A stretch of DNA of 64,000 nt. Origin: Synechococcales cyanobacterium C42_A2020_086. GTDB taxonomy: Bacteria > Cyanobacteriota > Cyanobacteriia > Elainellales > Elainellaceae. This document shows positions 1 to 64,000 of this stretch, one piece after another. Position numbers and translations under genes: made by a program. Numbering within the stretch: the first letter of the stretch is position 1; every line of letters begins with the position of its first letter. The stretch is taken from assembly GCA_015272325.1 (NCBI GenBank), contig JACYLU010000002.1, positions 186,001-250,000 of the forward strand. The letters are read 5' to 3'. The notes below the pieces were generated by a model. It worked only from the letters and a program-made list of their open reading frames with translations, did no database searches and was not told where the DNA came from.

Positions 1-149
1 CCCCTCACTGGCGGCGTCAGCAATATGCACCTCGGAGAGGCCGTTCCTTGTTGGGACGTGGGGGGGCTTCCTTGTTCATTAGTGCATTTGATTCATTCTG
101 ATGTATCCATCGGCTTATCCGTCGATGTCACTCGAAGCCAACAGAATCC
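1..149. other. Upstream region of the first apcD-type gene
   Basis: No recognisable gene. A reading frame is open from base 1 to a TGA at 151-153 that overlaps the ATG of the next gene as ATGA, but its translation resembles nothing I know. There is no clear Shine-Dalgarno sequence before the ATG at 150. The rest of the cluster may continue to the left, outside the window. Confidence 0.3.
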
Positions 150-629
150 ATGAGCGTTATTACTCAAGCGATTATTAGCGCCGACCGCGAAGCACGATAC
201 CTAAGCGTCGGTGAACTCGAAGCCATTCGCGACTTTTACACCACTGGAGCCAACCGGCTGCGGATTGCCACCATTCTAACGGCCAACGAGCAGCAGATCG
301 TGGAGAAGGGCAGTCAGGTGTTTTGGCAACGCTGTCCAATTACGCCGAGCAACAGCGGTAATCCCACCTATCGCGCTTCCTGCCTACGCGATCAGACGTG
401 GTATGTGCGGCTAGTCGCCTATGCAGTTGTTGCGGGAGATACGGAGCCAATAGCCGCCAGCGGCACTCGCGGTGCCAAGCAGATGTATTCCTCGCTGGGA
501 GTACCGTTAGAGAACGTGACGGAATGTATGTGCTGCTTAAAAGAAGCTGCTCTGTCCCTGTTGTCTTTAGAGGATGCTTCTGCGGTAGCTCCCTATTTTG
601 ATTTTTTGATTCAGGGATTTAAGCCTTGA
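150..629 (+). CDS. Allophycocyanin alpha-type subunit, far-red paralog (ApcD2/D3/D5 type)
   Basis: A 159-residue phycobiliprotein of the allophycocyanin alpha/ApcD family. Such subunits form the core of the special phycobilisome made in far-red light and pass energy to chlorophyll f-containing photosystems. The globin-like fold motifs are visible: the SADREARYLSVGEL start, the [13 protein letters not shown] segment, and the bilin-binding cysteine in SCLRDQTWYVRL, followed by AYAVVAGD. The cysteine is intact, so covalent phycocyanobilin binding is expected. It lies 19 bases before the ComFB-like gene and about 500 bases before apcE2. Family assignment is firm; which numbered paralog (apcD2, apcD3 or apcD5) cannot be decided without a tree. 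Confidence 0.9.
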   Translation: MSVITQAIISADREARYLSVGELEAIRDFYTTGANRLRIATILTANEQQIVEKGSQVFWQRCPITPSNSGNPTYRASCLRDQTWYVRLVAYAVVAGDTEPIAASGTRGAKQMYSSLGVPLENVTECMCCLKEAALSLLSLEDASAVAPYFDFLIQGFKP

Positions 630-648
630 GACGCAAGGAGAAGAGCGC

Positions 649-996
649 GTGAAAACCATTGTCAATTTAACGATTCCAGCCATTGTAGAGGCAATCGAAA
701 CCGTATTAAGTGAAGAGCCATACTGCTCTCATCCCCAGATTGCGGCTATTCCCAATCTACGTGAAGAGTTAATTACCTATGTGCTGCATCGTGTACGCAG
801 CCGCTATCGAGTCGTGGATTCCAAAGACAAGATTTCTGTTGTCTTTCGTTCGCTAACTATTTCACCAGAAGAGAAACAAAGTATCGAGGCTGCTGTTTAT
901 CAAGGTATTCGCGATTTAACCCAAGTGTTTGAACATTCGGTGTTGACATTTGCAGCTCAGTCGAGTGCTGAAGCCTATCTCACCCCATTGCGATGA
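649..996 (+). CDS. Small ComFB-like protein in the FaRLiP cluster
   Basis: A 115-residue protein starting with GTG, preceded by a good ribosome site (aaggag, 635-640). The central segment, LREELITYVLHRVRSRYRVV, matches the pattern of cyanobacterial 'late competence protein ComFB' family proteins, whose signature is a helix ending in L-x-R-x-P-x-x-Y. Cyanobacterial ComFB-domain proteins have been described as c-di-GMP receptors; whether this short version binds c-di-GMP is unknown. No transmembrane segment or signal peptide is seen. It is packed between an apcD-type gene (19-base gap) and apcE2, all on one strand, so it is probably co-transcribed with far-red phycobilisome genes. The ComFB assignment rests on motif recall and is moderately secure; function in FaRLiP is not known to me. 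Confidence 0.65.
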   Translation: MKTIVNLTIPAIVEAIETVLSEEPYCSHPQIAAIPNLREELITYVLHRVRSRYRVVDSKDKISVVFRSLTISPEEKQSIEAAVYQGIRDLTQVFEHSVLTFAAQSSAEAYLTPLR

Positions 997-1139
997 TCGG
1001 GGATGAAAAACTGAGAACTGCTAAGTGCTGCTGTTCAAAATTGAAGCGAACTATCAAACCATTGAATCATTAGAACTCCTGAATCGATTTTGGTCTCCTA
1101 TTCTTTCTTTATTCTCTCTATTGAGGCAATTGAACGTCC

Positions 1140-3476
1140 ATGAGTGCTCATGCGAACGGTGGAAGCCCCATGGCTTACCCGCAACGATATCATACGCTAC
1201 CAACGGCTGTGCTCTCCCAAGCCGAGCAGCAAGATCGCTGTCTCAAAACGAGCGAGTTGCAAACACTGTCTAACTTTTTTCAAGAAGGTGCTAAACGGTT
1301 AGAGATTGCCGCCACGCTGACTCAACATGCCAACGAAATTATCTCGGCGGCTGCCAATCGCATTTTCTATGGCGGCGCATCTATGGCTTATCTGGAGCCA
1401 CCACCCAACCGCGAGAATTTGCCCGGATACACGCTGCCACCCCGTTTGGCTCCGTCTCGTCGCCCCAAAGAGCGGTTGAACTTGCAAATGTCCAGCTATG
1501 GTAACCCGCTGCGGGGATTGCTGGAGTGGATGCAAACTCAATTCAGCCAGGATCGCGATCCTTTGCCCGACGGGTTCCGCCCAATCAATGTGCGGCGCTA
1601 TGGCAGCGTGCGGATGCGGCGTTCAATGCGCGATATTAGCTGGTTTCTGCGTTACGTCACCTATGCAATTGTGGCGGGTGACTCCAGCATTCTTCGCGTC
1701 AACGCGCAGGGGCTGCGGGGTGTTATCCCTGAAGATGTCACGGAAGCCACAGTAGTCGCCATTCGAGAAATGCGCTGGCGTTCTCTCAGCTATTTCAAAT
1801 CCGATCCTGAAGCGGTAGCCATCATCCAGCAGCCCTTCGACGATCTGATTGCGGCCTATCTCGTAGAGAAGCCAACACCACGCCTGCGGCAGGGCATCTC
1901 GATCCATCAACAGGGGTTAGAACTGCCCGAGAGCTACACGCTGACGGCCTCCCGCCATCGCTTTGTGATGAAGCCGCAGTTAGCCGAGACCGAGAAGCAG
2001 GCAGTGATTCAGGCTGCCTACCGGCAGGTATTTGAGCGAGATATTCCCCGCGAGTATGGTGTTCGCTTAGCAGAGCTGGAATCGCGCTTCCGCAGCGGTG
2101 AGTATTCCACTAAAGAATTTGTGCGGCAGCTCGGCAAATCTAGGCTCTACCGCGACTTGTTCTATGAACCTTATACCCTCACCCGCGTGATTGAACTGGC
2201 GATGCGCCATTTCCTGGGACGAGGATTGGAATCTTTGTCGGAGTTCCAGGATTACTTTGACGTGATTTCTGAGGGCGGGCTGCCGGCTCTGATTGATGCT
2301 TTGGTCGATTCGGTGGAATACAGCGACTGCTTTGGTGAAGAAACCGTACCCTACTTGCGAGGGCTAGGGCAAGAAGCTCAAACCTGCCAGAATTGGAGTC
2401 CGCAGTTTCGCCTGTTTAAGTTCAGTGCGCCGGTCCACAAAGCGCCACAGTTTGTCACCTGCTTCGGCGACTACCGCAAACCGCTGCCCAACCAGCATGT
2501 CTACGGAGCGAGTAACGATCCGCTAGAAATTCAGTTTGGTGCCATCTTTCCGCCCAAGGACGGTCCGACGGAAGATCACCCCGCGCTTTGCGGCCGCGAT
2601 TACCGGCGGATTCTGATCCACTGTAGTGCAACCAATGGCGAAACCGATGGTGCACCTTGGGGCAGGGTACCCGGCTCTGAGCAGCTCGTAATTCGCATGA
2701 CATCCACCACTAGCTGGCATGCCGGTAGTGCAGCTCATCCCAATGTCAATCTCGATCGCCATTCCCCGGATGCGGTGATTCAGGCTGCCTATCGTCAAGT
2801 GTTTGGACGCGATCTGCTCTCCGGGCAACACCTCACCTCTGCCGAGAGTCATCTCAAGAGTGGCGAAATTACCGTCAGGGAATTTGTGCGGCAATTGGCC
2901 AAATCGCGGGTTTTCCGCAGTCTGTACTGGGATAACCTATACATCACAAAAGCCATTGAATACATTCATCGTCGGCTCCTGGGTCGCCCCACCTACGGAC
3001 GGGAGGAAATGGGTCGGTATTATGATCTCTGCGCCAAGCGCGGCTTTTATGACCTGATTGATGCGCTGATTGACAGCGACGAATATCTGCAAGCCTTCGG
3101 AGAAGACACCGTTCCTTATGAGCGCTATATCACGCCTCGGGCTTTGTCGCTGCGAGCACACCATCCGCTCGAGAGAATGGCGTCGTTGGCACAAGGAGAA
3201 CGAGTCTATGAACGAGGCTGGATCCAGTCGGCATTGCAGCGAATGCATCACTATGGAATGGCTCAAGGAGCGATCTATTCTGCCGGTGGCCATGAACCCA
3301 ATGGAGATCATCGCTCAACCCGTCCCGAACCCTCGCATGCAGTGGAATCCCATCCTGAACCTGCACCTCAGTATCGGGCTGAGCCGCCGACCGGATTGTC
3401 CCCTGCCGACCATGCAGGATCCCAGGAACACCAGGAAACTCAAATTCTTGAGACTGAAGCCAGCTTACCAAGCTAG
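1140..3476 (+). CDS. apcE2: Far-red phycobilisome core-membrane linker ApcE2
   Basis: A 778-residue ApcE. Residues 1-240 are the phycobiliprotein-like domain with its loop insertion (about 75-145). Where normal ApcE has the bilin cysteine (ESACSGEAT in the apcE1 of this window), this protein reads VIPEDVTEAT (195-204), with no cysteine; in known ApcE2 proteins the bilin is bound non-covalently, giving a strong red shift. Two Pfam00427-type linker repeats follow (about 280-400 and 545-690), against four in the local ApcE1, which fits the bicylindrical far-red core. The C-terminal ~100 residues are a low-complexity tail rich in His, Pro and Glu. The ATG at 1140 fits the family N-terminus, although the ribosome site is weak. 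Confidence 0.95.
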   Translation: MSAHANGGSPMAYPQRYHTLPTAVLSQAEQQDRCLKTSELQTLSNFFQEGAKRLEIAATLTQHANEIISAAANRIFYGGASMAYLEPPPNRENLPGYTLPPRLAPSRRPKERLNLQMSSYGNPLRGLLEWMQTQFSQDRDPLPDGFRPINVRRYGSVRMRRSMRDISWFLRYVTYAIVAGDSSILRVNAQGLRGVIPEDVTEATVVAIREMRWRSLSYFKSDPEAVAIIQQPFDDLIAAYLVEKPTPRLRQGISIHQQGLELPESYTLTASRHRFVMKPQLAETEKQAVIQAAYRQVFERDIPREYGVRLAELESRFRSGEYSTKEFVRQLGKSRLYRDLFYEPYTLTRVIELAMRHFLGRGLESLSEFQDYFDVISEGGLPALIDALVDSVEYSDCFGEETVPYLRGLGQEAQTCQNWSPQFRLFKFSAPVHKAPQFVTCFGDYRKPLPNQHVYGASNDPLEIQFGAIFPPKDGPTEDHPALCGRDYRRILIHCSATNGETDGAPWGRVPGSEQLVIRMTSTTSWHAGSAAHPNVNLDRHSPDAVIQAAYRQVFGRDLLSGQHLTSAESHLKSGEITVREFVRQLAKSRVFRSLYWDNLYITKAIEYIHRRLLGRPTYGREEMGRYYDLCAKRGFYDLIDALIDSDEYLQAFGEDTVPYERYITPRALSLRAHHPLERMASLAQGERVYERGWIQSALQRMHHYGMAQGAIYSAGGHEPNGDHRSTRPEPSHAVESHPEPAPQYRAEPPTGLSPADHAGSQEHQETQILETEASLPS

Positions 3477-3640
3477 CCATTATTCCTATTGGGGCACTGC
3501 AAATAGCCTCTATCGTTAGTCAACTGCGATCGATCTATGCTATACCCTCGTTCATTGAACCGTTCATTAATTCGTTCATCAAATCATCCAGCAAACCATC
3601 CGTTGAATACCCCTGCTGAGGAGGATTCTTCACCGTTGCG

Positions 3641-3740
3641 GTTTCTGCCAGCTTGGAAACGCCAGTGGCTGCGCTGGATACAGGCTCAGCCTCGCCTCTA
3701 TATTGGCTGGTTTGGCGGCGTTCAGATTATTTGGGGAGAT
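3641..3740 (+). pseudogene. Relic of a psbA (D1) gene, N-terminal part only
   Basis: Between apcE2 and the next apcD-type gene, a frame reads [25 protein letters not shown] and then stops at 3756-3758. This aligns with the D1 N-terminus (W-x-R-x-x-x-W-x7[12 protein letters not shown] in the local ChlF). Twenty consecutive bases at 3696-3715 are identical to 16940-16959 in chlF. Everything after the first membrane-entry segment of D1 is missing. The RLYIGWFG form matches ChlF, where ordinary D1 usually has RIYVGWFG, so the donor was probably a far-red type psbA. The frame has an ATG at 3537, but expression of a useful product seems unlikely. Confidence 0.75.
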
Positions 3741-3769
3741 ACGCGGGGAGACATTTGAGGAGACATCCA

Positions 3770-4288
3770 ATGAGCTTAGTTAAACAGGTGATTCAAAATG
3801 CCGATGAGGAACTGCGCTACCTGACTCCCAGCGAAATTCGCTTGTTTCAGAACTTCTGCAAGAGCGGCGAACGCCGGATTCGCATTGCCTCGATTCTAGC
3901 GAGCCATGAGCAGGATCTAGTGCAAAAGGGCAGCCAACGCTTTTGGCAGCGCTGTCCAGTGACACCCAGCAACAGCGGCAATCCGCGCAAGACGGCATCC
4001 TGCCAGCGAGATCAGGGGTGGTATGTGCGGCTGGTAGCCTACTGTGTGCTGGCTGGCAACGAACAGCCTCTGATGGAGATTGGTACCCTCGGCATGAAGG
4101 AAATGTACATCTCGCTAGGCATTCCCCTTGCCAATTGGGTGGAAGCAGTGCGCTGCCTCAAGGAAGAAGCCATTGCTCTACTGGGAGACGATGCCTCTGA
4201 GGTAACCCCCTATTTTGACCACATTATTCAAACGTTAGCTACTCCGGGTGCCCCCTACCTTATGAATAACGGCACTTCAGAGTACTAA
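3770..4288 (+). CDS. Allophycocyanin alpha-type subunit, far-red paralog (second copy)
   Basis: A 172-residue ApcD-family phycobiliprotein. The start at ATG 3770 is set by a gagga ribosome site at 3757-3761 and by alignment with the first apcD-type gene; an upstream in-frame start would add 39 residues of psbA-relic sequence in another frame. The same landmarks are present: [27 protein letters not shown], and the bilin cysteine in [12 protein letters not shown]. Length is close to the usual 160 residues, with a short C-terminal addition ending NNGTSEY. It lies 32 bases before psbD3 and is probably co-transcribed with it. Paralog number not assigned, though apcD3 is plausible from its place beside psbD3. 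Confidence 0.9.
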
Positions 4289-4320
4289 ACATTCGGGAAT
4301 TGGGAATTAAGGAGAGCATT

Positions 4321-5379
4321 ATGACTATTGCAATCCAACAACAACGATCGGGGGGAGAAATCCTTAAGGTCCTCGATGATTGGTTGAAACGAGATCGTTT
4401 TGTGTTTATTGGCTGGTCCGGGCTACTGCTGTTTCCCTGTGCTTATTTAGCCTTGGGAGCATGGTTTACTGGCACGACCTTTGTCAGCTCTTGGTATACT
4501 CATGGGCTAGCCACGTCCTATCTAGAAGGTTGTAATTTCCTGACGGTAGCCGTTTCCACCCCTGCGGATAGTCTGGGGCACTCGCTGCTGTTCTTGTGGG
4601 GTCCCGAAGCCCAATGGGACTTTACGCGCTGGTGCCAGCTCGGGGGACTATGGACCTTCACCGCTCTGCATGGAGCCTTGGCGCTGATGGGCTTTTGCCT
4701 GCGGCAGATTGAAATTGCTCGATTGGTAGGAGTACGCCCCTACAATGCCCTAGCTTTCTCTGCGCCTATTTCGGTGTTTTTGGCAACCTTTTTAATCTAT
4801 CCGCTCGGGCAGTCGAGCTGGTTCTTTGCGCCCAGTTTTGGCGTCGCGGCAATTTTCCGGTTTCTGCTGTTTGTGCAGGGTTTCCACAACTTCACGCTAA
4901 ACCCCTTTCACATGATGGGTGTAGCGGGCGTCCTTGGCGGAGCACTGCTGTGTGCCATTCACGGTGCAACCGTGGAGAATACTCTGTTTCGCGACACCCG
5001 CGGCTACAATACCTTTCGTGGGTTTGAGCCAACTCAGGGCGAGGAAACTTATTCCTTTGTCACTGCCAATCGCTTCTGGTCGCAGATCTTTGGCATTGCC
5101 TTCTCCAATAAGCGCTGGCTGCATTTCTTCATGCTGTTTGTGCCCGTCACTGGACTGTGGATGAGTTCGATTGGCATGATAGGATTGGCGTTCAACCTGC
5201 GGGCTTATGATTTTGTCTCCCAGGAACTGCGAGCCGCAGAAGATCCAGAATTTGAGACCTTCTATACCAAAAATATCCTGCTGAATGAGGGACTACGGGC
5301 CTGGATGGCAACCGATGACCAACCCCACGAGCGCTTCGTCTTCCCAGATGAGGTGTTGCCCCGAGGCAATGCGCTATAG
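4321..5379 (+). CDS. psbD3: Far-red photosystem II D2 protein PsbD3
   Basis: A 352-residue D2 protein, the usual family length with the ATG at 4321 (ribosome site aaggag at 4309-4314). Seen in sequence: the [17 protein letters not shown]-terminus, LIYPLGQS with the redox tyrosine (TyrD), the [11 protein letters not shown] segment carrying the P680 histidine ligand, [13 protein letters not shown] with the non-heme iron histidine, and [17 protein letters not shown]. Differences from standard D2 are scattered across the membrane segments, as expected of the far-red paralog that hosts chlorophyll f or d. Unlike ordinary psbD, it does not overlap psbC: psbC2 starts 356 bases further on. Confidence 0.95.
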
Positions 5380-5735
5380 GGTACGGCCGTTGTCCACATT
5401 GACTGTCCTCTGAGTTTCTTCTGACGCTTCCACCACGCGCAGGATGGGCAATAGTCTACACCGGTAAAACCTCCATAGCGTTCCATTCATGTAGATCTTG
5501 TTCATTCTGCGCTTCCCTAATCCAGATAGATGGAAATCAAAATTGCAGTCAGGGATATAATCTCACAACTATTTCAGTACTAGAACCCATTGAGTCCAGG
5601 TCAAATTAGTTTTGCTTTCGTGTATTGCATAGCTAATTAATCAAGTTTTGCTGAATAAGTATATGATTATCGCGTCATTCAGCAATTCTTTATTTCTCAA
5701 TCTAATATCAGCTAGTGTTCAGGAGGTTGAATCGC
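5380..5735 (+). promoter_or_regulatory. psbD3-psbC2 spacer with inverted repeat
   Basis: No gene seen. AT-rich towards its end. A perfect 9-base inverted repeat (TTGCTGAAT at 5648-5656, ATTCAGCAA at 5677-5685, 20-base loop) lies about 50 bases before the psbC2 start and could be a protein site or a leader hairpin. The spacer suggests that psbC2 has its own promoter. Confidence 0.4.
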
Positions 5736-7151
5736 GTGGAAACACCTTTCGATCGTTCGATAGTGACGACAGCTCGAACTGCAAAAGGGATTACAATTAC
5801 TACCGCTAAAGAAGGGCGGGATGAAGCGTCAACCGGCTATGCCTGGTGGGCTGGCAATGCTCGCTTTATTAATTTATCCGGTCGATTTCTGGGGGCCCAT
5901 GTTGCCCATGCTGGATTGGTGGCTTTCTGGGCTGGGGCAATGCTGCTGTTTGAGGTCTCGCACTACATTCCTGAAAAGCCCATGTATGAACAGGGCATGA
6001 TTCTGATGCCTCATGTGGCAACGCTGGGATTTGGCGTTGGACCCGGCGGCGAAGTGGTGGATATTTTCCCCTTCTTTGCCATTGCCGTGATGCATTTGAT
6101 CGGCTCAGCAGTGCTGGGCATTGGCGGACTATATCACTCGCTGCGTGGACCTGCCAAGCTGGCTGGCTTCTATGATTTCGACTGGGCCGATAAAGACAAG
6201 GTCACAACTATTCTAGGATTTCATTTGATTGCCCTAGGAGTGGCAGCCTTGCTGTTTGTCGGTAAAGCCATGTTTTGGGGTGGCTTATACGATACTTGGG
6301 CACCCGGTGGCGGCGATGTGCGTTTGGTCTCCCATCCCACCCTGAATCCCTTGCGCATTTTCGGCTATTTGTTCCGCTCTCCCTATGGCGAAGGTGGCTG
6401 GATTGTCAGTGTCGATAATCTAGAAGACATCGTTGGAGGACACATCTGGGTAGCAATTCTGTTAATTGCGGGCGGTATCTGGCATATTTACACCAAGCCC
6501 TGGAAATGGACGCATGGCGTATTTACTTGGTCGGGCGAAGCCTATCTGGCTCAGAGTTTGGGTAACATTTGCGGTCAAGCCTTTATTGCCACTGCCTTTA
6601 TCTGGTTTAACAACACAGCCTATCCAAGTGTATTTTACGGACCTACTATTGCAGAATCAGCTCATGCACAAATTCTCAACTTCATGGTACGCGATCTGAG
6701 ATTAGGAGCTAATCTTACATCCCAAGGTCCAACTGGCTTGGGTAAATACTTGCAGCGCTCACCCACAGGAGAAATTATTTTTGGCGGTGAAACGATGCGG
6801 TTCTGGGATGTCAAAGCACCTTGGCTAGAACCGTTGCGAGGACCCAATGGATTCGATATTGACAAACTAGAGCATGATATTCAACCTTGGCAAATTCGTA
6901 CTGCCGCTGAGTACATGACTCATCCACCCGTAGGTTCTCTCAATTCCGTCGGCGGTCTTGCCACAGAAATCAACACCTTTAACTTTGTTGGTCCCCGCAC
7001 TTGGTTAGCAGCGTTCCATTTCGTGATGGCGTTCCTGTTCTTGGTGGGTCATCTCTGGCATGCGGGACGAGCACGAGCGGCGGCGGCTGGCTTTGAGCGC
7101 GGCATTGATCGTGACAACGAACCCGTTCTCGCCATGCCTGATATTGATTGA
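5736..7151 (+). CDS. psbC2: Far-red photosystem II antenna CP43 (PsbC2)
   Basis: A 471-residue CP43. The GTG at 5736 is chosen because aggagg lies at 5721-5726, nine bases upstream, and METPF matches the family's METLF start; an earlier GTG at 5715 lies upstream of that site. Landmarks: [44 protein letters not shown], the large lumenal loop with [17 protein letters not shown] (the GGGDVR-type element near the Mn cluster), and [21 protein letters not shown] at the end. Binds antenna chlorophylls of PSII; in far-red cells some sites are filled by chlorophyll f. The N-terminus carries about 15 extra residues (residues 6-20) relative to typical PsbC. Confidence 0.95.
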
Positions 7152-7192
7152 TCCGGAGGTTAAATTAGAAGAACGGCTGCTGATGAACGGGG

Positions 7193-7224
7193 GATGAACC
7201 GCCTCATTCGTCGTTCATCTTTCC
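7193..7224 (+). terminator. Possible hairpin after psbC2
   Basis: GATGAAC (7193-7199) can pair with GTTCATC (7213-7219), followed by a short pyrimidine run; an overlapping alternative pairs GATGAACG at 7182-7189 with 7212-7219. The stem is short and the T run is weak, so partial termination or an RNA-processing stem are both possible. Confidence 0.35.
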
Positions 7225-7386
7225 TTATCCGCAAATTTCCTTATCTGCAAATATCGATTGGCAAGTCAGCTTGATGACAAAACTTGGACTGAAGATTGAC
7301 TTAATCAATTCACGAAATAGTTCGTCTCACCTCACAAACTGTTTTATCTCAACACTGCTAAAGCCATAAGGAGGGGTTTGATTCCA

Positions 7387-7683
7387 ATGTTTCAGCTCCT
7401 GTATCCATTGGTTCATGCGATTCAACCGTTATTAGTGCCAATTTGTTTTGTGGCAGCTTGGACAATTGTGATTTTGATGATTTGGAGTGCTTGGTCCATG
7501 GGTAAAGAAGCCTGGCAGCACGCTAGCCGTATGCATCAAATTCCCTGCTCCAACTGCAAATTCTTCACCGGAAACTATCACCTCAAGTGTACGCTGCATC
7601 CGCAGGCTGCTTTATCTGAAGCGGCTATTGGCTGCCCTGATTATCAAGATTCCAATCCAATGGTGATATCGACAGCAGACTAG
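7387..7683 (+). CDS. Small membrane protein with four-cysteine C-terminal domain
   Basis: A 98-residue protein. The ATG at 7387 is used because aaggagg lies at 7368-7374; a TTG at 7378 is too close to that site. Residues 8-37 form one hydrophobic membrane segment. The C-terminal half carries cysteines 54, 57, 68 and 83 (CSNC, LKC, IGC), a spacing suggestive of a small zinc or iron site. I recall related small cyanobacterial proteins with the same CxxC-FFTGxYxLKC pattern, but no assigned function. It sits between psbC2 and psbB2, which suggests a part in assembling or stabilising far-red PSII. Confidence 0.75.
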   Translation: MFQLLYPLVHAIQPLLVPICFVAAWTIVILMIWSAWSMGKEAWQHASRMHQIPCSNCKFFTGNYHLKCTLHPQAALSEAAIGCPDYQDSNPMVISTAD

Positions 7684-7753
7684 CTCATGAATAGCCAATA
7701 CAGCACTGCAATTTCTCACATTTAGCCTGTTATAAAACGAAGGAGATAACGGA

Positions 7754-9340
7754 ATGGGACTTCCTTGGTACCGTGTGCATACGGTCGTGTTAAATGATCC
7801 GGGACGACTGATCGCCGTTCACCTGATGCACAATGCCCTATGCGCTGGCTTCGCTGGCTCAATGCTGCTGTTTGAGCTGGCGTTGTATGACCCCAGTGAC
7901 CCGGTGCTGAATCCAATGTGGCGGCAAGGGTGTTTCTTGATGCCGTTCGTGGCTCGTTTGGGCGTTGTCAATTCCTGGCAGGGCTGGAGCATTACCGGCG
8001 AAACCCTAGCTGATCCGGGATTCTGGACCTTTGAAACCGTGGCAATTGCCCATATTATCTTTTCAGGATTGGAGTTCCTGGCCGCCGTGTGGCACTGGAA
8101 TTACTGGGATCTAGCCACCTTCTATGACAAGCGCACCAACGAACCGGTGCTCGATCTGCCCAAAATTTTTGGTATCCACTTGCTGCTGGCAGGGTTAGCC
8201 TGCTTTGGTTTTGGCGCCTTTCACCTGACAGGGATTTTTGGTCCGGGAATGTGGGTGTCTGATCCCCTAGGGCTGACCGGGCATGTGCAGGGCGTAGCTC
8301 CGGTGTGGGGCGTGGAAGGCTTCAATCCCTACAATCCGGGTGGTGTGGTGGCGCATCACATCGCGGCGGGCATTGTCGGCATTATTGGGGGTTTATTCCA
8401 CATTGTGACGCGACCGTCCGAAAATCTCTATCGAGCGCTGCGCATGGGCAACATCGAAACAGTGCTGGCGAGTGCTCTGGCTACTTTCTTCTTTGCCGGG
8501 TTTGTAGCTGCCGGATCGATGTGGTACGGCACCGCCACAACCCCGATTGAACTCTGGGGACCAACCCGCTACCAGTGGGACAATAACTATTACCAAGCAG
8601 AAATCAACCGCCGCGTTCAGGCAAAGCTGGCAGATGGCAAAACGCTCTCGGAGGCGTGGTCTAGTATTCCTGAGAAGCTCGCTTTCTATGACTACATTGG
8701 CAATAGCCCTGCTAAAGGTGGTCTGTTCCGTGTTGGCCGGATGGTCGATGGTGATGGTGTGGCGCAGAATTGGCTAGGGCACCCGGTCTTCAAAGATGGT
8801 GAAGGGCGGGAAATCACCGTGCGCCGTATGCCAAACTTCTTTGAGAATTTTCCAGTGGTGCTCACCGATCGCGATGGCGTAGTGCGAGCCGATATTCCCT
8901 TCCGCCGCTCAGAAGCCAAATACAGCTTCGAGCAAACGGGGGTTTCCGTCACTTTCTATGGCGGCAAACTGGACGGACAAACCTTTACTGATCCCGTTGA
9001 AGTGAAAAAATACGCGCGGCAGGCGCAATTGGGTGAGCCGTTCGAGTTTGATCGCACGATCCACGATTCGGATGGCGTGTTCCGCACCAGTAACCGAGGC
9101 TGGTTTGCTTTCTTCCATGTCTGTTTTGCCATTGTCTGGTTCTTTGGGCATCTGTGGCATGGTTGCCGCACTCTATTCAAAGATGTCTTTGCGGGCATTG
9201 ATCCCGACCTAGACGATGAGCAAGTGGAGTTTGGTGTGTTTCAAAAGGTGGGTGATGTCACCAGCCGCAAACCACCCGTGCTTCAACCCATTGCGCAGGC
9301 TGCACCCGCTCAGGCGACCCAGCCATCCCTAGAGACGTGA
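7754..9340 (+). CDS. psbB2: Far-red photosystem II antenna CP47 (PsbB2)
   Basis: A 528-residue CP47 starting [18 protein letters not shown] like the family, after an aaggag site at 7740-7745. Landmarks: [36 protein letters not shown], the histidine-rich helices ([38 protein letters not shown]), the large lumenal loop (about 270-440) and the last helix [21 protein letters not shown]. It binds core antenna chlorophylls of PSII next to D2. The cytoplasmic tail ends in an Ala/Gln/Pro-rich stretch. psbH2 follows 110 bases later, keeping the usual psbB-psbH neighbourhood. Confidence 0.95.
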
Positions 9341-9450
9341 GGCAGAGCCGTGATGCGGCAAACTGTCATCCACTGTTACTGATTTATCACCAACTCATCA
9401 GCTGCTTATTTTATTACCGAATTCCCCTCGCTTTTCGGATGGATGTTTCT

Positions 9451-9816
9451 ATGTCAATATCGCGTTTTCAGCCCAAACAAGTGGCACCACTTCAATATCT
9501 CCTGCGTCGTCTCAATTCCGATGCCGGATTGGTTGCTCCGGGGTGGGGCACAACGCCGATCATGGCGGTCTTAATGGTGTTGTTTTTTCTGTTTCTGCTG
9601 ATCATCCTACAAATTGCTAACGCTTCAATTCTCCTGGAAACAATGCGAGTGGCTTGGCCGGGGCTGCAAGATATCCCAGTTCGGTCGCCTTCGGTGGCTG
9701 ATGCTCAGTTTGCGTCCACGGCTACCGGGGTGTTCTTGGGGTTACTAGGATTCGCTGCTGTCTGTGTGGCATTCATTGCGTACGGGGCGCAGACCTACCC
9801 TGCCGACCAGGAATAG
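9451..9816 (+). CDS. psbH2: Far-red PsbH2 with an extra C-terminal membrane helix
   Basis: A 121-residue protein whose first ~65 residues are Psb[21 protein letters not shown] followed by [22 protein letters not shown] and NASILL. Normal PsbH has about 65 residues and one helix. Here the chain continues with a linker (about 69-86) and a second hydrophobic segment, [20 protein letters not shown] (about 93-112). The ATG at 9451 is chosen because a ggatgg ribosome site lies eight bases upstream; the ATG at 9439 lacks one. The added helix could replace or mimic a peripheral single-helix PSII subunit near CP47; that is inference. Confidence 0.88.
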
Positions 9817-9908
9817 TCACTTTCGTGGTGCGTCTCGCTCTTCTCAAACTAGATGAAGCTGGATGAGGATTGGGTAACGGCTTGAGGCTGTGACCAGCAG
9901 AGGGATAT

Positions 9909-9940
9909 CTGGGGGTACAGTTTTGTACCCTCAGTTTTCT
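9909..9940 (+). terminator. Rho-independent terminator after psbH2
   Basis: The stem GGGTAC (9913-9918) pairs with GTACCC (9925-9930), extended by CTG/CAG ends with small mismatches, and is followed by TTTTCT. The position is 93 bases after the psbH2 stop. Confidence 0.6.
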
Positions 9941-9952
9941 CTAGCATTTTCC

Positions 9953-9988
9953 GCAACCATTTCTGCAACAATTTCTTCAACCATTTCT
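9953..9988. repeat. Three tandem 12-base units upstream of rfpB
   Basis: GCAACCATTTCT, GCAACAATTTCT and TCAACCATTTCT follow each other without gaps (one or two differences between units). The 12-base period is near one helical turn, as for direct-repeat sites of OmpR-type regulators. Confidence 0.6.
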
Positions 9989-10376
9989 CAAGTTCTTTCT
10001 GGAGATCTCTGGTGTTTTTGCCCTGTCTGCATTGAGAACTAAATTGAGAACCAACCTCGCTGCCGGGGTTACTTTGTGTTTCTAGGATCTGTATTTCTAG
10101 GGGCTGCTGATCGTCTCTTTTTAGATCTTTGGGAGTTCAAGCCAGGATTCAAGCCACTACAGATTGTTGTACTACAAGGGTTTCTTAACTCTCGGAATGA
10201 GTGTTCACTCAGATTTTTTTCAACAATACGATATATAATTACAATTTATTAAATTAAATACTGCTCTGTAAAATTTTGTTCATAATATCTATTCATATAC
10301 AATGGTTTTTAATAATTTGCAGTCTATCTAGTCCAAAGTTAAAACTCTATCTTTTTCAGCAGCCGGAATCGCATAC

Positions 10377-12353
10377 ATGAGAGTGTTGTTGGTTGAAGAC
10401 GACGAGTGTATTGCTAAAACCCTGGAAACGGCCCTGATTCGCGAGAATTATGCCGTTGACGTTGCATTCGATGGGGAGGTAGGCTGGCGGCTCATAGAAG
10501 CCTTTACCTATGACCTAATTTTGCTGGATGTAATGTTACCGAAGCGGGATGGCATCACTCTCTGTCGGCAATTGCGCCAGCACAACTATCAAACTCCTGT
10601 GCTGTTGTTGACTGCTCAAAATTCCAGTACCGATCGCATTGCTGGACTCGATGCTGGAGCCGATGACTACATGGTAAAACCCTTTGAATTTCCAGAGCTG
10701 CTCGCTCGGATACGGGTCCTGCTACGTCGCGGCAATACTCCTGTGCTGCCGGTTTTGGAATGGAATCGGTTGCGGCTCGATTTGACCTCCTGCACCGCTA
10801 GCTATGGCAATCGACCGCTACAGCTCACCCCCAAGGAATATCGCTTGCTAGAGCTATTTCTGCGCAATCCCTACCGAGTCTTCACCCGCAGCAGCATTTT
10901 AGAGCACCTTTGGGGGCTAGAGGAAACGCCGGGCGAAGATACGGTGACTGCCCACATCAAGGGCGTACGGCATAAGCTAAAGCAGGTGGGGGCCCCAGCA
11001 ACCCTGATCGAGACCGTGTATGGCATGGGATATCGGCTGAAGCAGGCTCCTGTGGACCCGGATTCCACCCCGGAAGCAACCGCAACAGTGGATGCCCCGG
11101 ATGGGAACGTCCACGCTCAGGCAACATCCCGCCTTTCCCTCGCTGAGCCAGAGGCGAGCGCGATTCAGGACGAAACCCGTGCCGAGCAAATTAGGCGGGA
11201 ATTGGAAGCCGGTTGGCAGAGGCAGACACGCTGGGCCCTGCGGCAGGTGTGGACAAAATACGCTGCTCAAAATCGAGCGCGGCTGCAGATCCTGGAGCAG
11301 GCGATCATGGCTCTGCAAAACCGGCAGCTCAACGAAGAGCTGCAGCATCAAGCCCATATGGCAGCCCATAAATTAGCTGGCGCGTTGGGGGTGTTTGAAT
11401 GTCCTAATGGCTCTCGTCTAGCAACCGAGCTAGAGCAAGGATTGAGATCGCATCCTTCGGAGCAAACGGCTCGGCATTTAGTCGATGTCTTTGCTGCTCT
11501 GCAACAGGAAATGCAGCAGATTACTGATGCACCGCCGCAAACCGGATTGCCCATGCTCTCAACGCCGCTTCATCCCCTGAAGCTGCTGGTGATTGACGAT
11601 GATCCCCAGCTTGTGAACCGACTGCGGCATATGGCCACCGTCCCTACCGTGGAATGGAATGGGACCGTCCCCCCAGCAGAATCGTTAGAAGCAGCGCTAT
11701 CAACGGCAAGGGAGACTGCTTCTGAATTGCCCAGCATCTCGATTCTGCACCTTTCACTGGCGACCCATTTAGAGGAGTATCTCACCCAATTGAGGAACCT
11801 CACTCATCGCATTCCGCCCGTCTCGGTTGTGCTATTTACCGATCGAGCAGACTTAGCTCTACGGTTGCGGCTAGCCGAAGCAGGTATTCAGATCGTTTTG
11901 CCCAAGGCAACGGCAGAACAGGTGATGCAGATAGCTCAGCCGTCGCCCTGTGCCAATTCGCTCGGTCGCATCATGATCGTGGATGACGATCCTCAAATGC
12001 TAGACCAGATGCAAATCGTGCTGGAACCGTGGGGGCTGCAGTTGACATCGCTAAGGCAGGTCACGCAATTTTGGCAAGCCCTTCAGGCCGAAACACCGGA
12101 TCTGCTGATTCTGGATGTCGAGATGCCAGATGTCAATGGCATCACTCTGTGTCGCGCCATTCGTAGTGTGCCCCGCTGGCAACGGCTGCCAATTCTGTTC
12201 CTAACGGTGCATACCGATGCAGCAACCCTGCGGCAAATGCTGGATGCAGGTGCCGATGCGCTGATCAGCAAACCGATTACAGAATCTGACGTAATTCTGC
12301 GCGTGCTAGGACAGCTAGAGCGATCCAGAATGCAGCAAACGATATGTCTTTGA
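10377..12353 (+). CDS. rfpB: FaRLiP master response regulator RfpB
   Basis: A 658-residue multi-domain regulator. Residues 1-118: receiver with DD at 8-9, phospho-Asp51 and Lys101. Residues 125-225: OmpR/PhoB-type winged helix (TPKEYRLLELFLRNP ... YGMGYRL). Residues about 275-380: Hpt-like helical domain with His331 in HMAAHKLAGALG. Residues 401-520: degenerate receiver, with His458 at the phospho-Asp position (ILHLSLAT). Residues 530-650: intact receiver, Asp580. In known FaRLiP strains RfpB is the DNA-binding activator of the cluster and is phosphorylated through RfpA/RfpC. It is the first gene of rfpB-rfpA-rfpC, with a 560-base upstream region. A paralog with the same architecture plus GGDEF lies at 39131-41602. 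Confidence 0.93.
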   Translation: MRVLLVEDDECIAKTLETALIRENYAVDVAFDGEVGWRLIEAFTYDLILLDVMLPKRDGITLCRQLRQHNYQTPVLLLTAQNSSTDRIAGLDAGADDYMVKPFEFPELLARIRVLLRRGNTPVLPVLEWNRLRLDLTSCTASYGNRPLQLTPKEYRLLELFLRNPYRVFTRSSILEHLWGLEETPGEDTVTAHIKGVRHKLKQVGAPATLIETVYGMGYRLKQAPVDPDSTPEATATVDAPDGNVHAQATSRLSLAEPEASAIQDETRAEQIRRELEAGWQRQTRWALRQVWTKYAAQNRARLQILEQAIMALQNRQLNEELQHQAHMAAHKLAGALGVFECPNGSRLATELEQGLRSHPSEQTARHLVDVFAALQQEMQQITDAPPQTGLPMLSTPLHPLKLLVIDDDPQLVNRLRHMATVPTVEWNGTVPPAESLEAALSTARETASELPSISILHLSLATHLEEYLTQLRNLTHRIPPVSVVLFTDRADLALRLRLAEAGIQIVLPKATAEQVMQIAQPSPCANSLGRIMIVDDDPQMLDQMQIVLEPWGLQLTSLRQVTQFWQALQAETPDLLILDVEMPDVNGITLCRAIRSVPRWQRLPILFLTVHTDAATLRQMLDAGADALISKPITESDVILRVLGQLERSRMQQTICL

Positions 12354-12580
12354 AATGTCTTTGAAATGCCTTTGAACTTGGTGAACATTTAGCACGGATA
12401 CATTCCCATCTGTTTTATTCTATGATTTTGTATTTTTGTATTGATTATTGTTTTAATTTTTGATAATCAAATGAAACATCATTATTTAAATCGCAGATAT
12501 CCATTCACTCAGAGCATGAGGAGACGGAAATTGATATCGTCCATACAATAGCCAACCGCCCAAACAAGTGAGCGCCGCCC

Positions 12581-15514
12581 ATGCAGTCTAAACGATCGCT
12601 GACCAAACCAGTAGCATCCCCAGTGAAACTGCCGCAGGGACAGCTAGATTCCTTTGCGCTCTTGCTGCATCGGATGACCAATCGCATTCGCCAATCGCTG
12701 GAACTGCCGGAGATTTTGGCGGTGACGGTGGCAGAGGTGCGAACCTTTTTGGGTACGGATCGCGTCAAAATCTACCGTTTTCATGAAGATGGCAGTGGCG
12801 AGGTAATCGCGGAGGCCATTCGAGAACACCGGCTCCCTTCCTTGTTACACCATAACTTTCCGGCTGAAGATATTCCCGCTCAGGCGCGTGAGCTATTTCT
12901 CAAGGCTCGGCAGCGCTCCATTGTCGATGTTGCCACTCAGCAAATTGGTGTGAGTCCCCTAAAACAGGGAGCCGCAGGCGACATTCGGTTTCGACCGGTC
13001 GATCCCTGCCATGCTGAATATCTGACGGCAATGGGAGTGAAATCATCGCTAGTGGTCCCCATTCTTGATCGCGATTGCCTCTGGGGGTTGCTAGTGTCGC
13101 ACCACAGTACTGCACGCCGCATCAGTGAGCGGGAATTGCAGGTGGTGCAGTTGATTGCCGATCAGGTTTCAATGGCGATTGCCCAATCAACGCTGCTGAC
13201 GCAAACCCGCCTGCGAGCACAACAGGAAGCCACGATCAACCACATTGCCTCGCTGCTGCACTCAACTCCCGAGATGCAGCTCCAGGCGGCACTAGAACAG
13301 ACCGTAGCGGCGTTAGAAGGGGTAGGTGGCCGGCTCTACCTGAGTCCGCAGCAGGCGCATCAAGCTCCCCAACTGCTGACCTGCGGCAATCAACCCCAGA
13401 TGCCTGCTTCGTGGCAGCACGAAAGCCGAGGTGGACGGTCTGAGGGACAACGACAGCGCTTCCAAGGCAGCGACCGCCTGCTGTTGCCTTCTGAACCGGT
13501 CAACGGACAAGCGGATAAACAGCCTGATCCACCCGCTCATCCTGAGCAACCCGATCCCACTGGACTGCTACCGGCAGAGACTATCCACAGGTCAGATCTG
13601 GAGCTGATTCCTGCCCAGATGCACAGGCAGTCGGGGTCTTTACGACTAGCTGCGTTATCTGCTACCCACTCCTATGATGACGCGAGCTACCCACTGCATC
13701 CGCTAATCCTGGAACACCACCCCTATTGGCAAACCTGGCTAGAAATGGAGGAACCGGTTCAGGTTAGCCCTTCTATCTGGGCGATTACCGATCTGTATCG
13801 AGCGGTGATGCCGTCGGATTTGGCGCTGGCATTCCTCGCCGCTCAGGTGCGGGGGATACTGATTATCCGACTTCAGTATCACCAAAAAACCTTGGGCTAC
13901 CTCAGCGTCTTCCGCCAGGAAATTGACGTGGAGCGCATTTGGGCAGGACGGATTGACCGCAACGATCCCCGACAGCAGCGACCTCGCTTGTCCTTTGAAA
14001 CGTGGCGCGAGCTGAAACGGGGGCAATCCCATAGCTGGACGACAGCAGACATTGAACTGGCACAGGCACTAAGCAGCCATTTCGCGATGACGCTGCACCA
14101 GAACATGCTCTATCGTCAGGTCTGTGCCTTAAATGTCGATCTAGAGCAAGATATTCAACGCCGCAAACAAGCCGAGCTAAAAATCTCGGCTCTGAATGCC
14201 GAACTGGAACAGCGCGTTTTGCAGCGCACAGCCGAGCTGCAGCAGATGAATGCCGAGCTATCGCAGCAGATTGCCGAACGAGAGCGCGTACTGGCGGAAC
14301 GACAACAGGTAGAAGCCTCCCTAGCGCGGCTCAGCCATCAGTTGGAACTCATCCTCAATTCCGCCGGCGAAGGCATCTACGGTCTCGATGCCCAGGGCAA
14401 AATCACCTTTGCTAATTTGGCGGCAGCTCGCATGTTGGGCTACGATGTAGACGCTTTGGTCGGACAATGGATGCATACGTTTTTGCACCACTCTAAGCCA
14501 GACGGCACGCCCTATTTGCTCGCCGAAAGCCCGATCTACCTCACGCTGCGCAACGGCACCGTGCATCATCACAGTGAAGATCTGTTCTGGCGACGCGACG
14601 GCTCTAGTTTTCCGGTGGAATATATCAGTACACCCATCTGCGAACAGGGCGAGATTGTCGGCGCGGTGGTCCTGTTTAAAGACATTACGGCTCGACAACA
14701 TATTGAGCAGATGAAGGATGAATTTGTCTCGATTGTCAGCCATGAATTGCGGACACCGCTGACTTCCATTCGCAGCACGTTGGGGTTACTAGCCAGCGGA
14801 TGGTTGAACAGTCATCCTGAGAAAAGCCAGCGAATGCTGGAAATTGCTTTTTCGAATACGAATCGATTGGTGCGGCTAATCAGCGATATTCTCGATATCG
14901 AGCGCATCAAGTTTGGCAAAGTCACGATGGAGAAAAGGCTCTGTGACGCGGCAGACTTAATGACGCAGTCTGGAGATGCAATGCGAGCGATGGCAGAGAA
15001 AGCTGGCATTCAGCTTGTGGTGTCGCCGCTGTCCGCACCGCTGTGGGCCGATCCCGACCGCATCATCCAAACATTCACAAATCTGTTAGGAAACGCCATT
15101 AAGTTTTCTCCTCCAGGAACAACCGTCTGGCTCACTGCCGAACGGGTCACGAGTGCCACCGCTCAGTCTGTCCTACCGTCCGCTGCCAACAAATCGATGC
15201 CGAACGTCACTTCCCCATCAGGAGCTGAATCGACGGACTCTGCGACCAGTTCTTCTTCTGCACCGGCTTTTATCTTGTTTCGCGTGCAAGATCAAGGCGT
15301 GGGCATTCCAGCCGATAAGCTGGAAACCATCTTCGACCGCTTCCAACAGGTTGATGCGTCTAATTCCCGCAGCCAAGGCGGCACGGGTTTAGGACTAACC
15401 ATCTGTCGGGGAATTGTTCAACAACATGAGGGGCACATTTGGGTCGAAAGTAGACTAGGAGAAGGAAGCACCTTTTGCTTGACGTTGCCCCTCTATCCAA
15501 CCGAATCACCGTAG
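12581..15514 (+). CDS. rfpA: Knotless red/far-red phytochrome histidine kinase RfpA
   Basis: A 977-residue sensor kinase. No N-terminal PAS knot: the GAF domain starts at about residue 25. NFPAEDIP (92-99) is the phytochrome DIP motif and DPCHAEYL carries bilin-binding Cys143 and His144. The PHY domain (about 205-510) shows the tongue motif RPRLSFE (467-473) and is interrupted by a Pro/Gln-rich insertion (about 265-350). A coiled coil (510-585), a PAS domain (588-705), a HisKA domain with His721 in VSHELRTP, and a HATPase domain follow. RfpA senses far-red light and starts the relay to RfpC and RfpB. The HisKA segment is closely similar to that of the minus-strand hybrid kinase at 35224-39150. 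Confidence 0.95.
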   Translation: MQSKRSLTKPVASPVKLPQGQLDSFALLLHRMTNRIRQSLELPEILAVTVAEVRTFLGTDRVKIYRFHEDGSGEVIAEAIREHRLPSLLHHNFPAEDIPAQARELFLKARQRSIVDVATQQIGVSPLKQGAAGDIRFRPVDPCHAEYLTAMGVKSSLVVPILDRDCLWGLLVSHHSTARRISERELQVVQLIADQVSMAIAQSTLLTQTRLRAQQEATINHIASLLHSTPEMQLQAALEQTVAALEGVGGRLYLSPQQAHQAPQLLTCGNQPQMPASWQHESRGGRSEGQRQRFQGSDRLLLPSEPVNGQADKQPDPPAHPEQPDPTGLLPAETIHRSDLELIPAQMHRQSGSLRLAALSATHSYDDASYPLHPLILEHHPYWQTWLEMEEPVQVSPSIWAITDLYRAVMPSDLALAFLAAQVRGILIIRLQYHQKTLGYLSVFRQEIDVERIWAGRIDRNDPRQQRPRLSFETWRELKRGQSHSWTTADIELAQALSSHFAMTLHQNMLYRQVCALNVDLEQDIQRRKQAELKISALNAELEQRVLQRTAELQQMNAELSQQIAERERVLAERQQVEASLARLSHQLELILNSAGEGIYGLDAQGKITFANLAAARMLGYDVDALVGQWMHTFLHHSKPDGTPYLLAESPIYLTLRNGTVHHHSEDLFWRRDGSSFPVEYISTPICEQGEIVGAVVLFKDITARQHIEQMKDEFVSIVSHELRTPLTSIRSTLGLLASGWLNSHPEKSQRMLEIAFSNTNRLVRLISDILDIERIKFGKVTMEKRLCDAADLMTQSGDAMRAMAEKAGIQLVVSPLSAPLWADPDRIIQTFTNLLGNAIKFSPPGTTVWLTAERVTSATAQSVLPSAANKSMPNVTSPSGAESTDSATSSSSAPAFILFRVQDQGVGIPADKLETIFDRFQQVDASNSRSQGGTGLGLTICRGIVQQHEGHIWVESRLGEGSTFCLTLPLYPTESP

Positions 15515-15537
15515 GCGGAGTTGCATTTACGCATTTA

Positions 15538-15569
15538 TTACGCGTTTATTTTATTACGCGTTTATTTTA
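15538..15569. repeat. Perfect 16-base tandem repeat before rfpC
   Basis: The unit TTACGCGTTTATTTTA occurs twice in direct succession (15538-15553, 15554-15569), with a partial third copy at 15527-15537. It lies between rfpA and rfpC, directly before an aaggag at 15571-15576. Confidence 0.8.
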
Positions 15570-15785
15570 TAAGGAGTACCTCCCGCAGCCGTGCAGCGGC
15601 TCTCCACTGTCAAGGGTGCTGATCAGCAGAATTTGATGGAATATATTGATGAAATATACCAAAGAAATATAAGTCATCAAAAATATAGTCATCAATCTGC
15701 TGCATCTTCCCCCGAGCCGCACCTTATCTACACTCAGCGTTTCACCTGGTTTGCTGCACCTTTTTCTCCGTTGCAACGAAACGCC

Positions 15786-16154
15786 ATGAACAAACATATT
15801 TTAATCATTGACGACGAGCCTGATATCCGCGAGGCAACGCAGATGTGCTTGGAAATTGCTCGAGGCTGGAAAGTCACGACTGCTGGCTCAAGCCGTGAGG
15901 GGCTAGAAAAAGCCATGCTAGAGCAGCCAGACGCCGTGCTGCTAGACGTGATGATGCCCGATACCGATGGGTTAACAACCTTTGAACAGCTCCGCGCCAA
16001 TCCTGTCACGCAGCACATCCCGGTGATTTTGCTCACGGCTAAAGCTCAGCCTGATGATCGTCGCTGTTTTGCCAAGCTGAACGTCGCGGCGGTAATCACC
16101 AAGCCCTATGATCCCCTGACCTTAGCCGACCAAATTGCGGATGTTCTGGGGTAG
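15786..16154 (+). CDS. rfpC: Single-domain CheY-like response regulator RfpC
   Basis: A 122-residue lone receiver: IIDDEPD, phospho-Asp in VLLDVMMPDTDG, and LTAK/TKPYDP. In FaRLiP, RfpC is thought to carry phosphate from RfpA to RfpB. The ATG at 15786 begins exactly at the receiver (MNKHILIIDDE) but has no good ribosome site. The frame is open back to a GTG at 15591 with aaggag at 15571-15576, so an N-terminal extension of 65 residues is possible, though its sequence looks unstructured. A close paralog stands alone at 34615-34989. Confidence 0.9.
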   Translation: MNKHILIIDDEPDIREATQMCLEIARGWKVTTAGSSREGLEKAMLEQPDAVLLDVMMPDTDGLTTFEQLRANPVTQHIPVILLTAKAQPDDRRCFAKLNVAAVITKPYDPLTLADQIADVLG

Positions 16155-16500
16155 CCTGGGACGGTTGGAGTATCGTCCTAGTTGCTCAGACGATTCCCTA
16201 ACCTGCTCTGCTATTACTCTTTATAGAAATTAACAATCAGCCTTATGTCGTAACTTTTTTTGAAGCCTTTCCTCACCTTCATCAGTTCTTCAGATTTTTT
16301 TCCTACGCTCCAGATTGAAGTACTTCACCCTTTGTTCCAAGCAGCATTCTGTTTCAAGCAGTCTATGACTGGATAATGGATTAACTCTCGTTAAGCTCTA
16401 GCTTGATGCTTGCTGACTGCCGGCTGATGGTCCTGCGAGTTGTAAACCGTTGGATTTAGAACTCGTGTGAGTTGCCTACTCTCGTGATCATCTGACAACC

Positions 16501-16546
16501 ATCATTCAGTGATTGTCTCTATGATCATCCAGTGATTGTCTCTATC
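16501..16546. repeat. 23-base tandem duplication upstream of chlF
   Basis: Two adjacent 23-base units (16501-16523 and 16524-16546) differ at two positions; 16 consecutive bases, CAGTGATTGTCTCTAT, are identical (16507-16522 and 16530-16545). The period is close to two helical turns, suitable for a tandem regulator site about 210-250 bases before the start codon. Confidence 0.7.
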
Positions 16547-16680
16547 ATCTCCGGATTCCCTTTGCAGCACTCCAGTGTTCCTGGTGCTGGCCATCGTTGA
16601 ATTGTTAAGCTACATCTTGCGACTCTCTATACCTCAATCACTGACCAATCGCCAGATTGAGGGATTCATCGCACAATAAA

Positions 16681-16716
16681 CCCGTCGCAACCGACCTGAG
16701 AAATCCTTGCGACGGG
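16681..16716 (+). promoter_or_regulatory. Perfect 10-base hairpin in the chlF leader
   Basis: CCCGTCGCAA (16681-16690) is the exact reverse complement of TTGCGACGGG (16707-16716), with a 16-base loop. It ends 21 bases before the aaggag (about 16737-16742) of chlF. No T run follows, so a terminator is unlikely; an mRNA stability or translation-control element or an operator are alternatives. Confidence 0.6.
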
Positions 16717-16753
16717 TCACTCCCAACTAAGCTAGTAAGGAGCTATTACCATC

Positions 16754-17950
16754 ATGATGACACAGTTTGGTCGAGCGATCGCCACCGAACGCGATCACCC
16801 TGACCAAATCGCCCCAGAGGAGACCCTAACTGAGTCAACCACTCATCATCAGCATACTCATCAGCGCACTCAAACCCTGCCCACCCGCTCAGCCGTTTGG
16901 GAGCGCTTCTGCCAATGGGTAACCAGCACCGAGAACCGGCTCTATATTGGCTGGTTTGGTGTAATCATGATCCCGACTCTATTAACCGCAGCGAGTGTGT
17001 TTGTGATTGCGTTGATTGCCGCGCCTCCGGTCGATATGAACGGCACCGGAGACTATATTTCTGGCTCTCTGCTAGATGGCAACAATATCATTACAGCGGC
17101 AGTAGTTCCCACTTCTGCTGCCATTGGGCTGCATTTCTACCCCATTTGGGAGGCTGCTTCCATCCAAGAATGGCTCTCGAATGGGGGTCCCTATCAAATG
17201 ATTGTGCTGCATTTTCTGATTGGCATTATTTGCTATCAGGATCGCGAATGGGAATTGAGCTACCGCTTGGGAATGCGCCCTTGGATTTCTCTGGCCTTCA
17301 CGGCTCCGGTGGCGGCAACGATGTCGGTGTTGCTGATCTATCCCGTGGGGCAAGGTAGCTTTTCGGCGGGAATGCCCTTAGGAATTTCCGGCACCTTCCA
17401 TTTCATGTTGCTGTTTCAGGCCGATCACAACATCCTGCTAAGTCCGTTTCATCAATTGGGAGTGATTGGAGTGTTTGGCGGTGCCTTTCTGGCTGCCGTC
17501 CACGGCTCCTTGGTCACTTCAACGCTGTTTCGCAAAACCCAACCCCACGAGTCAATCAACGCCGGCTATATCTTGGGACAAAAGGAACCCACCTACAGTT
17601 TTCGAGCAGCACAGCGGTTTCAGCAGCAGGTGTTTTGGCGAGGTTTGAGCTTTCCCAACTCGCGCTCGGTGCATTTTTTTCTGGCGGCACTGCCCGTAGC
17701 CGGTATTTGGTCGGCTGCTTTGGGAGTGGATATTGCTGCCTTTAATTTTGAGAAGTTCACCTTCAGAACCTCAACGCTGGTTAGCCAGGGGCAAGTCGTG
17801 CCCACTTGGGCAGATACGTTGAATCAAATTAACTCAGGATTGGCAGCCTTAAGTGATCAAACACTTTACACCTTTCCAACTGTTTTAGAGATCAATGATG
17901 AACTGGACGGCGATATCAATCCTGCACTGGAAGAAGTATATTTTCCCTAA
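16754..17950 (+). CDS. chlF: Chlorophyll f synthase ChlF (super-rogue D1, PsbA4)
   Basis: A 398-residue D1 homologue with a ~40-residue N-terminal extension containing HHQHTH (31-36). The QD motif that defines ChlF is present in [10 protein letters not shown] (Gln162-Asp163, replacing Met127-Gly128 of D1). Using the offset of 35 to D1 numbering, Mn-cluster ligands are lost: Asp170 is Ala205, Glu189 is Asp224, His332 is Ser367, Glu333 is Asp368, Asp342 is Val377. TyrZ (Tyr196), His190 (His225) and the P680 and iron histidines (233, 250, 307) are kept; His252 near QB is Gln287. It converts chlorophyll a (or chlorophyllide a) to the f form by photo-oxidation. It follows rfpC and precedes psaA2, each with long leaders. 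ATG at 16754 or 16757. Confidence 0.96.
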
Positions 17951-18487
17951 ATGCTTAGACAATAAGCAATCAATCAATCTGATCTAGCCAACTCTCAAAA
18001 CCTGATCAAAAATAGATCCATGATTGAGCAGACAGTCAGCACTCAACAGTCGTCAGAAGTCACTAGCTCAAGAGCGTTGCTTCAGCAGCGGCTTAGACAT
18101 CAAGCGAGCAATTCAGCAGAACATTAAATCAGCGATAGGCACCTGGTCAGAAACTAATCAAGGACAGATCTCTGACTGTGTAGCACGGGTTAAAGCAGCG
18201 ATAGATCGGCAGTCCTGTTGCTTGTGGTCATCTTGATTAGATTAATCGATATTGATCACAAAATCGTATCTCGACCGCTTTCTGAAAGTCTGCATACCCA
18301 TTTACTGATATTGATTCTGTAGCAAACTGCTTGCTTGATATTGGTTCATTCGTTCATAGTTCGTAGTTGAACTCGTAGTTGAACGATGATCAAAGGTGAT
18401 TAAACTGCAACCAAGGCGTAGCGCTGACTGGTTTTCTAGCTCTTTGGAAGCGTTTCATTTTGCATCACTCGTGTAAGGAGAGTCTCT
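17951..18487 (+). promoter_or_regulatory. chlF-psaA2 spacer; psaA2 promoter region
   Basis: Some 540 bases without a recognised gene. At 18020-18236 two overlapping frames look weakly protein-like (RALLQQRLRHQ in one, IKRAIQQNIKSAIGTW in another), as if a short gene had been frameshifted, but I recognise no family. A perfect 12-base tandem repeat (18361-18384) lies about 100 bases before the psaA2 start. Confidence 0.4.
18361..18384. repeat. 12-base tandem repeat upstream of psaA2
   Basis: TCGTAGTTGAAC occurs twice without gap. It also forms the right side of an inverted repeat CGTTCA (18351-18356) / TGAACG (18380-18385). One-helical-turn spacing suits a direct-repeat regulator site. Confidence 0.6.
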
Positions 18488-20839
18488 ATGACCATCACGC
18501 CTCCGGAGCAACGGCAGGTGAGAGTGACGGTCGATAATAACCCGGTTCCTACTTCGTTTGACAAGTGGGTACAGCCTGGTCACTTCGATCGCACGCTGTC
18601 GCGGGGTCCCAAAACCACCACCTGGATTTGGAACCTGCATGCCGATGCTCACGATTTTGATAGCCACACAAGCGATCTTCAGGATATTTCCCGCAAGATT
18701 TTTGCGGCTCATTTTGGGCATCTTGCGGTGGTCTTCATCTGGTTAAGCGGCATGTATTTCCACGGTGCCCGCTTTTCCAATTTCTCGGCTTGGATGGCCG
18801 ATCCCTTGCACATCAAGCCCAGTGCTCAGGTCGTTTGGAATATCTTTGGACAAGATATCCTCAACGCCGATGTGGGCGGTGGTTTTCGGGGCATTCAAAT
18901 CACCTCGGGTCTATTCCAGCTCTGGCGAGCCGCCGGGATTACTAATGAATTCCAGCTCTACTGCACTGCTATGGGTGGGCTGGTGATGGCGGCACTGATG
19001 CTGTTTGCTGGCTGGTTCCATTACCATGTGCGCGCTCCCAAGCTGGAGTGGTTCCGCAACTGGGAATCGATGATGAACCACCACTTGGCTGGACTGCTGG
19101 GCTGCGGCGCGTTGGGTTGGGCTGGTCACCAAATCCACGTGGCTCTGCCAATCAACGCCATGCTGGATGCAGGGGTGCCTCCCAACCAAATTCCGCTGCC
19201 CCATGAATTTATTCTCAACAAGCAGCTCATAGCTGATATTTATCCCAGTTTTGCCAAAGGGCTAACGCCATTTTTCACCCTCAACTGGGGAGCCTACACC
19301 GATTTCCTTACCTTCAAAGGCGGGCTGAATCCGGTGACGGGTGGACTTTGGCTCACCGATACGGCCCATCACCACGTGGCGATTGCCGTACTGTTTATTA
19401 TTGCCGGTCACTTCTATCGCACCAATTGGGGCATTGGGCACACGTTCCGCGAGCTGCTGGATGATGCCCGAACGCCAAAGATGTTCCCCCTGTTCAGCTT
19501 TATTGGTCCGGTGGGGCATCGCGGTCTGGATACAATCTTTGAAACCTCGTGGCATGCTAATTTGGCCATTCACTTGGTGCAGATGGGCACGGCGAGCCTG
19601 CTGGTGGCGCATCACATGTATGCTATGCCGCCTTACCCCTATCTCGCGACGGACTACGCAACCGTCACCTCTCTATTCACCCATCATGTCTGGATTGCTG
19701 GGTTCTGCATTGTGGGTGGTGCGGCCCACGCGGGCATTTTCATGGTGCGCGATTATAACCCGGCAGATCACGTCAACAATGTGCTCGATCGGGTCATTCG
19801 GCATCGCGACGCCATTATCTCTCACCTTGCCTGGGTGTGTCAGTTCTTAGGTTTCCATAGCTTCGCGATGTATTGCCACAACGATACGATGCGAGCCTTT
19901 GGGCGACCGCAAGACATGTTCTCGGATACGGGAATTCAGCTCCAGCCCGTTTTTGCCCAATGGATACAGCATATCCACACGGCGGCGATTGGGGCTGGTC
20001 TGCCGGCTGCTCAGCCTCTGGGCAACGTGTTTGGTGGGCTGCGTAACATTGAGCTGTCGGGCATTGGCACCACTGCACCAGGGATTATGCAGCCGGTGAG
20101 CCATGCTTGGGGGGGTGACATTATCGCTGTGGGCGGTAAGGTAGCCATGATGCCGATTCCCCTTGGCACAGCGGATTTCCTGATTCATCACATCCACGCC
20201 TTTACGATCCACGTCACGGTGCTGGTGCTGCTGAAGGGCGTTCTATTTGCCCGCAACTCGCGCCTGATTCCCGACAAGGCTAATCTGGGCTTCCGCTTCC
20301 CCTGCGACGGTCCTGGACGAGGCGGCACCTGCCAAGTTTCTGCTTGGGATCACGTCTTCCTGGGGCTGTTCTGGATGTATAACTCGCTGTCGATGGTGAT
20401 CTTCCACTTCTTCTGGAAGATGCAGTCGGACGTTTGGGGTACGGTTAATGCCGACGGCACGATTACGCACATTACTGGCGGCAATTTTGCCCTCTCGTCA
20501 ATTACCAATAATGGCTGGCTGCGCGATTTCCTCTGGGCCCAATCGGTACAGGCAATCGGCTCCTACGGATCGGCTCTCTCGGCCTACGGGCTGCTGTTCC
20601 TAGGCGGACACTTCGTCTTTGGCTTCAGCCTCATGTTCTTGTTTAGCGGTCGCGGCTACTGGCAAGAGCTGATCGAGTCCATTGTCTGGGCCCACAACAA
20701 GCTGAAGATCACCCCGGCAATTCAGCCCCGTGCTCTCAGCATCGTGCATGGACGAGCTGTGGGAGTGGCGCACTATCTACTCGGCGGCATTGTCACTACA
20801 TGGGCGTTCTTCTTGGCGCGCATGGCAGCAATTGGCTAA
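18488..20839 (+). CDS. psaA2: Far-red photosystem I core PsaA2
   Basis: A 783-residue PSI core subunit. Strong ribosome site (aaggag, 18476-18481). Landmarks: the N-terminal [15 protein letters not shown] segment, paired histidines of the chlorophyll-binding helices ([28 protein letters not shown]), the FX [4Fe-4S] cysteine loop [18 protein letters not shown], and the P700 helix region near [20 protein letters not shown]. It is ~30 residues longer than typical PsaA; extra residues fall around 505-535 ([17 protein letters not shown]), in an extramembrane loop. With PsaB2 it forms the reaction centre of the chlorophyll f-containing PSI. Confidence 0.96.
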
Positions 20840-20878
20840 ACCCCATCGGTGAACCGTCAATTGCAGGAGGATACCGAA

Positions 20879-20950
20879 ATGGTGGAGGACCAGGAATGCA
20901 ATTGGGATTTTACGAGTCTGTCCGCAACAGCCGCTTTGATTTCCCAATGA
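20879..20950 (+). CDS. 23-residue open reading frame with strong ribosome site between psaA2 and psaB2
   Basis: ATG at 20879 follows aggagg at 20865-20870 with ideal spacing. It encodes MVEDQECNWDFTSLSATAAL ending ISQ, then TGA. No similarity recognised. It could be a leader peptide controlling psaB2 translation, a tiny PSI-associated peptide, or chance. No membrane segment. Confidence 0.35.
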   Translation: MVEDQECNWDFTSLSATAALISQ

Positions 20951-21036
20951 CCACAAACTGACTGCATCATTTCGGTCCTACTCGACTCATTTTTGCTTGA
21001 TTTGCATCTCGCATTTATCGTTTCACGTCAAGGATT

Positions 21037-23259
21037 ATGGCAACTAAATTTCCCAAATTTAGCCAGGGATTGCAGCAAGACCCGACTACGCGCCGGATCT
21101 GGTATGCGATTGCCACTGCCCATGACTTTGAAAGCCACGATGGCATGACCGAGGAGAATCTCTATCAAAAGATTTTTGCTTCTCACTTTGGTCATTTGGC
21201 CATTATCTTTCTCTGGGCATCGGGAACGCTGTTTCACGTCGCCTGGCAAGGTAACTACGAACTTTGGATTAAGGACCCGCTGCGGGTGCGTCCCATTGCT
21301 CACGCGATTTGGGATGCCCAATTTGGTCCGGCGGCAATTGAGGCCTTCACACGCGCAGGTGCTCGCAATCCGGTGGATATCTGCTATTCCGGCGTATATC
21401 ACTGGTGGTATACGATTGGGCTGCGCACAAACAATGAACTCTATGTTGGCGCTCTGTTCTTAATTTTTCTAGCATCAGTATTCCTCTATGCTGGATGGTT
21501 ACATCTCCAGCCACGCTATCGCCCTAGCCTTGCCTGGTTCAAGAATGCTGAATCACGCTTGAATCACCATTTAGCAGGATTGTTTGGCGTCAGCTCGTTG
21601 GCGTGGGCCGGTCATCTAATTCACGTCGCTATTCCTGAATCACGTGGGCAACATGTCGGCTGGGATAACTTTTTATCATCACCGCCGCATCCGCTGGGCT
21701 TGCGTCCTTTCTTTACCGGCAACTGGGCAGCCTATGCTCAAAATCCCGATACCGCTGGACATATCTTCAGCACCTCGGATGGAGCTGGTACTGCGATCCT
21801 CACCTTCCTAGGTGGCTTTCATCCCCAAACGCAGTCGCTGTGGCTCACCGACATGGCACATCACCATCTGGCCATTGCGGTGATCTTCATTGTGGCAGGT
21901 CACATGTACCGTACCAATTGGGGCATTGGGCACAACATTAAAGAAATGTTGGACTCCAAAACCTTCTTTGGCAGGCCCGTGGAAGGGCAATTCAACTTGC
22001 CGCACCAAGGCTTGTACGAGGCTTACAATGAATCGCTGCATTTCCAGTTGGCCTTTGCGCTGGCGGCATTGGGGGTTGCTAGCTCTCTAACGGCGCAGCA
22101 CATGTATTCGATGCCGCCCTATGCCTTCATTAGCCGCGATTTCACCACGATGTCGGCGCTTTATACCCATCATCAGTACATTGCGGGCTTCTTGATGGTC
22201 GGTGCCTTCGCCCATGGTGCCATCTTCCTGATTCGCGACTATGATCCGGCTCGCAACCAAGGTAATGTGCTAGACCGGGTATTGCGGCACAAAGAAGCGA
22301 TCATTTCCCATTTGAGCTGGGTATCGCTATTCCTGGGTTTCCATACCCTCGGGCTATATGTGCATAACGACTGCGAAGTCGCCTTGGGCAGCCCTGAGAA
22401 GCAAATCCTGATCGAGCCGGTGTTCGCTCAGTTCATTCAGGCATCCCACGGCAAGATGCTGTACGGCATCAACACGCTGCTGTCGAATCCGGATAGCATT
22501 GCTTCTACCGCCTGGCCAAACCATGCTAACGTCTGGTTACCCGGTTGGCTGGATGCAATCAACACCGGCACCAATTCGCTGTTCCTAACCATTGGACCGG
22601 GTGATTTCTACGTCCACCATGCCATTGCTCTAGGGCTGCATGTCACAACCCTCATTCTGGTGAAAGGAGCACTAGACGCTCGCGGTTCGAAGCTGATGCC
22701 CGACAAGAAGGACTTCGGCTATTCCTTCCCCTGCGACGGTCCTGGTCGCGGCGGCACCTGCGACATTTCGGCCTGGGATGCCTTCTATCTGGCGATGTTC
22801 TGGATGCTGAACACGCTGGGCTGGGTGACCTTCTACTGGCACTGGAAGCACCTAACAATCTGGCAAGGCAACGTGGCGCAGTTCAATGAAAGCTCGACCT
22901 ACCTGATGGGCTGGTTCCGCGACTACCTTTGGCTGAACTCAGCGCAGCTGATCAACGGCTATAACCCCTACGGCATGAACGCGCTTGCCGTCTGGTCTTG
23001 GATGTTCCTCTTCGGGCACTTGGCTTGGGCGGTCAGCTTTATGTTCCTGATTACCTGGCGGGGTTACTGGCAGGAACTGATCGAGACGTTGCAATGGGCA
23101 CACGAAAACACGCCGCTGTCCTTCGGCTATCCCAAGGATAAGCCAGTCGCCCTCTCGATTGTGCAGGCGCGGCTCGTGGGGTTAACCCATTTCACGGTGG
23201 GCTACATCGCGACCTATGGGGCGTTCTTGATAGCTGCAACCGCCAGTCAGTTTGGCTAG
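21037..23259 (+). CDS. psaB2: Far-red photosystem I core PsaB2
   Basis: A 740-residue PsaB, normal length. It begins [23 protein letters not shown] as the family does. Landmarks: [77 protein letters not shown], the FX cysteine loop [18 protein letters not shown], and the C-terminal [23 protein letters not shown]. It pairs with PsaA2. The 197-base gap from psaA2 holds the 23-residue frame described above; psaA and psaB are normally co-transcribed. Confidence 0.96.
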
Positions 23260-23653
23260 GGCAAATAGGACAATGCAAAGGGGGCATACCGCCCCCTGCA
23301 CCAAGCTTGAGACTCTCCTCGTCTCATGATGTCCTGGTCGAATGGGTAGTAGATCAGGACATTTTTTAATCTTAACGCGTTTTAATCTTAGCGCGGGCTA
23401 GGTTACTGAGCAGCAGCGTCTCAAGCTAGTTGGTTTAATTTCAAATTTCAATCGAAATTGAATGATTAAACAGGGCGTAGATTCAGGCGGGATTTGTTCT
23501 AGATATCTCGCTTTTCTTGCCATGAAAGTAGTTTAATTTGAGCAAATTGCATGATGAACTTTTTCTACAATTTCTGTTATAAAAATGGCTTTTGTTTTAA
23601 ATATAAAAGTTAGATCACGTTGCGTTCTTTGAAGCACAAGCAGGTGAATCGGC
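23260..23653 (+). promoter_or_regulatory. psaB2-psaL2 spacer
   Basis: No gene seen in ~390 bases. It holds a GC-rich hairpin after psaB2 (23280-23296), an imperfect long inverted repeat (23433-23471: GTTTAAT / ATTAAAC outside, AATTTC / GAAATT inside), and a short palindrome AATTTG-AG-CAAATT (23535-23548). The spacing suggests a separate promoter for the psaL2-I2-F2-J2 group. Confidence 0.45.
23280..23296 (+). terminator. GC-rich hairpin after psaB2
   Basis: GGGGGC (23280-23285), loop ATACC, GCCCCC (23291-23296). No T run follows, so it may protect the 3' end of psaAB2 mRNA more than terminate. Confidence 0.5.
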
Positions 23654-24229
23654 ATGAATTCTACACCTCAAGAAGCCTCATTGGCGAGCACTTACTACGG
23701 TCAAGCTGATGATTGGATCAAACCCTATAAAAATGATCCCTGTCGGGGCAATCTAGCGACTCCTATTAACAGTTCTGCCTGGGCAAGGGCTTATATCCGC
23801 AATTTGCCCGCTTATCGCCCGGGGCTGTCTCCCTTGATGCGCGGCTTAGAAATTGGCTTGGCTCACGGCTATTTTCTCGTGGGTCCCGAAGTGGTGGTGG
23901 GGCCCTTACGAGAATCAGCCCACGGCGCAAATCTCAGTGGATTAATCACGGCAATCTATATCACCGTTTCTGCCTGCCTCGGTATTTCTATCTTTGCTCT
24001 AACCACCTTCCAAGGCGATCCGCGTGGTGCTTATAACTCCAAATCTCAGGATGATCTGCGACCTCTGAGAAATAAAGAAGATTGGTTTCAGTTGGCGGGC
24101 GGCATCCTTATGGGGGCCACAGGAGGCGCTATTTTCGCCTATCTACTACTAGAGAACTTTGATGATCTAGATGCCATTTTGCGAGGCGCAGTGAACGTTA
24201 GCCAGATTCTATTTGGTGTCTGGGGTTGA
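23654..24229 (+). CDS. psaL2: Far-red photosystem I subunit PsaL2
   Basis: A 191-residue PsaL, longer than the usual ~155-165, mostly through the N-terminus. Landmarks: the KPYKNDPCRGNLATPINSS segment, AYIRNLPAYRPGLSPLMRGLEIGLAHGYFLVGP, and three hydrophobic segments. PsaL holds PSI trimers or tetramers together. It is the first gene of a tight psaL2-psaI2-psaF2-psaJ2 group (gaps of about 84, 60 and 47 bases). Confidence 0.93.
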   Translation: MNSTPQEASLASTYYGQADDWIKPYKNDPCRGNLATPINSSAWARAYIRNLPAYRPGLSPLMRGLEIGLAHGYFLVGPEVVVGPLRESAHGANLSGLITAIYITVSACLGISIFALTTFQGDPRGAYNSKSQDDLRPLRNKEDWFQLAGGILMGATGGAIFAYLLLENFDDLDAILRGAVNVSQILFGVWG

Positions 24230-24313
24230 CGTTTATTTTGCTCGCTAGTCACATTCCGATCTTTCACATTCCGACAGTATTCACAGCTCTTAGTTTTGTT
24301 CTGGAGAACGTTC

Positions 24314-24475
24314 ATGGAAACAGATTTGACTCAACTCACAGGAGCCTACTCCGCTCCATGGCTGCCTTGGATCATGATTCCGATGATTTTTTATATCTTG
24401 CCTTTTCCAGTCTTTGCCCTAGTGTTTCTATGGATCGAACGAGAAAACGTGGAAGAGGATCAGCAGTCGTTTTAA
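24314..24475 (+). CDS. psaI2: Far-red photosystem I subunit PsaI2
   Basis: A 53-residue single-helix protein: TGAYSAPWLPWIMIPMIFYI followed by a hydrophobic stretch and the end WIERENVEEDQQSF. The pattern TGxYxAxxLPWIxIPxxxxxLP and the terminal IE match PsaI, here with a longer acidic tail. It sits between psaL2 and psaF2, as expected. The ATG is preceded by ggag at 24303-24306. Confidence 0.88.
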   Translation: METDLTQLTGAYSAPWLPWIMIPMIFYILPFPVFALVFLWIERENVEEDQQSF

Positions 24476-24535
24476 CAAGATTGTTGAACCTAGGTGAACT
24501 ATTAACTCAGGAGAACTAACTCAGGAGAAGAATCG

Positions 24536-25027
24536 ATGCGAATGGTGCGATTCCTGTGGGTACCCATTTTAATCCTGCTTATTTGGCTTGGCGACGTTTC
24601 CTCCGCTACAGCAGTGAATACAACGCTGGTGCCCTGTAATCAAGTTCCGGCGTTTCGAGCACGGCAGCAAAACGCGCCCAATACCTACTACTACACGCGC
24701 CCGTTTGAGACATATTCCTCAGAATTGCTCTGCGGTGAAGATGGTTTGCCTCACTTACCGCTCGATCGCTTGGATCGCGCAGTAGATGTCGTCATTCCCT
24801 TTGCTATTTTCTTTTATATTGCTGGGTTTATTGGCTGGTCAGGGCGAGCTTATCTGCGGGCTAGCAACAAATCCAAAGATCCCGAAGAACTAGAAATTTT
24901 CATTAGCTTGCCGCTTGCTATTCCAGCGTTAGTCCAAGGGTTGCTTTGGCCACTATTTGCGCTGAGGGAACTGCTTAGCGGCGACCTAGTGGAGGATGAC
25001 GAAAAGATTTCTGTTTCGCCTCGCTAA
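24536..25027 (+). CDS. psaF2: Far-red photosystem I subunit PsaF2
   Basis: A 163-residue PsaF. Signal peptide with hydrophobic core (residues 5-20) and a likely cleavage near SSATA, then the lumenal domain with the conserved cysteines (LVPCNQVPAF and ELLCGEDGLPHL) and a membrane segment PFAIFFYIAGFIGWSGRAYLRA, then a second hydrophobic region. The start at 24536 has aggagaag seven bases upstream. PsaF is the docking side for lumenal electron donors. Followed by psaJ2, the usual pairing. Confidence 0.93.
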   Translation: MRMVRFLWVPILILLIWLGDVSSATAVNTTLVPCNQVPAFRARQQNAPNTYYYTRPFETYSSELLCGEDGLPHLPLDRLDRAVDVVIPFAIFFYIAGFIGWSGRAYLRASNKSKDPEELEIFISLPLAIPALVQGLLWPLFALRELLSGDLVEDDEKISVSPR

Positions 25028-25074
25028 TGATCCTCATTTGATCCTCGTTTTGCTGTTTTCCCTAGGAGAATTCA

Positions 25075-25215
25075 ATGCAAAATTTGATGAAATATCTAAC
25101 CATGGCTCCTGTCATGGCAACTCTAGCAGTCGTCATCGTTGCGACAATCTTTATTCAACTCAATCATCTTTTTCCAGGTTTGCAGTATGGCACTTACTTT
25201 CACGGCACTCCCTAG
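25075..25215 (+). CDS. psaJ2: Far-red photosystem I subunit PsaJ2
   Basis: A 46-residue single-helix protein, MQNLMKYLTMAPVMATLAVV continuing VATIFIQLNHLFPGLQYG. The YLTxAPVxA start, the helix and the N-x-x-F/Y-P-x-L end match PsaJ. A taggag site lies at 25063-25068. It is the last recognised gene of the FaRLiP cluster. Confidence 0.9.
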   Translation: MQNLMKYLTMAPVMATLAVVIVATIFIQLNHLFPGLQYGTYFHGTP

Positions 25216-25257
25216 AGTCCGCCGAACCGAAGTTGAGTGCTGAATGAAGGGCGAGTA

Positions 25258-25290
25258 GGGTATGGGCATTGCACGCCTGTACCCTGTTTC
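25258..25290 (+). terminator. Terminator at the end of the FaRLiP cluster
   Basis: GGGTATGGGC pairs with GCCTGTACCC (GGGTA/TACCC and GGC/GCC, one small mismatch) around an ATTGCAC loop, followed by TGTTTCC. It lies 43 bases after psaJ2 and may also serve the convergent minus-strand gene. Confidence 0.6.
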
Positions 25291-25311
25291 CTATCTAAGA
25301 CTTTTAGGACT

Positions 25312-25956
25312 TTAATGATCAAACCAGAACACCAACCGAATCTGTGACGGTTCACCCTGTTGTTTGAGGGTATTCAGGAAATCCATAAAATCTTGACCCG
25401 CTGCATCGGCGTAGGTGTCAGTCCAGCGGACAATGACCCCGTCTCGCATATAAGTGGCGTAGCCAATGGGAATCTCCTTCGGCCATGGGTCATACGGGAA
25501 GGGCTTGCTCTCCTCGAATAGATGAGCCACACGCGCGTCTACCATCGCCTGATAGCACATGACCTTGCCATACCAATCAAATTCTAAAACTTCGGACAAC
25601 AGCAGCCAACTTGGACCGCTGACACCGCTTCCAGTCTCACATTCCCAATCGTTGAGCATGCTGCGGATTTCTATACTCAAATCCTCTGGCAACCCCCGAG
25701 GTGGAGCAATGACATCAAACGGCTGATCGTTGAGCGTTCTTCCGGTTGGGTTTCTGACGTCGCCGAGAATAGCAAACAAATCATCATTGCGGGCATTGTA
25801 GATCTCGACGGGAGCAGAGAGCTGCGAGTCTACATAATCTTCTGGATCAGATTCTGGGCAATATTCTGGGCGATGCTCTCCTTGTTCTGCGAGGCTGAGA
25901 GGCTGCCAAGTTCCATGCTTCTTTATTTCCGCATATAGATAAATATCAGTTCCCAT
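25312..25956 (-). CDS. Uncharacterised 214-residue protein (MGTDI-start family)
   Basis: Soluble, acidic protein without signal or membrane segment. The start MGTDIYLYAEIKKHGTWQPL resembles a scattered bacterial and phage family whose members begin MGxDIHxYxE followed by W; none has a function known to me. Inside: AILGDVRNP, a glycine-rich GSGVSGPSWLLLSE and a C-terminal LVFWFDH. It is convergent with psaJ2 and does not belong to the far-red cluster. Confidence 0.7.
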   Translation of the reverse strand: MGTDIYLYAEIKKHGTWQPLSLAEQGEHRPEYCPESDPEDYVDSQLSAPVEIYNARNDDLFAILGDVRNPTGRTLNDQPFDVIAPPRGLPEDLSIEIRSMLNDWECETGSGVSGPSWLLLSEVLEFDWYGKVMCYQAMVDARVAHLFEESKPFPYDPWPKEIPIGYATYMRDGVIVRWTDTYADAAGQDFMDFLNTLKQQGEPSQIRLVFWFDH

Positions 25957-26076
25957 TAGTCACCTGCATTAGTCACCTGTCAGTCACCTAATTTACGGAA
26001 CCACAACGTACCCACAACGTACTAGGAATGAGAAAACCCTGGAAATTAGTCCATTCTCACCACTTCCAAAAGTGAG

Positions 26077-26586
26077 TTAGTCTTCAGGTTCGGGGCTGCT
26101 AGATTCCGGACTACGCCAAAATTCTTGCAGCGAGGCATCATCCACTAGATAGGCGGTGTCTCCGTCCCGTATGGCTCGTTTCCCCAAACGCGGAAAAACA
26201 CCTACATCAAAGCGAACTTTCTCGCCACCAACTAGATAGACGAGATCCTCCTGAAAGGGATTGCGCAGATGGTGTGGCGGTTGGGGAATCCCAAACCCCA
26301 TGAAATCTCCTGGCTCCACATCGTATTCCTGGTCACCAATTTCGGCAACCCCTCGCCCCGAAAGGATGTAAATCCACTCCTCCTCGTTGTGGTGAGCGTG
26401 GTAGATAAACGACTCCTTGCCTGGAGGAATTCGCATCAGAGACACCCCAATGCGTTGCAACCCAACTGCGTCTCCTAGAGCACGGAAATACAAGGCTGAC
26501 TCAGGATTCAGCGGATGATGAAATTCATTTTCAGCCATCGCCTGAATATCAGACTGCTTGAGCAGGGGGTGCTGTTGTTCTGCCAT
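26077..26586 (-). CDS. Cupin-domain protein
   Basis: A 169-residue single-cupin protein. The ATG at 26586 has a gaggtgg ribosome site just upstream; a GTG three codons earlier would overlap that site. Cupin motif 1 is HAHHNEEEWIYILSGRG (metal-binding His/His/Glu), motif 2 is EPGDFMGFGIPQPPHHLRN with the second histidine. Likely a small-molecule metal enzyme or sugar-binding protein; substrate unknown. Confidence 0.8.
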   Translation of the reverse strand: MAEQQHPLLKQSDIQAMAENEFHHPLNPESALYFRALGDAVGLQRIGVSLMRIPPGKESFIYHAHHNEEEWIYILSGRGVAEIGDQEYDVEPGDFMGFGIPQPPHHLRNPFQEDLVYLVGGEKVRFDVGVFPRLGKRAIRDGDTAYLVDDASLQEFWRSPESSSPEPED

Positions 26587-26708
26587 GGGATCCACCTCGC
26601 ATCCAGGCTAAAAGGATGCTTCTAGCTTACCGCTGATTCCCGGATGACCGTCCACAAGTGAAAACCCAAGGGAGTAAAATATAAGCTGCTCTCAACTCAC
26701 CTACCGCC

Positions 26709-27392
26709 GTGGATCGCCCGTTTAAGCATCTCAATACCATTACTGCTTTGTTTGTGACGGTACTGCTCATTTCCAACGTCACTTCCACCAAGATCGTCGC
26801 CTTGGGACCGCTGACGTTTGACGGCGGTACGATTCTGTTTCCCCTTAGCTACATCTTTGGCGATATTCTCACCGAGGTGTACGGTTATGCTCGCTCGCGC
26901 CATGTGATTTGGTTGGGGTTTGTCTCGGCATTGCTGATGTCGGTCACATTTATCATTGTAGGAGCACTGCCCCCGGCTCCCGATTGGCCCTATCAGGAGG
27001 CTTACAGCCAAATTTTGGGGTTAACGCCGCGAATTGTGGCCGCCAGTTTAATCGCCTACTTCGCCGGCGGATTTTCGAATTCTTTTGTGCTCGCCAGACT
27101 GAAACTGCAAACTCAAGGGCGCTGGCTGTGGACGCGAACAATTGGCTCGACGCTGATCGGGCAAATTGTGGACACTGGGCTATTTATCCTGATCGCCTTC
27201 ACTGGCGTCGTGCCGAATGCGCTGCTCTGGACGTTAATTGTCTCGAATTACCTGTTTAAGTGTGGGGTAGAAATTCTGTTTACGCCGTTTACTTACTGGA
27301 TCACAGGCTGGTTAAAGCAGCAAGAATGCGAAGATTACTACGACCGAGATACCGACTTTAACCCCTTTCATCTCACGTCGTCGTCTCGCTAG
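26709..27392 (+). CDS. Queuosine-precursor transporter (YhhQ/QPTR family)
   Basis: A 227-residue, six-helix membrane protein. FGDILTEVYGYARSRHVIWLGF, FSNSFVLARLK and the C-terminal YLFKCGVEILFTPFTYWITGWLK are typical of the VUT/YhhQ family, which imports 7-deazaguanine precursors of queuosine. Start GTG at 26709, no strong ribosome site; alternative starts further in would remove the first helix. Confidence 0.85.
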   Translation: MDRPFKHLNTITALFVTVLLISNVTSTKIVALGPLTFDGGTILFPLSYIFGDILTEVYGYARSRHVIWLGFVSALLMSVTFIIVGALPPAPDWPYQEAYSQILGLTPRIVAASLIAYFAGGFSNSFVLARLKLQTQGRWLWTRTIGSTLIGQIVDTGLFILIAFTGVVPNALLWTLIVSNYLFKCGVEILFTPFTYWITGWLKQQECEDYYDRDTDFNPFHLTSSSR

Positions 27393-27429
27393 GAACGAGT
27401 CCGTATTCGTTATGCCCCGTCGGTGGCGG

Positions 27430-29229
27430 CTATCGTAACGCCTGTCTGGCTCTGCGGCTAATACCATCGACCCCTAGGGTGAGCAGCATCAAACAGCCCA
27501 GAGTGACGAGCACACCAGCATAATCAAAGCTGCTGAGCTGCTCGGTGAGGAGGCGACCCAGACCGCCGGCACCCACCAGGCCCACAATCACCGTTTCCCG
27601 CATACACACCTCCCACCGGTAGAGACTGTAGGCGAGAAACCGGGTCAGCGTCAGCGGCAGCACGCCATAGAGCCAGATCAGCACGCCGGGACTGCCCTGC
27701 GCCTTTAGTGCCAGCAGCGGCCGCCGGTCAAGATTTTCGGTGACTTCAGCCATCAAACGACCCAAAATTCCCAGATTGTGAATCCCGAGGGCAATTGCAC
27801 CTGGCAAGATCCCCGGAAATAGCACAAACAAAGCTACTAGCGCCCAGATCGGAGCCGGAATTGCGCGGCAGATGAGTAAAACATTGCGGGTCAGCCCAAA
27901 CCCTAGCCAGGCAGCAACGCGGCGCATCTGTGGCTCTCGCGGTCCACTGAGGATGCCGCCCGGCAAGAAAAAATTGTGCGCTGCCGGAAACGATAGCAGC
28001 ATGCCTCCCAGTCCAGCAATGGCAATCGCCAGAATCGACATGGCCAGGGTTTGCAGCGACAACGTTACGAGCTGATCAGGCGATCCGTTGAGGCGGGGGG
28101 GCAGAGCGGCTCGGGCAACCTCTCCTAGCAGCCGCACAGTGCGCGGAGCTACCAGCTTGCTAAAGTCGGCCTGCACATACCAAAAGCTAAACGGAATCAG
28201 CACCAGAAGCCCCAGTTGCGCGAGGCGGAGGCTGTGTCTCCAGAGCCACCGTTGCAACCAGCTCCAGAGAGAGACAGACTCACGAGTCGCCGGAACAATA
28301 CTCGGAACAACACTCGTTGAAGTTGGAGAAATTGAAGAAATTGGAGCCTGGGTGCTGCGTCGCTTCAGGTTCAGGTCAAGTCGTGTGGGGGAGCCAAGAC
28401 GGTGGCGCAGCAGCGCACTCATCGCATCTACGAGTCCGTTCAGCAGAAACAGAGCATAGAACAGCGTCCAGAGCTGGCTGTAGCGTAAAGACTGCAAGCT
28501 CAGCAGAATCTCGTAGCCTAAACCGCCCGCGCCAATAATTCCCAAAACGGTGGCAGAGCGAATCGAGCATTCGAAGCGGTAGAACGTATAGGATAATAAA
28601 TCTAGAAATGCTTGAGGCAGCAACGTATAGCAAAAAGCAGCGAGCGGCAAAACACCGCTATTGAGTAATGCCTGCAACGGCTGACGTGGCGTTTCATCTA
28701 TAATTTCAGCAAATACTTTTGCAACAATGGCTCCATAGGGAATAGCAATACCCAAAATAGCGACCAGCGGATCAAGTCCAAAAATATTGACAAAGAACAA
28801 TCCCCAAATTAATTCGTGAATAGCGCGGGGGATAACTAGTAGTGCCCGCGTGCCGTTGATCAGGACATGCACTTTGGTTTGCTGCCGCGGCCACACCGAC
28901 TGCCACCACACCTCCGCCGTCAGCACCCCTCCCACTAGACCGGCTAACACACTCAGCAGGGTGCCGCAGCAGGCATAGGCGAGGGTAGTGAGGGTGGCTC
29001 GTCCGGTAAGCTGCAAAAACTCGGGGCTGAGATCGGGCTGTAGGCTCGCTTGCAGGAAGCTCCAGAGCTGAGGAATGCCGCCCGGATTGAACAACGCCTG
29101 CCGAAACAGCCCTGTACCCAGCAGCGATAGCAGAACCGCTCCGCTTGCCGCCAACAACCAGCGCCGTTGCGGGGTCCAAAAGGCTGGACGCGGTATTTCG
29201 GCTCTCCCATCCAAAGCCACCTGCTTCAC
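27430..29229 (-). CDS. phnE: Phosphonate/phosphite ABC transporter permease, two PhnE units fused
   Basis: A 599-residue membrane protein made of two permease units in tandem. Each carries the EAA-type loop and a conserved YxxYRxExxxRxxTVLGxxGAGGLGYE-like block: FYRFECSIRSATVLGIIGAG in the first half and LYRWEVCMRETVIVGLVGAG in the second. The GTG at 29229 overlaps the phnC stop (GTGA), so the two are translationally coupled. Most PhnE proteins are single units, so this fusion supplies both halves of the membrane pore. No C-P lyase genes are seen, so phosphonate, phosphite or phosphate-ester uptake cannot be told apart. Confidence 0.9.
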   Translation of the reverse strand: MKQVALDGRAEIPRPAFWTPQRRWLLAASGAVLLSLLGTGLFRQALFNPGGIPQLWSFLQASLQPDLSPEFLQLTGRATLTTLAYACCGTLLSVLAGLVGGVLTAEVWWQSVWPRQQTKVHVLINGTRALLVIPRAIHELIWGLFFVNIFGLDPLVAILGIAIPYGAIVAKVFAEIIDETPRQPLQALLNSGVLPLAAFCYTLLPQAFLDLLSYTFYRFECSIRSATVLGIIGAGGLGYEILLSLQSLRYSQLWTLFYALFLLNGLVDAMSALLRHRLGSPTRLDLNLKRRSTQAPISSISPTSTSVVPSIVPATRESVSLWSWLQRWLWRHSLRLAQLGLLVLIPFSFWYVQADFSKLVAPRTVRLLGEVARAALPPRLNGSPDQLVTLSLQTLAMSILAIAIAGLGGMLLSFPAAHNFFLPGGILSGPREPQMRRVAAWLGFGLTRNVLLICRAIPAPIWALVALFVLFPGILPGAIALGIHNLGILGRLMAEVTENLDRRPLLALKAQGSPGVLIWLYGVLPLTLTRFLAYSLYRWEVCMRETVIVGLVGAGGLGRLLTEQLSSFDYAGVLVTLGCLMLLTLGVDGISRRARQALR

Positions 29230-30047
29230 TCCTGCCCGCGATAGAGATTTGCCATTTGCTCGGGCGTAATCGTGTCCGCCGGCCCATCGAAGTGAATCCG
29301 ACCCGCTTTCAGCCCCACAATTCGGTCGCAGTAGCGACGAGCCAACTCTTCTAAATGCAAAGTCACCACTAGCGTTTTGCCACCCTCCTGCACTAGCTCG
29401 CACAACAGCGCCATCACCTCATGGCTGCGCTCTGGATCAAGACTAGCAACGGGTTCATCTGCCAGAATGACTAGCGGATCTTGCACCAACACCCGCGCAA
29501 TGGCTACTCGCTGCTGCTGCCCGCCGGATAGCTGATCGGTGCGAGCATAGAGTTTCTCAGGAATGCCCACCCGCTGTAGAGCTTGAGCTGCCGTTTCGAC
29601 TTGCTGCGGCACCAGCAACGACAAAACCGCTCGCCAGATCGGCCAGCGCCCCAATTGCCCAGCATTGACATTATGAATAACCGCCAAGGAATCTACGAGG
29701 TGAAACTGCTGGTAAATGGTACCAATCTGCCGCTGTACGCGCCGCAGCCGTGCTCCCGAGAGGCGTCCCAGATTCTGCCCCAAAGCCCACACATCCCCTT
29801 CACTAGGAGTGAGCGTACCGTTTAAAAGGCGCAGCAATGTGCTTTTACCAGCCCCGCTTGCCCCCACAATGGCCACCCGTTCGCCAGGATAAATCTGGAG
29901 ATTTAGCCGATCTAGCACCAAGTGGTGCCCAAAGCGATGGCTGACCTGCCGTAGTTCAAACAGGGGCAGCGCGGATTTTGAGTCAGCAGTCGCGTTCGTT
30001 GTCGCCGGTTCAGGATGGCTGCGCCCTGCTCGGTGTCTTCGGGTCAT
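29226..30047 (-). CDS. phnC: Phosphonate/phosphite ABC transporter ATPase PhnC
   Basis: A 273-residue ABC ATPase. Walker A GASGAGKSTLLRLL, Q-loop IGTIYQQFHLVDSL, signature LSGGQQQRVAIARVL, Walker B LVILADEPVASLD, and the switch histidine in LVVTLHLEEL. An N-terminal ~25-residue extension is unusual; an internal start cannot be excluded. It lies five bases after phnD and overlaps phnE by four bases. Confidence 0.92.
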   Translation of the reverse strand: MTRRHRAGRSHPEPATTNATADSKSALPLFELRQVSHRFGHHLVLDRLNLQIYPGERVAIVGASGAGKSTLLRLLNGTLTPSEGDVWALGQNLGRLSGARLRRVQRQIGTIYQQFHLVDSLAVIHNVNAGQLGRWPIWRAVLSLLVPQQVETAAQALQRVGIPEKLYARTDQLSGGQQQRVAIARVLVQDPLVILADEPVASLDPERSHEVMALLCELVQEGGKTLVVTLHLEELARRYCDRIVGLKAGRIHFDGPADTITPEQMANLYRGQE

Positions 30048-30052
30048 ACGAG

Positions 30053-30973
30053 CTACTGAATTTTGCCGATCTGCCGACCGATCTGCTCAATTTGCGAATA
30101 ATTGGAGTTTTGCGTTTCGATGAACCGTCCTGCTCCAAACAACTCTAAGATCTCTCTCTGCTCAGGTACTGCTGGATCGAGCTTCAGCAGCGCGGACTTC
30201 ACCTTGTCTACAAAATCCTCGCCATAACGCTCTTTCACCTGTGGGTTGATCACCCAGTGATAATCATAGTAAGCCGGCGTGCGCCAGATGACCGCTACTT
30301 TGTTCAGGTCCACCTCACCGGCTTCGCTGCGCTTTTTCCAGACCTGCTCATTCAGCACCCCAACCTCGTAGGTGCCTGCCTCAACGAGCTTGATTGTGGC
30401 ATCATGATTTTGCGAAAACCCGACTTCGCCCTTGAAATCCTGCAGCGTCACCCCGGCTTGCTCTAGAAAATACTGCGGCATCAGTCGCCCCGAGGTTGAG
30501 GACTCACTGCCAAAGGTAAAGGTGCGCCCCTTCAAGGCTTGCAAGCCATTGATATCGTTAAACGGCTGTAGCCCCGAGGCAGTGTTAGCAATGAACACGC
30601 TGTGGAAGTCGGCGTCAATATCGCGCTGGGCAATGGCTTCAGCTCCTGGCACCTGCAAGCGGGCCTGCACCCCCGTTAGCCCCCCAAACCATACCATGTC
30701 TAAGTCTCCCACCTTGAAGGCAGTGACAGCAGCTGTGTAGTCTGTGACCGGCTTGTACTCCACCGGCACCCCTAGCTCCTGGCTCAAGTAGTCAGCGAGT
30801 TTACCATACAGCCGCTGTAGCTTCTCCGGGTCTTGGTCGGGAATGGCTCCGGTGACAAACGGCTGAACAGCCGCAGAGTCTCCAGAGGAAGAAGTCGATG
30901 GATTGGGACTAGGAGCGCAGGCAGCCAACGGCAGGAGTAGGGACAGTAGAATCGGAACAAAGCTTCTTTTCAT
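30053..30973 (-). CDS. phnD: Phosphonate/phosphite substrate-binding lipoprotein PhnD
   Basis: A 306-residue periplasmic binding protein. The lipobox is LAAC after a hydrophobic leader (MKRSFVPILLSLLLPLAAC); the ATG at 30973 gives this signal, while an earlier GTG-type start adds 12 residues. Ser/Pro linker, then YKPVTDYTAAVTAFKVGDLDMVWFGGLT, typical of PhnD/PtxB proteins, and GEVGFSQNHDATIKLVEAGTYEVGVLNE. First gene of phnD-phnC-phnE. Confidence 0.92.
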   Translation of the reverse strand: MKRSFVPILLSLLLPLAACAPSPNPSTSSSGDSAAVQPFVTGAIPDQDPEKLQRLYGKLADYLSQELGVPVEYKPVTDYTAAVTAFKVGDLDMVWFGGLTGVQARLQVPGAEAIAQRDIDADFHSVFIANTASGLQPFNDINGLQALKGRTFTFGSESSTSGRLMPQYFLEQAGVTLQDFKGEVGFSQNHDATIKLVEAGTYEVGVLNEQVWKKRSEAGEVDLNKVAVIWRTPAYYDYHWVINPQVKERYGEDFVDKVKSALLKLDPAVPEQREILELFGAGRFIETQNSNYSQIEQIGRQIGKIQ

Positions 30974-31156
30974 CGCGTTTAGCATCCTGACGCAGGAAAG
31001 AACGGGCAATCACTCGCAAGTCATTGTAATCCAGAAATCAGTCATCCCAGGTTAGCTTCCTGCGAGCAGGTTAAGCCAATGGGGGGAGGTACGCTAGACC
31101 TAAATTTAGGACAATATAGAGGTGTTGGTTTAGTTTAGTAAAAATCAGAAACCGCT

Positions 31157-31345
31157 ATGAAACTCTTGCGCATTGTTCTGGCTATTCTAATTCCTCCACT
31201 GGGCGTGTTTTTGACGTTTGGTTTAGGAACCACCTTCTTAATTAACTTGCTGCTGACATTGCTCGGATGGCTACCAGGCAGTATCCACGCGGTGTGGGCG
31301 ATTGTGAAGCGCGAAGAGCAGCTCAACCAGCAGGCTAAACTATGA
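31157..31345 (+). CDS. Pmp3/YqaE (UPF0057) small membrane protein
   Basis: A 62-residue protein with two hydrophobic helices, the first containing ILIPPLGVFLTFGLG, the second LINLLLTLLGWLPGSIHAVW, exactly the Pmp3 pattern (two helices with IPP and a conserved W-x-PG-x-x-HA). Members protect membrane potential under salt and cold stress in yeast and plants; the bacterial role is little known. Confidence 0.9.
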   Translation: MKLLRIVLAILIPPLGVFLTFGLGTTFLINLLLTLLGWLPGSIHAVWAIVKREEQLNQQAKL

Positions 31346-31567
31346 AAGCGTCCAGCTTGAAAAGCGTCTAGCTCGGTTTCAGGTTAGCGTGTTGGGTGGT
31401 AGAAATATCCTTCAGGCTGAGCAACTTTGGGTGGGTCAATTGCAATCCATCCAAAATTTCTGTGTTTGCAAGTCAATTGACTATCTATATGACTAGCCGA
31501 GCGAATTTTGCCGGCATAGGTGCGGCTTGACACAAATAGTTGCTAAGAAATTTAAAGAGCTGAAAAG

Positions 31568-31600
31568 CAAAAAAGATAGGAGAGATCTACTCCCCTATCC
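31568..31600 (-). terminator. Terminator for the minus-strand gene at 31634-31996
   Basis: On the minus strand, GATAGGGGAG pairs with CTCCTATC (small internal loop) and is followed by six T (31569-31574 complement). It lies 34 bases after that gene's stop. Confidence 0.7.
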
Positions 31601-31633
31601 TTTGTAGCATCACCATCCAATGTTTAAGCTCAA

Positions 31634-31996
31634 TTAGATAATACCGGTGCCTTTACCGCGACTGTCGTGATCGGCGGTTAATTCGCCATCTTTATCAGTA
31701 TCGTTGACTTCGCGCATCTCTTGAGCACGCTCGGCTGCCAAGGCTTCTTCTTTCTCCCGCAGATCACCCGGTTCCTCAATATACATCTCTGGCTCAATCG
31801 CAAAGTTGTTGATCAGCCCTTCTTTATCCACAGTGTATCCACCTGACGTGTCAAGGCTTTCGTCTTCAGGCTGATGTGGAAGCTGCTTGAAGTTCTCCCC
31901 TTCCCGCTCTTTGCGCGCAGCGGTTTCAGCCGGAATAATATGAGGGTCATAGTTATCTGCAGCAACTTGCTTGGCTACATCTTCTCGATTGCTCAT
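31634..31996 (-). CDS. Acidic, disordered hypothetical protein
   Basis: A 120-residue, highly charged protein (many Glu, Asp, Lys) with no hydrophobic segment; the C-terminus is NDTDKDGELTADHDSRGKGT, with a weak EF-hand-like DTDKDGELT. Likely largely disordered. It lies among small proteins of stress type (Pmp3, CsbD), which suggests a stress role; no family recognised. Confidence 0.7.
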   Translation of the reverse strand: MSNREDVAKQVAADNYDPHIIPAETAARKEREGENFKQLPHQPEDESLDTSGGYTVDKEGLINNFAIEPEMYIEEPGDLREKEEALAAERAQEMREVNDTDKDGELTADHDSRGKGTGII

Positions 31997-32304
31997 GATG
32001 ATTATGTCCTACTATTCTTAAATTGGACTAAACCCATCATCTTACAGCCATGCAGCGAGTGCTTCTGCCATCAGGTAGATCTAGAATTTCAGGTTTCCGC
32101 CGATCGCTATTAAGTTTTTATTTCCCAAGAGTCTTATTCCCATTTTCTAGGGAATCTCTTTACCGTTCCATTGCTCAAACGTTGAATATAGTTAAATAAC
32201 TAAATCCCTACAAAAAACCTGGATGTTTCCATCCAGGCATTCCCCCAGCAAGAGTTGATACATTAGGTTTGCTTACTAATCACTCTGCAAACCAGTTCAT
32301 TGAA
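31997..32304. other. Spacer with CsbD terminator
   Basis: No gene seen. It holds the promoter side of the minus-strand acidic protein and the terminator of the CsbD gene at 32212-32237. Confidence 0.5.
32212..32237 (-). terminator. Rho-independent terminator of the CsbD gene
   Basis: Minus strand: CCTGGATG, loop GAAA, CATCCAGG, then six T. A perfect eight-base stem with a stable tetraloop. Confidence 0.85.
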
Positions 32305-32487
32305 CTAGTCAAGCGCTTTCTTGACTTCGTCCTTGGCATCTTCGGTTGCATGTCGCACATTGGCTTCAGCTTGCTTAGCCTTGCCCTCTGCCTTTTGCTC
32401 TGGATCGCCCGTGATGTTGCCTAGCGCTTCTTGAGCTTTACCTTCGATATTTTTGCCGGTTGCTTTTGCTCTATCTTCAGTGCTCAT
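32305..32487 (-). CDS. CsbD-family stress protein
   Basis: A 60-residue charged helical protein: MSTEDRAKATGKNIEGKAQE, ALGNITGDPEQKAEGKAKQA, then a Lys/Glu-rich end. The GNITGDPEQKAEGKAKQ block is the CsbD signature. General-stress protein of unknown mechanism. The ATG at 32487 is favoured by the family start and a gagg upstream. Confidence 0.92.
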   Translation of the reverse strand: MSTEDRAKATGKNIEGKAQEALGNITGDPEQKAEGKAKQAEANVRHATEDAKDEVKKALD

Positions 32488-32960
32488 AAGAACCTCGTTT
32501 TTGGTTATTGAACCTTCAATACGTTCCACCATATCAATCTATCCGGCTTGGCAACTCTATCGACGGTGGGATTCGTTGCTCTACCTCTGTATAGAGCATG
32601 GAATCATATAGAATGACAAAAAATAATGAAAAGGCCATTATCATCTAATACGACATAGTTTTTTGATACACTTTGAAAATATAAAATGAATTACCAATTA
32701 ATAAAAAATAACATCGCCGCACATATAAACTACTCCAATCAACTCCTACGAACAGCTTAGTATGTGCTCACCGGCATTAACCTTTGCCAAGCATTAACCT
32801 TTGCCAGGATAGTTCAAAGCCGTTATCCTATAGCTTGTATGGCTTGGGCAAGAGCGGCGGATAGAGGTGAACGACTAGTTCGCTGCCTATAATGCGTGTC
32901 TACGGTGCTAGATAGGGGAGCAGCAATGAACAGGCAGGTAAAGAGCGGGATGCGGCAAGG
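32488..32960. other. AT-rich spacer with 17-base-period tandem repeat
   Basis: No gene seen. Divergent promoters for the flanking genes are expected. GCATTAACCTTTGCCA occurs twice (32774-32789 and 32791-32806), one base apart. Confidence 0.5.
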
Positions 32961-33512
32961 ATGGACTGTATGACGGTTCTGACCAGACGCCTATCGGTTC
33001 CCGAGCTGAGTCATCGCATTTTAGAAATGGCGAAGACTGGGGTTTACCGCGAGTCTGTATTTGAAGCGCTGCAACCAGTAGCGACCAAAAGGCAGATTCG
33101 CGAAGCCATTGCCCATGCCAAGCGGTTTGGGCTGCACTCGGTCGCGGCACTACGTGATGCAGAACTCGGCACCTACTATCAGCTCGATGCGGTTAAGTAT
33201 GAGTCGCTGAAACACGCTCTCTACTCGCCCGAGCATCTAGGAACGGATGATGAGTTGGTGCAGCGTCTCAGTCAGGCAACTCAATCGCTCCAGCGCATGG
33301 TAGCCGTGGCACGAGGGGTGGCGGGTGTGCTGGGGCTGTTGGCGATTGCCTGTTGGGTTTCTGGATGGCAGGGCACAAGTTTGGGATTAGGCAGTAGTGC
33401 CCTTGGGGCCATCGCAGTCTGGAGTTTGCAGCGTGTTTTGTTGCGGCAAACTTTGTTGGAACAGACAACGTCCTGCCGGTCGGCGAAACAACTAGGTAGA
33501 GAAAAGCTGTAG
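32961..33512 (+). CDS. Hypothetical protein with C-terminal membrane segments
   Basis: A 183-residue protein. Residues 1-100 are helical and soluble (SVPELSHRILEMAKTGVYRE), with a winged-helix-like flavour but no clear domain; residues about 115-155 contain two hydrophobic segments separated by GWQGTSLG. Basic C-terminus. An alternative ATG at 32970 has a slightly better-placed ribosome site. No family recognised. Confidence 0.65.
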   Translation: MDCMTVLTRRLSVPELSHRILEMAKTGVYRESVFEALQPVATKRQIREAIAHAKRFGLHSVAALRDAELGTYYQLDAVKYESLKHALYSPEHLGTDDELVQRLSQATQSLQRMVAVARGVAGVLGLLAIACWVSGWQGTSLGLGSSALGAIAVWSLQRVLLRQTLLEQTTSCRSAKQLGREKL

Positions 33513-33644
33513 AATGGACAACTTTAATCAATTTTAATAATTAATCTCGTTTAATCATTCGGGTTAAGCGCAGCCAACGAAGCGATACGGAACAGTTCAC
33601 GACCATCGAGGCGCACCCGCATCGATTCCAATGCGCCAAGACCG

Positions 33645-34280
33645 CTACAACTCCTGACGAGTCTGCAACGAGGCATCCAAATGAGAGCGATCGCCGAGCC
33701 GTTGCAGCAACGGTCCATAGGTGCTAAACGCCACGACGCTCACCGAAGCCACTCGCATTTCTAGGCGGTCGCGATATCGTCCTAAATCAATACCCAGCAG
33801 ATGACACAGCATAATTCGAATTGTTGTCTTGTGAGACACGACGAGGACATTGCCCTGGGTGAATTTGGCTTCGATTTCAGCAATGATCGGCAGTGCCCGA
33901 CTAGCCACCTGCACCGCCGTTTCCCCTTGCGTAGGGGGATTCCAAGATGGTTCTGTCATCCAGCGCACGTAGTCATCGAGGTGATGCTGCTTGACCCACT
34001 CGGGCGGGTGTCCCTCCCAAAGACCAAAGTTCATCTCCTTCAGCCCGTCTCGCACCTGCATGTCTTGACCGATGGCCTCACACAGCGGTTTTGCCGTGGC
34101 AACCGTTCGCCGCATCGGGCTGACATACACCCCGTCCCAGGTTAGGGCGCTGTAGGCATCGGCAAACGCCGCCGCCATTTGCTGTCCCTCTGGGGTGAGG
34201 TTGGGGTCAAGCACGCCACAATACGCTCCGGTTGAGCTGTAGGGCGTTTCTCCGTGACGCAAAAAATAGAGGGTCAGCAT
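33645..34280 (-). CDS. Histidine phosphatase (phosphoglycerate mutase-like)
   Basis: A 211-residue enzyme of the histidine phosphatase superfamily: LRHGET with the phosphorylated His, the arginine motif YVSPMRRTVATAKPL, MNFGLWEGHPPEWV, and the second histidine in VVSHKTTIRIMLCHLLG. Substrate unknown; similar cyanobacterial proteins are annotated as cofactor-independent mutases or broad phosphatases. The ATG at 34280 starts right at the beta strand before LRHGE; the upstream frame extension is ignored. Confidence 0.88.
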   Translation of the reverse strand: MLTLYFLRHGETPYSSTGAYCGVLDPNLTPEGQQMAAAFADAYSALTWDGVYVSPMRRTVATAKPLCEAIGQDMQVRDGLKEMNFGLWEGHPPEWVKQHHLDDYVRWMTEPSWNPPTQGETAVQVASRALPIIAEIEAKFTQGNVLVVSHKTTIRIMLCHLLGIDLGRYRDRLEMRVASVSVVAFSTYGPLLQRLGDRSHLDASLQTRQEL

Positions 34281-34614
34281 AGAGAATGAAAGAGAGGTAG
34301 CTGGCAAATCAACTTGTCCAGAACACTGCTGTTATTCTGGCGGCATTCCCATCGCGCTGCAAGCCCTCCCATCGTAGGAATAAGTCGGAATAACAGTAGG
34401 AATAGAGGACAGGACAGAGAATAGAACACAAGGACTGAAAAAAAAGAGCCAGGGTGAAAAGGTGAAATAGCCCCCCATCCCCTCTTCCCCTAGCTCAGTC
34501 GAAATGAGCCATAACGCATGGAGCTTAGCAATTTGTATAGCTCACCTTCAAATCTAGAGTGAGAACATGCAGAAACTGTGGAGATGGTGCGACTGAATTG
34601 CACAGCAATGCATG
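34281..34614. other. Spacer between phosphatase and CheY genes
   Basis: No gene or clear structure seen; a purine-rich stretch at about 34430-34465. Probably holds the promoter of the phosphatase and the 3' end of the regulator cassette. Confidence 0.4.
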
Positions 34615-34989
34615 TCATGAATTCCAGCCCAGGAGATCAGCAATTTGGGCAGGCAATTTCATGGCTTTGAAAGGTTTGATAATGGTTGCCGCGACTCCCT
34701 GATGGGTCAACCGCTGCTCGCTAGTCTGCACCTTAGCGGTCATGAGAATCACCGGGATGGATTGGGTTGTCGGATTGGACTGTAGAGCTTGTAGAGTTGC
34801 GAACCCGTCCATATCCGGCATCATGACATCGAGGAGGATGGCGTCAGGTTGTTCTTGAGCTGCTTTCTCGATGCCTTCTCGACCGGAGGTTGCCGTCGAA
34901 ACCATCCAACCACCTACCGTTTTGAGCGCTAGCTGAGTCACTGCCAACACATCACTGTCGTCATCAATGATCAAAATTCGTTTGGTCAT
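34615..34989 (-). CDS. Lone CheY-like receiver, RfpC paralog
   Basis: A 124-residue receiver: MTKRILIIDDDSDVLAVTQL, phospho-Asp in AILLDVMMPDMDG, LMTAK and IIKPF. It matches RfpC of this window position by position (IIDD-x-D, GW-x-V-x-TA-x-S-x-EG-x-EKA, LLDVMMPD-x-DG, PVIL-x-TAK). The ATG at 34989 begins at the domain, although the frame runs further upstream. Third gene of a cassette ordered like rfpB-rfpA-rfpC, 234 bases after the hybrid kinase. Confidence 0.9.
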   Translation of the reverse strand: MTKRILIIDDDSDVLAVTQLALKTVGGWMVSTATSGREGIEKAAQEQPDAILLDVMMPDMDGFATLQALQSNPTTQSIPVILMTAKVQTSEQRLTHQGVAATIIKPFKAMKLPAQIADLLGWNS

Positions 34990-35223
34990 CCTGGTATATT
35001 GCCAAATTTTATATCTTTGCTGAATATGTATCTTTGTACAGTATCCTTGTACAGGATAAAACGGTATGAAACCCCTCAAAGGTGCAAGTTGCTGAAGCAA
35101 CAAGCAATTAACATTAGTTCCGACACTTATTCACGTTCTTGTAAATTAAAAGGCTTTATTTATATTAATGAATATATTAATGAGCACTGTCCAGACTATC
35201 TATCTTAGACTATCTATTTCAGA

Positions 35224-38200
35224 CTATCTATTACGGTCATCTGTAATCACTCCGTTTTCTTGATCATGGGTAACGCGATTTAGCAGATCAATCACTCTCC
35301 ACTCAAATTCCTGGGGGGTGATGCGTCCTTTGGTCAAGAATAGCGTTTGTCCTAGTCGCAGGCGTTCTCGGTCGGGTTCGCTCAAGTCCTGCGCTGTGTA
35401 CACAACAAGCGGCACTTGGCAAAGTCGATTGTGTTGCCGCAGCCAATTGACAACCGCAAACCCATCGCATTCTGGTAGTCCCAAATCCAGGATCAGCAGG
35501 TCGGGCATCAGCTGCTGACTGAGCCGGATAGCCTCTCGTCCGGTTGCCGCGTGGAAGATTTGCAGCCCGTGCCGAGAAAAAATAGCCAGCATAACATGGG
35601 CCAGATCGAGATCATCTTCGACGACCAGCACCTTGATGATGTGGCGCTGTTTGGCAAGTGCCCGCTCTAGAGATTGGGAAAGCAACTGCTGATTCAGCGG
35701 TTTCACAATCCAATCGCTAACTTCGGGATGAGCTGCCTGCCGATCATCAGGAAGCAAACCGCTAAAAATAATCACAGGAATATTTTGGGTCTCGGAGTAT
35801 TGCTTCAGCAGAGCCAGCGTTTCCCAACCGTCCATGCCAGGCATCATGAGATTGAGTAGTATCACATTGGGGGGATGCTGCCGAGCAAAGTCTACGGCTT
35901 CCTGCCCCGATGCCACCGTGATGACGCGATAACCTTGACGCTCTAGTATCGAGTGAATCACCGTGCGAATTGCAGCATCGTCATCGCAAACTAACACTAG
36001 CGGTGCCGGTCGATTTCTCGGCGGCAGGTCTGACCTTTGGGACACCAGGGATGGTGGTGCCTCCGAGCTAAGGTCTGGGGAAGACTGGTCTGGGCAGGTC
36101 TGCTCAGGAGGGGGGAGTGGCGCAGCGTTGGTTCCTTCCGCACCCGGCAGAACCGGCAGGGTGAAATAGAACGTACTGCCCGTGCCTAGCCGACTCTCCG
36201 CCCAGATCTGCCCGCCGTGATGCTGCAAAATGGTGCGGCAGATTGCCAGACCCAATCCGGTACCTCCTTTTTGCCGCGAGTCAGAAGCATCCACCTGCTG
36301 AAACCGTTCAAATATTGTTTCCAGCTTATCAGCCGGAATGCCTCGTCCCTGATCTTGTACCGAAACCAGAACATAGGGCGAGTCGGGTTCCGCCTCGGGG
36401 ACAGCCTCAGCATCCCCGTGGGGAGGGTCTCGCCTGAGCGTAGCCGACAATTGCACTGTACTGTGGGGCGGCGAGAATTTGATGGCGTTGCTGATCAGAT
36501 TAGTAAGCACTTGCACAATGCGATCCGGATCAGCCCAGACCCAAACTGCCAGCGGTGCGGCTGCCAGCGTCACACTCGAACGAGCTGCCATATCGCACAT
36601 TTCTTCAACTGCCTGAGTCATCAGATCAGCTAAATTGCAGGCTTGCTGGGTCATCGTAATTTTCCCAGATTCGATGCGCTCAATGTCTAAGATGTCGTTG
36701 ATGAGCCGTACTAATCGGTCGGTGCTGCCGGCGGCAATGTTCAGCATCCGCTGGGCTTCTTCGGGCTGAGACTGCAACACGCCGTTTGCCAATAGATCCA
36801 GCGCTCCAGAAATGGAGGTTAATGGCGTCCTCAGCTCATGGCTCACAATAGAGACAAACTCATCTTTGAGGCGTTCAATTTCCCGGCGATCGCTAATATC
36901 TTTGGTAAAGCAATAGTGTCCGCTCATCTGCTGCTGGGAGTCGTAGGCAGTTACCATCACTACCTGTTTATCAAAAAGCGTTCCATCTTTGCGCAATCCA
37001 CGTACTTCTACCTCGGCTTTTCCTTCGCGCAACATCTGCTGATAGGCGGTCTGTAGAGTGTCCAGATCGTCTGGATGCAGGGTTTGCTGCCATTCCATTT
37101 GCAGCAGTTCCTCGGGACTGTAGCCCAGCATTTGGGCATAGGCGGGGTTCACCGTGACGTAGCGCCCTTGGGTGTCGAGCTGAGCAATGCCTTCCACAGC
37201 ACTTTCCAGAGCACGACTCATGGCTCGCAGGTCGGTTTGCGAGCGGATCAGCTCCTGCCGCTGGCGGATTTCCTGTTCTAGCAATTGCGCCTGCGACAAC
37301 GCCACCCCAATCTGATCCGCCAACTGTTGCAGCAGCTCAGTTTCAAAGGAAGTCCACTGGCGTGATCGAGAGCACTGGTGAGCAATCAACAGTCCCCATA
37401 GGGTGTCCCGAATGAAGATCGGCACGACCAGATTAGCCTTCACCGCCAGCCCTTGCAAAAACTCAACATAGCAAGGTTCGATACCCGCCTGCTCGATATC
37501 AGTAATCGCCCCTACCCGTCCTTGGCGATACTGCTCCAGATAGCCTTCTTGAAAGCAGGGATCGACGATATCCTGCCCTAGGGTCGGTGGATATCCGGGA
37601 ACAACCGCCTCTTGCACAACGGTTCCCCAACCGCCATCGGCCGTGAGCTGGAACAGCAGCACTCGGTCGGCTTGTAGCACTCGCTGGACCTCGGTAACCG
37701 TAGTCCGCAGGATCGCGTCGAGCTGCAGCGACTGCCGGATCTTCAGGGTCACTTCGGCAAACAGCTCGGCTCGTCGCTTCTGCTGCTGGAGTTCTTGCTG
37801 CGCTTGACGGCGTTCGCTAATATCGCTGCCAATGCCCAAAAAGCCGGTAATGGTCTGATGTTCATCCCGCAGGGCCGTCACCGACAGCAAAACCGGAAAC
37901 CGGGAGCCGTCTTTGCGAACGTAGGTCCATTCTTGTTCATCGACAATGCCGCGCCGTGCCTTGGCGACAAATGCTTCAAAGCCTGGCTCAATGGAGGTTT
38001 GTAGCTCTTGCGACAGGGCAGCAGCTCGCTGCTCAATCTCCTGCCAATCGTGGATGAGCACGGGCGTGGTTTTGCCGACCACCTCCGCGGCGGTGTATCC
38101 TAGCCACCGTTCGGCCGCCGCATTAAAGGTGCGAATGATGCCGTCCACCGTAGTGGAAATAATGGAGTAATTGGCGCTGTCGAGAATCGCCTGTTGCAGG

Positions 38201-39150
38201 CTCAGGGTGTCTTGCAACCGCTGCTCCACTTGCTTGCGTTGGCTGATGTCGCGAAAATAAACCGATAGCCCGTCTGGAGAGGGATAGGCATGCACTTCAA
38301 ACCACGTTTGCAGCGGCGGGTAAAAGGCTTCAAACTCAACGCTGACCTGCTCTGCCATCGCCTGATGATACTGCTGATAGAACAGGGATCCCACCGCTTC
38401 TGGGAAGGCATCCCAGACCCTTTGCCCCAGCAGGTCCTGCCGCTGGCGTTGCAGCAGCACTTCCGCTTGGTGATTTAGGTAAGTGAAGTGCCAGTCTCGA
38501 TCGAGAGCAAAAAAGGCATCTGTGATGCTTTCCAAAATGTTGGTTACCTGCTGGCGGCTCGCTTCGCTTTCGGCACGGGCACTCTGCTCCTGCTGCAAGA
38601 GCTGGGTGCGGGCTTGTTCCGCCTGCTGGGCAATTTGGGTCAGGTGATGCAAATGGGCGCAGCTTTGCCGCAGCTCAAGCTGAGACACCACCTGACGACT
38701 CAGGACGCGCAATGCCTCGATCTGCTCGGGGCCAAGCTGCCGAGGCACACGGTCGATTACGCAGAGTGTCCCCAGGGCATAGCCGTCTGATGTCACCAAA
38801 GGCGCACCAGCATAGAAGCGAATGTAGGGGTCCCCGGTGACGAGGGGGTTGGTTGCGAAACGATCGTCTAGCCATGTATCTGGCACAATCAGCAACTCCT
38901 GGGGCTGCAGAATGGCATAGGCGCAAAATGCCAAATTGCGGGGAGTTTCCTGCACCGTTAAGCCAACTCGCGCCTTAAACCACTGGCGGCACTCGTCCAC
39001 CAAGCTGACCAGCGCAATCGGCGTATGGCAGATCGAGGCTGCCAAGCGAGCCAAATCGTCGAAGGCGGCTTCGGCCTCTGTGTCCAGAATCGCGAACTGA
39101 CGCAGCGCATTCAGCCGGTCGGATTCGTTGTCAGGAGGGGGAGCATTCAT
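35224..39150 (-). CDS. Hybrid histidine kinase with DXCF cyanobacteriochrome-type GAF domain
   Basis: A 1308-residue hybrid kinase. Order: GAF (15-165), PAS (200-310), PAS (315-448), GAF (462-625), PAS (645-755), HisKA with His771 (VSHELRTP), HATPase (about 870-1000), Pro-rich linker, receiver 1 (1050-1165; Asn1100 replaces the phospho-Asp) and receiver 2 (1172-1295; Asp1222). The second GAF carries DPCF (530-533) and, 28 residues on, EPCY (Cys560), the two-cysteine arrangement of DXCF cyanobacteriochromes such as TePixJ, although Tyr follows the canonical Cys where His is usual. There is no PHY domain. HisKA is very close to that of RfpA. It overlaps the upstream regulator gene by 20 bases. 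Likely a blue/green-type photosensor; bilin binding is unproven. Confidence 0.85.
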   Translation of the reverse strand: MNAPPPDNESDRLNALRQFAILDTEAEAAFDDLARLAASICHTPIALVSLVDECRQWFKARVGLTVQETPRNLAFCAYAILQPQELLIVPDTWLDDRFATNPLVTGDPYIRFYAGAPLVTSDGYALGTLCVIDRVPRQLGPEQIEALRVLSRQVVSQLELRQSCAHLHHLTQIAQQAEQARTQLLQQEQSARAESEASRQQVTNILESITDAFFALDRDWHFTYLNHQAEVLLQRQRQDLLGQRVWDAFPEAVGSLFYQQYHQAMAEQVSVEFEAFYPPLQTWFEVHAYPSPDGLSVYFRDISQRKQVEQRLQDTLSLQQAILDSANYSIISTTVDGIIRTFNAAAERWLGYTAAEVVGKTTPVLIHDWQEIEQRAAALSQELQTSIEPGFEAFVAKARRGIVDEQEWTYVRKDGSRFPVLLSVTALRDEHQTITGFLGIGSDISERRQAQQELQQQKRRAELFAEVTLKIRQSLQLDAILRTTVTEVQRVLQADRVLLFQLTADGGWGTVVQEAVVPGYPPTLGQDIVDPCFQEGYLEQYRQGRVGAITDIEQAGIEPCYVEFLQGLAVKANLVVPIFIRDTLWGLLIAHQCSRSRQWTSFETELLQQLADQIGVALSQAQLLEQEIRQRQELIRSQTDLRAMSRALESAVEGIAQLDTQGRYVTVNPAYAQMLGYSPEELLQMEWQQTLHPDDLDTLQTAYQQMLREGKAEVEVRGLRKDGTLFDKQVVMVTAYDSQQQMSGHYCFTKDISDRREIERLKDEFVSIVSHELRTPLTSISGALDLLANGVLQSQPEEAQRMLNIAAGSTDRLVRLINDILDIERIESGKITMTQQACNLADLMTQAVEEMCDMAARSSVTLAAAPLAVWVWADPDRIVQVLTNLISNAIKFSPPHSTVQLSATLRRDPPHGDAEAVPEAEPDSPYVLVSVQDQGRGIPADKLETIFERFQQVDASDSRQKGGTGLGLAICRTILQHHGGQIWAESRLGTGSTFYFTLPVLPGAEGTNAAPLPPPEQTCPDQSSPDLSSEAPPSLVSQRSDLPPRNRPAPLVLVCDDDAAIRTVIHSILERQGYRVITVASGQEAVDFARQHPPNVILLNLMMPGMDGWETLALLKQYSETQNIPVIIFSGLLPDDRQAAHPEVSDWIVKPLNQQLLSQSLERALAKQRHIIKVLVVEDDLDLAHVMLAIFSRHGLQIFHAATGREAIRLSQQLMPDLLILDLGLPECDGFAVVNWLRQHNRLCQVPLVVYTAQDLSEPDRERLRLGQTLFLTKGRITPQEFEWRVIDLLNRVTHDQENGVITDDRNR

Positions 39151-41602
39151 CCTCGGTTAGGGGGTTACGACGGTTTGCAGGGGGGGTGAGATGGGGGATG
39201 GTATCGACCGGTAGATTCACCGGACCCCAGATGATCCGGTCACCGCCGGCGGCCTTGGCCTGGCTCAGGGCAACATCTGCGGCTCGGTAAACACTCTGGA
39301 GATCGGCACCGGCTGGAGGGCAGAGCACCGCACCAATGCTGCACGTCACCCAAAATGCCTCTGGTGCTGCCGCGAACTCGATCTGTCGTAGGCTGTCTAG
39401 CAGCTCGGTTAACCGTTGGTCCGCTTCCGATTGAGTCAGCCCAGTTAGCCCAATCACAAATTCAGTGCCACCCCAGCGACCCATCACCGCTTCCCCAGGG
39501 AAGGTTTGTCGCAGCAAACGCCCAAACCGAGACAAAACGTGATCGCCTGCCGCATGCCCATACCGATGATTAACCGATTTCAACTGATCTAGATCCAGAA
39601 TGGCAAAGCAGCAGGGCTGCGGCTGCTCCACCTGCAACCAGTGTGTCAGGGCTTGAGTGGATTTACGACGATTAGCGATGCCAGTCAAGGCGTCAATATC
39701 GGCGAGGTGGCGCAGTAAGCGCGATCGCTCCAGGCGGTTGAGAATGCGGGTGATGAATTCGGGGCCAACAATCGGCTTACTAACATAGTCATCAGCACCA
39801 GCCGCAAATACTCGATGCATCGTCTCGGCATTGGCATGGGCAGTTAGCACCAGAATGGGCAACCCACTCCAGTGAGGATCATTGCGCACCACTTGACACA
39901 ACTCAATACCACTCACATGGGGCAGCTCTACATCCAGCACGAGCAGATCCGGCGAGGTGAGGTCCAGCACGTCTAGAAACCGCAGGGGGTCATCCAGCGT
40001 CGTCACCTTGATACCCCAAGGTTCCAGCAAGGTCTGCAGGGCAGCAAGCACCTGCGGATCATCATCTACAGCCAAGATGCGCGTGGCTTCGGTGCGGGTA
40101 TGGTGCAGCACCTGTAGCACAGCATCCACGGCTTGGACAGGAGCCACCGGCGACGCCAAAATCCGCTGACCTCCCATGCGGGTAATCTGGACTCGGTCGA
40201 TCAGCCGATTCTGCGCCGTCAGCACAATCACCGGGACGGGCGGCGTGTAGCTGCTGAATTCTGCCAGCAAGGCCAGAGCGCTAGGAGCGAGGGTCTGTCC
40301 TTGCTTAGAGGTGATCGGCAGATCGAGCAGCACGGCATCGGGGAGGTGATGCGCAATCCGACGGCGAGCAGCAGTAGGGGAAGCCGCAATCTCTGCCCGC
40401 AATCCTCGACTTTCAGCCTCAGCCGCCAAGGTCGCTGCCGTAGCCCGGTCCCCATGAACAATCAACAGCCAAGGTCGCTCGTCTCGGATGGCGACCAGGA
40501 GATCCGGCAGACCTCGATCCATCTGTTGCAGAGTCTGACGCAACTCTCTCACGAGCTGCGAGAGCCGTTGGCGTTGGTTAGAGTTCAGCGACCGCCCTCC
40601 GGCCAGCAGTGGTTCAATGTCCTGCGCTAGTCGCGAGCCTTCTTCCGAGCCAAACATGCCGAGCGATCCGGCTAGCCGATGGGCTTCCTGTTCCGCCTGT
40701 TGCCGCAACTCTTCATTGAGCTGTTCCTGTAGCAACAGCGATGTTGCCTGTTCCACGACCGCCGCCCGCCGCTGCAAACTTTCTTTGGCCTGCCGCCATA
40801 TCTGATTAGCCTCAACTCCCGGCTGAGGCGCCTGAAGTCGTGCCTGTTCCGCGCTATCTGTGGGTTTTGCAGAGCGTTGAGGCTGGGGTTTATCCGGACC
40901 TTTGTCGAGCACCCGTGCCTTTCCTGGATCGGCCGGCTTAAGGCGATAGCCAATGCCGTATACGGTCTCTAGCGGATCGTCGGCAATACCAGCCGCCTTA
41001 AGTTTTTGCCGCAAGCCCTTAACGTGGGAGCGCACCGTTTCTTCGGTAGGCGGATCCTCCAGCGACCACAGGTGATCGATCAGCGCTCCACAGCTGAAAA
41101 TGCGGTGGCGGTTACGCAGAAATAGCTCTAGGAGTCCATACTCTTTGGGAGTCAGATGCAGTGATTGGTTGTTGCAAGTCACTTCGCAGGTGCTGGGATC
41201 AAGCTGGAGGTTACGCCACTGAAGGAGTGGCGGCAGTGCGGTACTGCTGCGCCTCAGTAATGCTCGAATGCGAGCCAGCAATTCTTGCAAATCAAACGGT
41301 TTCGCCATGTAGTCGTCTGCGCCGGCATCCAACCCTGTCACGAGGCTGGTGTGGGTATCTTGGGCGGTTAGCAGCAGGATCGGCGTTTGATTGCCTTGTC
41401 GGCGCAATTGTTGGCAGAGCTGAATGCCGTTCAGTTTGGGCAGCACTACATCTAGCAGAATTAGGTCATAGCTGAAGGATTCGGCCAGGTCCCACCCCAT
41501 TTGACCGTCAGTAGCAACGTCAACCGTGTAGTGCTGCTCGGTCAATGCTTTACTCAATGTATGGACAAGTAGCTCATCGTCTTCAATCAGCAGAATTCTC
41601 AT
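39131..41602 (-). CDS. RfpB-like regulator with degenerate GGDEF domain
   Basis: An 823-residue protein with the architecture of RfpB plus an output domain. Receiver 1 (1-118, Asp51), OmpR-type winged helix (125-225, TPKEYGLLELFLRN ... YGIGYRL), Hpt-like domain (about 270-365, His308 in EAHRLAGSLGMF), receiver-like domain (376-500), receiver (507-625, Asp557) and GGDEF-type domain (630-795). The signature reads GGTEF (711-715), and RYGHAAGDHVL is kept; loss of the metal-binding Asp suggests no diguanylate cyclase activity. First gene of the minus-strand cassette, overlapping the hybrid kinase by 20 bases. Confidence 0.88.
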   Translation of the reverse strand: MRILLIEDDELLVHTLSKALTEQHYTVDVATDGQMGWDLAESFSYDLILLDVVLPKLNGIQLCQQLRRQGNQTPILLLTAQDTHTSLVTGLDAGADDYMAKPFDLQELLARIRALLRRSSTALPPLLQWRNLQLDPSTCEVTCNNQSLHLTPKEYGLLELFLRNRHRIFSCGALIDHLWSLEDPPTEETVRSHVKGLRQKLKAAGIADDPLETVYGIGYRLKPADPGKARVLDKGPDKPQPQRSAKPTDSAEQARLQAPQPGVEANQIWRQAKESLQRRAAVVEQATSLLLQEQLNEELRQQAEQEAHRLAGSLGMFGSEEGSRLAQDIEPLLAGGRSLNSNQRQRLSQLVRELRQTLQQMDRGLPDLLVAIRDERPWLLIVHGDRATAATLAAEAESRGLRAEIAASPTAARRRIAHHLPDAVLLDLPITSKQGQTLAPSALALLAEFSSYTPPVPVIVLTAQNRLIDRVQITRMGGQRILASPVAPVQAVDAVLQVLHHTRTEATRILAVDDDPQVLAALQTLLEPWGIKVTTLDDPLRFLDVLDLTSPDLLVLDVELPHVSGIELCQVVRNDPHWSGLPILVLTAHANAETMHRVFAAGADDYVSKPIVGPEFITRILNRLERSRLLRHLADIDALTGIANRRKSTQALTHWLQVEQPQPCCFAILDLDQLKSVNHRYGHAAGDHVLSRFGRLLRQTFPGEAVMGRWGGTEFVIGLTGLTQSEADQRLTELLDSLRQIEFAAAPEAFWVTCSIGAVLCPPAGADLQSVYRAADVALSQAKAAGGDRIIWGPVNLPVDTIPHLTPPANRRNPLTEDECSPS

Positions 41603-41831
41603 GGCGGCTAGAGCGCAACTGGGGCTGGGGGAATAGCGTTAAACCGCATACTTTAAGCCTAGCTTGCGGTCAAACTGATTGATTTACGATTTGTGAACGG
41701 CATTCCTATCGGGGCGAGTTTAGGCGGGCGTATAGAGACTCACAACTTCCTCAAACTTTTGGCTTAGCCTCAAATTAAGACTTGGTGAGAGCTGTAGCTC
41801 TAGACTGCCAGCCTGCCCAAGGAGATAGACG

Positions 41832-42326
41832 ATGTTGAATAAACTGTTGGTCGCCATCGATCATTCCGACCTGAGCTGGATGGTGTTTGATCAAGCCCTA
41901 TCCTTGGCTGTGGCTACAGCCGCATCTTTGCGCGTGCTGCATGTTGTGCCACCCGATGAAGAGACTGTCCATGATCACCCGATCTATTTATCGAGTGCTG
42001 AGGTGAATGTGCCAGGTAGCCACAGCAGCTACGAAGATGCGTTGTTCAGCAGCTATGTCAGCGAAGCTTTGCACGCCGGAGTTCACACAGAGTTCTTTCA
42101 ATATCTGGGTAATCCTGGTCCAATCATCTGCAATTTTGCGCTGGTATGGGAGGCCGATCTAATTGTGATCGGTCGGCGGGGGCAAGTAGGCTTCAAAGAT
42201 CCTCCCTTGGGCAGCGTCAGCAGTTATGTTGTGCATCACGCACCTTGCTCGGTGCATTTGGTGCATGGGTGCCATTCAGTTAAAATCAAAGCCACTCCCG
42301 GAAGACAGGTGCGAGCCGTGTATTAA
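41832..42326 (+). CDS. Universal stress protein (UspA family)
   Basis: A 164-residue Usp: KLLVAIDHSDLSWMVFDQAL, LRVLHVVPPDEE, and the nucleotide-binding end IGRRGQVGFKDPPLGSVSSY with VVHHAPCSV (G-x2-G-x9-GS form). A aaggag-like site precedes the ATG. Divergent from the regulator cassette; the 229-base gap is likely a shared promoter region. Confidence 0.9.
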   Translation: MLNKLLVAIDHSDLSWMVFDQALSLAVATAASLRVLHVVPPDEETVHDHPIYLSSAEVNVPGSHSSYEDALFSSYVSEALHAGVHTEFFQYLGNPGPIICNFALVWEADLIVIGRRGQVGFKDPPLGSVSSYVVHHAPCSVHLVHGCHSVKIKATPGRQVRAVY

Positions 42327-42774
42327 GCAACCGGGCCACAGTAGCCCTAAAGTTCGCCCACCCCAGCGGAAGCTAGCGAAAACTTATGTCTGTATCGTCC
42401 CGGAGTCGTTGGATTACCTGACCAATGGATATATAGACAAGAATTCGATACAAAGCAATAAAGATAAAAATATATAAAAAATATCGGGCTTAATAAATGC
42501 AAATTGTAGATATAACTAGAATAAAGTAGGAAACAAAAAATAATTTGATGCATCAACCTTCAGCATATGATTGCTGCGTGCTGATAGGGCCAATTGTTCA
42601 AACAGTTCTTAATAACTCGCCTTCAACGGCGGCCGAGTGGTATCTAATCTAGTCGCTAGAGTTACACGATTAGTGAGAATAACCAACAACATATAAATAT
42701 GGTAGATATGGAAATGATGTAGATATAGGTATGGGCGCATAATATTGAAGCTTATGTTCAGGAGATCTGCTGTT
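42327..42774. other. AT-rich spacer before the DUF3122 gene
   Basis: About 450 bases, AT-rich between 42460 and 42560. No gene or strong secondary structure seen. Confidence 0.4.
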
Positions 42775-43311
42775 ATGCGGCGTTCAGTCTGGCGGTTGCT
42801 AGTCGGGTGGGTCATCGCTATTCTCATGAGTGGACTGATTCTAGGACCCGGCAATGGTCTGACACGCCCTGCGTGGGCTGCCGTCACCCAGATCAAGGAG
42901 TCTGTAGGGCAGGTGCTCTGCCGTTCGCAGCACAGTTTGCCAGATGCAGCAGGCCATACTTGGCAGGTGATCCTGTTCAAACAATCCCCGTGTGCCCCAG
43001 GGGTGGCAGCAGAGCCGTCCTTGCTTTACCTGCGGCTTGCAGGCCTGCCGGGTGCCGCGGAAGTTGCTCACCCAGCACCGCTAATTCTGACGACATCAAC
43101 TGGGCAAGTCTTCAACGCACCTGATGTGTTTTGGGAAGACGCTCCAGCCTCTACGATTGGGCAATACGACCTGAAGGCATTTGCTGCTGACCTGCCGGCT
43201 GAACCGCTACGGCTGACGATTCCATTAATCGACCAAGAGACCGTTGAGTTGACCATTCCGCGTCCGGTCGTGCAGGAGTGGCAAACGGTAATTCGTCAGC
43301 AAGCATCTTAA
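42775..43311 (+). CDS. Exported DUF3122 protein
   Basis: A 178-residue secreted protein. The ATG at 42775 follows aggaga (42760-42765). Signal peptide: MRRSVWRLLVGWVIAILMSG, cleavage near AWA-A. The mature part is beta-rich, with two cysteines (VLCRSQHSL and QSPCAPG) that may pair. It matches the cyanobacterial DUF3122 family in VGQVLCRSQHSLxDxxGxxWQVILFK; function unknown. Confidence 0.85.
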   Translation: MRRSVWRLLVGWVIAILMSGLILGPGNGLTRPAWAAVTQIKESVGQVLCRSQHSLPDAAGHTWQVILFKQSPCAPGVAAEPSLLYLRLAGLPGAAEVAHPAPLILTTSTGQVFNAPDVFWEDAPASTIGQYDLKAFAADLPAEPLRLTIPLIDQETVELTIPRPVVQEWQTVIRQQAS

Positions 43312-43384
43312 CTGGCATCCGAATGGGCTAACTTGAACTTTGTCACTTCCCATAGTCTGGCTGCCAACCGTTAAGGAGGAGACC

Positions 43385-43567
43385 ATGACTGAACGTAGTC
43401 GTCGTCGCGTTGCTGGCGCTGCTTCTGGTTTCGCCTTAGTCTGTTGGTTGGGCATGCATGGAATAGCGGTGGATCTTCTGACCAATGACGCTCATCGTAT
43501 CAATATTTCCTTTCTCTTTGCGTTCACTGTAGCGATCGGTGAGATAGTCTATGTGCTCTCGCAGTAA
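43385..43567 (+). pseudogene. Possible truncated small gene running antisense into arsH
   Basis: ATG 43385 has an excellent ribosome site (aaggagg, 43373-43379) and encodes [20 protein letters not shown], after which the frame is antisense to the 3' end of arsH. It looks like the 5' end of a small membrane-protein gene cut off by a deletion that brought arsH next to it. Not recognised. Confidence 0.35.
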
Positions 43568-44113
43568 TAGAGTGAACTTGTAGAGTTCCTCCATCACATC
43601 CACAACGCGATCGCGATAGGATGACTCTTTCATGGTACCGTCTTCATGGAATTCTTGATAGGCTTTCGCGACCGAAGACTGATTGGGAATCGTAAACATC
43701 CGCATCCAGCGCCCCAGCAGCCGCATCGTATTCACCGCATTGAAGGATTGCGATCCACCACTGACCTGCATCACCGCTAGGGTTCTGCCCTGAGTCGGGC
43801 GGACGGCTCCGATGCTGAGGGGAATCCAATCAATCTGATTTTTCATAATGCCCGTGATCTGCCCATGCATCTCTGGACTAGACCACACTTGCCCTTCCGA
43901 CCATTGGCTCAAAGCTCGTAGCTCCTGAACTTTGGGATGAGTATCTGGCACACTGCCGTAAATGGGTAGGTCTCGTGGGTCGAAGAACTTCACCTCTGCC
44001 CCAAAATCCTGAATGATCCGGGCTGCCTCTTCCGCCAATAGACGACTATAGGAGCGCTCACGCAGGGAGCCATACAAAAACAAAATTCGAGGTGGGTGGT
44101 CAAAGGTACGCAT
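43436..44113 (-). CDS. arsH: ArsH, NADPH-dependent FMN reductase
   Basis: A 225-residue flavoprotein: [20 protein letters not shown] (FMN phosphate site), [52 protein letters not shown] and [11 protein letters not shown]. These are strongly diagnostic of ArsH, which oxidises trivalent organoarsenicals and reduces metals or quinones. No other ars gene is nearby. The last ~25 residues after YSERK look non-conserved and overlap the antisense frame above. Confidence 0.93.
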
Positions 44114-44224
44114 AGCCTAACTAAACGAATTTCGGCTTCACTATAGCGTGTCCGAGCGCAATCGGAGTATCTGCCTATCTGTAGTTCCGAGTAGCGCTGG
44201 ATGCTCTCTTCTCGTTCTCTGCTT

Positions 44225-44773
44225 CTATTCATTGACTGCTTCTTGAAGCTGCATCGCTACTCGTTCGCCAAACTCGGGATCAATATTCGTCAAGCTGAGG
44301 AGTTGCAGATATTCCTGGATAGTGAGTCCCGAGGCTTGAATCAGCCCCAGTGCTTCCGTTTCAATGTCTTGCTGGATCTGCTGCGACTCGGACTCTGTTT
44401 CAGCCCCTTGCAGCTCGTTTTCTCGCCGCTCAATCAAGCTTAGGACCTGTAAGTAAGCGTGGATAAACTGGCTAATTTTTTCTGTGGAGATATCGTCTGC
44501 GTCTAGCCCACGCCCTGAGAAGACGGCTTCTCCTTCGCTCATTGCCTTAACAGGACCGCCTTCCTCTGCTGAACTCGGCAAAGGACCGATCAACCACAGG
44601 AGCAGCACCAGCAGTAGCCCAACACTACTGCGCACCCAGTCAAGTAGGCTTGGAATTCTGATTCGCCCCCTGGTTTGCTTTCTGATTTGCCTAGAAACAG
44701 CCTGTTCCACGTTCGATTCTCCTGCAGCAATCGGTGGAGCTTGATCATGTCCAGTTTTAATTTTGTTAAGCAC
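44225..44773 (-). CDS. DUF4168-containing exported protein
   Basis: A 182-residue protein with a long basic N-terminus, a membrane or signal segment (about 50-66, VGLLLVLLLWLIGPLPSSA), and a helical DUF4168 domain: ISQFIHAYLQVLSLIERREN and the end LTIQEYLQLLSLTNIDPEFG. The family is common in cyanobacteria and of unknown function. Convergent with nothing; downstream is arsH on the same strand. Confidence 0.85.
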   Translation of the reverse strand: MLNKIKTGHDQAPPIAAGESNVEQAVSRQIRKQTRGRIRIPSLLDWVRSSVGLLLVLLLWLIGPLPSSAEEGGPVKAMSEGEAVFSGRGLDADDISTEKISQFIHAYLQVLSLIERRENELQGAETESESQQIQQDIETEALGLIQASGLTIQEYLQLLSLTNIDPEFGERVAMQLQEAVNE

Positions 44774-44824
44774 CTAGCTTTAAAGTACCTAGCAATAACA
44801 CCTAGCCCGCCTTGCCGCAACCAT

Positions 44825-45937
44825 TTACTGGCTCAATACCAGGTTATCTCGATGCACCACTGTCTCGGCACCTTCATAGCCCAAAATTGTGGGAATATCG
44901 TCGGAACGGCAGCCACGAATTTTTTGTAGCTCTGTGCTGCTGTAGTTGACGATGCCGCGAGCGATCTCGTGACCCACCTGATCACAAAGCTGTACCGCGT
45001 CCTGGCTCTGGAACTCTCCTTCTACTTCCGTAATCCCGGCGGCCAGCAGCGACCGTCCGGACTGCCGAATTGCCACGACTGCCCCCTGATCGAGATACAG
45101 CTTACCCGCTGGCACTAATCCATTAGCAATCCAGCGTTTGCGGGCATTAAACGGCTGTGGCTGCGGCTCAAACACAGTACCAATGGATTCGCCGCGCAAA
45201 ATTCTCTCGATATTGGCGGGTGATTTGCCTTCGGTGATCACGGTGCGAATGCCGGCGTTCGTGGCAATCCGAGCGGCAGCAATTTTTGTGACCATGCCGC
45301 CGGTGCCCCAAGTACTGCCGCGATCGCCTACTTCGATGTTGAGGGCGGCAAGCTGATCAATCTTATCGACAATGGGAATTGGCTGAGCGTTGGAGTCGTA
45401 GCGGGGATCGGCCGAATAGAGGCGATCGACATCGGTCAACAGAAATAGCCAGTCGGCTTCTATCAGGCTAGCGACCAGCGCCGAGAGCGTATCGTTATCA
45501 CCAAACTTGAGTTCGTCTACGGCTAGCGTATCGTTTTCATTGACAATCGGAATCACGCCCAGTTTCAGCAATTGGCGGAAGGTGCGGTAGGCATTGACGT
45601 AGCGGCTGCGCTGCACCAAATCGCTGCGGGTGAGCAACACCTGAGCAATTGGCTGCTGCAACGAGGTGAACAGATCGTCATACACCCGCATCAGCCGCCC
45701 CTGCCCCACCGCCGCTACGGCCTGCTTCATCGACATGGTGCGCGGTCGCTCGGTTAGCCCTAGCCGCATACAGCCCACTCCCACAGCCCCCGAGGAAACC
45801 AGCACCACCTGATGCCCCTGCTGCCGCAACCGGCTCAGAGTATCGACGAGCTGAGCCAGCGTCGGCAAGGCTAAATAACCCGTATCGGGCTGGGTCAAAC
45901 TTGAGGTGCCAATTTTGATTACAATTGTTTGCGCCAT
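44825..45937 (-). CDS. proB: Glutamate 5-kinase ProB
   Basis: A 370-residue enzyme for the first step of proline synthesis (glutamate to glutamyl phosphate). Landmarks: [74 protein letters not shown], and a C-terminal PUA domain (about 275-365, [21 protein letters not shown]). Full length. Confidence 0.96.
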
Positions 45938-46298
45938 GGAAACCAGTCAATCATGCCGCTTACATGCGGTTCACTCCACCCAAAAAATCTAGCCCACTCT
46001 CCCAAGCAGACTCAAATAACTGTTCAAGAATTGTTCAAGAATCCTGTTCTTGAGTCCTTCAGATTCTAACTATCAAATTCTTACATTAGAATCATCAAAT
46101 CTTTTCTCTGACAAGTGTAAAGCGCCAACCCCCTGTTCGCAAAGGCTGACGCTCTACCAGTATTTATAACGGATCTATAATGTAGGGTCTTTATATCAGC
46201 TGACCCTATTTGAACTATTAAGTAACTTACCAGGAACATCGGACATACATGGAACGCTTAACTTTTTCTTTAGGATTGTGTCTGTCTTTTGCCGTTTG
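45938..46298. other. Spacer between proB and the HAD gene
   Basis: No gene seen. Contains a short direct repeat (gttcaagaat) at about 46021-46043. Probably the proB promoter. Confidence 0.4.
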
Positions 46299-46847
46299 TT
46301 AGGATTTGTCAGGATTTGTAACATTTTGCTGCAATGGGCTGAGTGTAACCCCAAAAATTTGCGAGAGCCGAACTTCGACATCCCGCAGGACATAACGCTT
46401 CGGAATGCGGGCTGGATTCACCATCGGCTCCACCAAAATTGTGAACATGCCCAGACGATTGCCCGCTAGGATGTCCGTAAACAGCCGATCACCCACCATC
46501 GCGACTTGCTCTACCGGCAGCCCCATTGAGTCTACTGCCTGCTTCAATTTGCGACGCGAGGGCTTTTGAGCGCCAAGAATGTAGGGCAACTGCAGCGATT
46601 GGGCAATGCGGCGAATCCGAATTTGGCTGATGTTATTGCTCACCAGCCAGAGATTGATCGTGGGGCTGATCTGCTCAACCCACTGCCGCAGCTCTGGCGA
46701 CGCCTCTGCCATGCTAATCGGCACCAGGGTTTCATCGACATCGAGCACCAACCCCCTTAAGTTGTGCTGCTGCAACAGATCAGGAGTGAGGCTCAAAATC
46801 GAGTCCCCCAAAATCAAATCGGGCTGCAAAAGTTTACCCCAAGACAT
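46299..46847 (-). CDS. YqeG-family HAD phosphatase
   Basis: A 182-residue haloacid-dehalogenase protein of the YqeG family: LVLDVDETLVP (catalytic Asp pair), LVSNN (motif II), AQKPSRRKLKQAV (motif III lysine) and VAMVGDRLFTDILAGNRLGM (motif IV). The start MSWGKLLQPDLILGDSILSL is the family start. The C-terminal ~25 residues are extra. 37 bases after mltG. Confidence 0.9.
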   Translation of the reverse strand: MSWGKLLQPDLILGDSILSLTPDLLQQHNLRGLVLDVDETLVPISMAEASPELRQWVEQISPTINLWLVSNNISQIRIRRIAQSLQLPYILGAQKPSRRKLKQAVDSMGLPVEQVAMVGDRLFTDILAGNRLGMFTILVEPMVNPARIPKRYVLRDVEVRLSQIFGVTLSPLQQNVTNPDKS

Positions 46848-46884
46848 AGAACTCACGATGGGTTGGGTGGTTGGGTGGTTGCAC

Positions 46885-48024
46885 CTAGTTGGGTGCAGGA
46901 GTGTTAGGTGCGGGAGTGCTAGGTGTGGAAGTGCCGGGTGTAGGAGTCGCAGCCTCTCGCCTATCGTGAATTGCGGCTTGGGCGGCTTCATGTTCTGCCA
47001 GTGTGCGGCTAAACACATGGGTACCGTCATAGCGAGCCACAAAATAGAGATACTCGGTATCAGCTGGGTTCAAAGAGGCTTCTAGGCTGGCTACACCGGG
47101 ACTGGAGATGGGGGTCGGGGGCAACCCTATAATCTGGTATGTGTTGTAGGGAGAAGGAGTCGCAACCTGGTCAAACGTCAACGGCTGATCTGGCGTTTGT
47201 CGAATGCCCAAGGCGTACTCCACGGTCGGATCAGCACCCAGCGGCATGCCTTCACGCAAGCGCCGTGCAAACACGCTAGCAATCTGAGGCCGCTCAGTGC
47301 TAATCACGGCCTCCCTCTCTACAATACTGGCTAGGGTCACCCATTGCAGCAGCGTGTAGGGCGTGTTTCCCTGAGCCTGCTGATAAATCGGCAGCGCCAC
47401 CTGCTGAAACCGCTCGAGCATTTGGTCAATCACAGCGTCTGGGGTTAGCTTGCCAGTGAACTTATAGGTATCGGGATAGAGAAATCCTTCCAGGTGCGGA
47501 ATGCCATCTGGCAACCAGGGAAACTGGTCGCGGGGTATTTGCTGAGTCGCCGCCAAAAACTCCTCAGCGGTAAAATGCCCCTGCTCTTGGAAATAGTCAG
47601 CCATCTGCTGCATCGACCAGCCCTCAGGAATGGTAAAGCTGCGCTGCATCACCTCTCCTTGCCAGATCATGTCAGCAATTGCCGACAGAGGTTCCGTAGG
47701 CGACAGTTCATAGATGCCCGCCTGAAAGCTGCCTTCCCGATTTTGCAGGGTTTGCCAGCGGGTCCATAGGTTCCAGGCTAGAGGGGAGCGAATCAGCCCG
47801 GCCGAGTGCAGGTCTCGTCCAATCTGCTGGGCAGTGGTGCCTTCGGGAATTTCTAGCTGCACCAAGTTGTCTTGAGGAGCAGTTCCAGCAGCTTGGGCTG
47901 GCGAAAGCACAGGAGCACTCGCCCAACTCCACCAGGCCCAGCTTTGCCAGCCAGTAAGACCGAGCACTGCGGGTAACAGCAGAAAATAGAAAAATCCTTT
48001 GGAAAGGCGTGCAGCAATTGTCAT
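46885..48024 (-). CDS. mltG: Endolytic murein transglycosylase MltG
   Basis: A 379-residue cell-wall enzyme that cuts nascent glycan strands. N-terminal membrane anchor (about 9-30), LysM-like/YceG region (IPEGTTAQQIGRDLHSAGLI), and the catalytic segment ASIVEREA with the active-site Glu, followed by GMPLGADPTVEYALG, YNTYQIIGLPPTPISSPG and YLYFVAR. The C-terminus is a Pro/Thr/Ser repeat tail (TPTPGTSTPSTPAPNTPAPN) encoded by short DNA repeats at 46889-46945. Confidence 0.95.
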   Translation of the reverse strand: MTIAARLSKGFFYFLLLPAVLGLTGWQSWAWWSWASAPVLSPAQAAGTAPQDNLVQLEIPEGTTAQQIGRDLHSAGLIRSPLAWNLWTRWQTLQNREGSFQAGIYELSPTEPLSAIADMIWQGEVMQRSFTIPEGWSMQQMADYFQEQGHFTAEEFLAATQQIPRDQFPWLPDGIPHLEGFLYPDTYKFTGKLTPDAVIDQMLERFQQVALPIYQQAQGNTPYTLLQWVTLASIVEREAVISTERPQIASVFARRLREGMPLGADPTVEYALGIRQTPDQPLTFDQVATPSPYNTYQIIGLPPTPISSPGVASLEASLNPADTEYLYFVARYDGTHVFSRTLAEHEAAQAAIHDRREAATPTPGTSTPSTPAPNTPAPN

Positions 48025-48030
48025 AGGGTT

Positions 48031-48654
48031 TTACTCATCGTCTTCATCCATCAGGCGAGTTTGAGCCTCCAGTTGGGACTGGATCTCCTTAAACTCTTCT
48101 TGTGTCACCAATTCTTGCAGTTCTTCTAAAGAAAGCAATTCGGGTTTACCAGCTGCGTTAATCTGCGCTAAAAACAACAGCGGATCGAGAGGGCTACATA
48201 CGACATATTCTTGCTCTTCGTGGAAAAAAGAGGCCAACTGCTGAAACTGCTCGTAGTTGGGCTGGTTTGCTTCTGTCTCATCGAGATCCAGCGTAATGAT
48301 GTCTTCTTCGTTCACATCAGGTAGGTCGCCTGTTGCAGTCAGCGTCAGAGCCGTGTGGTTGAGGATCAAATCTTGCTCGGCGAGCACGGCACGAGCCGTC
48401 GAGAACACCTGCTCAAGCTCGTCTTCGTCTACATCCACCAGCATTTCTTCCTCATCGTTTTCTTCGTCAACTGCCCAAGCAAAGATTTCGATTGGAGAAT
48501 CTACTGGAAGCAGCAGCACATACTCTCTGCCACTGACTCGGAACGCATGCTCAATGTAGCAAAGCAGCGAGCGTCCTTCTTCATCGGTCAGGCTAATGGT
48601 TGGTGCATCATCTTCCATTGCAGCTTCATCCATCCCTAAATTTCTCTTGGTCAT
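48031..48654 (-). CDS. DUF3727 protein
   Basis: A 207-residue, very acidic protein: ISLTDEEGRSLLCYIEHAF, VLLLPVDSPIEIFAW, EEMLVDVDEDELEQVF. This is the cyanobacterial/plastid DUF3727 (with a DUF1292-like N-terminal half). It lies six bases upstream of mltG, a conserved cyanobacterial neighbourhood as I recall it, suggesting a link to the cell envelope; function unknown. Internal ATGs at 48633 or 48615 are alternative starts. Confidence 0.88.
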   Translation of the reverse strand: MTKRNLGMDEAAMEDDAPTISLTDEEGRSLLCYIEHAFRVSGREYVLLLPVDSPIEIFAWAVDEENDEEEMLVDVDEDELEQVFSTARAVLAEQDLILNHTALTLTATGDLPDVNEEDIITLDLDETEANQPNYEQFQQLASFFHEEQEYVVCSPLDPLLFLAQINAAGKPELLSLEELQELVTQEEFKEIQSQLEAQTRLMDEDDE

Positions 48655-48784
48655 ATCGATTGCAGCTATTCTAAACGGCTGTTTGGGTCAACCCAGCTTT
48701 TATCATTGACTCAGCATCGCCATTGATTCGGTGTAGACAAAAGCCAGGGGGTTCACCTCCCAAGTATCCCGCAGGACGGGAACT

Positions 48785-49339
48785 TTAAAGTAACGCAGAA
48801 CTAGAATTCTCAGGGTCTGCCGCTACCATCGCCCCCTCTGCCGCCGCGGGTGATAGCGACCCTGGATCGTCAGCTCCAGCAACTGGAGCAATCTGGGAAG
48901 CTAGCCGCTGACGACGCTCATCGAGCCATTGCTGCAAAATAATAGCCGCCGCCTTGCGGTCGATCATTGCCTTATGCCGTGAAGGAGCACGCCGCTCTGA
49001 CTGCAACATTTCTTCAGCCTGAACTGAGGTGAGCCGCTCGTCTACATACTCAATTGGCAAGTTCAGCGCTTGTCCGAAGCGCTGCGCCACCTTCTGCACC
49101 TGCCTTGCCTGCGACCCAAGGGCACCGCTCAGGGTATAGGGCAACCCGACAACCAAAATCTGCACCTGTCGCTCGGTCACTAACTGCTGCAACACCGCAA
49201 CATCCTGCTGAAACGAGCGCCGCTCAAGGGTAATCAATCCGGTAGCGATCAATCCGGTACCATCGCAGCCAGCAACCCCGATCCGTTTTTTGCCAATGTC
49301 CAATCCTAGGGCTGATACCCGTTGCTGTTGCTGGGTCAT
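48785..49339 (-). CDS. yqgF: Putative pre-16S rRNA nuclease / Holliday-junction resolvase YqgF (RuvX)
   Basis: A 184-residue RNase H-fold protein: ALGLDIGKKRIGVAGCD, VVGLPYTLSGALGSQA, YVDERLTSVQAEEML and DRKAAAIILQQWLD. The catalytic acidic residues (first Asp, DER glutamate, final Asp) are kept. The ATG at 49339 matches the family; the upstream extension is not conserved. The C-terminal ~35 residues are an Ala/Ser/Pro-rich addition. Confidence 0.92.
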   Translation of the reverse strand: MTQQQQRVSALGLDIGKKRIGVAGCDGTGLIATGLITLERRSFQQDVAVLQQLVTERQVQILVVGLPYTLSGALGSQARQVQKVAQRFGQALNLPIEYVDERLTSVQAEEMLQSERRAPSRHKAMIDRKAAAIILQQWLDERRQRLASQIAPVAGADDPGSLSPAAAEGAMVAADPENSSSALL

Positions 49340-49461
49340 GATCCATGCACAACATTTCCTCCATTTTGCCACTGGATCAACCAGTCTGCTCATTCAAGGA
49401 AGGATTTCAGCCGACGGTGCCGCTGTTTGGAGTAGAACTGTTTAGGGTTGAACTGACTCGC

Positions 49462-50712
49462 CTACGGCTGATCCTCAGAGGGCACAGGCGGCTCGCTCTC
49501 CTCGAACGGCGGAATTTGCTCGGATTTTGATTCAGATTTTGATGCTGAATGGTCTAGGCGACGTTTGCGTGACGACAGCGGATAGACCGAGTCCGCGAAG
49601 GAAAAACGACCTGGGACAGGCTTACGAGCGGGTTGCAACCCCTGCAACACTTCAGCAAGCTGCAGCGCTTCTAGCGAGAACTTCGACTCCCGCAGCTTGT
49701 GCCACACTGAGCGCGACATCATGAGCGTGTGCTCGGTGCGAGTGGCGCCAATTCGCTCGAGATACTCTTCCCGCTCCGGCTGGTAATCGGTTGAGGCCAA
49801 GCGGATTGCCTGTGCCGGTACGTCCTTCACGACTCGGGCCATCTGGGAGAGCAGCTCAGGATAGAGCCAAGTGTAGGCGGGATGCACGGTGAGTTGGGCT
49901 GCATGGGGGTGGCTACCATCCCGGCAGCGCTGCAAGCTAAAGTATCCAATGGCCGCTTTGCGTTGCGGCTCAAATACATAGCCACTGACATGCTCAACCT
50001 GATGAAACACGCGATTGAGGCTGTGCTGCACCCCTTCGAGCAAGCTCGTCTTGAAGTCACCCACATGCCGATCAAACACCTGACGCACAAAGGACGGCAT
50101 CGACTGAGTATCGAGCTGGTAGAGCAGCGAGGCATCGGCATTGCTTACCGGCAATAAGTTCGGCAAATCAGGTTCCCGCTCAGCTAGCCGTTGCAGCACA
50201 TCGGGAGTAATGGTCCAGTACGTGATGTGGGCTAACGTTTGAAAGCCATTTTGCCGATAGAGGGCCAAAGTATCGCTATCGTTGACGTTGACCTCGATCA
50301 GCCAAGTGCGGGCTTCCCAGATTGCCTGGAAGCAATAGCGTAAGAGCTGAGAACCAATATCCATTGGCGATACCGGACTACCCGCCACCGATTCAACCAC
50401 CACTCGATCGACTCGCCAAGTACTGCGGGTACGGTTAAACGGCGACACCTGAATCATGCCGCAGAGGCGGTTATTTTGCTCCGCAACGTAGGCTGAAAAG
50501 AAATTGCGCAGCGGATTAGGGAACCAGCTAAAGCACTTAAGAACGCCATACCACCGCCGCAACCGCTGCAACTGCTGCCCTAATTCCACCGTGTTGCCGC
50601 TCTCAGTCGCGCCTGGAGCTTCACCCGCTAAGCGAGCCACTTCATTGAGATCGCGACGCTGCAGCGGGCGGATATCAACCGTTGTCGTTGGGTGGGGAAG
50701 GGCAGAAGTCAT
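49462..50712 (-). CDS. GNAT-family acetyltransferase-like protein
   Basis: A 416-residue protein. Residues about 12-170 are a GNAT domain (IRPLQRRDLNEVARL, AYVAEQNNRLCGMIQV, IEVNVNDSDTLALYRQNGFQ). Residues 175-345 form a second, more distant GNAT-like part (TQSMPSFVRQVFDRHVGDF, LTVHPAYTWLYPELLSQMAR). The C-terminus (345-416) is charged and probably disordered. Long two-domain proteins of this kind occur in cyanobacteria; substrate unknown. Confidence 0.8.
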   Translation of the reverse strand: MTSALPHPTTTVDIRPLQRRDLNEVARLAGEAPGATESGNTVELGQQLQRLRRWYGVLKCFSWFPNPLRNFFSAYVAEQNNRLCGMIQVSPFNRTRSTWRVDRVVVESVAGSPVSPMDIGSQLLRYCFQAIWEARTWLIEVNVNDSDTLALYRQNGFQTLAHITYWTITPDVLQRLAEREPDLPNLLPVSNADASLLYQLDTQSMPSFVRQVFDRHVGDFKTSLLEGVQHSLNRVFHQVEHVSGYVFEPQRKAAIGYFSLQRCRDGSHPHAAQLTVHPAYTWLYPELLSQMARVVKDVPAQAIRLASTDYQPEREEYLERIGATRTEHTLMMSRSVWHKLRESKFSLEALQLAEVLQGLQPARKPVPGRFSFADSVYPLSSRKRRLDHSASKSESKSEQIPPFEESEPPVPSEDQP

Positions 50713-50734
50713 AAAAGCTCACAAAGATAAAACG

Positions 50735-51910
50735 CTAGGTTGTCGGGCGGATTAGCACAATCGGCGTCTGCTCGTCGGCGTTTCCAGCTGGGTTAGTCAC
50801 CAGTGCTTGCTCTAGAAAAGCAGACGATACCCCAGGCGTCACTGCCAATATCTTAACTGCTTTCAGGTCGTTGACGTCGACAATAGCAGCAGCCAGCCCC
50901 GTTTCCTGCTGAATTTGATCCACAACCTGCTGTGGCTGATCTGGACCTAACACTATAAATTGATCATAAGGTGGCAGCGTGCCCGTGACATCATCAATCA
51001 GGCGGGCTTGCTCCCCTGCCCACTGATAGAACATTCCCGGCTTTCCTAGAAATTTTTTGGCGAGGGCACCGAGAATGAATGCGCCCAATACCCGCCACGG
51101 CCCGACGATGTCCACTAAGCTCTGCATGCCGCAGGCGGTGGCCAGGCTAGAAGTGGGCAAGAAGAAGTAGCAAATCCGCGTTGCTACCCAGCCAGGACGA
51201 ATTTCCGTGGGATGGCGAAATCGTCCTTGCATCAGGGCTACCGGCGTTTCTCCCAAAGTGACCACATCGCCAGGCTGGGCATGGGGCAGCACATAGCGCT
51301 TGATCACCTCTACGGGGCTGTCAAGGTGGGTCAGCAAATGGGTACGGATTGGCAGCACGTCGGCATTGGGGGTTGGCCGCCAGCGTTGCGACTCTTCCAC
51401 CGCCGGAAACTTTAAGGGCACAATGATGTGGCGCTGCTTGGGAACCCGTCCGCCTGGACCGTAGGTAATGGCATGCACGCGCACCCAAGCCGACTGCAGC
51501 GCTGAGAGATCGGGTCCACTAATATCAACGGTGATCTCGGCGCGAGTTGGTTTCTGCTTAACGATATAGGCAAACCAGTAGCCATCGGGACGGGCAGGCG
51601 CATCGTAATGACGAGGAGCCACCTGCACTTGGGTCGTTACCTCCGCTAAGCTGTCCTTCGAGAGCAGCGTTACATCAGCGGTGAGTTCGGGCACCATGAT
51701 TTCCCGCCGCTGGGTGCGGTTGATGAGGTCAATACTGCCAACTAATTGATAGTGGCTAGGGTTGTCCAGGTCGAGGTCCCAAGTTCCGGGCGTGATCTCA
51801 AATCGATTGCCTACCCGATAACGATACTGAACTTCAAGAACTAAAAAGACAAGTCCGATTGCACCTAAGCCAACCAACAGGAGTAAGCCAACCAGCCCAA
51901 TTGCACTCAT
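50735..51910 (-). CDS. F420-0:gamma-glutamyl ligase (CofE)-like membrane-anchored protein
   Basis: A 391-residue protein starting MSAIGLVGLLLLVGLGAIGL, an N-terminal membrane anchor, followed by a ~165-residue beta-rich part and then a CofE-like domain (GDVVTLGETPVALMQGRF, RICYFF, MQSLVDIVGPWRVLGAF, GTLPPYDQFIVLGPDQP, AAIVDVNDLKAVKIL). Cyanobacteria do not all make F420, so the true reaction is uncertain. The ATG at 51910 is preferred to an in-frame start 30 bases upstream. Confidence 0.82.
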   Translation of the reverse strand: MSAIGLVGLLLLVGLGAIGLVFLVLEVQYRYRVGNRFEITPGTWDLDLDNPSHYQLVGSIDLINRTQRREIMVPELTADVTLLSKDSLAEVTTQVQVAPRHYDAPARPDGYWFAYIVKQKPTRAEITVDISGPDLSALQSAWVRVHAITYGPGGRVPKQRHIIVPLKFPAVEESQRWRPTPNADVLPIRTHLLTHLDSPVEVIKRYVLPHAQPGDVVTLGETPVALMQGRFRHPTEIRPGWVATRICYFFLPTSSLATACGMQSLVDIVGPWRVLGAFILGALAKKFLGKPGMFYQWAGEQARLIDDVTGTLPPYDQFIVLGPDQPQQVVDQIQQETGLAAAIVDVNDLKAVKILAVTPGVSSAFLEQALVTNPAGNADEQTPIVLIRPTT

Positions 51911-55798
<3,888 letters not shown>

Positions 55799-55872
55799 GC
55801 AGCGGGTTCTGTTGAGCTGGATTGAACCCCTTCCGGTTCAGCCTTAGCCTGGACCTACCCTTTCCTGAATCC

Positions 55873-55904
55873 TCCCCCCGGTCAGATTCGACTAGGGGGG
55901 TTTT
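55873..55904 (+). terminator. Rho-independent terminator of apcE1
   Basis: CCCCCC (55874-55879) pairs with GGGGGG (55895-55900), with inner GTC/GAC pairs, followed by TTTT. It lies 75 bases after the stop codon. Confidence 0.85.
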
Positions 55905-56060
55905 GCTTTAGACTGGCTATTGAATGCTTGTCGTAAAAAGACCTGAAGCTCTGAGCACCTAATTTGATCACTTAACCTAGTTGTTTGGCTTCATCCTTCG
56001 CCACCAGGGACGCGAGCGAGTTTTGGTTAAGCTGGTGAAGGTTGGACCTTGTAGCTGCTT

Positions 56061-58472
56061 ATGACCTGGACGCCGTTGAGCGAGCGCCTTCCTTCCCTGC
56101 CGCTAATTCTGGCGGGTCCCATTCTCCGCAAAGCTGATTCTATGACCGTTACGGTCTGGCTGGCGCTGCGGCGGGCTTGCACAGTTTCTCTGCAGATTTA
56201 TGCCACGCACTACGGCAACGGATTAGAGTTAAGTCACCTGCTGCTCGGAGCAACCCAACCGACCGTGGCAATTGGGAAGCACCTGCATCTAGTCGCCGTA
56301 ACCGCCTACGCTCAGACTCCAATTCTAGAATCAGACCAGATCTACGCTTACGATCTCGTGTTGCAAGATAGCTCTGGCAGCTACACGCTCCAGCAGGCGC
56401 TTGATACTGAGAATACTGGGTCTACCTGCATCAGTTATTTTCCGCACCGTCTGCCCACCTTTGCCCTGCCTCCCCACGATCTCAATGCTCTAAAGCTCGT
56501 TCATGGCTCTTGCCGCAAACCCCACGGCGGCGGTGTTGATGTTATGCCGATTGTAGATGATTTAATCGAGCAGCACGCCAGTCAACCCCGCGAGCGACCG
56601 CATCAGCTCTTCTTTACCGGCGATCAAATTTACGGCGACGACGTGGCCGATCCGCTGCTGCTGGCACTCACCGAGGCTGGCGATACCTTGCTAGGCTGGA
56701 AAGAGATTCTGCCAATCGACAAACCCGATGGCCGCGTTCCTCCCCTCTATGCTCAGCATTTACCGCCTGGAGAGCGCAGCAATATTGCCGAAAATCTGGG
56801 CGGTTTTACAGCCGGACTGCGCGACAAACCGGAAAACACTAAAAGTCATCTCTTCAGTTTTGGGGAATATTGCAGCAGCTATCTGTTTGCCTGGTCGCCG
56901 GTGCTCTGGCCTGAGGGGTTTCCACAAGGGCCGCCCTATCGGGACGGCAAACGAGCTAAGCAGTGGACCCAGGAGGTAGCTGCTTTACAAACCTTCCTGC
57001 ATCCCCTATGGAAGGTGCGGCGGGCATTGGCCAATATTCCCACCTACATGGTGTTCGATGATCATGACATCAGCGATGACTGGTATCTCAACTTGGCCTG
57101 GTGTCTGCGAGTGCTAGGGAAACCCTTGGGCCGGCGCACGGTGCAGAATGGACTGTTAGCCTATGCCCTGTTTCAAGCCTGGGGCAATACGCCTGAGCAG
57201 TTTGAGCCAAGTCAGCCGGGAGCAGAGTTGTTAGAGGCAGCACAAGCGTGGTCGGCGACAGCAGGAACCGATCAGGCAGCAGCGGAGACGATTGCTCGTG
57301 TCGTTGGACTACCGCCCGCCGACCCCGAGACCGGACTGCCCCAGTTTCGCCGAGACGAACAGACCTGGATTCTTGATCGTGATCCTGGCGCTCTCACCTG
57401 GCACTACATCGTCCGTGGCCCTCGCTATGAAGTGCTGGTGCTCGATACTCGCACTTGGCGCGGCTACCCAATTAGCGGCAAACCCACGGCTCCGCCAATG
57501 CTGCTCAGCCCCACTGCTTTTGATCGGCAAATTCGCCACTCGCTGCGGCCCTTGGGTACGCCTCCCCCCAAACAAACGCTGGTGATTGCCCCCACCAACC
57601 TGATTCACCTCAGCATCATCGACAAAGCTCAAGAATTGAGCCTCAAGCAGGGCAAAGTCTTTCACAATGATGTGGGAGACGCCTGGAATATGCATAAAGA
57701 AGCGCTCTCGGAACTGCTAGCAGCTCTGTTTGAGCATCGTCGGCAGGTGGTGGTGCTCTCGGGCGATATTCATTATGGCTTTGCGGCGCAGTTGTACTAC
57801 TGGACTCGACCCCAGCTGACTAGCCCGGATGAAATTCCCCATGTGCTGGTGCAGCTCACCTCCAGCGCCTTCAAAAACGCCGAATGGAAAACGCAGATTA
57901 TCCATACTAAGCTCAAGTCTCTGGCTCCCGAACAGCCGCAGGATTGGTTGGGCTGGTGGCGATCGCCGGAGCTAATCGAGGTTCAAATCACCCCTGGCAG
58001 ATGGCGGACGGTCAAGCTAGAGGTGGAGGATCAGGTGCCGCTGATCCGGCAGATTCAGACTGCAACCGGCTCAGAAGCCCTGAGTTGGCTCACAGCCGTT
58101 CGGCAGCCGCAGTTTTTGCCCGATTGGCGCTATCGCATCGAATGGATCAAGCGGCAACCCGCCCAGCCTGCCTTTAACAATCGCAGGTTGCCATGGCTGC
58201 AAGCAGCTCGACCAATCCCTCGCGGCTGGCAGCGGCGGCTGACTGGGTTGAGTTGGCTCTGGCGCAACCGCTGGCTTCAAGAAGGTGAAGAAGTCGTGGG
58301 CTACAACAACTTTGGCATCGTGCAGTTTCGTCACACACCGACGACTCCACCCGTTGTCCTGCAAGATCTCTACTGGTGTCCGCCGTGGAACCCGGATTGC
58401 GTCGTCACCAGCCGTTTCTGCGGCTCCCTCATTCCTCAAGATGGGCAGCCGCCTATTCCCGTGCTTCGCTAG
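56061..58472 (+). CDS. PhoD-like metallophosphatase
   Basis: An 803-residue protein. N-terminal beta-rich domain (1-150, LILAGPILRKADSMTVTVWL), then a PhoD-type phosphodiesterase/phosphatase core: LVHGSCRKPHGGG, FFTGDQIYGDDVADP, MVFDDHDISDDWYLN and VVLSGDIHYGFAAQLYYW, which supply the metal-binding Asp and His residues. A large insert lies between 220 and 330, and a basic C-terminal region follows (PDWRYRIEWIKRQPAQPAFN). No signal peptide is seen, unlike secreted PhoD, so a cytoplasmic role is likely. Confidence 0.88.
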   Translation: MTWTPLSERLPSLPLILAGPILRKADSMTVTVWLALRRACTVSLQIYATHYGNGLELSHLLLGATQPTVAIGKHLHLVAVTAYAQTPILESDQIYAYDLVLQDSSGSYTLQQALDTENTGSTCISYFPHRLPTFALPPHDLNALKLVHGSCRKPHGGGVDVMPIVDDLIEQHASQPRERPHQLFFTGDQIYGDDVADPLLLALTEAGDTLLGWKEILPIDKPDGRVPPLYAQHLPPGERSNIAENLGGFTAGLRDKPENTKSHLFSFGEYCSSYLFAWSPVLWPEGFPQGPPYRDGKRAKQWTQEVAALQTFLHPLWKVRRALANIPTYMVFDDHDISDDWYLNLAWCLRVLGKPLGRRTVQNGLLAYALFQAWGNTPEQFEPSQPGAELLEAAQAWSATAGTDQAAAETIARVVGLPPADPETGLPQFRRDEQTWILDRDPGALTWHYIVRGPRYEVLVLDTRTWRGYPISGKPTAPPMLLSPTAFDRQIRHSLRPLGTPPPKQTLVIAPTNLIHLSIIDKAQELSLKQGKVFHNDVGDAWNMHKEALSELLAALFEHRRQVVVLSGDIHYGFAAQLYYWTRPQLTSPDEIPHVLVQLTSSAFKNAEWKTQIIHTKLKSLAPEQPQDWLGWWRSPELIEVQITPGRWRTVKLEVEDQVPLIRQIQTATGSEALSWLTAVRQPQFLPDWRYRIEWIKRQPAQPAFNNRRLPWLQAARPIPRGWQRRLTGLSWLWRNRWLQEGEEVVGYNNFGIVQFRHTPTTPPVVLQDLYWCPPWNPDCVVTSRFCGSLIPQDGQPPIPVLR

Positions 58473-58588
58473 TGAGGCGGAGACAGATCGGTTATTCCGT
58501 TATTCCGTAGCCTGGCGAACCTTCATCGGGGTACAAAATCTTCTAGGCTGAGAGCACATGGGACACAGTGCTGCCTTTGCCGCTGGCT

Positions 58589-59476
58589 ATGACTCGCACG
58601 CCTATAGCAACCTCCTTTGAATTTGACACCCTGCTCGTTGACGAGTTTGGCCAGCCTCAAGAGCGGCGACGGTCTACCTGTGAGGGCCTCCGGGAACCTC
58701 TAGGTACGGGAATAGACCTTGATCTGGTGACGCTGCCCGCTGGTGAATTCGCAATGGGTAGTCCAGCCGCGGAAGAGGGACGGCATGCCTCGCAAATGCC
58801 GCAGCATTGCGTCACTCTATCCAGCTTCAGCATCGGGCGCTTTCCCGTCACCCAAGCCCAATGGCGCATTATTGCCGCTCAGCCGCCGATCAAGCAGTCG
58901 TTGCCGCTGCAGCCGTCCTGCTTCACCGGAGACCAGCGCCCCGTCGAGCAGGTGTCCTGGTACGACGCGCTAGAGTTTTGTGCCCGCCTGTCGCAGCTTA
59001 CGGGTCGCCTCTACCGCCTGCCTAGCGAAGCCGAGTGGGAATATGCCTGCCGCGCTGGCACGACGACGCCCTTCTGCTTCGGTCCCACCATCACAACCGA
59101 TCTGGCCAACTATTCCGGCATTGACTGGGACTACCAAGGGCGAATTTGCAGCAAAGGCTCCTATGGCAAAGGTCCTACGGGTACCGATCGCCGCGAAACT
59201 ACCGATGTCGGGTACTTTCAGGTTGCAAATGCCTTTGGTCTTTACGATATGCATGGCTTAGTGCGCGAGTGGTGCGAAGACCTCTGGCATAGCAGCTATG
59301 CTGGTGCCCCCAGCGACGGTACAGCCTGGTTGATGGGTGGCGACAGCGAGCAGCGAGTCTTGCGCGGGGGGTCCTGGAATGGCAGCCCCAAAGTGTGCCG
59401 CTCGGCGTTTCGCAGCAAGCTCGATCCAGATAGCACGCTCTATGACGTCGGATTCCGGGTTGTGTTGGCGTCCTAG
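58589..59476 (+). CDS. SUMF1/formylglycine-generating-enzyme-fold protein
   Basis: A 295-residue protein of the SUMF1 family: LPAGEFAMGSPAAEEGRHAS, GRFPVTQAQWRIIA, RPVEQVSWYDALEFC, YRLPSEAEWEYACRAGTTTP, NAFGLYDMHGLVREWCEDLW, and RVLRGGSWNGSPKVCRSAFR. True formylglycine-generating enzymes carry a pair of cysteines in the RGGSW region; only one is visible here (KVCRS), so sulfatase activation is unlikely. Many cyanobacterial relatives have other roles. The start at 58589 is uncertain; an in-frame start exists at 58568. Confidence 0.85.
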   Translation: MTRTPIATSFEFDTLLVDEFGQPQERRRSTCEGLREPLGTGIDLDLVTLPAGEFAMGSPAAEEGRHASQMPQHCVTLSSFSIGRFPVTQAQWRIIAAQPPIKQSLPLQPSCFTGDQRPVEQVSWYDALEFCARLSQLTGRLYRLPSEAEWEYACRAGTTTPFCFGPTITTDLANYSGIDWDYQGRICSKGSYGKGPTGTDRRETTDVGYFQVANAFGLYDMHGLVREWCEDLWHSSYAGAPSDGTAWLMGGDSEQRVLRGGSWNGSPKVCRSAFRSKLDPDSTLYDVGFRVVLAS

Positions 59477-60039
59477 ATGGCTCGTTTCGATGCGCAGAAC
59501 TAGCTCACACTGGAAGCTCTTGAACCCTTGCTGGCTAAAACCACTCCTTTTTCGTTGCCTGGCGGCAAACCCACCTCCAAGATTACGGTTCACCCTATCC
59601 AGCGCAACGGCTGACTTGCCTAAACTGGAACCATTAAGAGTAAGGTAACCCAGTGACGTTTAGATGAATCCTCCCCTCGGGCGCTCTCCCGGCAACGGCT
59701 TGGGCATTCCTACAGGTGGGGCAGTGCAGCCGCACAACCAATCTGGACGCTTGGTTGCAGACATTTCCATTAGGCGGCATCGGGAAACCGTCCTAGATAG
59801 GGTTCGGTAAACCCGCCCTCCTGAAACAGACAAAGGTACACAGTATATAAATAGTGCTGCAACCCTGCCGCATAGCTCAGTCTTATGCGTGATGCTGACT
59901 GCTCTTGCAACGAGGCGAAAGCATCTAGGGGATTTTTCCCCTGCAACCGAGGGACGTATCACCCCCGAAACGAGTACTTGATGAACATTGGGACAGTTAG
60001 GAGTTTAGATCCTGTATCTAGAACCGGAGCATTGGTTAT
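59477..60039 (+). promoter_or_regulatory. dnaK upstream region
   Basis: About 560 bases. Contains a possible 48-residue reading frame (59664-59810) of low confidence. No CIRCE inverted repeat (TTAGCACTC-N9-GAGTGCTAA) is seen, so control by HrcA is not evident here. Confidence 0.45.
59664..59810 (+). CDS. Possible 48-residue protein upstream of dnaK
   Basis: ATG 59664 to TAA 59810 encodes MNPPLGRSPGNGLGIPTGGA and a basic end IRRHRETVLDRVR. An aaggt lies 20 bases upstream. No family recognised; no antiparallel structure. It may be chance. Confidence 0.2.
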   Translation: MNPPLGRSPGNGLGIPTGGAVQPHNQSGRLVADISIRRHRETVLDRVR

Positions 60040-61944
60040 ATGGCAAAAGTTGTTGGAATTGATTTAGGGACAACCAACTCGTGCGTGGCAGTTATGGAAG
60101 GCGGCAAGCCCCAAGTGATTGCCAATGCTGAGGGGTTTCGGACTACGCCCTCGGTTGTTGCCTACGCCAAGAATGGCGATCGGCTCGTTGGGCAAATTGC
60201 CAAGCGTCAGGCCGTGATGAACCCTGAAAACACTTTCTATTCGGTAAAGCGGTTCATTGGGCGTCGGTTTGACGAAATTACCCACGAAGCCACTGAAGTG
60301 GCATACAAGGTGCTGAATGTGGGCGGCAATGTTAAGATTGACTGCCCTGCCCAAGGTAAGCAGTTTGCGCCTGAGGAAATCTCGGCACAAGTGCTGCGCA
60401 AACTGAAAGAAGATGCCAGTAAATACCTGGGCGAAGAAGTCACCCAAGCGGTGATTACCGTTCCGGCATACTTCAACGACTCGCAGCGGCAAGCCACGAA
60501 GGACGCGGGCAAGATCGCCGGTCTAGAAGTGCTGCGAATTATCAACGAGCCAACGGCGGCATCTCTAGCCTACGGCCTAGACAAAAAGAGTAACGAAACC
60601 GTGCTCGTGTTTGACCTTGGTGGCGGTACCTTCGACGTCTCCATCCTGGAAGTGGGCGATGGCGTATTTGAAGTCTTGGCGACCTCGGGCGACACCCACC
60701 TCGGCGGTGACGACTTTGACAAGAAGATCGTAGATTACCTGGCCGAAGAGTTCCGCAAAGCAGAAGGCATTGACCTGCGTAAAGACAAGCAGGCCCTGCA
60801 GCGCTTAACCGAAGCGGCTGAAAAGGCTAAGATCGAGCTGTCGAGCGTTACCCAAGCTGAAATCAACCTGCCCTTCATTACGGCGACGCAAGACGGACCG
60901 AAGCACCTCGACATGACCCTGACTCGTGCCAAGTTTGAGGAGCTGTGCTCGGATCTGATCGATCGCTGCCGCGTGCCAGTCGAAACCGCGATGCGCGATG
61001 CTAAGAAAGACAAAAACAGCATCGATGAAGTGGTGTTAGTGGGCGGCTCCACCCGGATTCCAGCAATTCAGGAGCTAGTGAAGCGTGCTTTGGGCAAAGA
61101 CCCCAACCAAACCGTAAACCCAGACGAAGTGGTGGCGGTTGGAGCGGCCATTCAAGCGGGGGTGCTAGCTGGAGAAGTCAAGGACATTCTGCTGCTTGAT
61201 GTGACACCGCTGTCGCTGGGTGTGGAAACCCTGGGTGGCGTTATGACCAAGATCATTCCCCGTAACACCACCATTCCCACCAAGAAATCGGAGGTTTTCT
61301 CGACGGCTGCCGATGGCCAGACCAACGTGGAAATCCACGTGCTGCAAGGCGAGCGCGAAATGGCTTCAGATAACAAGAGCTTGGGAACCTTCCGTCTAGA
61401 TGGTATTCCTCCGGCTCCCCGAGGTGTGCCGCAGATCGAAGTTACCTTCGACATCGACGCCAACGGTATCCTCAGCGTTACCGCGAAGGACAAAGGCACC
61501 GGCAAAGCGCAATCGATCAGCATCCGCGATGCGTCTACCCTGCCGAAGGAGGAAGTCGAGCGCATGGTACAAGAAGCCGAGCGCAATGCTTCCAGCGACC
61601 GCGAGCGCCGCGAGAAGATCGACCTGAAGAATCAGGCAGATTCGCTGGCATACCAAGCTGAGAAGCAAATGACCGACCTGGGCGACAAAGTATCTGCCGC
61701 TGACAAAGAGAAAGTCGAAGGCTTGGTGAAGAATCTGCGTGAGGCGGTGACTCAAGAGAACTTTGATCAAATCAAGTCTCTGTCAAGCGAACTGCAGCAA
61801 GCCCTCTACACTATCGGCAGCAACCTCTACCAAGGAGCTGATGGAGGAACAACACCTCCCACCGATGGCGGCGATGGTGCTACTCCTCCAAGCAGCGGTG
61901 GCGACGACGATGTGATCGACGCTGAGTTCTCGGAAACGAAGTAG
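60040..61944 (+). CDS. dnaK: Hsp70 chaperone DnaK
   Basis: A 634-residue Dna[75 protein letters not shown], linker [20 protein letters not shown], and the C-terminal [13 protein letters not shown] end, preceded by a Gly/Thr/Pro tail. Length and end match the essential DnaK2-type of cyanobacteria. Single gene; grpE and dnaJ are not adjacent. Confidence 0.97.
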
Positions 61945-62029
61945 TCAATGAGGGTGTTGGGGTAGTGCTTACTGCCCCAGCATTCAGTTTGTAAGCTTGT
62001 ACAATTACATATATATAATTACAACTTAC

Positions 62030-62072
62030 AACGCTCGTTCTCTCATGTTCGTTCAATAGGGAGCGAGCGTTT
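62030..62072. terminator. Hairpin between convergent dnaK and glycosyltransferase
   Basis: AACGCTCG (62030-62037) pairs with CGAGCGTT (62064-62071), a perfect eight-base stem with a 26-base loop; a second stem lies at 61954-61982 (GGGGTAGT / ACTGCCCC). Suitable for termination from both sides. Confidence 0.5.
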
Positions 62073-62083
62073 GTCGTAGCAGT

Positions 62084-63295
62084 TTAGCCTGAAACAACGC
62101 AAGGATCCAGCGATAGGTTCAGCGCAGATGCAGGCTGCAAGTTCTGTCTGGCGTCCGGCGGATGTCCTATAGCTGCTTGAAGTAGCGTATCTAAAGCAAC
62201 GGCGCGAGCGGAGGCTTCAGGAGAACAGTCCATGCCAACGTGAGCGAGAATTGTCTGCCAGCGATGCAGCCAGTCATGCCGCCGCAAAGCATTGACTACA
62301 TTGGTTCGGCGGATCCGCTCTAGCCGTTCTGGTTGGCTGTCTAGCTTGGATAGAATATCGCCTATCTCGGGGACATCAAACGGGATTTTAATCACCGCAT
62401 CGTCCCAGTCAAAGTAATGGCGAAACACGGCTGTATCGGGCGGGTTACCAATCATTACCGTGCCTGCAGCAGCTCCTTCCATGAATCGATAGCCAATTTC
62501 TTGCTTGCCGCCTGTTTTTTCCGGCTGGTTTGCATTTGCATGATTAGTCACGAAATAGCGGCTGCGTTTTAATAGATTGGCAATGAGCTGGCGATGCTGC
62601 CTCGGATAGGGAACAAAGAAGGTCTTGCTGATTGCTGTGTCATAGAAGTAGTGCAGCCTGCCTGCCTCGGCGAGGGACAACAGAGACTCATGAGTCACGG
62701 ACGATCGCCGTCCGATGTAAGCCACATCAATATGACGTCGTGGTAGAAGCGGGTACGGGCAGAAAGTGACGGTATCAACCCCTGGTGGCAAATAGCTGCA
62801 GGGTCGTCCAGTCAGTTCTGCTACGAGATCAACGGCGTGATGTACTCCTACAAAAATATGATCAAATTCTCGCAGCAGCTCGATATGGGGCTGCCATCGC
62901 TGCTCGATCAGCTCTTGCCATATTTCTACCAAATAGCAGGCCGCTTTCTGAGAACGTTGACGCCAATTCTTGAGGGAACGGATAGGGAAAATCCTAGATG
63001 GACTAGCTGCAATCATGAACAGCAAATCATAATCGCGATCTAGAGTAGTAGCATTTGGATCAGGGCTAAGGACACGAGCTAAAGATCGCGATCGAGTAAT
63101 TTTTTGGATTCCATTAAATACTTTTCGCGATCGATCATAGGATTGAGTTGGAATAAAGAAATCAGCGCAATCGACCTCAGCGATGATATCTTCAAATTCG
63201 TAAAGGCAAGAATCAGCAACGTGATGCTCTAAACCTCGATTAGACAAAATCAGGACACGAGAATTCTCATTATTGACAATATCCGCGCGAGCCAT
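62084..63295 (-). CDS. CgeB-like glycosyltransferase
   Basis: A 403-residue protein starting MARADIVNNENSRVLILSNR, with ggagg upstream. GT-B fold signs: N-terminal Rossmann part (LLFMIAASPSRIFPIRSLKN), FDHIFVGVHHAVDLV, YLPPGVDTVTFCPYP, and the C-terminal donor-binding part QEIGYRFMEGAAAGTVMIGN. Similar to the spore-protein CgeB/DUF3880-type family, which adds sugars to surface structures. The C-terminal ~40 residues are variable. Confidence 0.8.
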   Translation of the reverse strand: MARADIVNNENSRVLILSNRGLEHHVADSCLYEFEDIIAEVDCADFFIPTQSYDRSRKVFNGIQKITRSRSLARVLSPDPNATTLDRDYDLLFMIAASPSRIFPIRSLKNWRQRSQKAACYLVEIWQELIEQRWQPHIELLREFDHIFVGVHHAVDLVAELTGRPCSYLPPGVDTVTFCPYPLLPRRHIDVAYIGRRSSVTHESLLSLAEAGRLHYFYDTAISKTFFVPYPRQHRQLIANLLKRSRYFVTNHANANQPEKTGGKQEIGYRFMEGAAAGTVMIGNPPDTAVFRHYFDWDDAVIKIPFDVPEIGDILSKLDSQPERLERIRRTNVVNALRRHDWLHRWQTILAHVGMDCSPEASARAVALDTLLQAAIGHPPDARQNLQPASALNLSLDPCVVSG

Positions 63296-63833
63296 ACTGA
63301 TCCTCCAGTCAGGGAATGCAACAAGGTGTGGAGATAGCATCCTGAATGAGCGGCTCAGAATTGCCTAGAGCCAACGAACTTGATCAAGCAACGTCGGTCA
63401 AGCCACAACAGATTCAACATTGTTCAATATTGGTGCTGACAGTTGGCCTGCGCCAGAATTCGCTCACCACAGTCAGGCAAACTCTGACGTTGCTCGTACA
63501 CAAGATGATGAGTATAGATAGACGATTAGATCGATAGGTTAAACCAATAGGTAGCCCTAGCGCTGCCGGTTGAACCCCTAGCTGAACCTCCAGCGTGAGT
63601 CCCACCTGTGTGAATCTACCTACACGCACTCTATGTGACAATAAACTAATAACAACAAACTAGTTCGTAGCAGCAAATCGTACGAGGCGACTAAAACAAT
63701 CTAAAAACAATCCAAAACACGACTAGCTACAGCGTATAGCAGTTCTTACGAGAAATTACGGACTATGGCTATGAATTTACCGAGACTTTACCTTTAGTAA
63801 AGATATGATTTTGATAGGCTAAAGAAATTACCA
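63296..63833. other. Spacer before the GNAT fragment
   Basis: About 540 bases, no convincing gene; promoter of the glycosyltransferase on the left, 3' region of the GNAT gene on the right. Confidence 0.4.
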
Positions 63834-64000
63834 TCATTCTTGGGTCGTTAGGCGTTCAACAGTACAGCTTTCTATACGACACACCCGCCAATCAGGCAGC
63901 ACTGTTGCCCCAATTTGCTCATAGAACGCGATCGCTCGTTCATTCGATGTCTGCACGTGCCATTCCAGTCGGCCGTAATTTTGCTGCATCACCTGCCGTG
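63834..64000 (-). CDS. GNAT acetyltransferase, 3' end only (runs off the window)
   Basis: Read on the minus strand from the window edge, the frame gives QQNYGRLEWHVQTSNERAIA then FYEQIGATVLPDWRVCRI and stops (TGA at 63834-63836). The pattern L-x-W-x-V-x-x-x-N-x-x-A-I-x-FYE-x-I-GA is the C-terminal part of N-acetyltransferases of the GNAT superfamily. The 5' part is outside the window. Confidence 0.85.
   Translation of the reverse strand, partial: RQVMQQNYGRLEWHVQTSNERAIAFYEQIGATVLPDWRVCRIESCTVERLTTQE

Follow-up and report, generated by a model that had tools for sequence, protein, structure and literature searches.

Three neighboring genes on the minus strand of the 64,000-nucleotide stretch analyzed here (the window), from Synechococcales cyanobacterium C42_A2020_086, quite probably encode a light-responsive phosphorelay of the RcaEFC type, built around an exchangeable sensor, counting among several relays of this kind in the genome, and descended separately from the rfpBAC genes of the same window. 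The first-pass annotation had placed three open reading frames (ORFs) here in the order response regulator (RR), kinase, and CheY, and the ORFs bear this out. They are B', an RcaC-type RR of 823 amino acids (39131..41602); A', a hybrid sensor kinase of 1308 amino acids (35224..39150); and C', a lone CheY of 124 amino acids with a Pfam-predicted receiver (34615..34989). The ORF of C' is open from a TTG at 35103, yet homology starts only at the ATG at 34989. The three genes form one compact cassette, in which the B' and A' ORFs share 20 overlapping bases. The layout is that of an RcaC-type relay, with a receiver-winged helix-Hpt-receiver regulator next to a kinase and a lone CheY, and the relay residues are present: His771 in A', and His308, Asp51, and Asp557 in B'. 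In both the window (41832-42326) and genome G034 (L098:7232-7804), the gene for a universal stress protein is oriented divergently from B', with a possible common promoter region.

B' consists of a receiver (Asp51), a winged helix (residues 146-221; 40940..41167; Pfam Trans_reg_C), an Hpt domain (residues 274-362; 40517..40783; Pfam Hpt), a degenerate receiver, a further receiver (Asp557), and a degenerate GGDEF domain (residues 634-788; 39239..39703). The RfpB layout previously assigned to B' was correct as far as the last receiver, but the GGDEF tail had been overlooked; its Pfam profile matched the whole of B' with an E-value of 1.7e-32. Although B' shares this domain, by profile, with active diguanylate cyclases, it carries GGTEF (residue 711) in place of the GG(D/E)EF active site, and has no RxxD at what we take to be the position of the inhibitory site. 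The degenerate motif ruled out B' as an active diguanylate cyclase, and the tail is predicted not to be catalytic. The motif is likewise noncanonical in the other six regulators of the B' group that have a GGDEF domain (GGGEF in four, AGTEF in one, and GGIEF in one); three of them, from G011, G017, and G033, have an RxxD-like stretch at the presumed inhibitory position.

The architecture of A' is GAF-PAS-PAS-GAF (bilin type)-PAS-HisKA-HATPase-REC-REC. The first-pass annotation recognized the bilin-type GAF, but missed the N-terminal GAF, the three PAS domains, and the two C-terminal receivers. The HisKA-HATPase unit (residues 762-1000; 36151..36867; Pfam) contains the phospho-acceptor His771. 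In the first C-terminal receiver (35668..35997; Pfam and pattern search), the acceptor Asp is replaced by Asn (LLNLMMP), as it is, by pattern search, in seven of the ten kinases of the A' lineage, window included; the pattern had no match at this receiver in the remaining three. The second receiver (35326..35631; domain search) keeps its Asp (LILDLGLP). Pfam detected no PHY domain in A', which therefore lacks the GAF-PHY arrangement of the knotless phytochrome of RfpABC; RfpA itself is GAF-PHY-PAS-HisKA-HATPase by Pfam.

The cyanobacteriochrome-type GAF of A' (residues 477-618; 37297..37722) was recognized by matches to chains of solved structures and by its position in a GAF tree. As annotated, a DPCF motif begins at residue 530 and an EPCY motif at residue 558. 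Cys532 (37555..37557; motif) is a candidate second bilin ligand, and Cys560 (37471..37473; motif and alignment), which is followed by Tyr561, is the candidate canonical ligand. The two lie 28 residues apart, as in chain 3vv4, which we take to be PixJ and whose DPCF and TECH align with the A' motifs; the GAF does, then, carry both cysteines of a DXCF cyanobacteriochrome, as the first-pass annotation proposed. The structural matches were chain 8k9o (9e-54), 6oap, a dual-sensor kinase (9e-43), RcaE chain 7ckv (1e-41), and 3vv4 (1e-35). Chain 8k9o is titled simply "histidine kinase", and we took it to be RcaE since its GAF is nearly identical in sequence to that of 7ckv.

The GAF tree (55 rows) joins the window GAF to its G034 counterpart as a pair (support 100/97); the two are 78% identical, and the G034 domain keeps both cysteines. 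The window GAF falls in an open set of unnamed DPCF-type GAFs (84/78) and, with RcaE, in a 37-row set (94/87) that includes neither 6oap nor 3vv4, the latter sitting apart on a long branch. The RcaE-like rows have EEVF or a similar motif together with Cys-Leu, whereas the window, G034, G066, and G013 have DPCF together with Cys-Tyr; a Tyr after the canonical Cys also occurs in further GAFs listed. The protochromic triad of RcaE, presumably Glu217, Leu249, and Lys261, is absent from A', where the aligned residues are Pro531, Tyr561, and Asn573. Because the DPCF/Cys-Tyr motif is combined with membership in the set that holds RcaE, the A' GAF is, as judged from sequence, DXCF by motif and nearer to RcaE by kinship. 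CcaS and RcaE are described as having a Leu in place of the His after the Cys (passage in PMC9415938), and typical DXCF domains as having a blue-absorbing dark state and teal-to-orange photoproducts (passage in PMC6628166). The GAF is predicted to absorb blue light in the dark, and A' is probably a blue-light sensor. Elsewhere in the tree, four GAFs with DDCF and Cys-Leu (L226, L229, L231, and L235) group with the one-cysteine, RcaE-like set (94/89) and are possible intermediates between two-cysteine and green/red sensors.

For comparison, the window carries on its plus strand, outside the cassette, rfpB (10377..12353), rfpA (12581..15514), and rfpC (15591..16154), assigned by Pfam together with the RR, kinase, and CheY trees, respectively. 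At the family level, the cassette genes are homologous to RfpB/A/C, as had been claimed: B' is 45% identical to RfpB over residues 1-631, and the A' kinase core is 53% identical to that of RfpA. The close match reported between A' and RfpA is real but not specific: in its own genome, A' scored higher against the kinase of another locus, C34 (368 bits), than against RfpA (330), with the C27 kinase (326) close to the latter. Similarly, B' matched the regulators at C20 (607 bits), C34 (564), and C8 (461) before RfpB (458). Within RfpA of the window, a Pro/Gln/Arg-rich stretch of about 80 residues follows the GAF; it is much shorter in five other aligned RfpA proteins.

Phylogenies separated the two sets of genes. 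In the RR tree (53 rows), all nine RfpB rows form one group (100/100) and all eight rows of the B' lineage another (100/99); a joint group was rejected by the AU test (p = 0.005), while the deep placement of RfpB is an open fork. A wider, 12-row set containing B' (95/96) takes in the RRs of L099, L162, and L168. The kinases encoded with these three RRs are also found, with A', in a 10-row set (94/85) of the kinase tree (44 rows, HisKA-HATPase core), in which all 11 RfpA rows form one group (100/97) and a joint RfpA and A' group was rejected as well (AU p = 0.0035). On this short core, the A' orthologs group with low support (70/21), against 100/100 in a tree of badly extracted rows. In the CheY tree (45 rows), C' falls outside the group that all ten RfpC rows form (99/96), but a union of the two was not rejected (AU p = 0.062). 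The cassette as a duplicate of rfpBAC was consequently rejected by the AU tests for RR and kinase, though not for CheY. The RR rows were gathered by likeness to B', so the RR sampling leans toward it. Rows from L161, L164, and L167 were dropped as copies of L084, L150, and L098, respectively. There were nine RfpB rows to 11 rfpA genomes, rfpB being broken in L140 and not seen in L141; the split B' of G034 entered the RR tree as its first half alone, and the kinase of G066 (L091), split between two ORFs, is absent from the kinase core tree.

Short sequence elements also differ between the two sets. The recognition helix of B' is ETVRSH; all eight B' rows have TVRSH or TIRSH there, and the nine RfpB rows have TVTAH or TITAH apart from a single TVTVH. 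It is not a clean mark of lineage, since the wider B' set includes TITAH (L162 and L168) and TVTVH (L091). The stretch after the phospho-His of the kinase and the first helix of CheY also differ between the window set and the Rfp set. Because these three elements differ, their sequences suggest that rfpBAC and the window cassette are insulated relays.

An orthologous cassette, either whole or cut by a contig end, was found in six other genomes (G011, G017, G033, G001, G023, and G034) and in record UBA8803. We found rfpA in G011, G017, and G033, and did not find it in G001, G023, or G034, the last being 68% complete. A bilin GAF is lacking in six of the seven orthologous kinases elsewhere, including all three from rfpA genomes, G034 being the sole carrier; among orthologous kinases from other genomes of the family that were fully read over the sensor, it is lacking in five of six. 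In the kinases of G011, G017, G001, G023, and G033, the slot is absent or holds PAS domains, with no bilin GAF; the G011 kinase gene is cut, but downstream of its HisKA. CHASE and PAS domains occur in the kinases from UBA8803, Heron Island J, and L. ectocarpi, joined in the latter two by a GAF; none of the three has a row among the GAFs listed as similar to that of the window. Conversely, a DPCF GAF is present in the kinases of G013 and G066, where no RfpA was found among the best candidates (at most seven per genome). A bilin-type GAF thus occurs in 4 of the 12 cassettes of the RR group (window, G034, G013, and G066); it may be ancestral and subsequently lost, or it may have been gained repeatedly. 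We infer that the lineage keeps its C-terminal and output plan and exchanges its sensor, which may be a bilin GAF, a PAS array, or CHASE.

Similar gene sets are not confined to this lineage. In the host genome, further RR, kinase, and CheY sets are found at C8, C27, and C37, and at C34 the RR and kinase are fused, with CheY genes following. Across 117 genomes, B' was matched at E-values of 1e-100 or lower in 69 and RfpA at E-values of 1e-150 or lower in 11, both totals counting the host itself. Absences in these surveys and in one for the orthologous cassette carry little weight, because at most the best eight (B'), seven (RfpA), and five (cassette) candidates per genome were scored. By these sequence comparisons, the cassette belongs to a large, widespread family of cyanobacterial relays whose sensors are often swapped. 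Three of the host's other proteins are noted here. At C37 (L044:6470-10279), a 1270-residue protein consisting of receiver, winged helix, PAS, DPCF/QPCY GAF, PAS, HisKA, HATPase, and receiver unites a sensor and a DNA-binding regulator in a single chain. The fusion at C34 (L042:6250-10668), of 1473 residues, joins an RcaC-type regulator to PAS domains and a histidine kinase; two CheY genes come after it. At C6 (L048:5969-8680), a 904-residue protein shares 65% identity with residues 28-275 of RfpA and has a PHY-like stretch and a second cyanobacteriochrome-type GAF with DRHF.

The first-pass annotation held that the cassette arose by duplication of rfpBAC, its phytochrome having been exchanged for a DXCF GAF. 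The shared gene order and RR core, the proximity to FaRLiP, the identities of B' and the A' core to their Rfp counterparts, and the unrejected joint CheY group are all consistent with such an origin. We nevertheless regard it as very improbable: several such relays occur in the genome, with paralogs equally or more similar to the cassette proteins than are the Rfp proteins; orthologs occur where rfpA was not detected; and the RR and kinase form separate groups, their union with the Rfp groups being rejected under the models used. The trees placed the window RR and kinase outside the Rfp groups, and the window proteins with cassettes of other genomes. The five fully read orthologous kinases of the family without a bilin GAF argue against this origin as well. 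These same kinases, and the Tyr that follows the canonical Cys in place of His or Leu, are what might be expected if the GAF had lost its bilin, or bound one without effect, and A' sensed otherwise through its PAS domains and N-terminal GAF. This account is unlikely, if the least so of the alternatives; G034 keeps the GAF with both cysteines, and other listed GAFs also have Tyr at this position.

The annotation had further suggested that the host pairs far-red sensing with a short-wavelength relay that opposes or modulates it. A blue/teal, two-cysteine relay beside FaRLiP, in a lineage whose slot otherwise often holds PAS or CHASE domains, would then be a second color input, gating or tuning the acclimation to far-red light. 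The nearest precedent is DpxA, a second sensor beside RcaE in the control of chromatic acclimation (commentary in PMC4937213, seen as an extract). The cassette does lie in the same genome as the FaRLiP set, 9,588 bases beyond its psaF2, and over 116 other genomes it co-occurred with rfpA (3 of 10 rfpA genomes versus 3 of 106 others; Fisher p = 0.008). Within the family, however, the association was not clear (3/8 with rfpA versus 3/27 without; p = 0.12). The intervening 9.6 kb holds other genes (26077..34307), namely those for a cupin, a Vut_1 transporter, a phosphonate-type ABC transporter, a short ORF with no Pfam match, and a histidine phosphatase. The rfp flanks read in G002, G007, G011, G014, G017, G026, G032, G104, and G112, which are of uneven length and in several cases end with the contig, yielded no orthologous cassette (the rfp contig of G033, at 7.6 kb, is too short to judge). 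Also against the pairing, no bilin GAF is present in the cassettes from G011, G017, and G033, the other rfpA genomes that have one, and the B' recognition helix differs from that of RfpB. L-box-like direct repeats, which we took as TTGTACA-N4-TTGTACA with up to four mismatches, numbered 27 in the window and 25-39 in five single-base shuffles, and were therefore not in excess. In Chlorogloeopsis, the transcripts of most other photoreceptors are reported as unchanged in far-red light (section of PMC6424891). Having found no evidence that the cassette opposes or modulates FaRLiP, we consider such a role improbable. No account of the window cassette was found in the parts of the literature covered by one library. 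Two other genes were noted as well. In G032, a GGDEF-tailed regulator resembling RcaC, split and with no kinase seen adjoining, lies some 12 kb from rfpB (C288; L247:9787-12167). The window itself also encodes a core-membrane linker of the ApcE type with four linker repeats (52394-55798), where apcE2 of the FaRLiP set has two.

Under the preferred reading, that of a separately descended, RcaEFC-type relay, the GAF would bind phycocyanobilin or phycoviolobilin at Cys560, and reversible addition of Cys532 would yield a dark state that absorbs blue light and a photoproduct in the teal-to-orange range. Illumination would alter the phosphorylation of His771 in A', and phosphate would reach His308 and Asp51 of B' by way of C' and perhaps also of the second C-terminal receiver. 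B' would bind its own promoters and control its own regulon. The Asn-bearing first C-terminal receiver and the GGTEF domain would be structural or regulatory rather than catalytic.

On this reading, rfpBAC and the RcaE-type cassettes are two branches of a widespread relay family, with regulator and CheY persisting as sensors change; an RR-kinase-CheY set near FaRLiP need not be part of it. The two-cysteine GAF close to the one-cysteine RcaE group also offers a testable case for the kinship of green/red and DXCF sensors. Among known systems (RfpA/B/C and RcaE/F/C are described in extracts of PMC4658448 and PMC4390838), a common photosensory origin has been suggested for CcaSR, RcaEFC, and RfpABC (passage in PMC9415938). 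With RcaE-RcaF-RcaC the cassette shares a kinase with a cyanobacteriochrome GAF followed by PAS, a lone CheY, and a three-receiver, winged-helix RR (extract of PMC4390838), and among solved structures, the RcaE GAF matches that of A' best. However, RcaE lacks the DXCF cysteine and A' the protochromic triad, B' has a GGDEF-like tail in addition, and A' a larger number of sensor domains plus two receivers; in the RR tree, an RcaE-type cassette (L159) is placed elsewhere than B'. RfpA-RfpB-RfpC, which controls FaRLiP, has gene order, RR core architecture, and broad family in common with the cassette, but differs in its PHY-containing knotless phytochrome, its separate RR and kinase groups, its recognition helix, and its lack of GGDEF. 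Finally, like the DXCF cyanobacteriochromes (DpxA and, presumably, PixJ, compared here as 3vv4), A' has a DPCF motif and a canonical Cys 28 residues on, but in the tree its GAF sits close to the RcaE group and away from 3vv4, and Tyr follows its canonical Cys.
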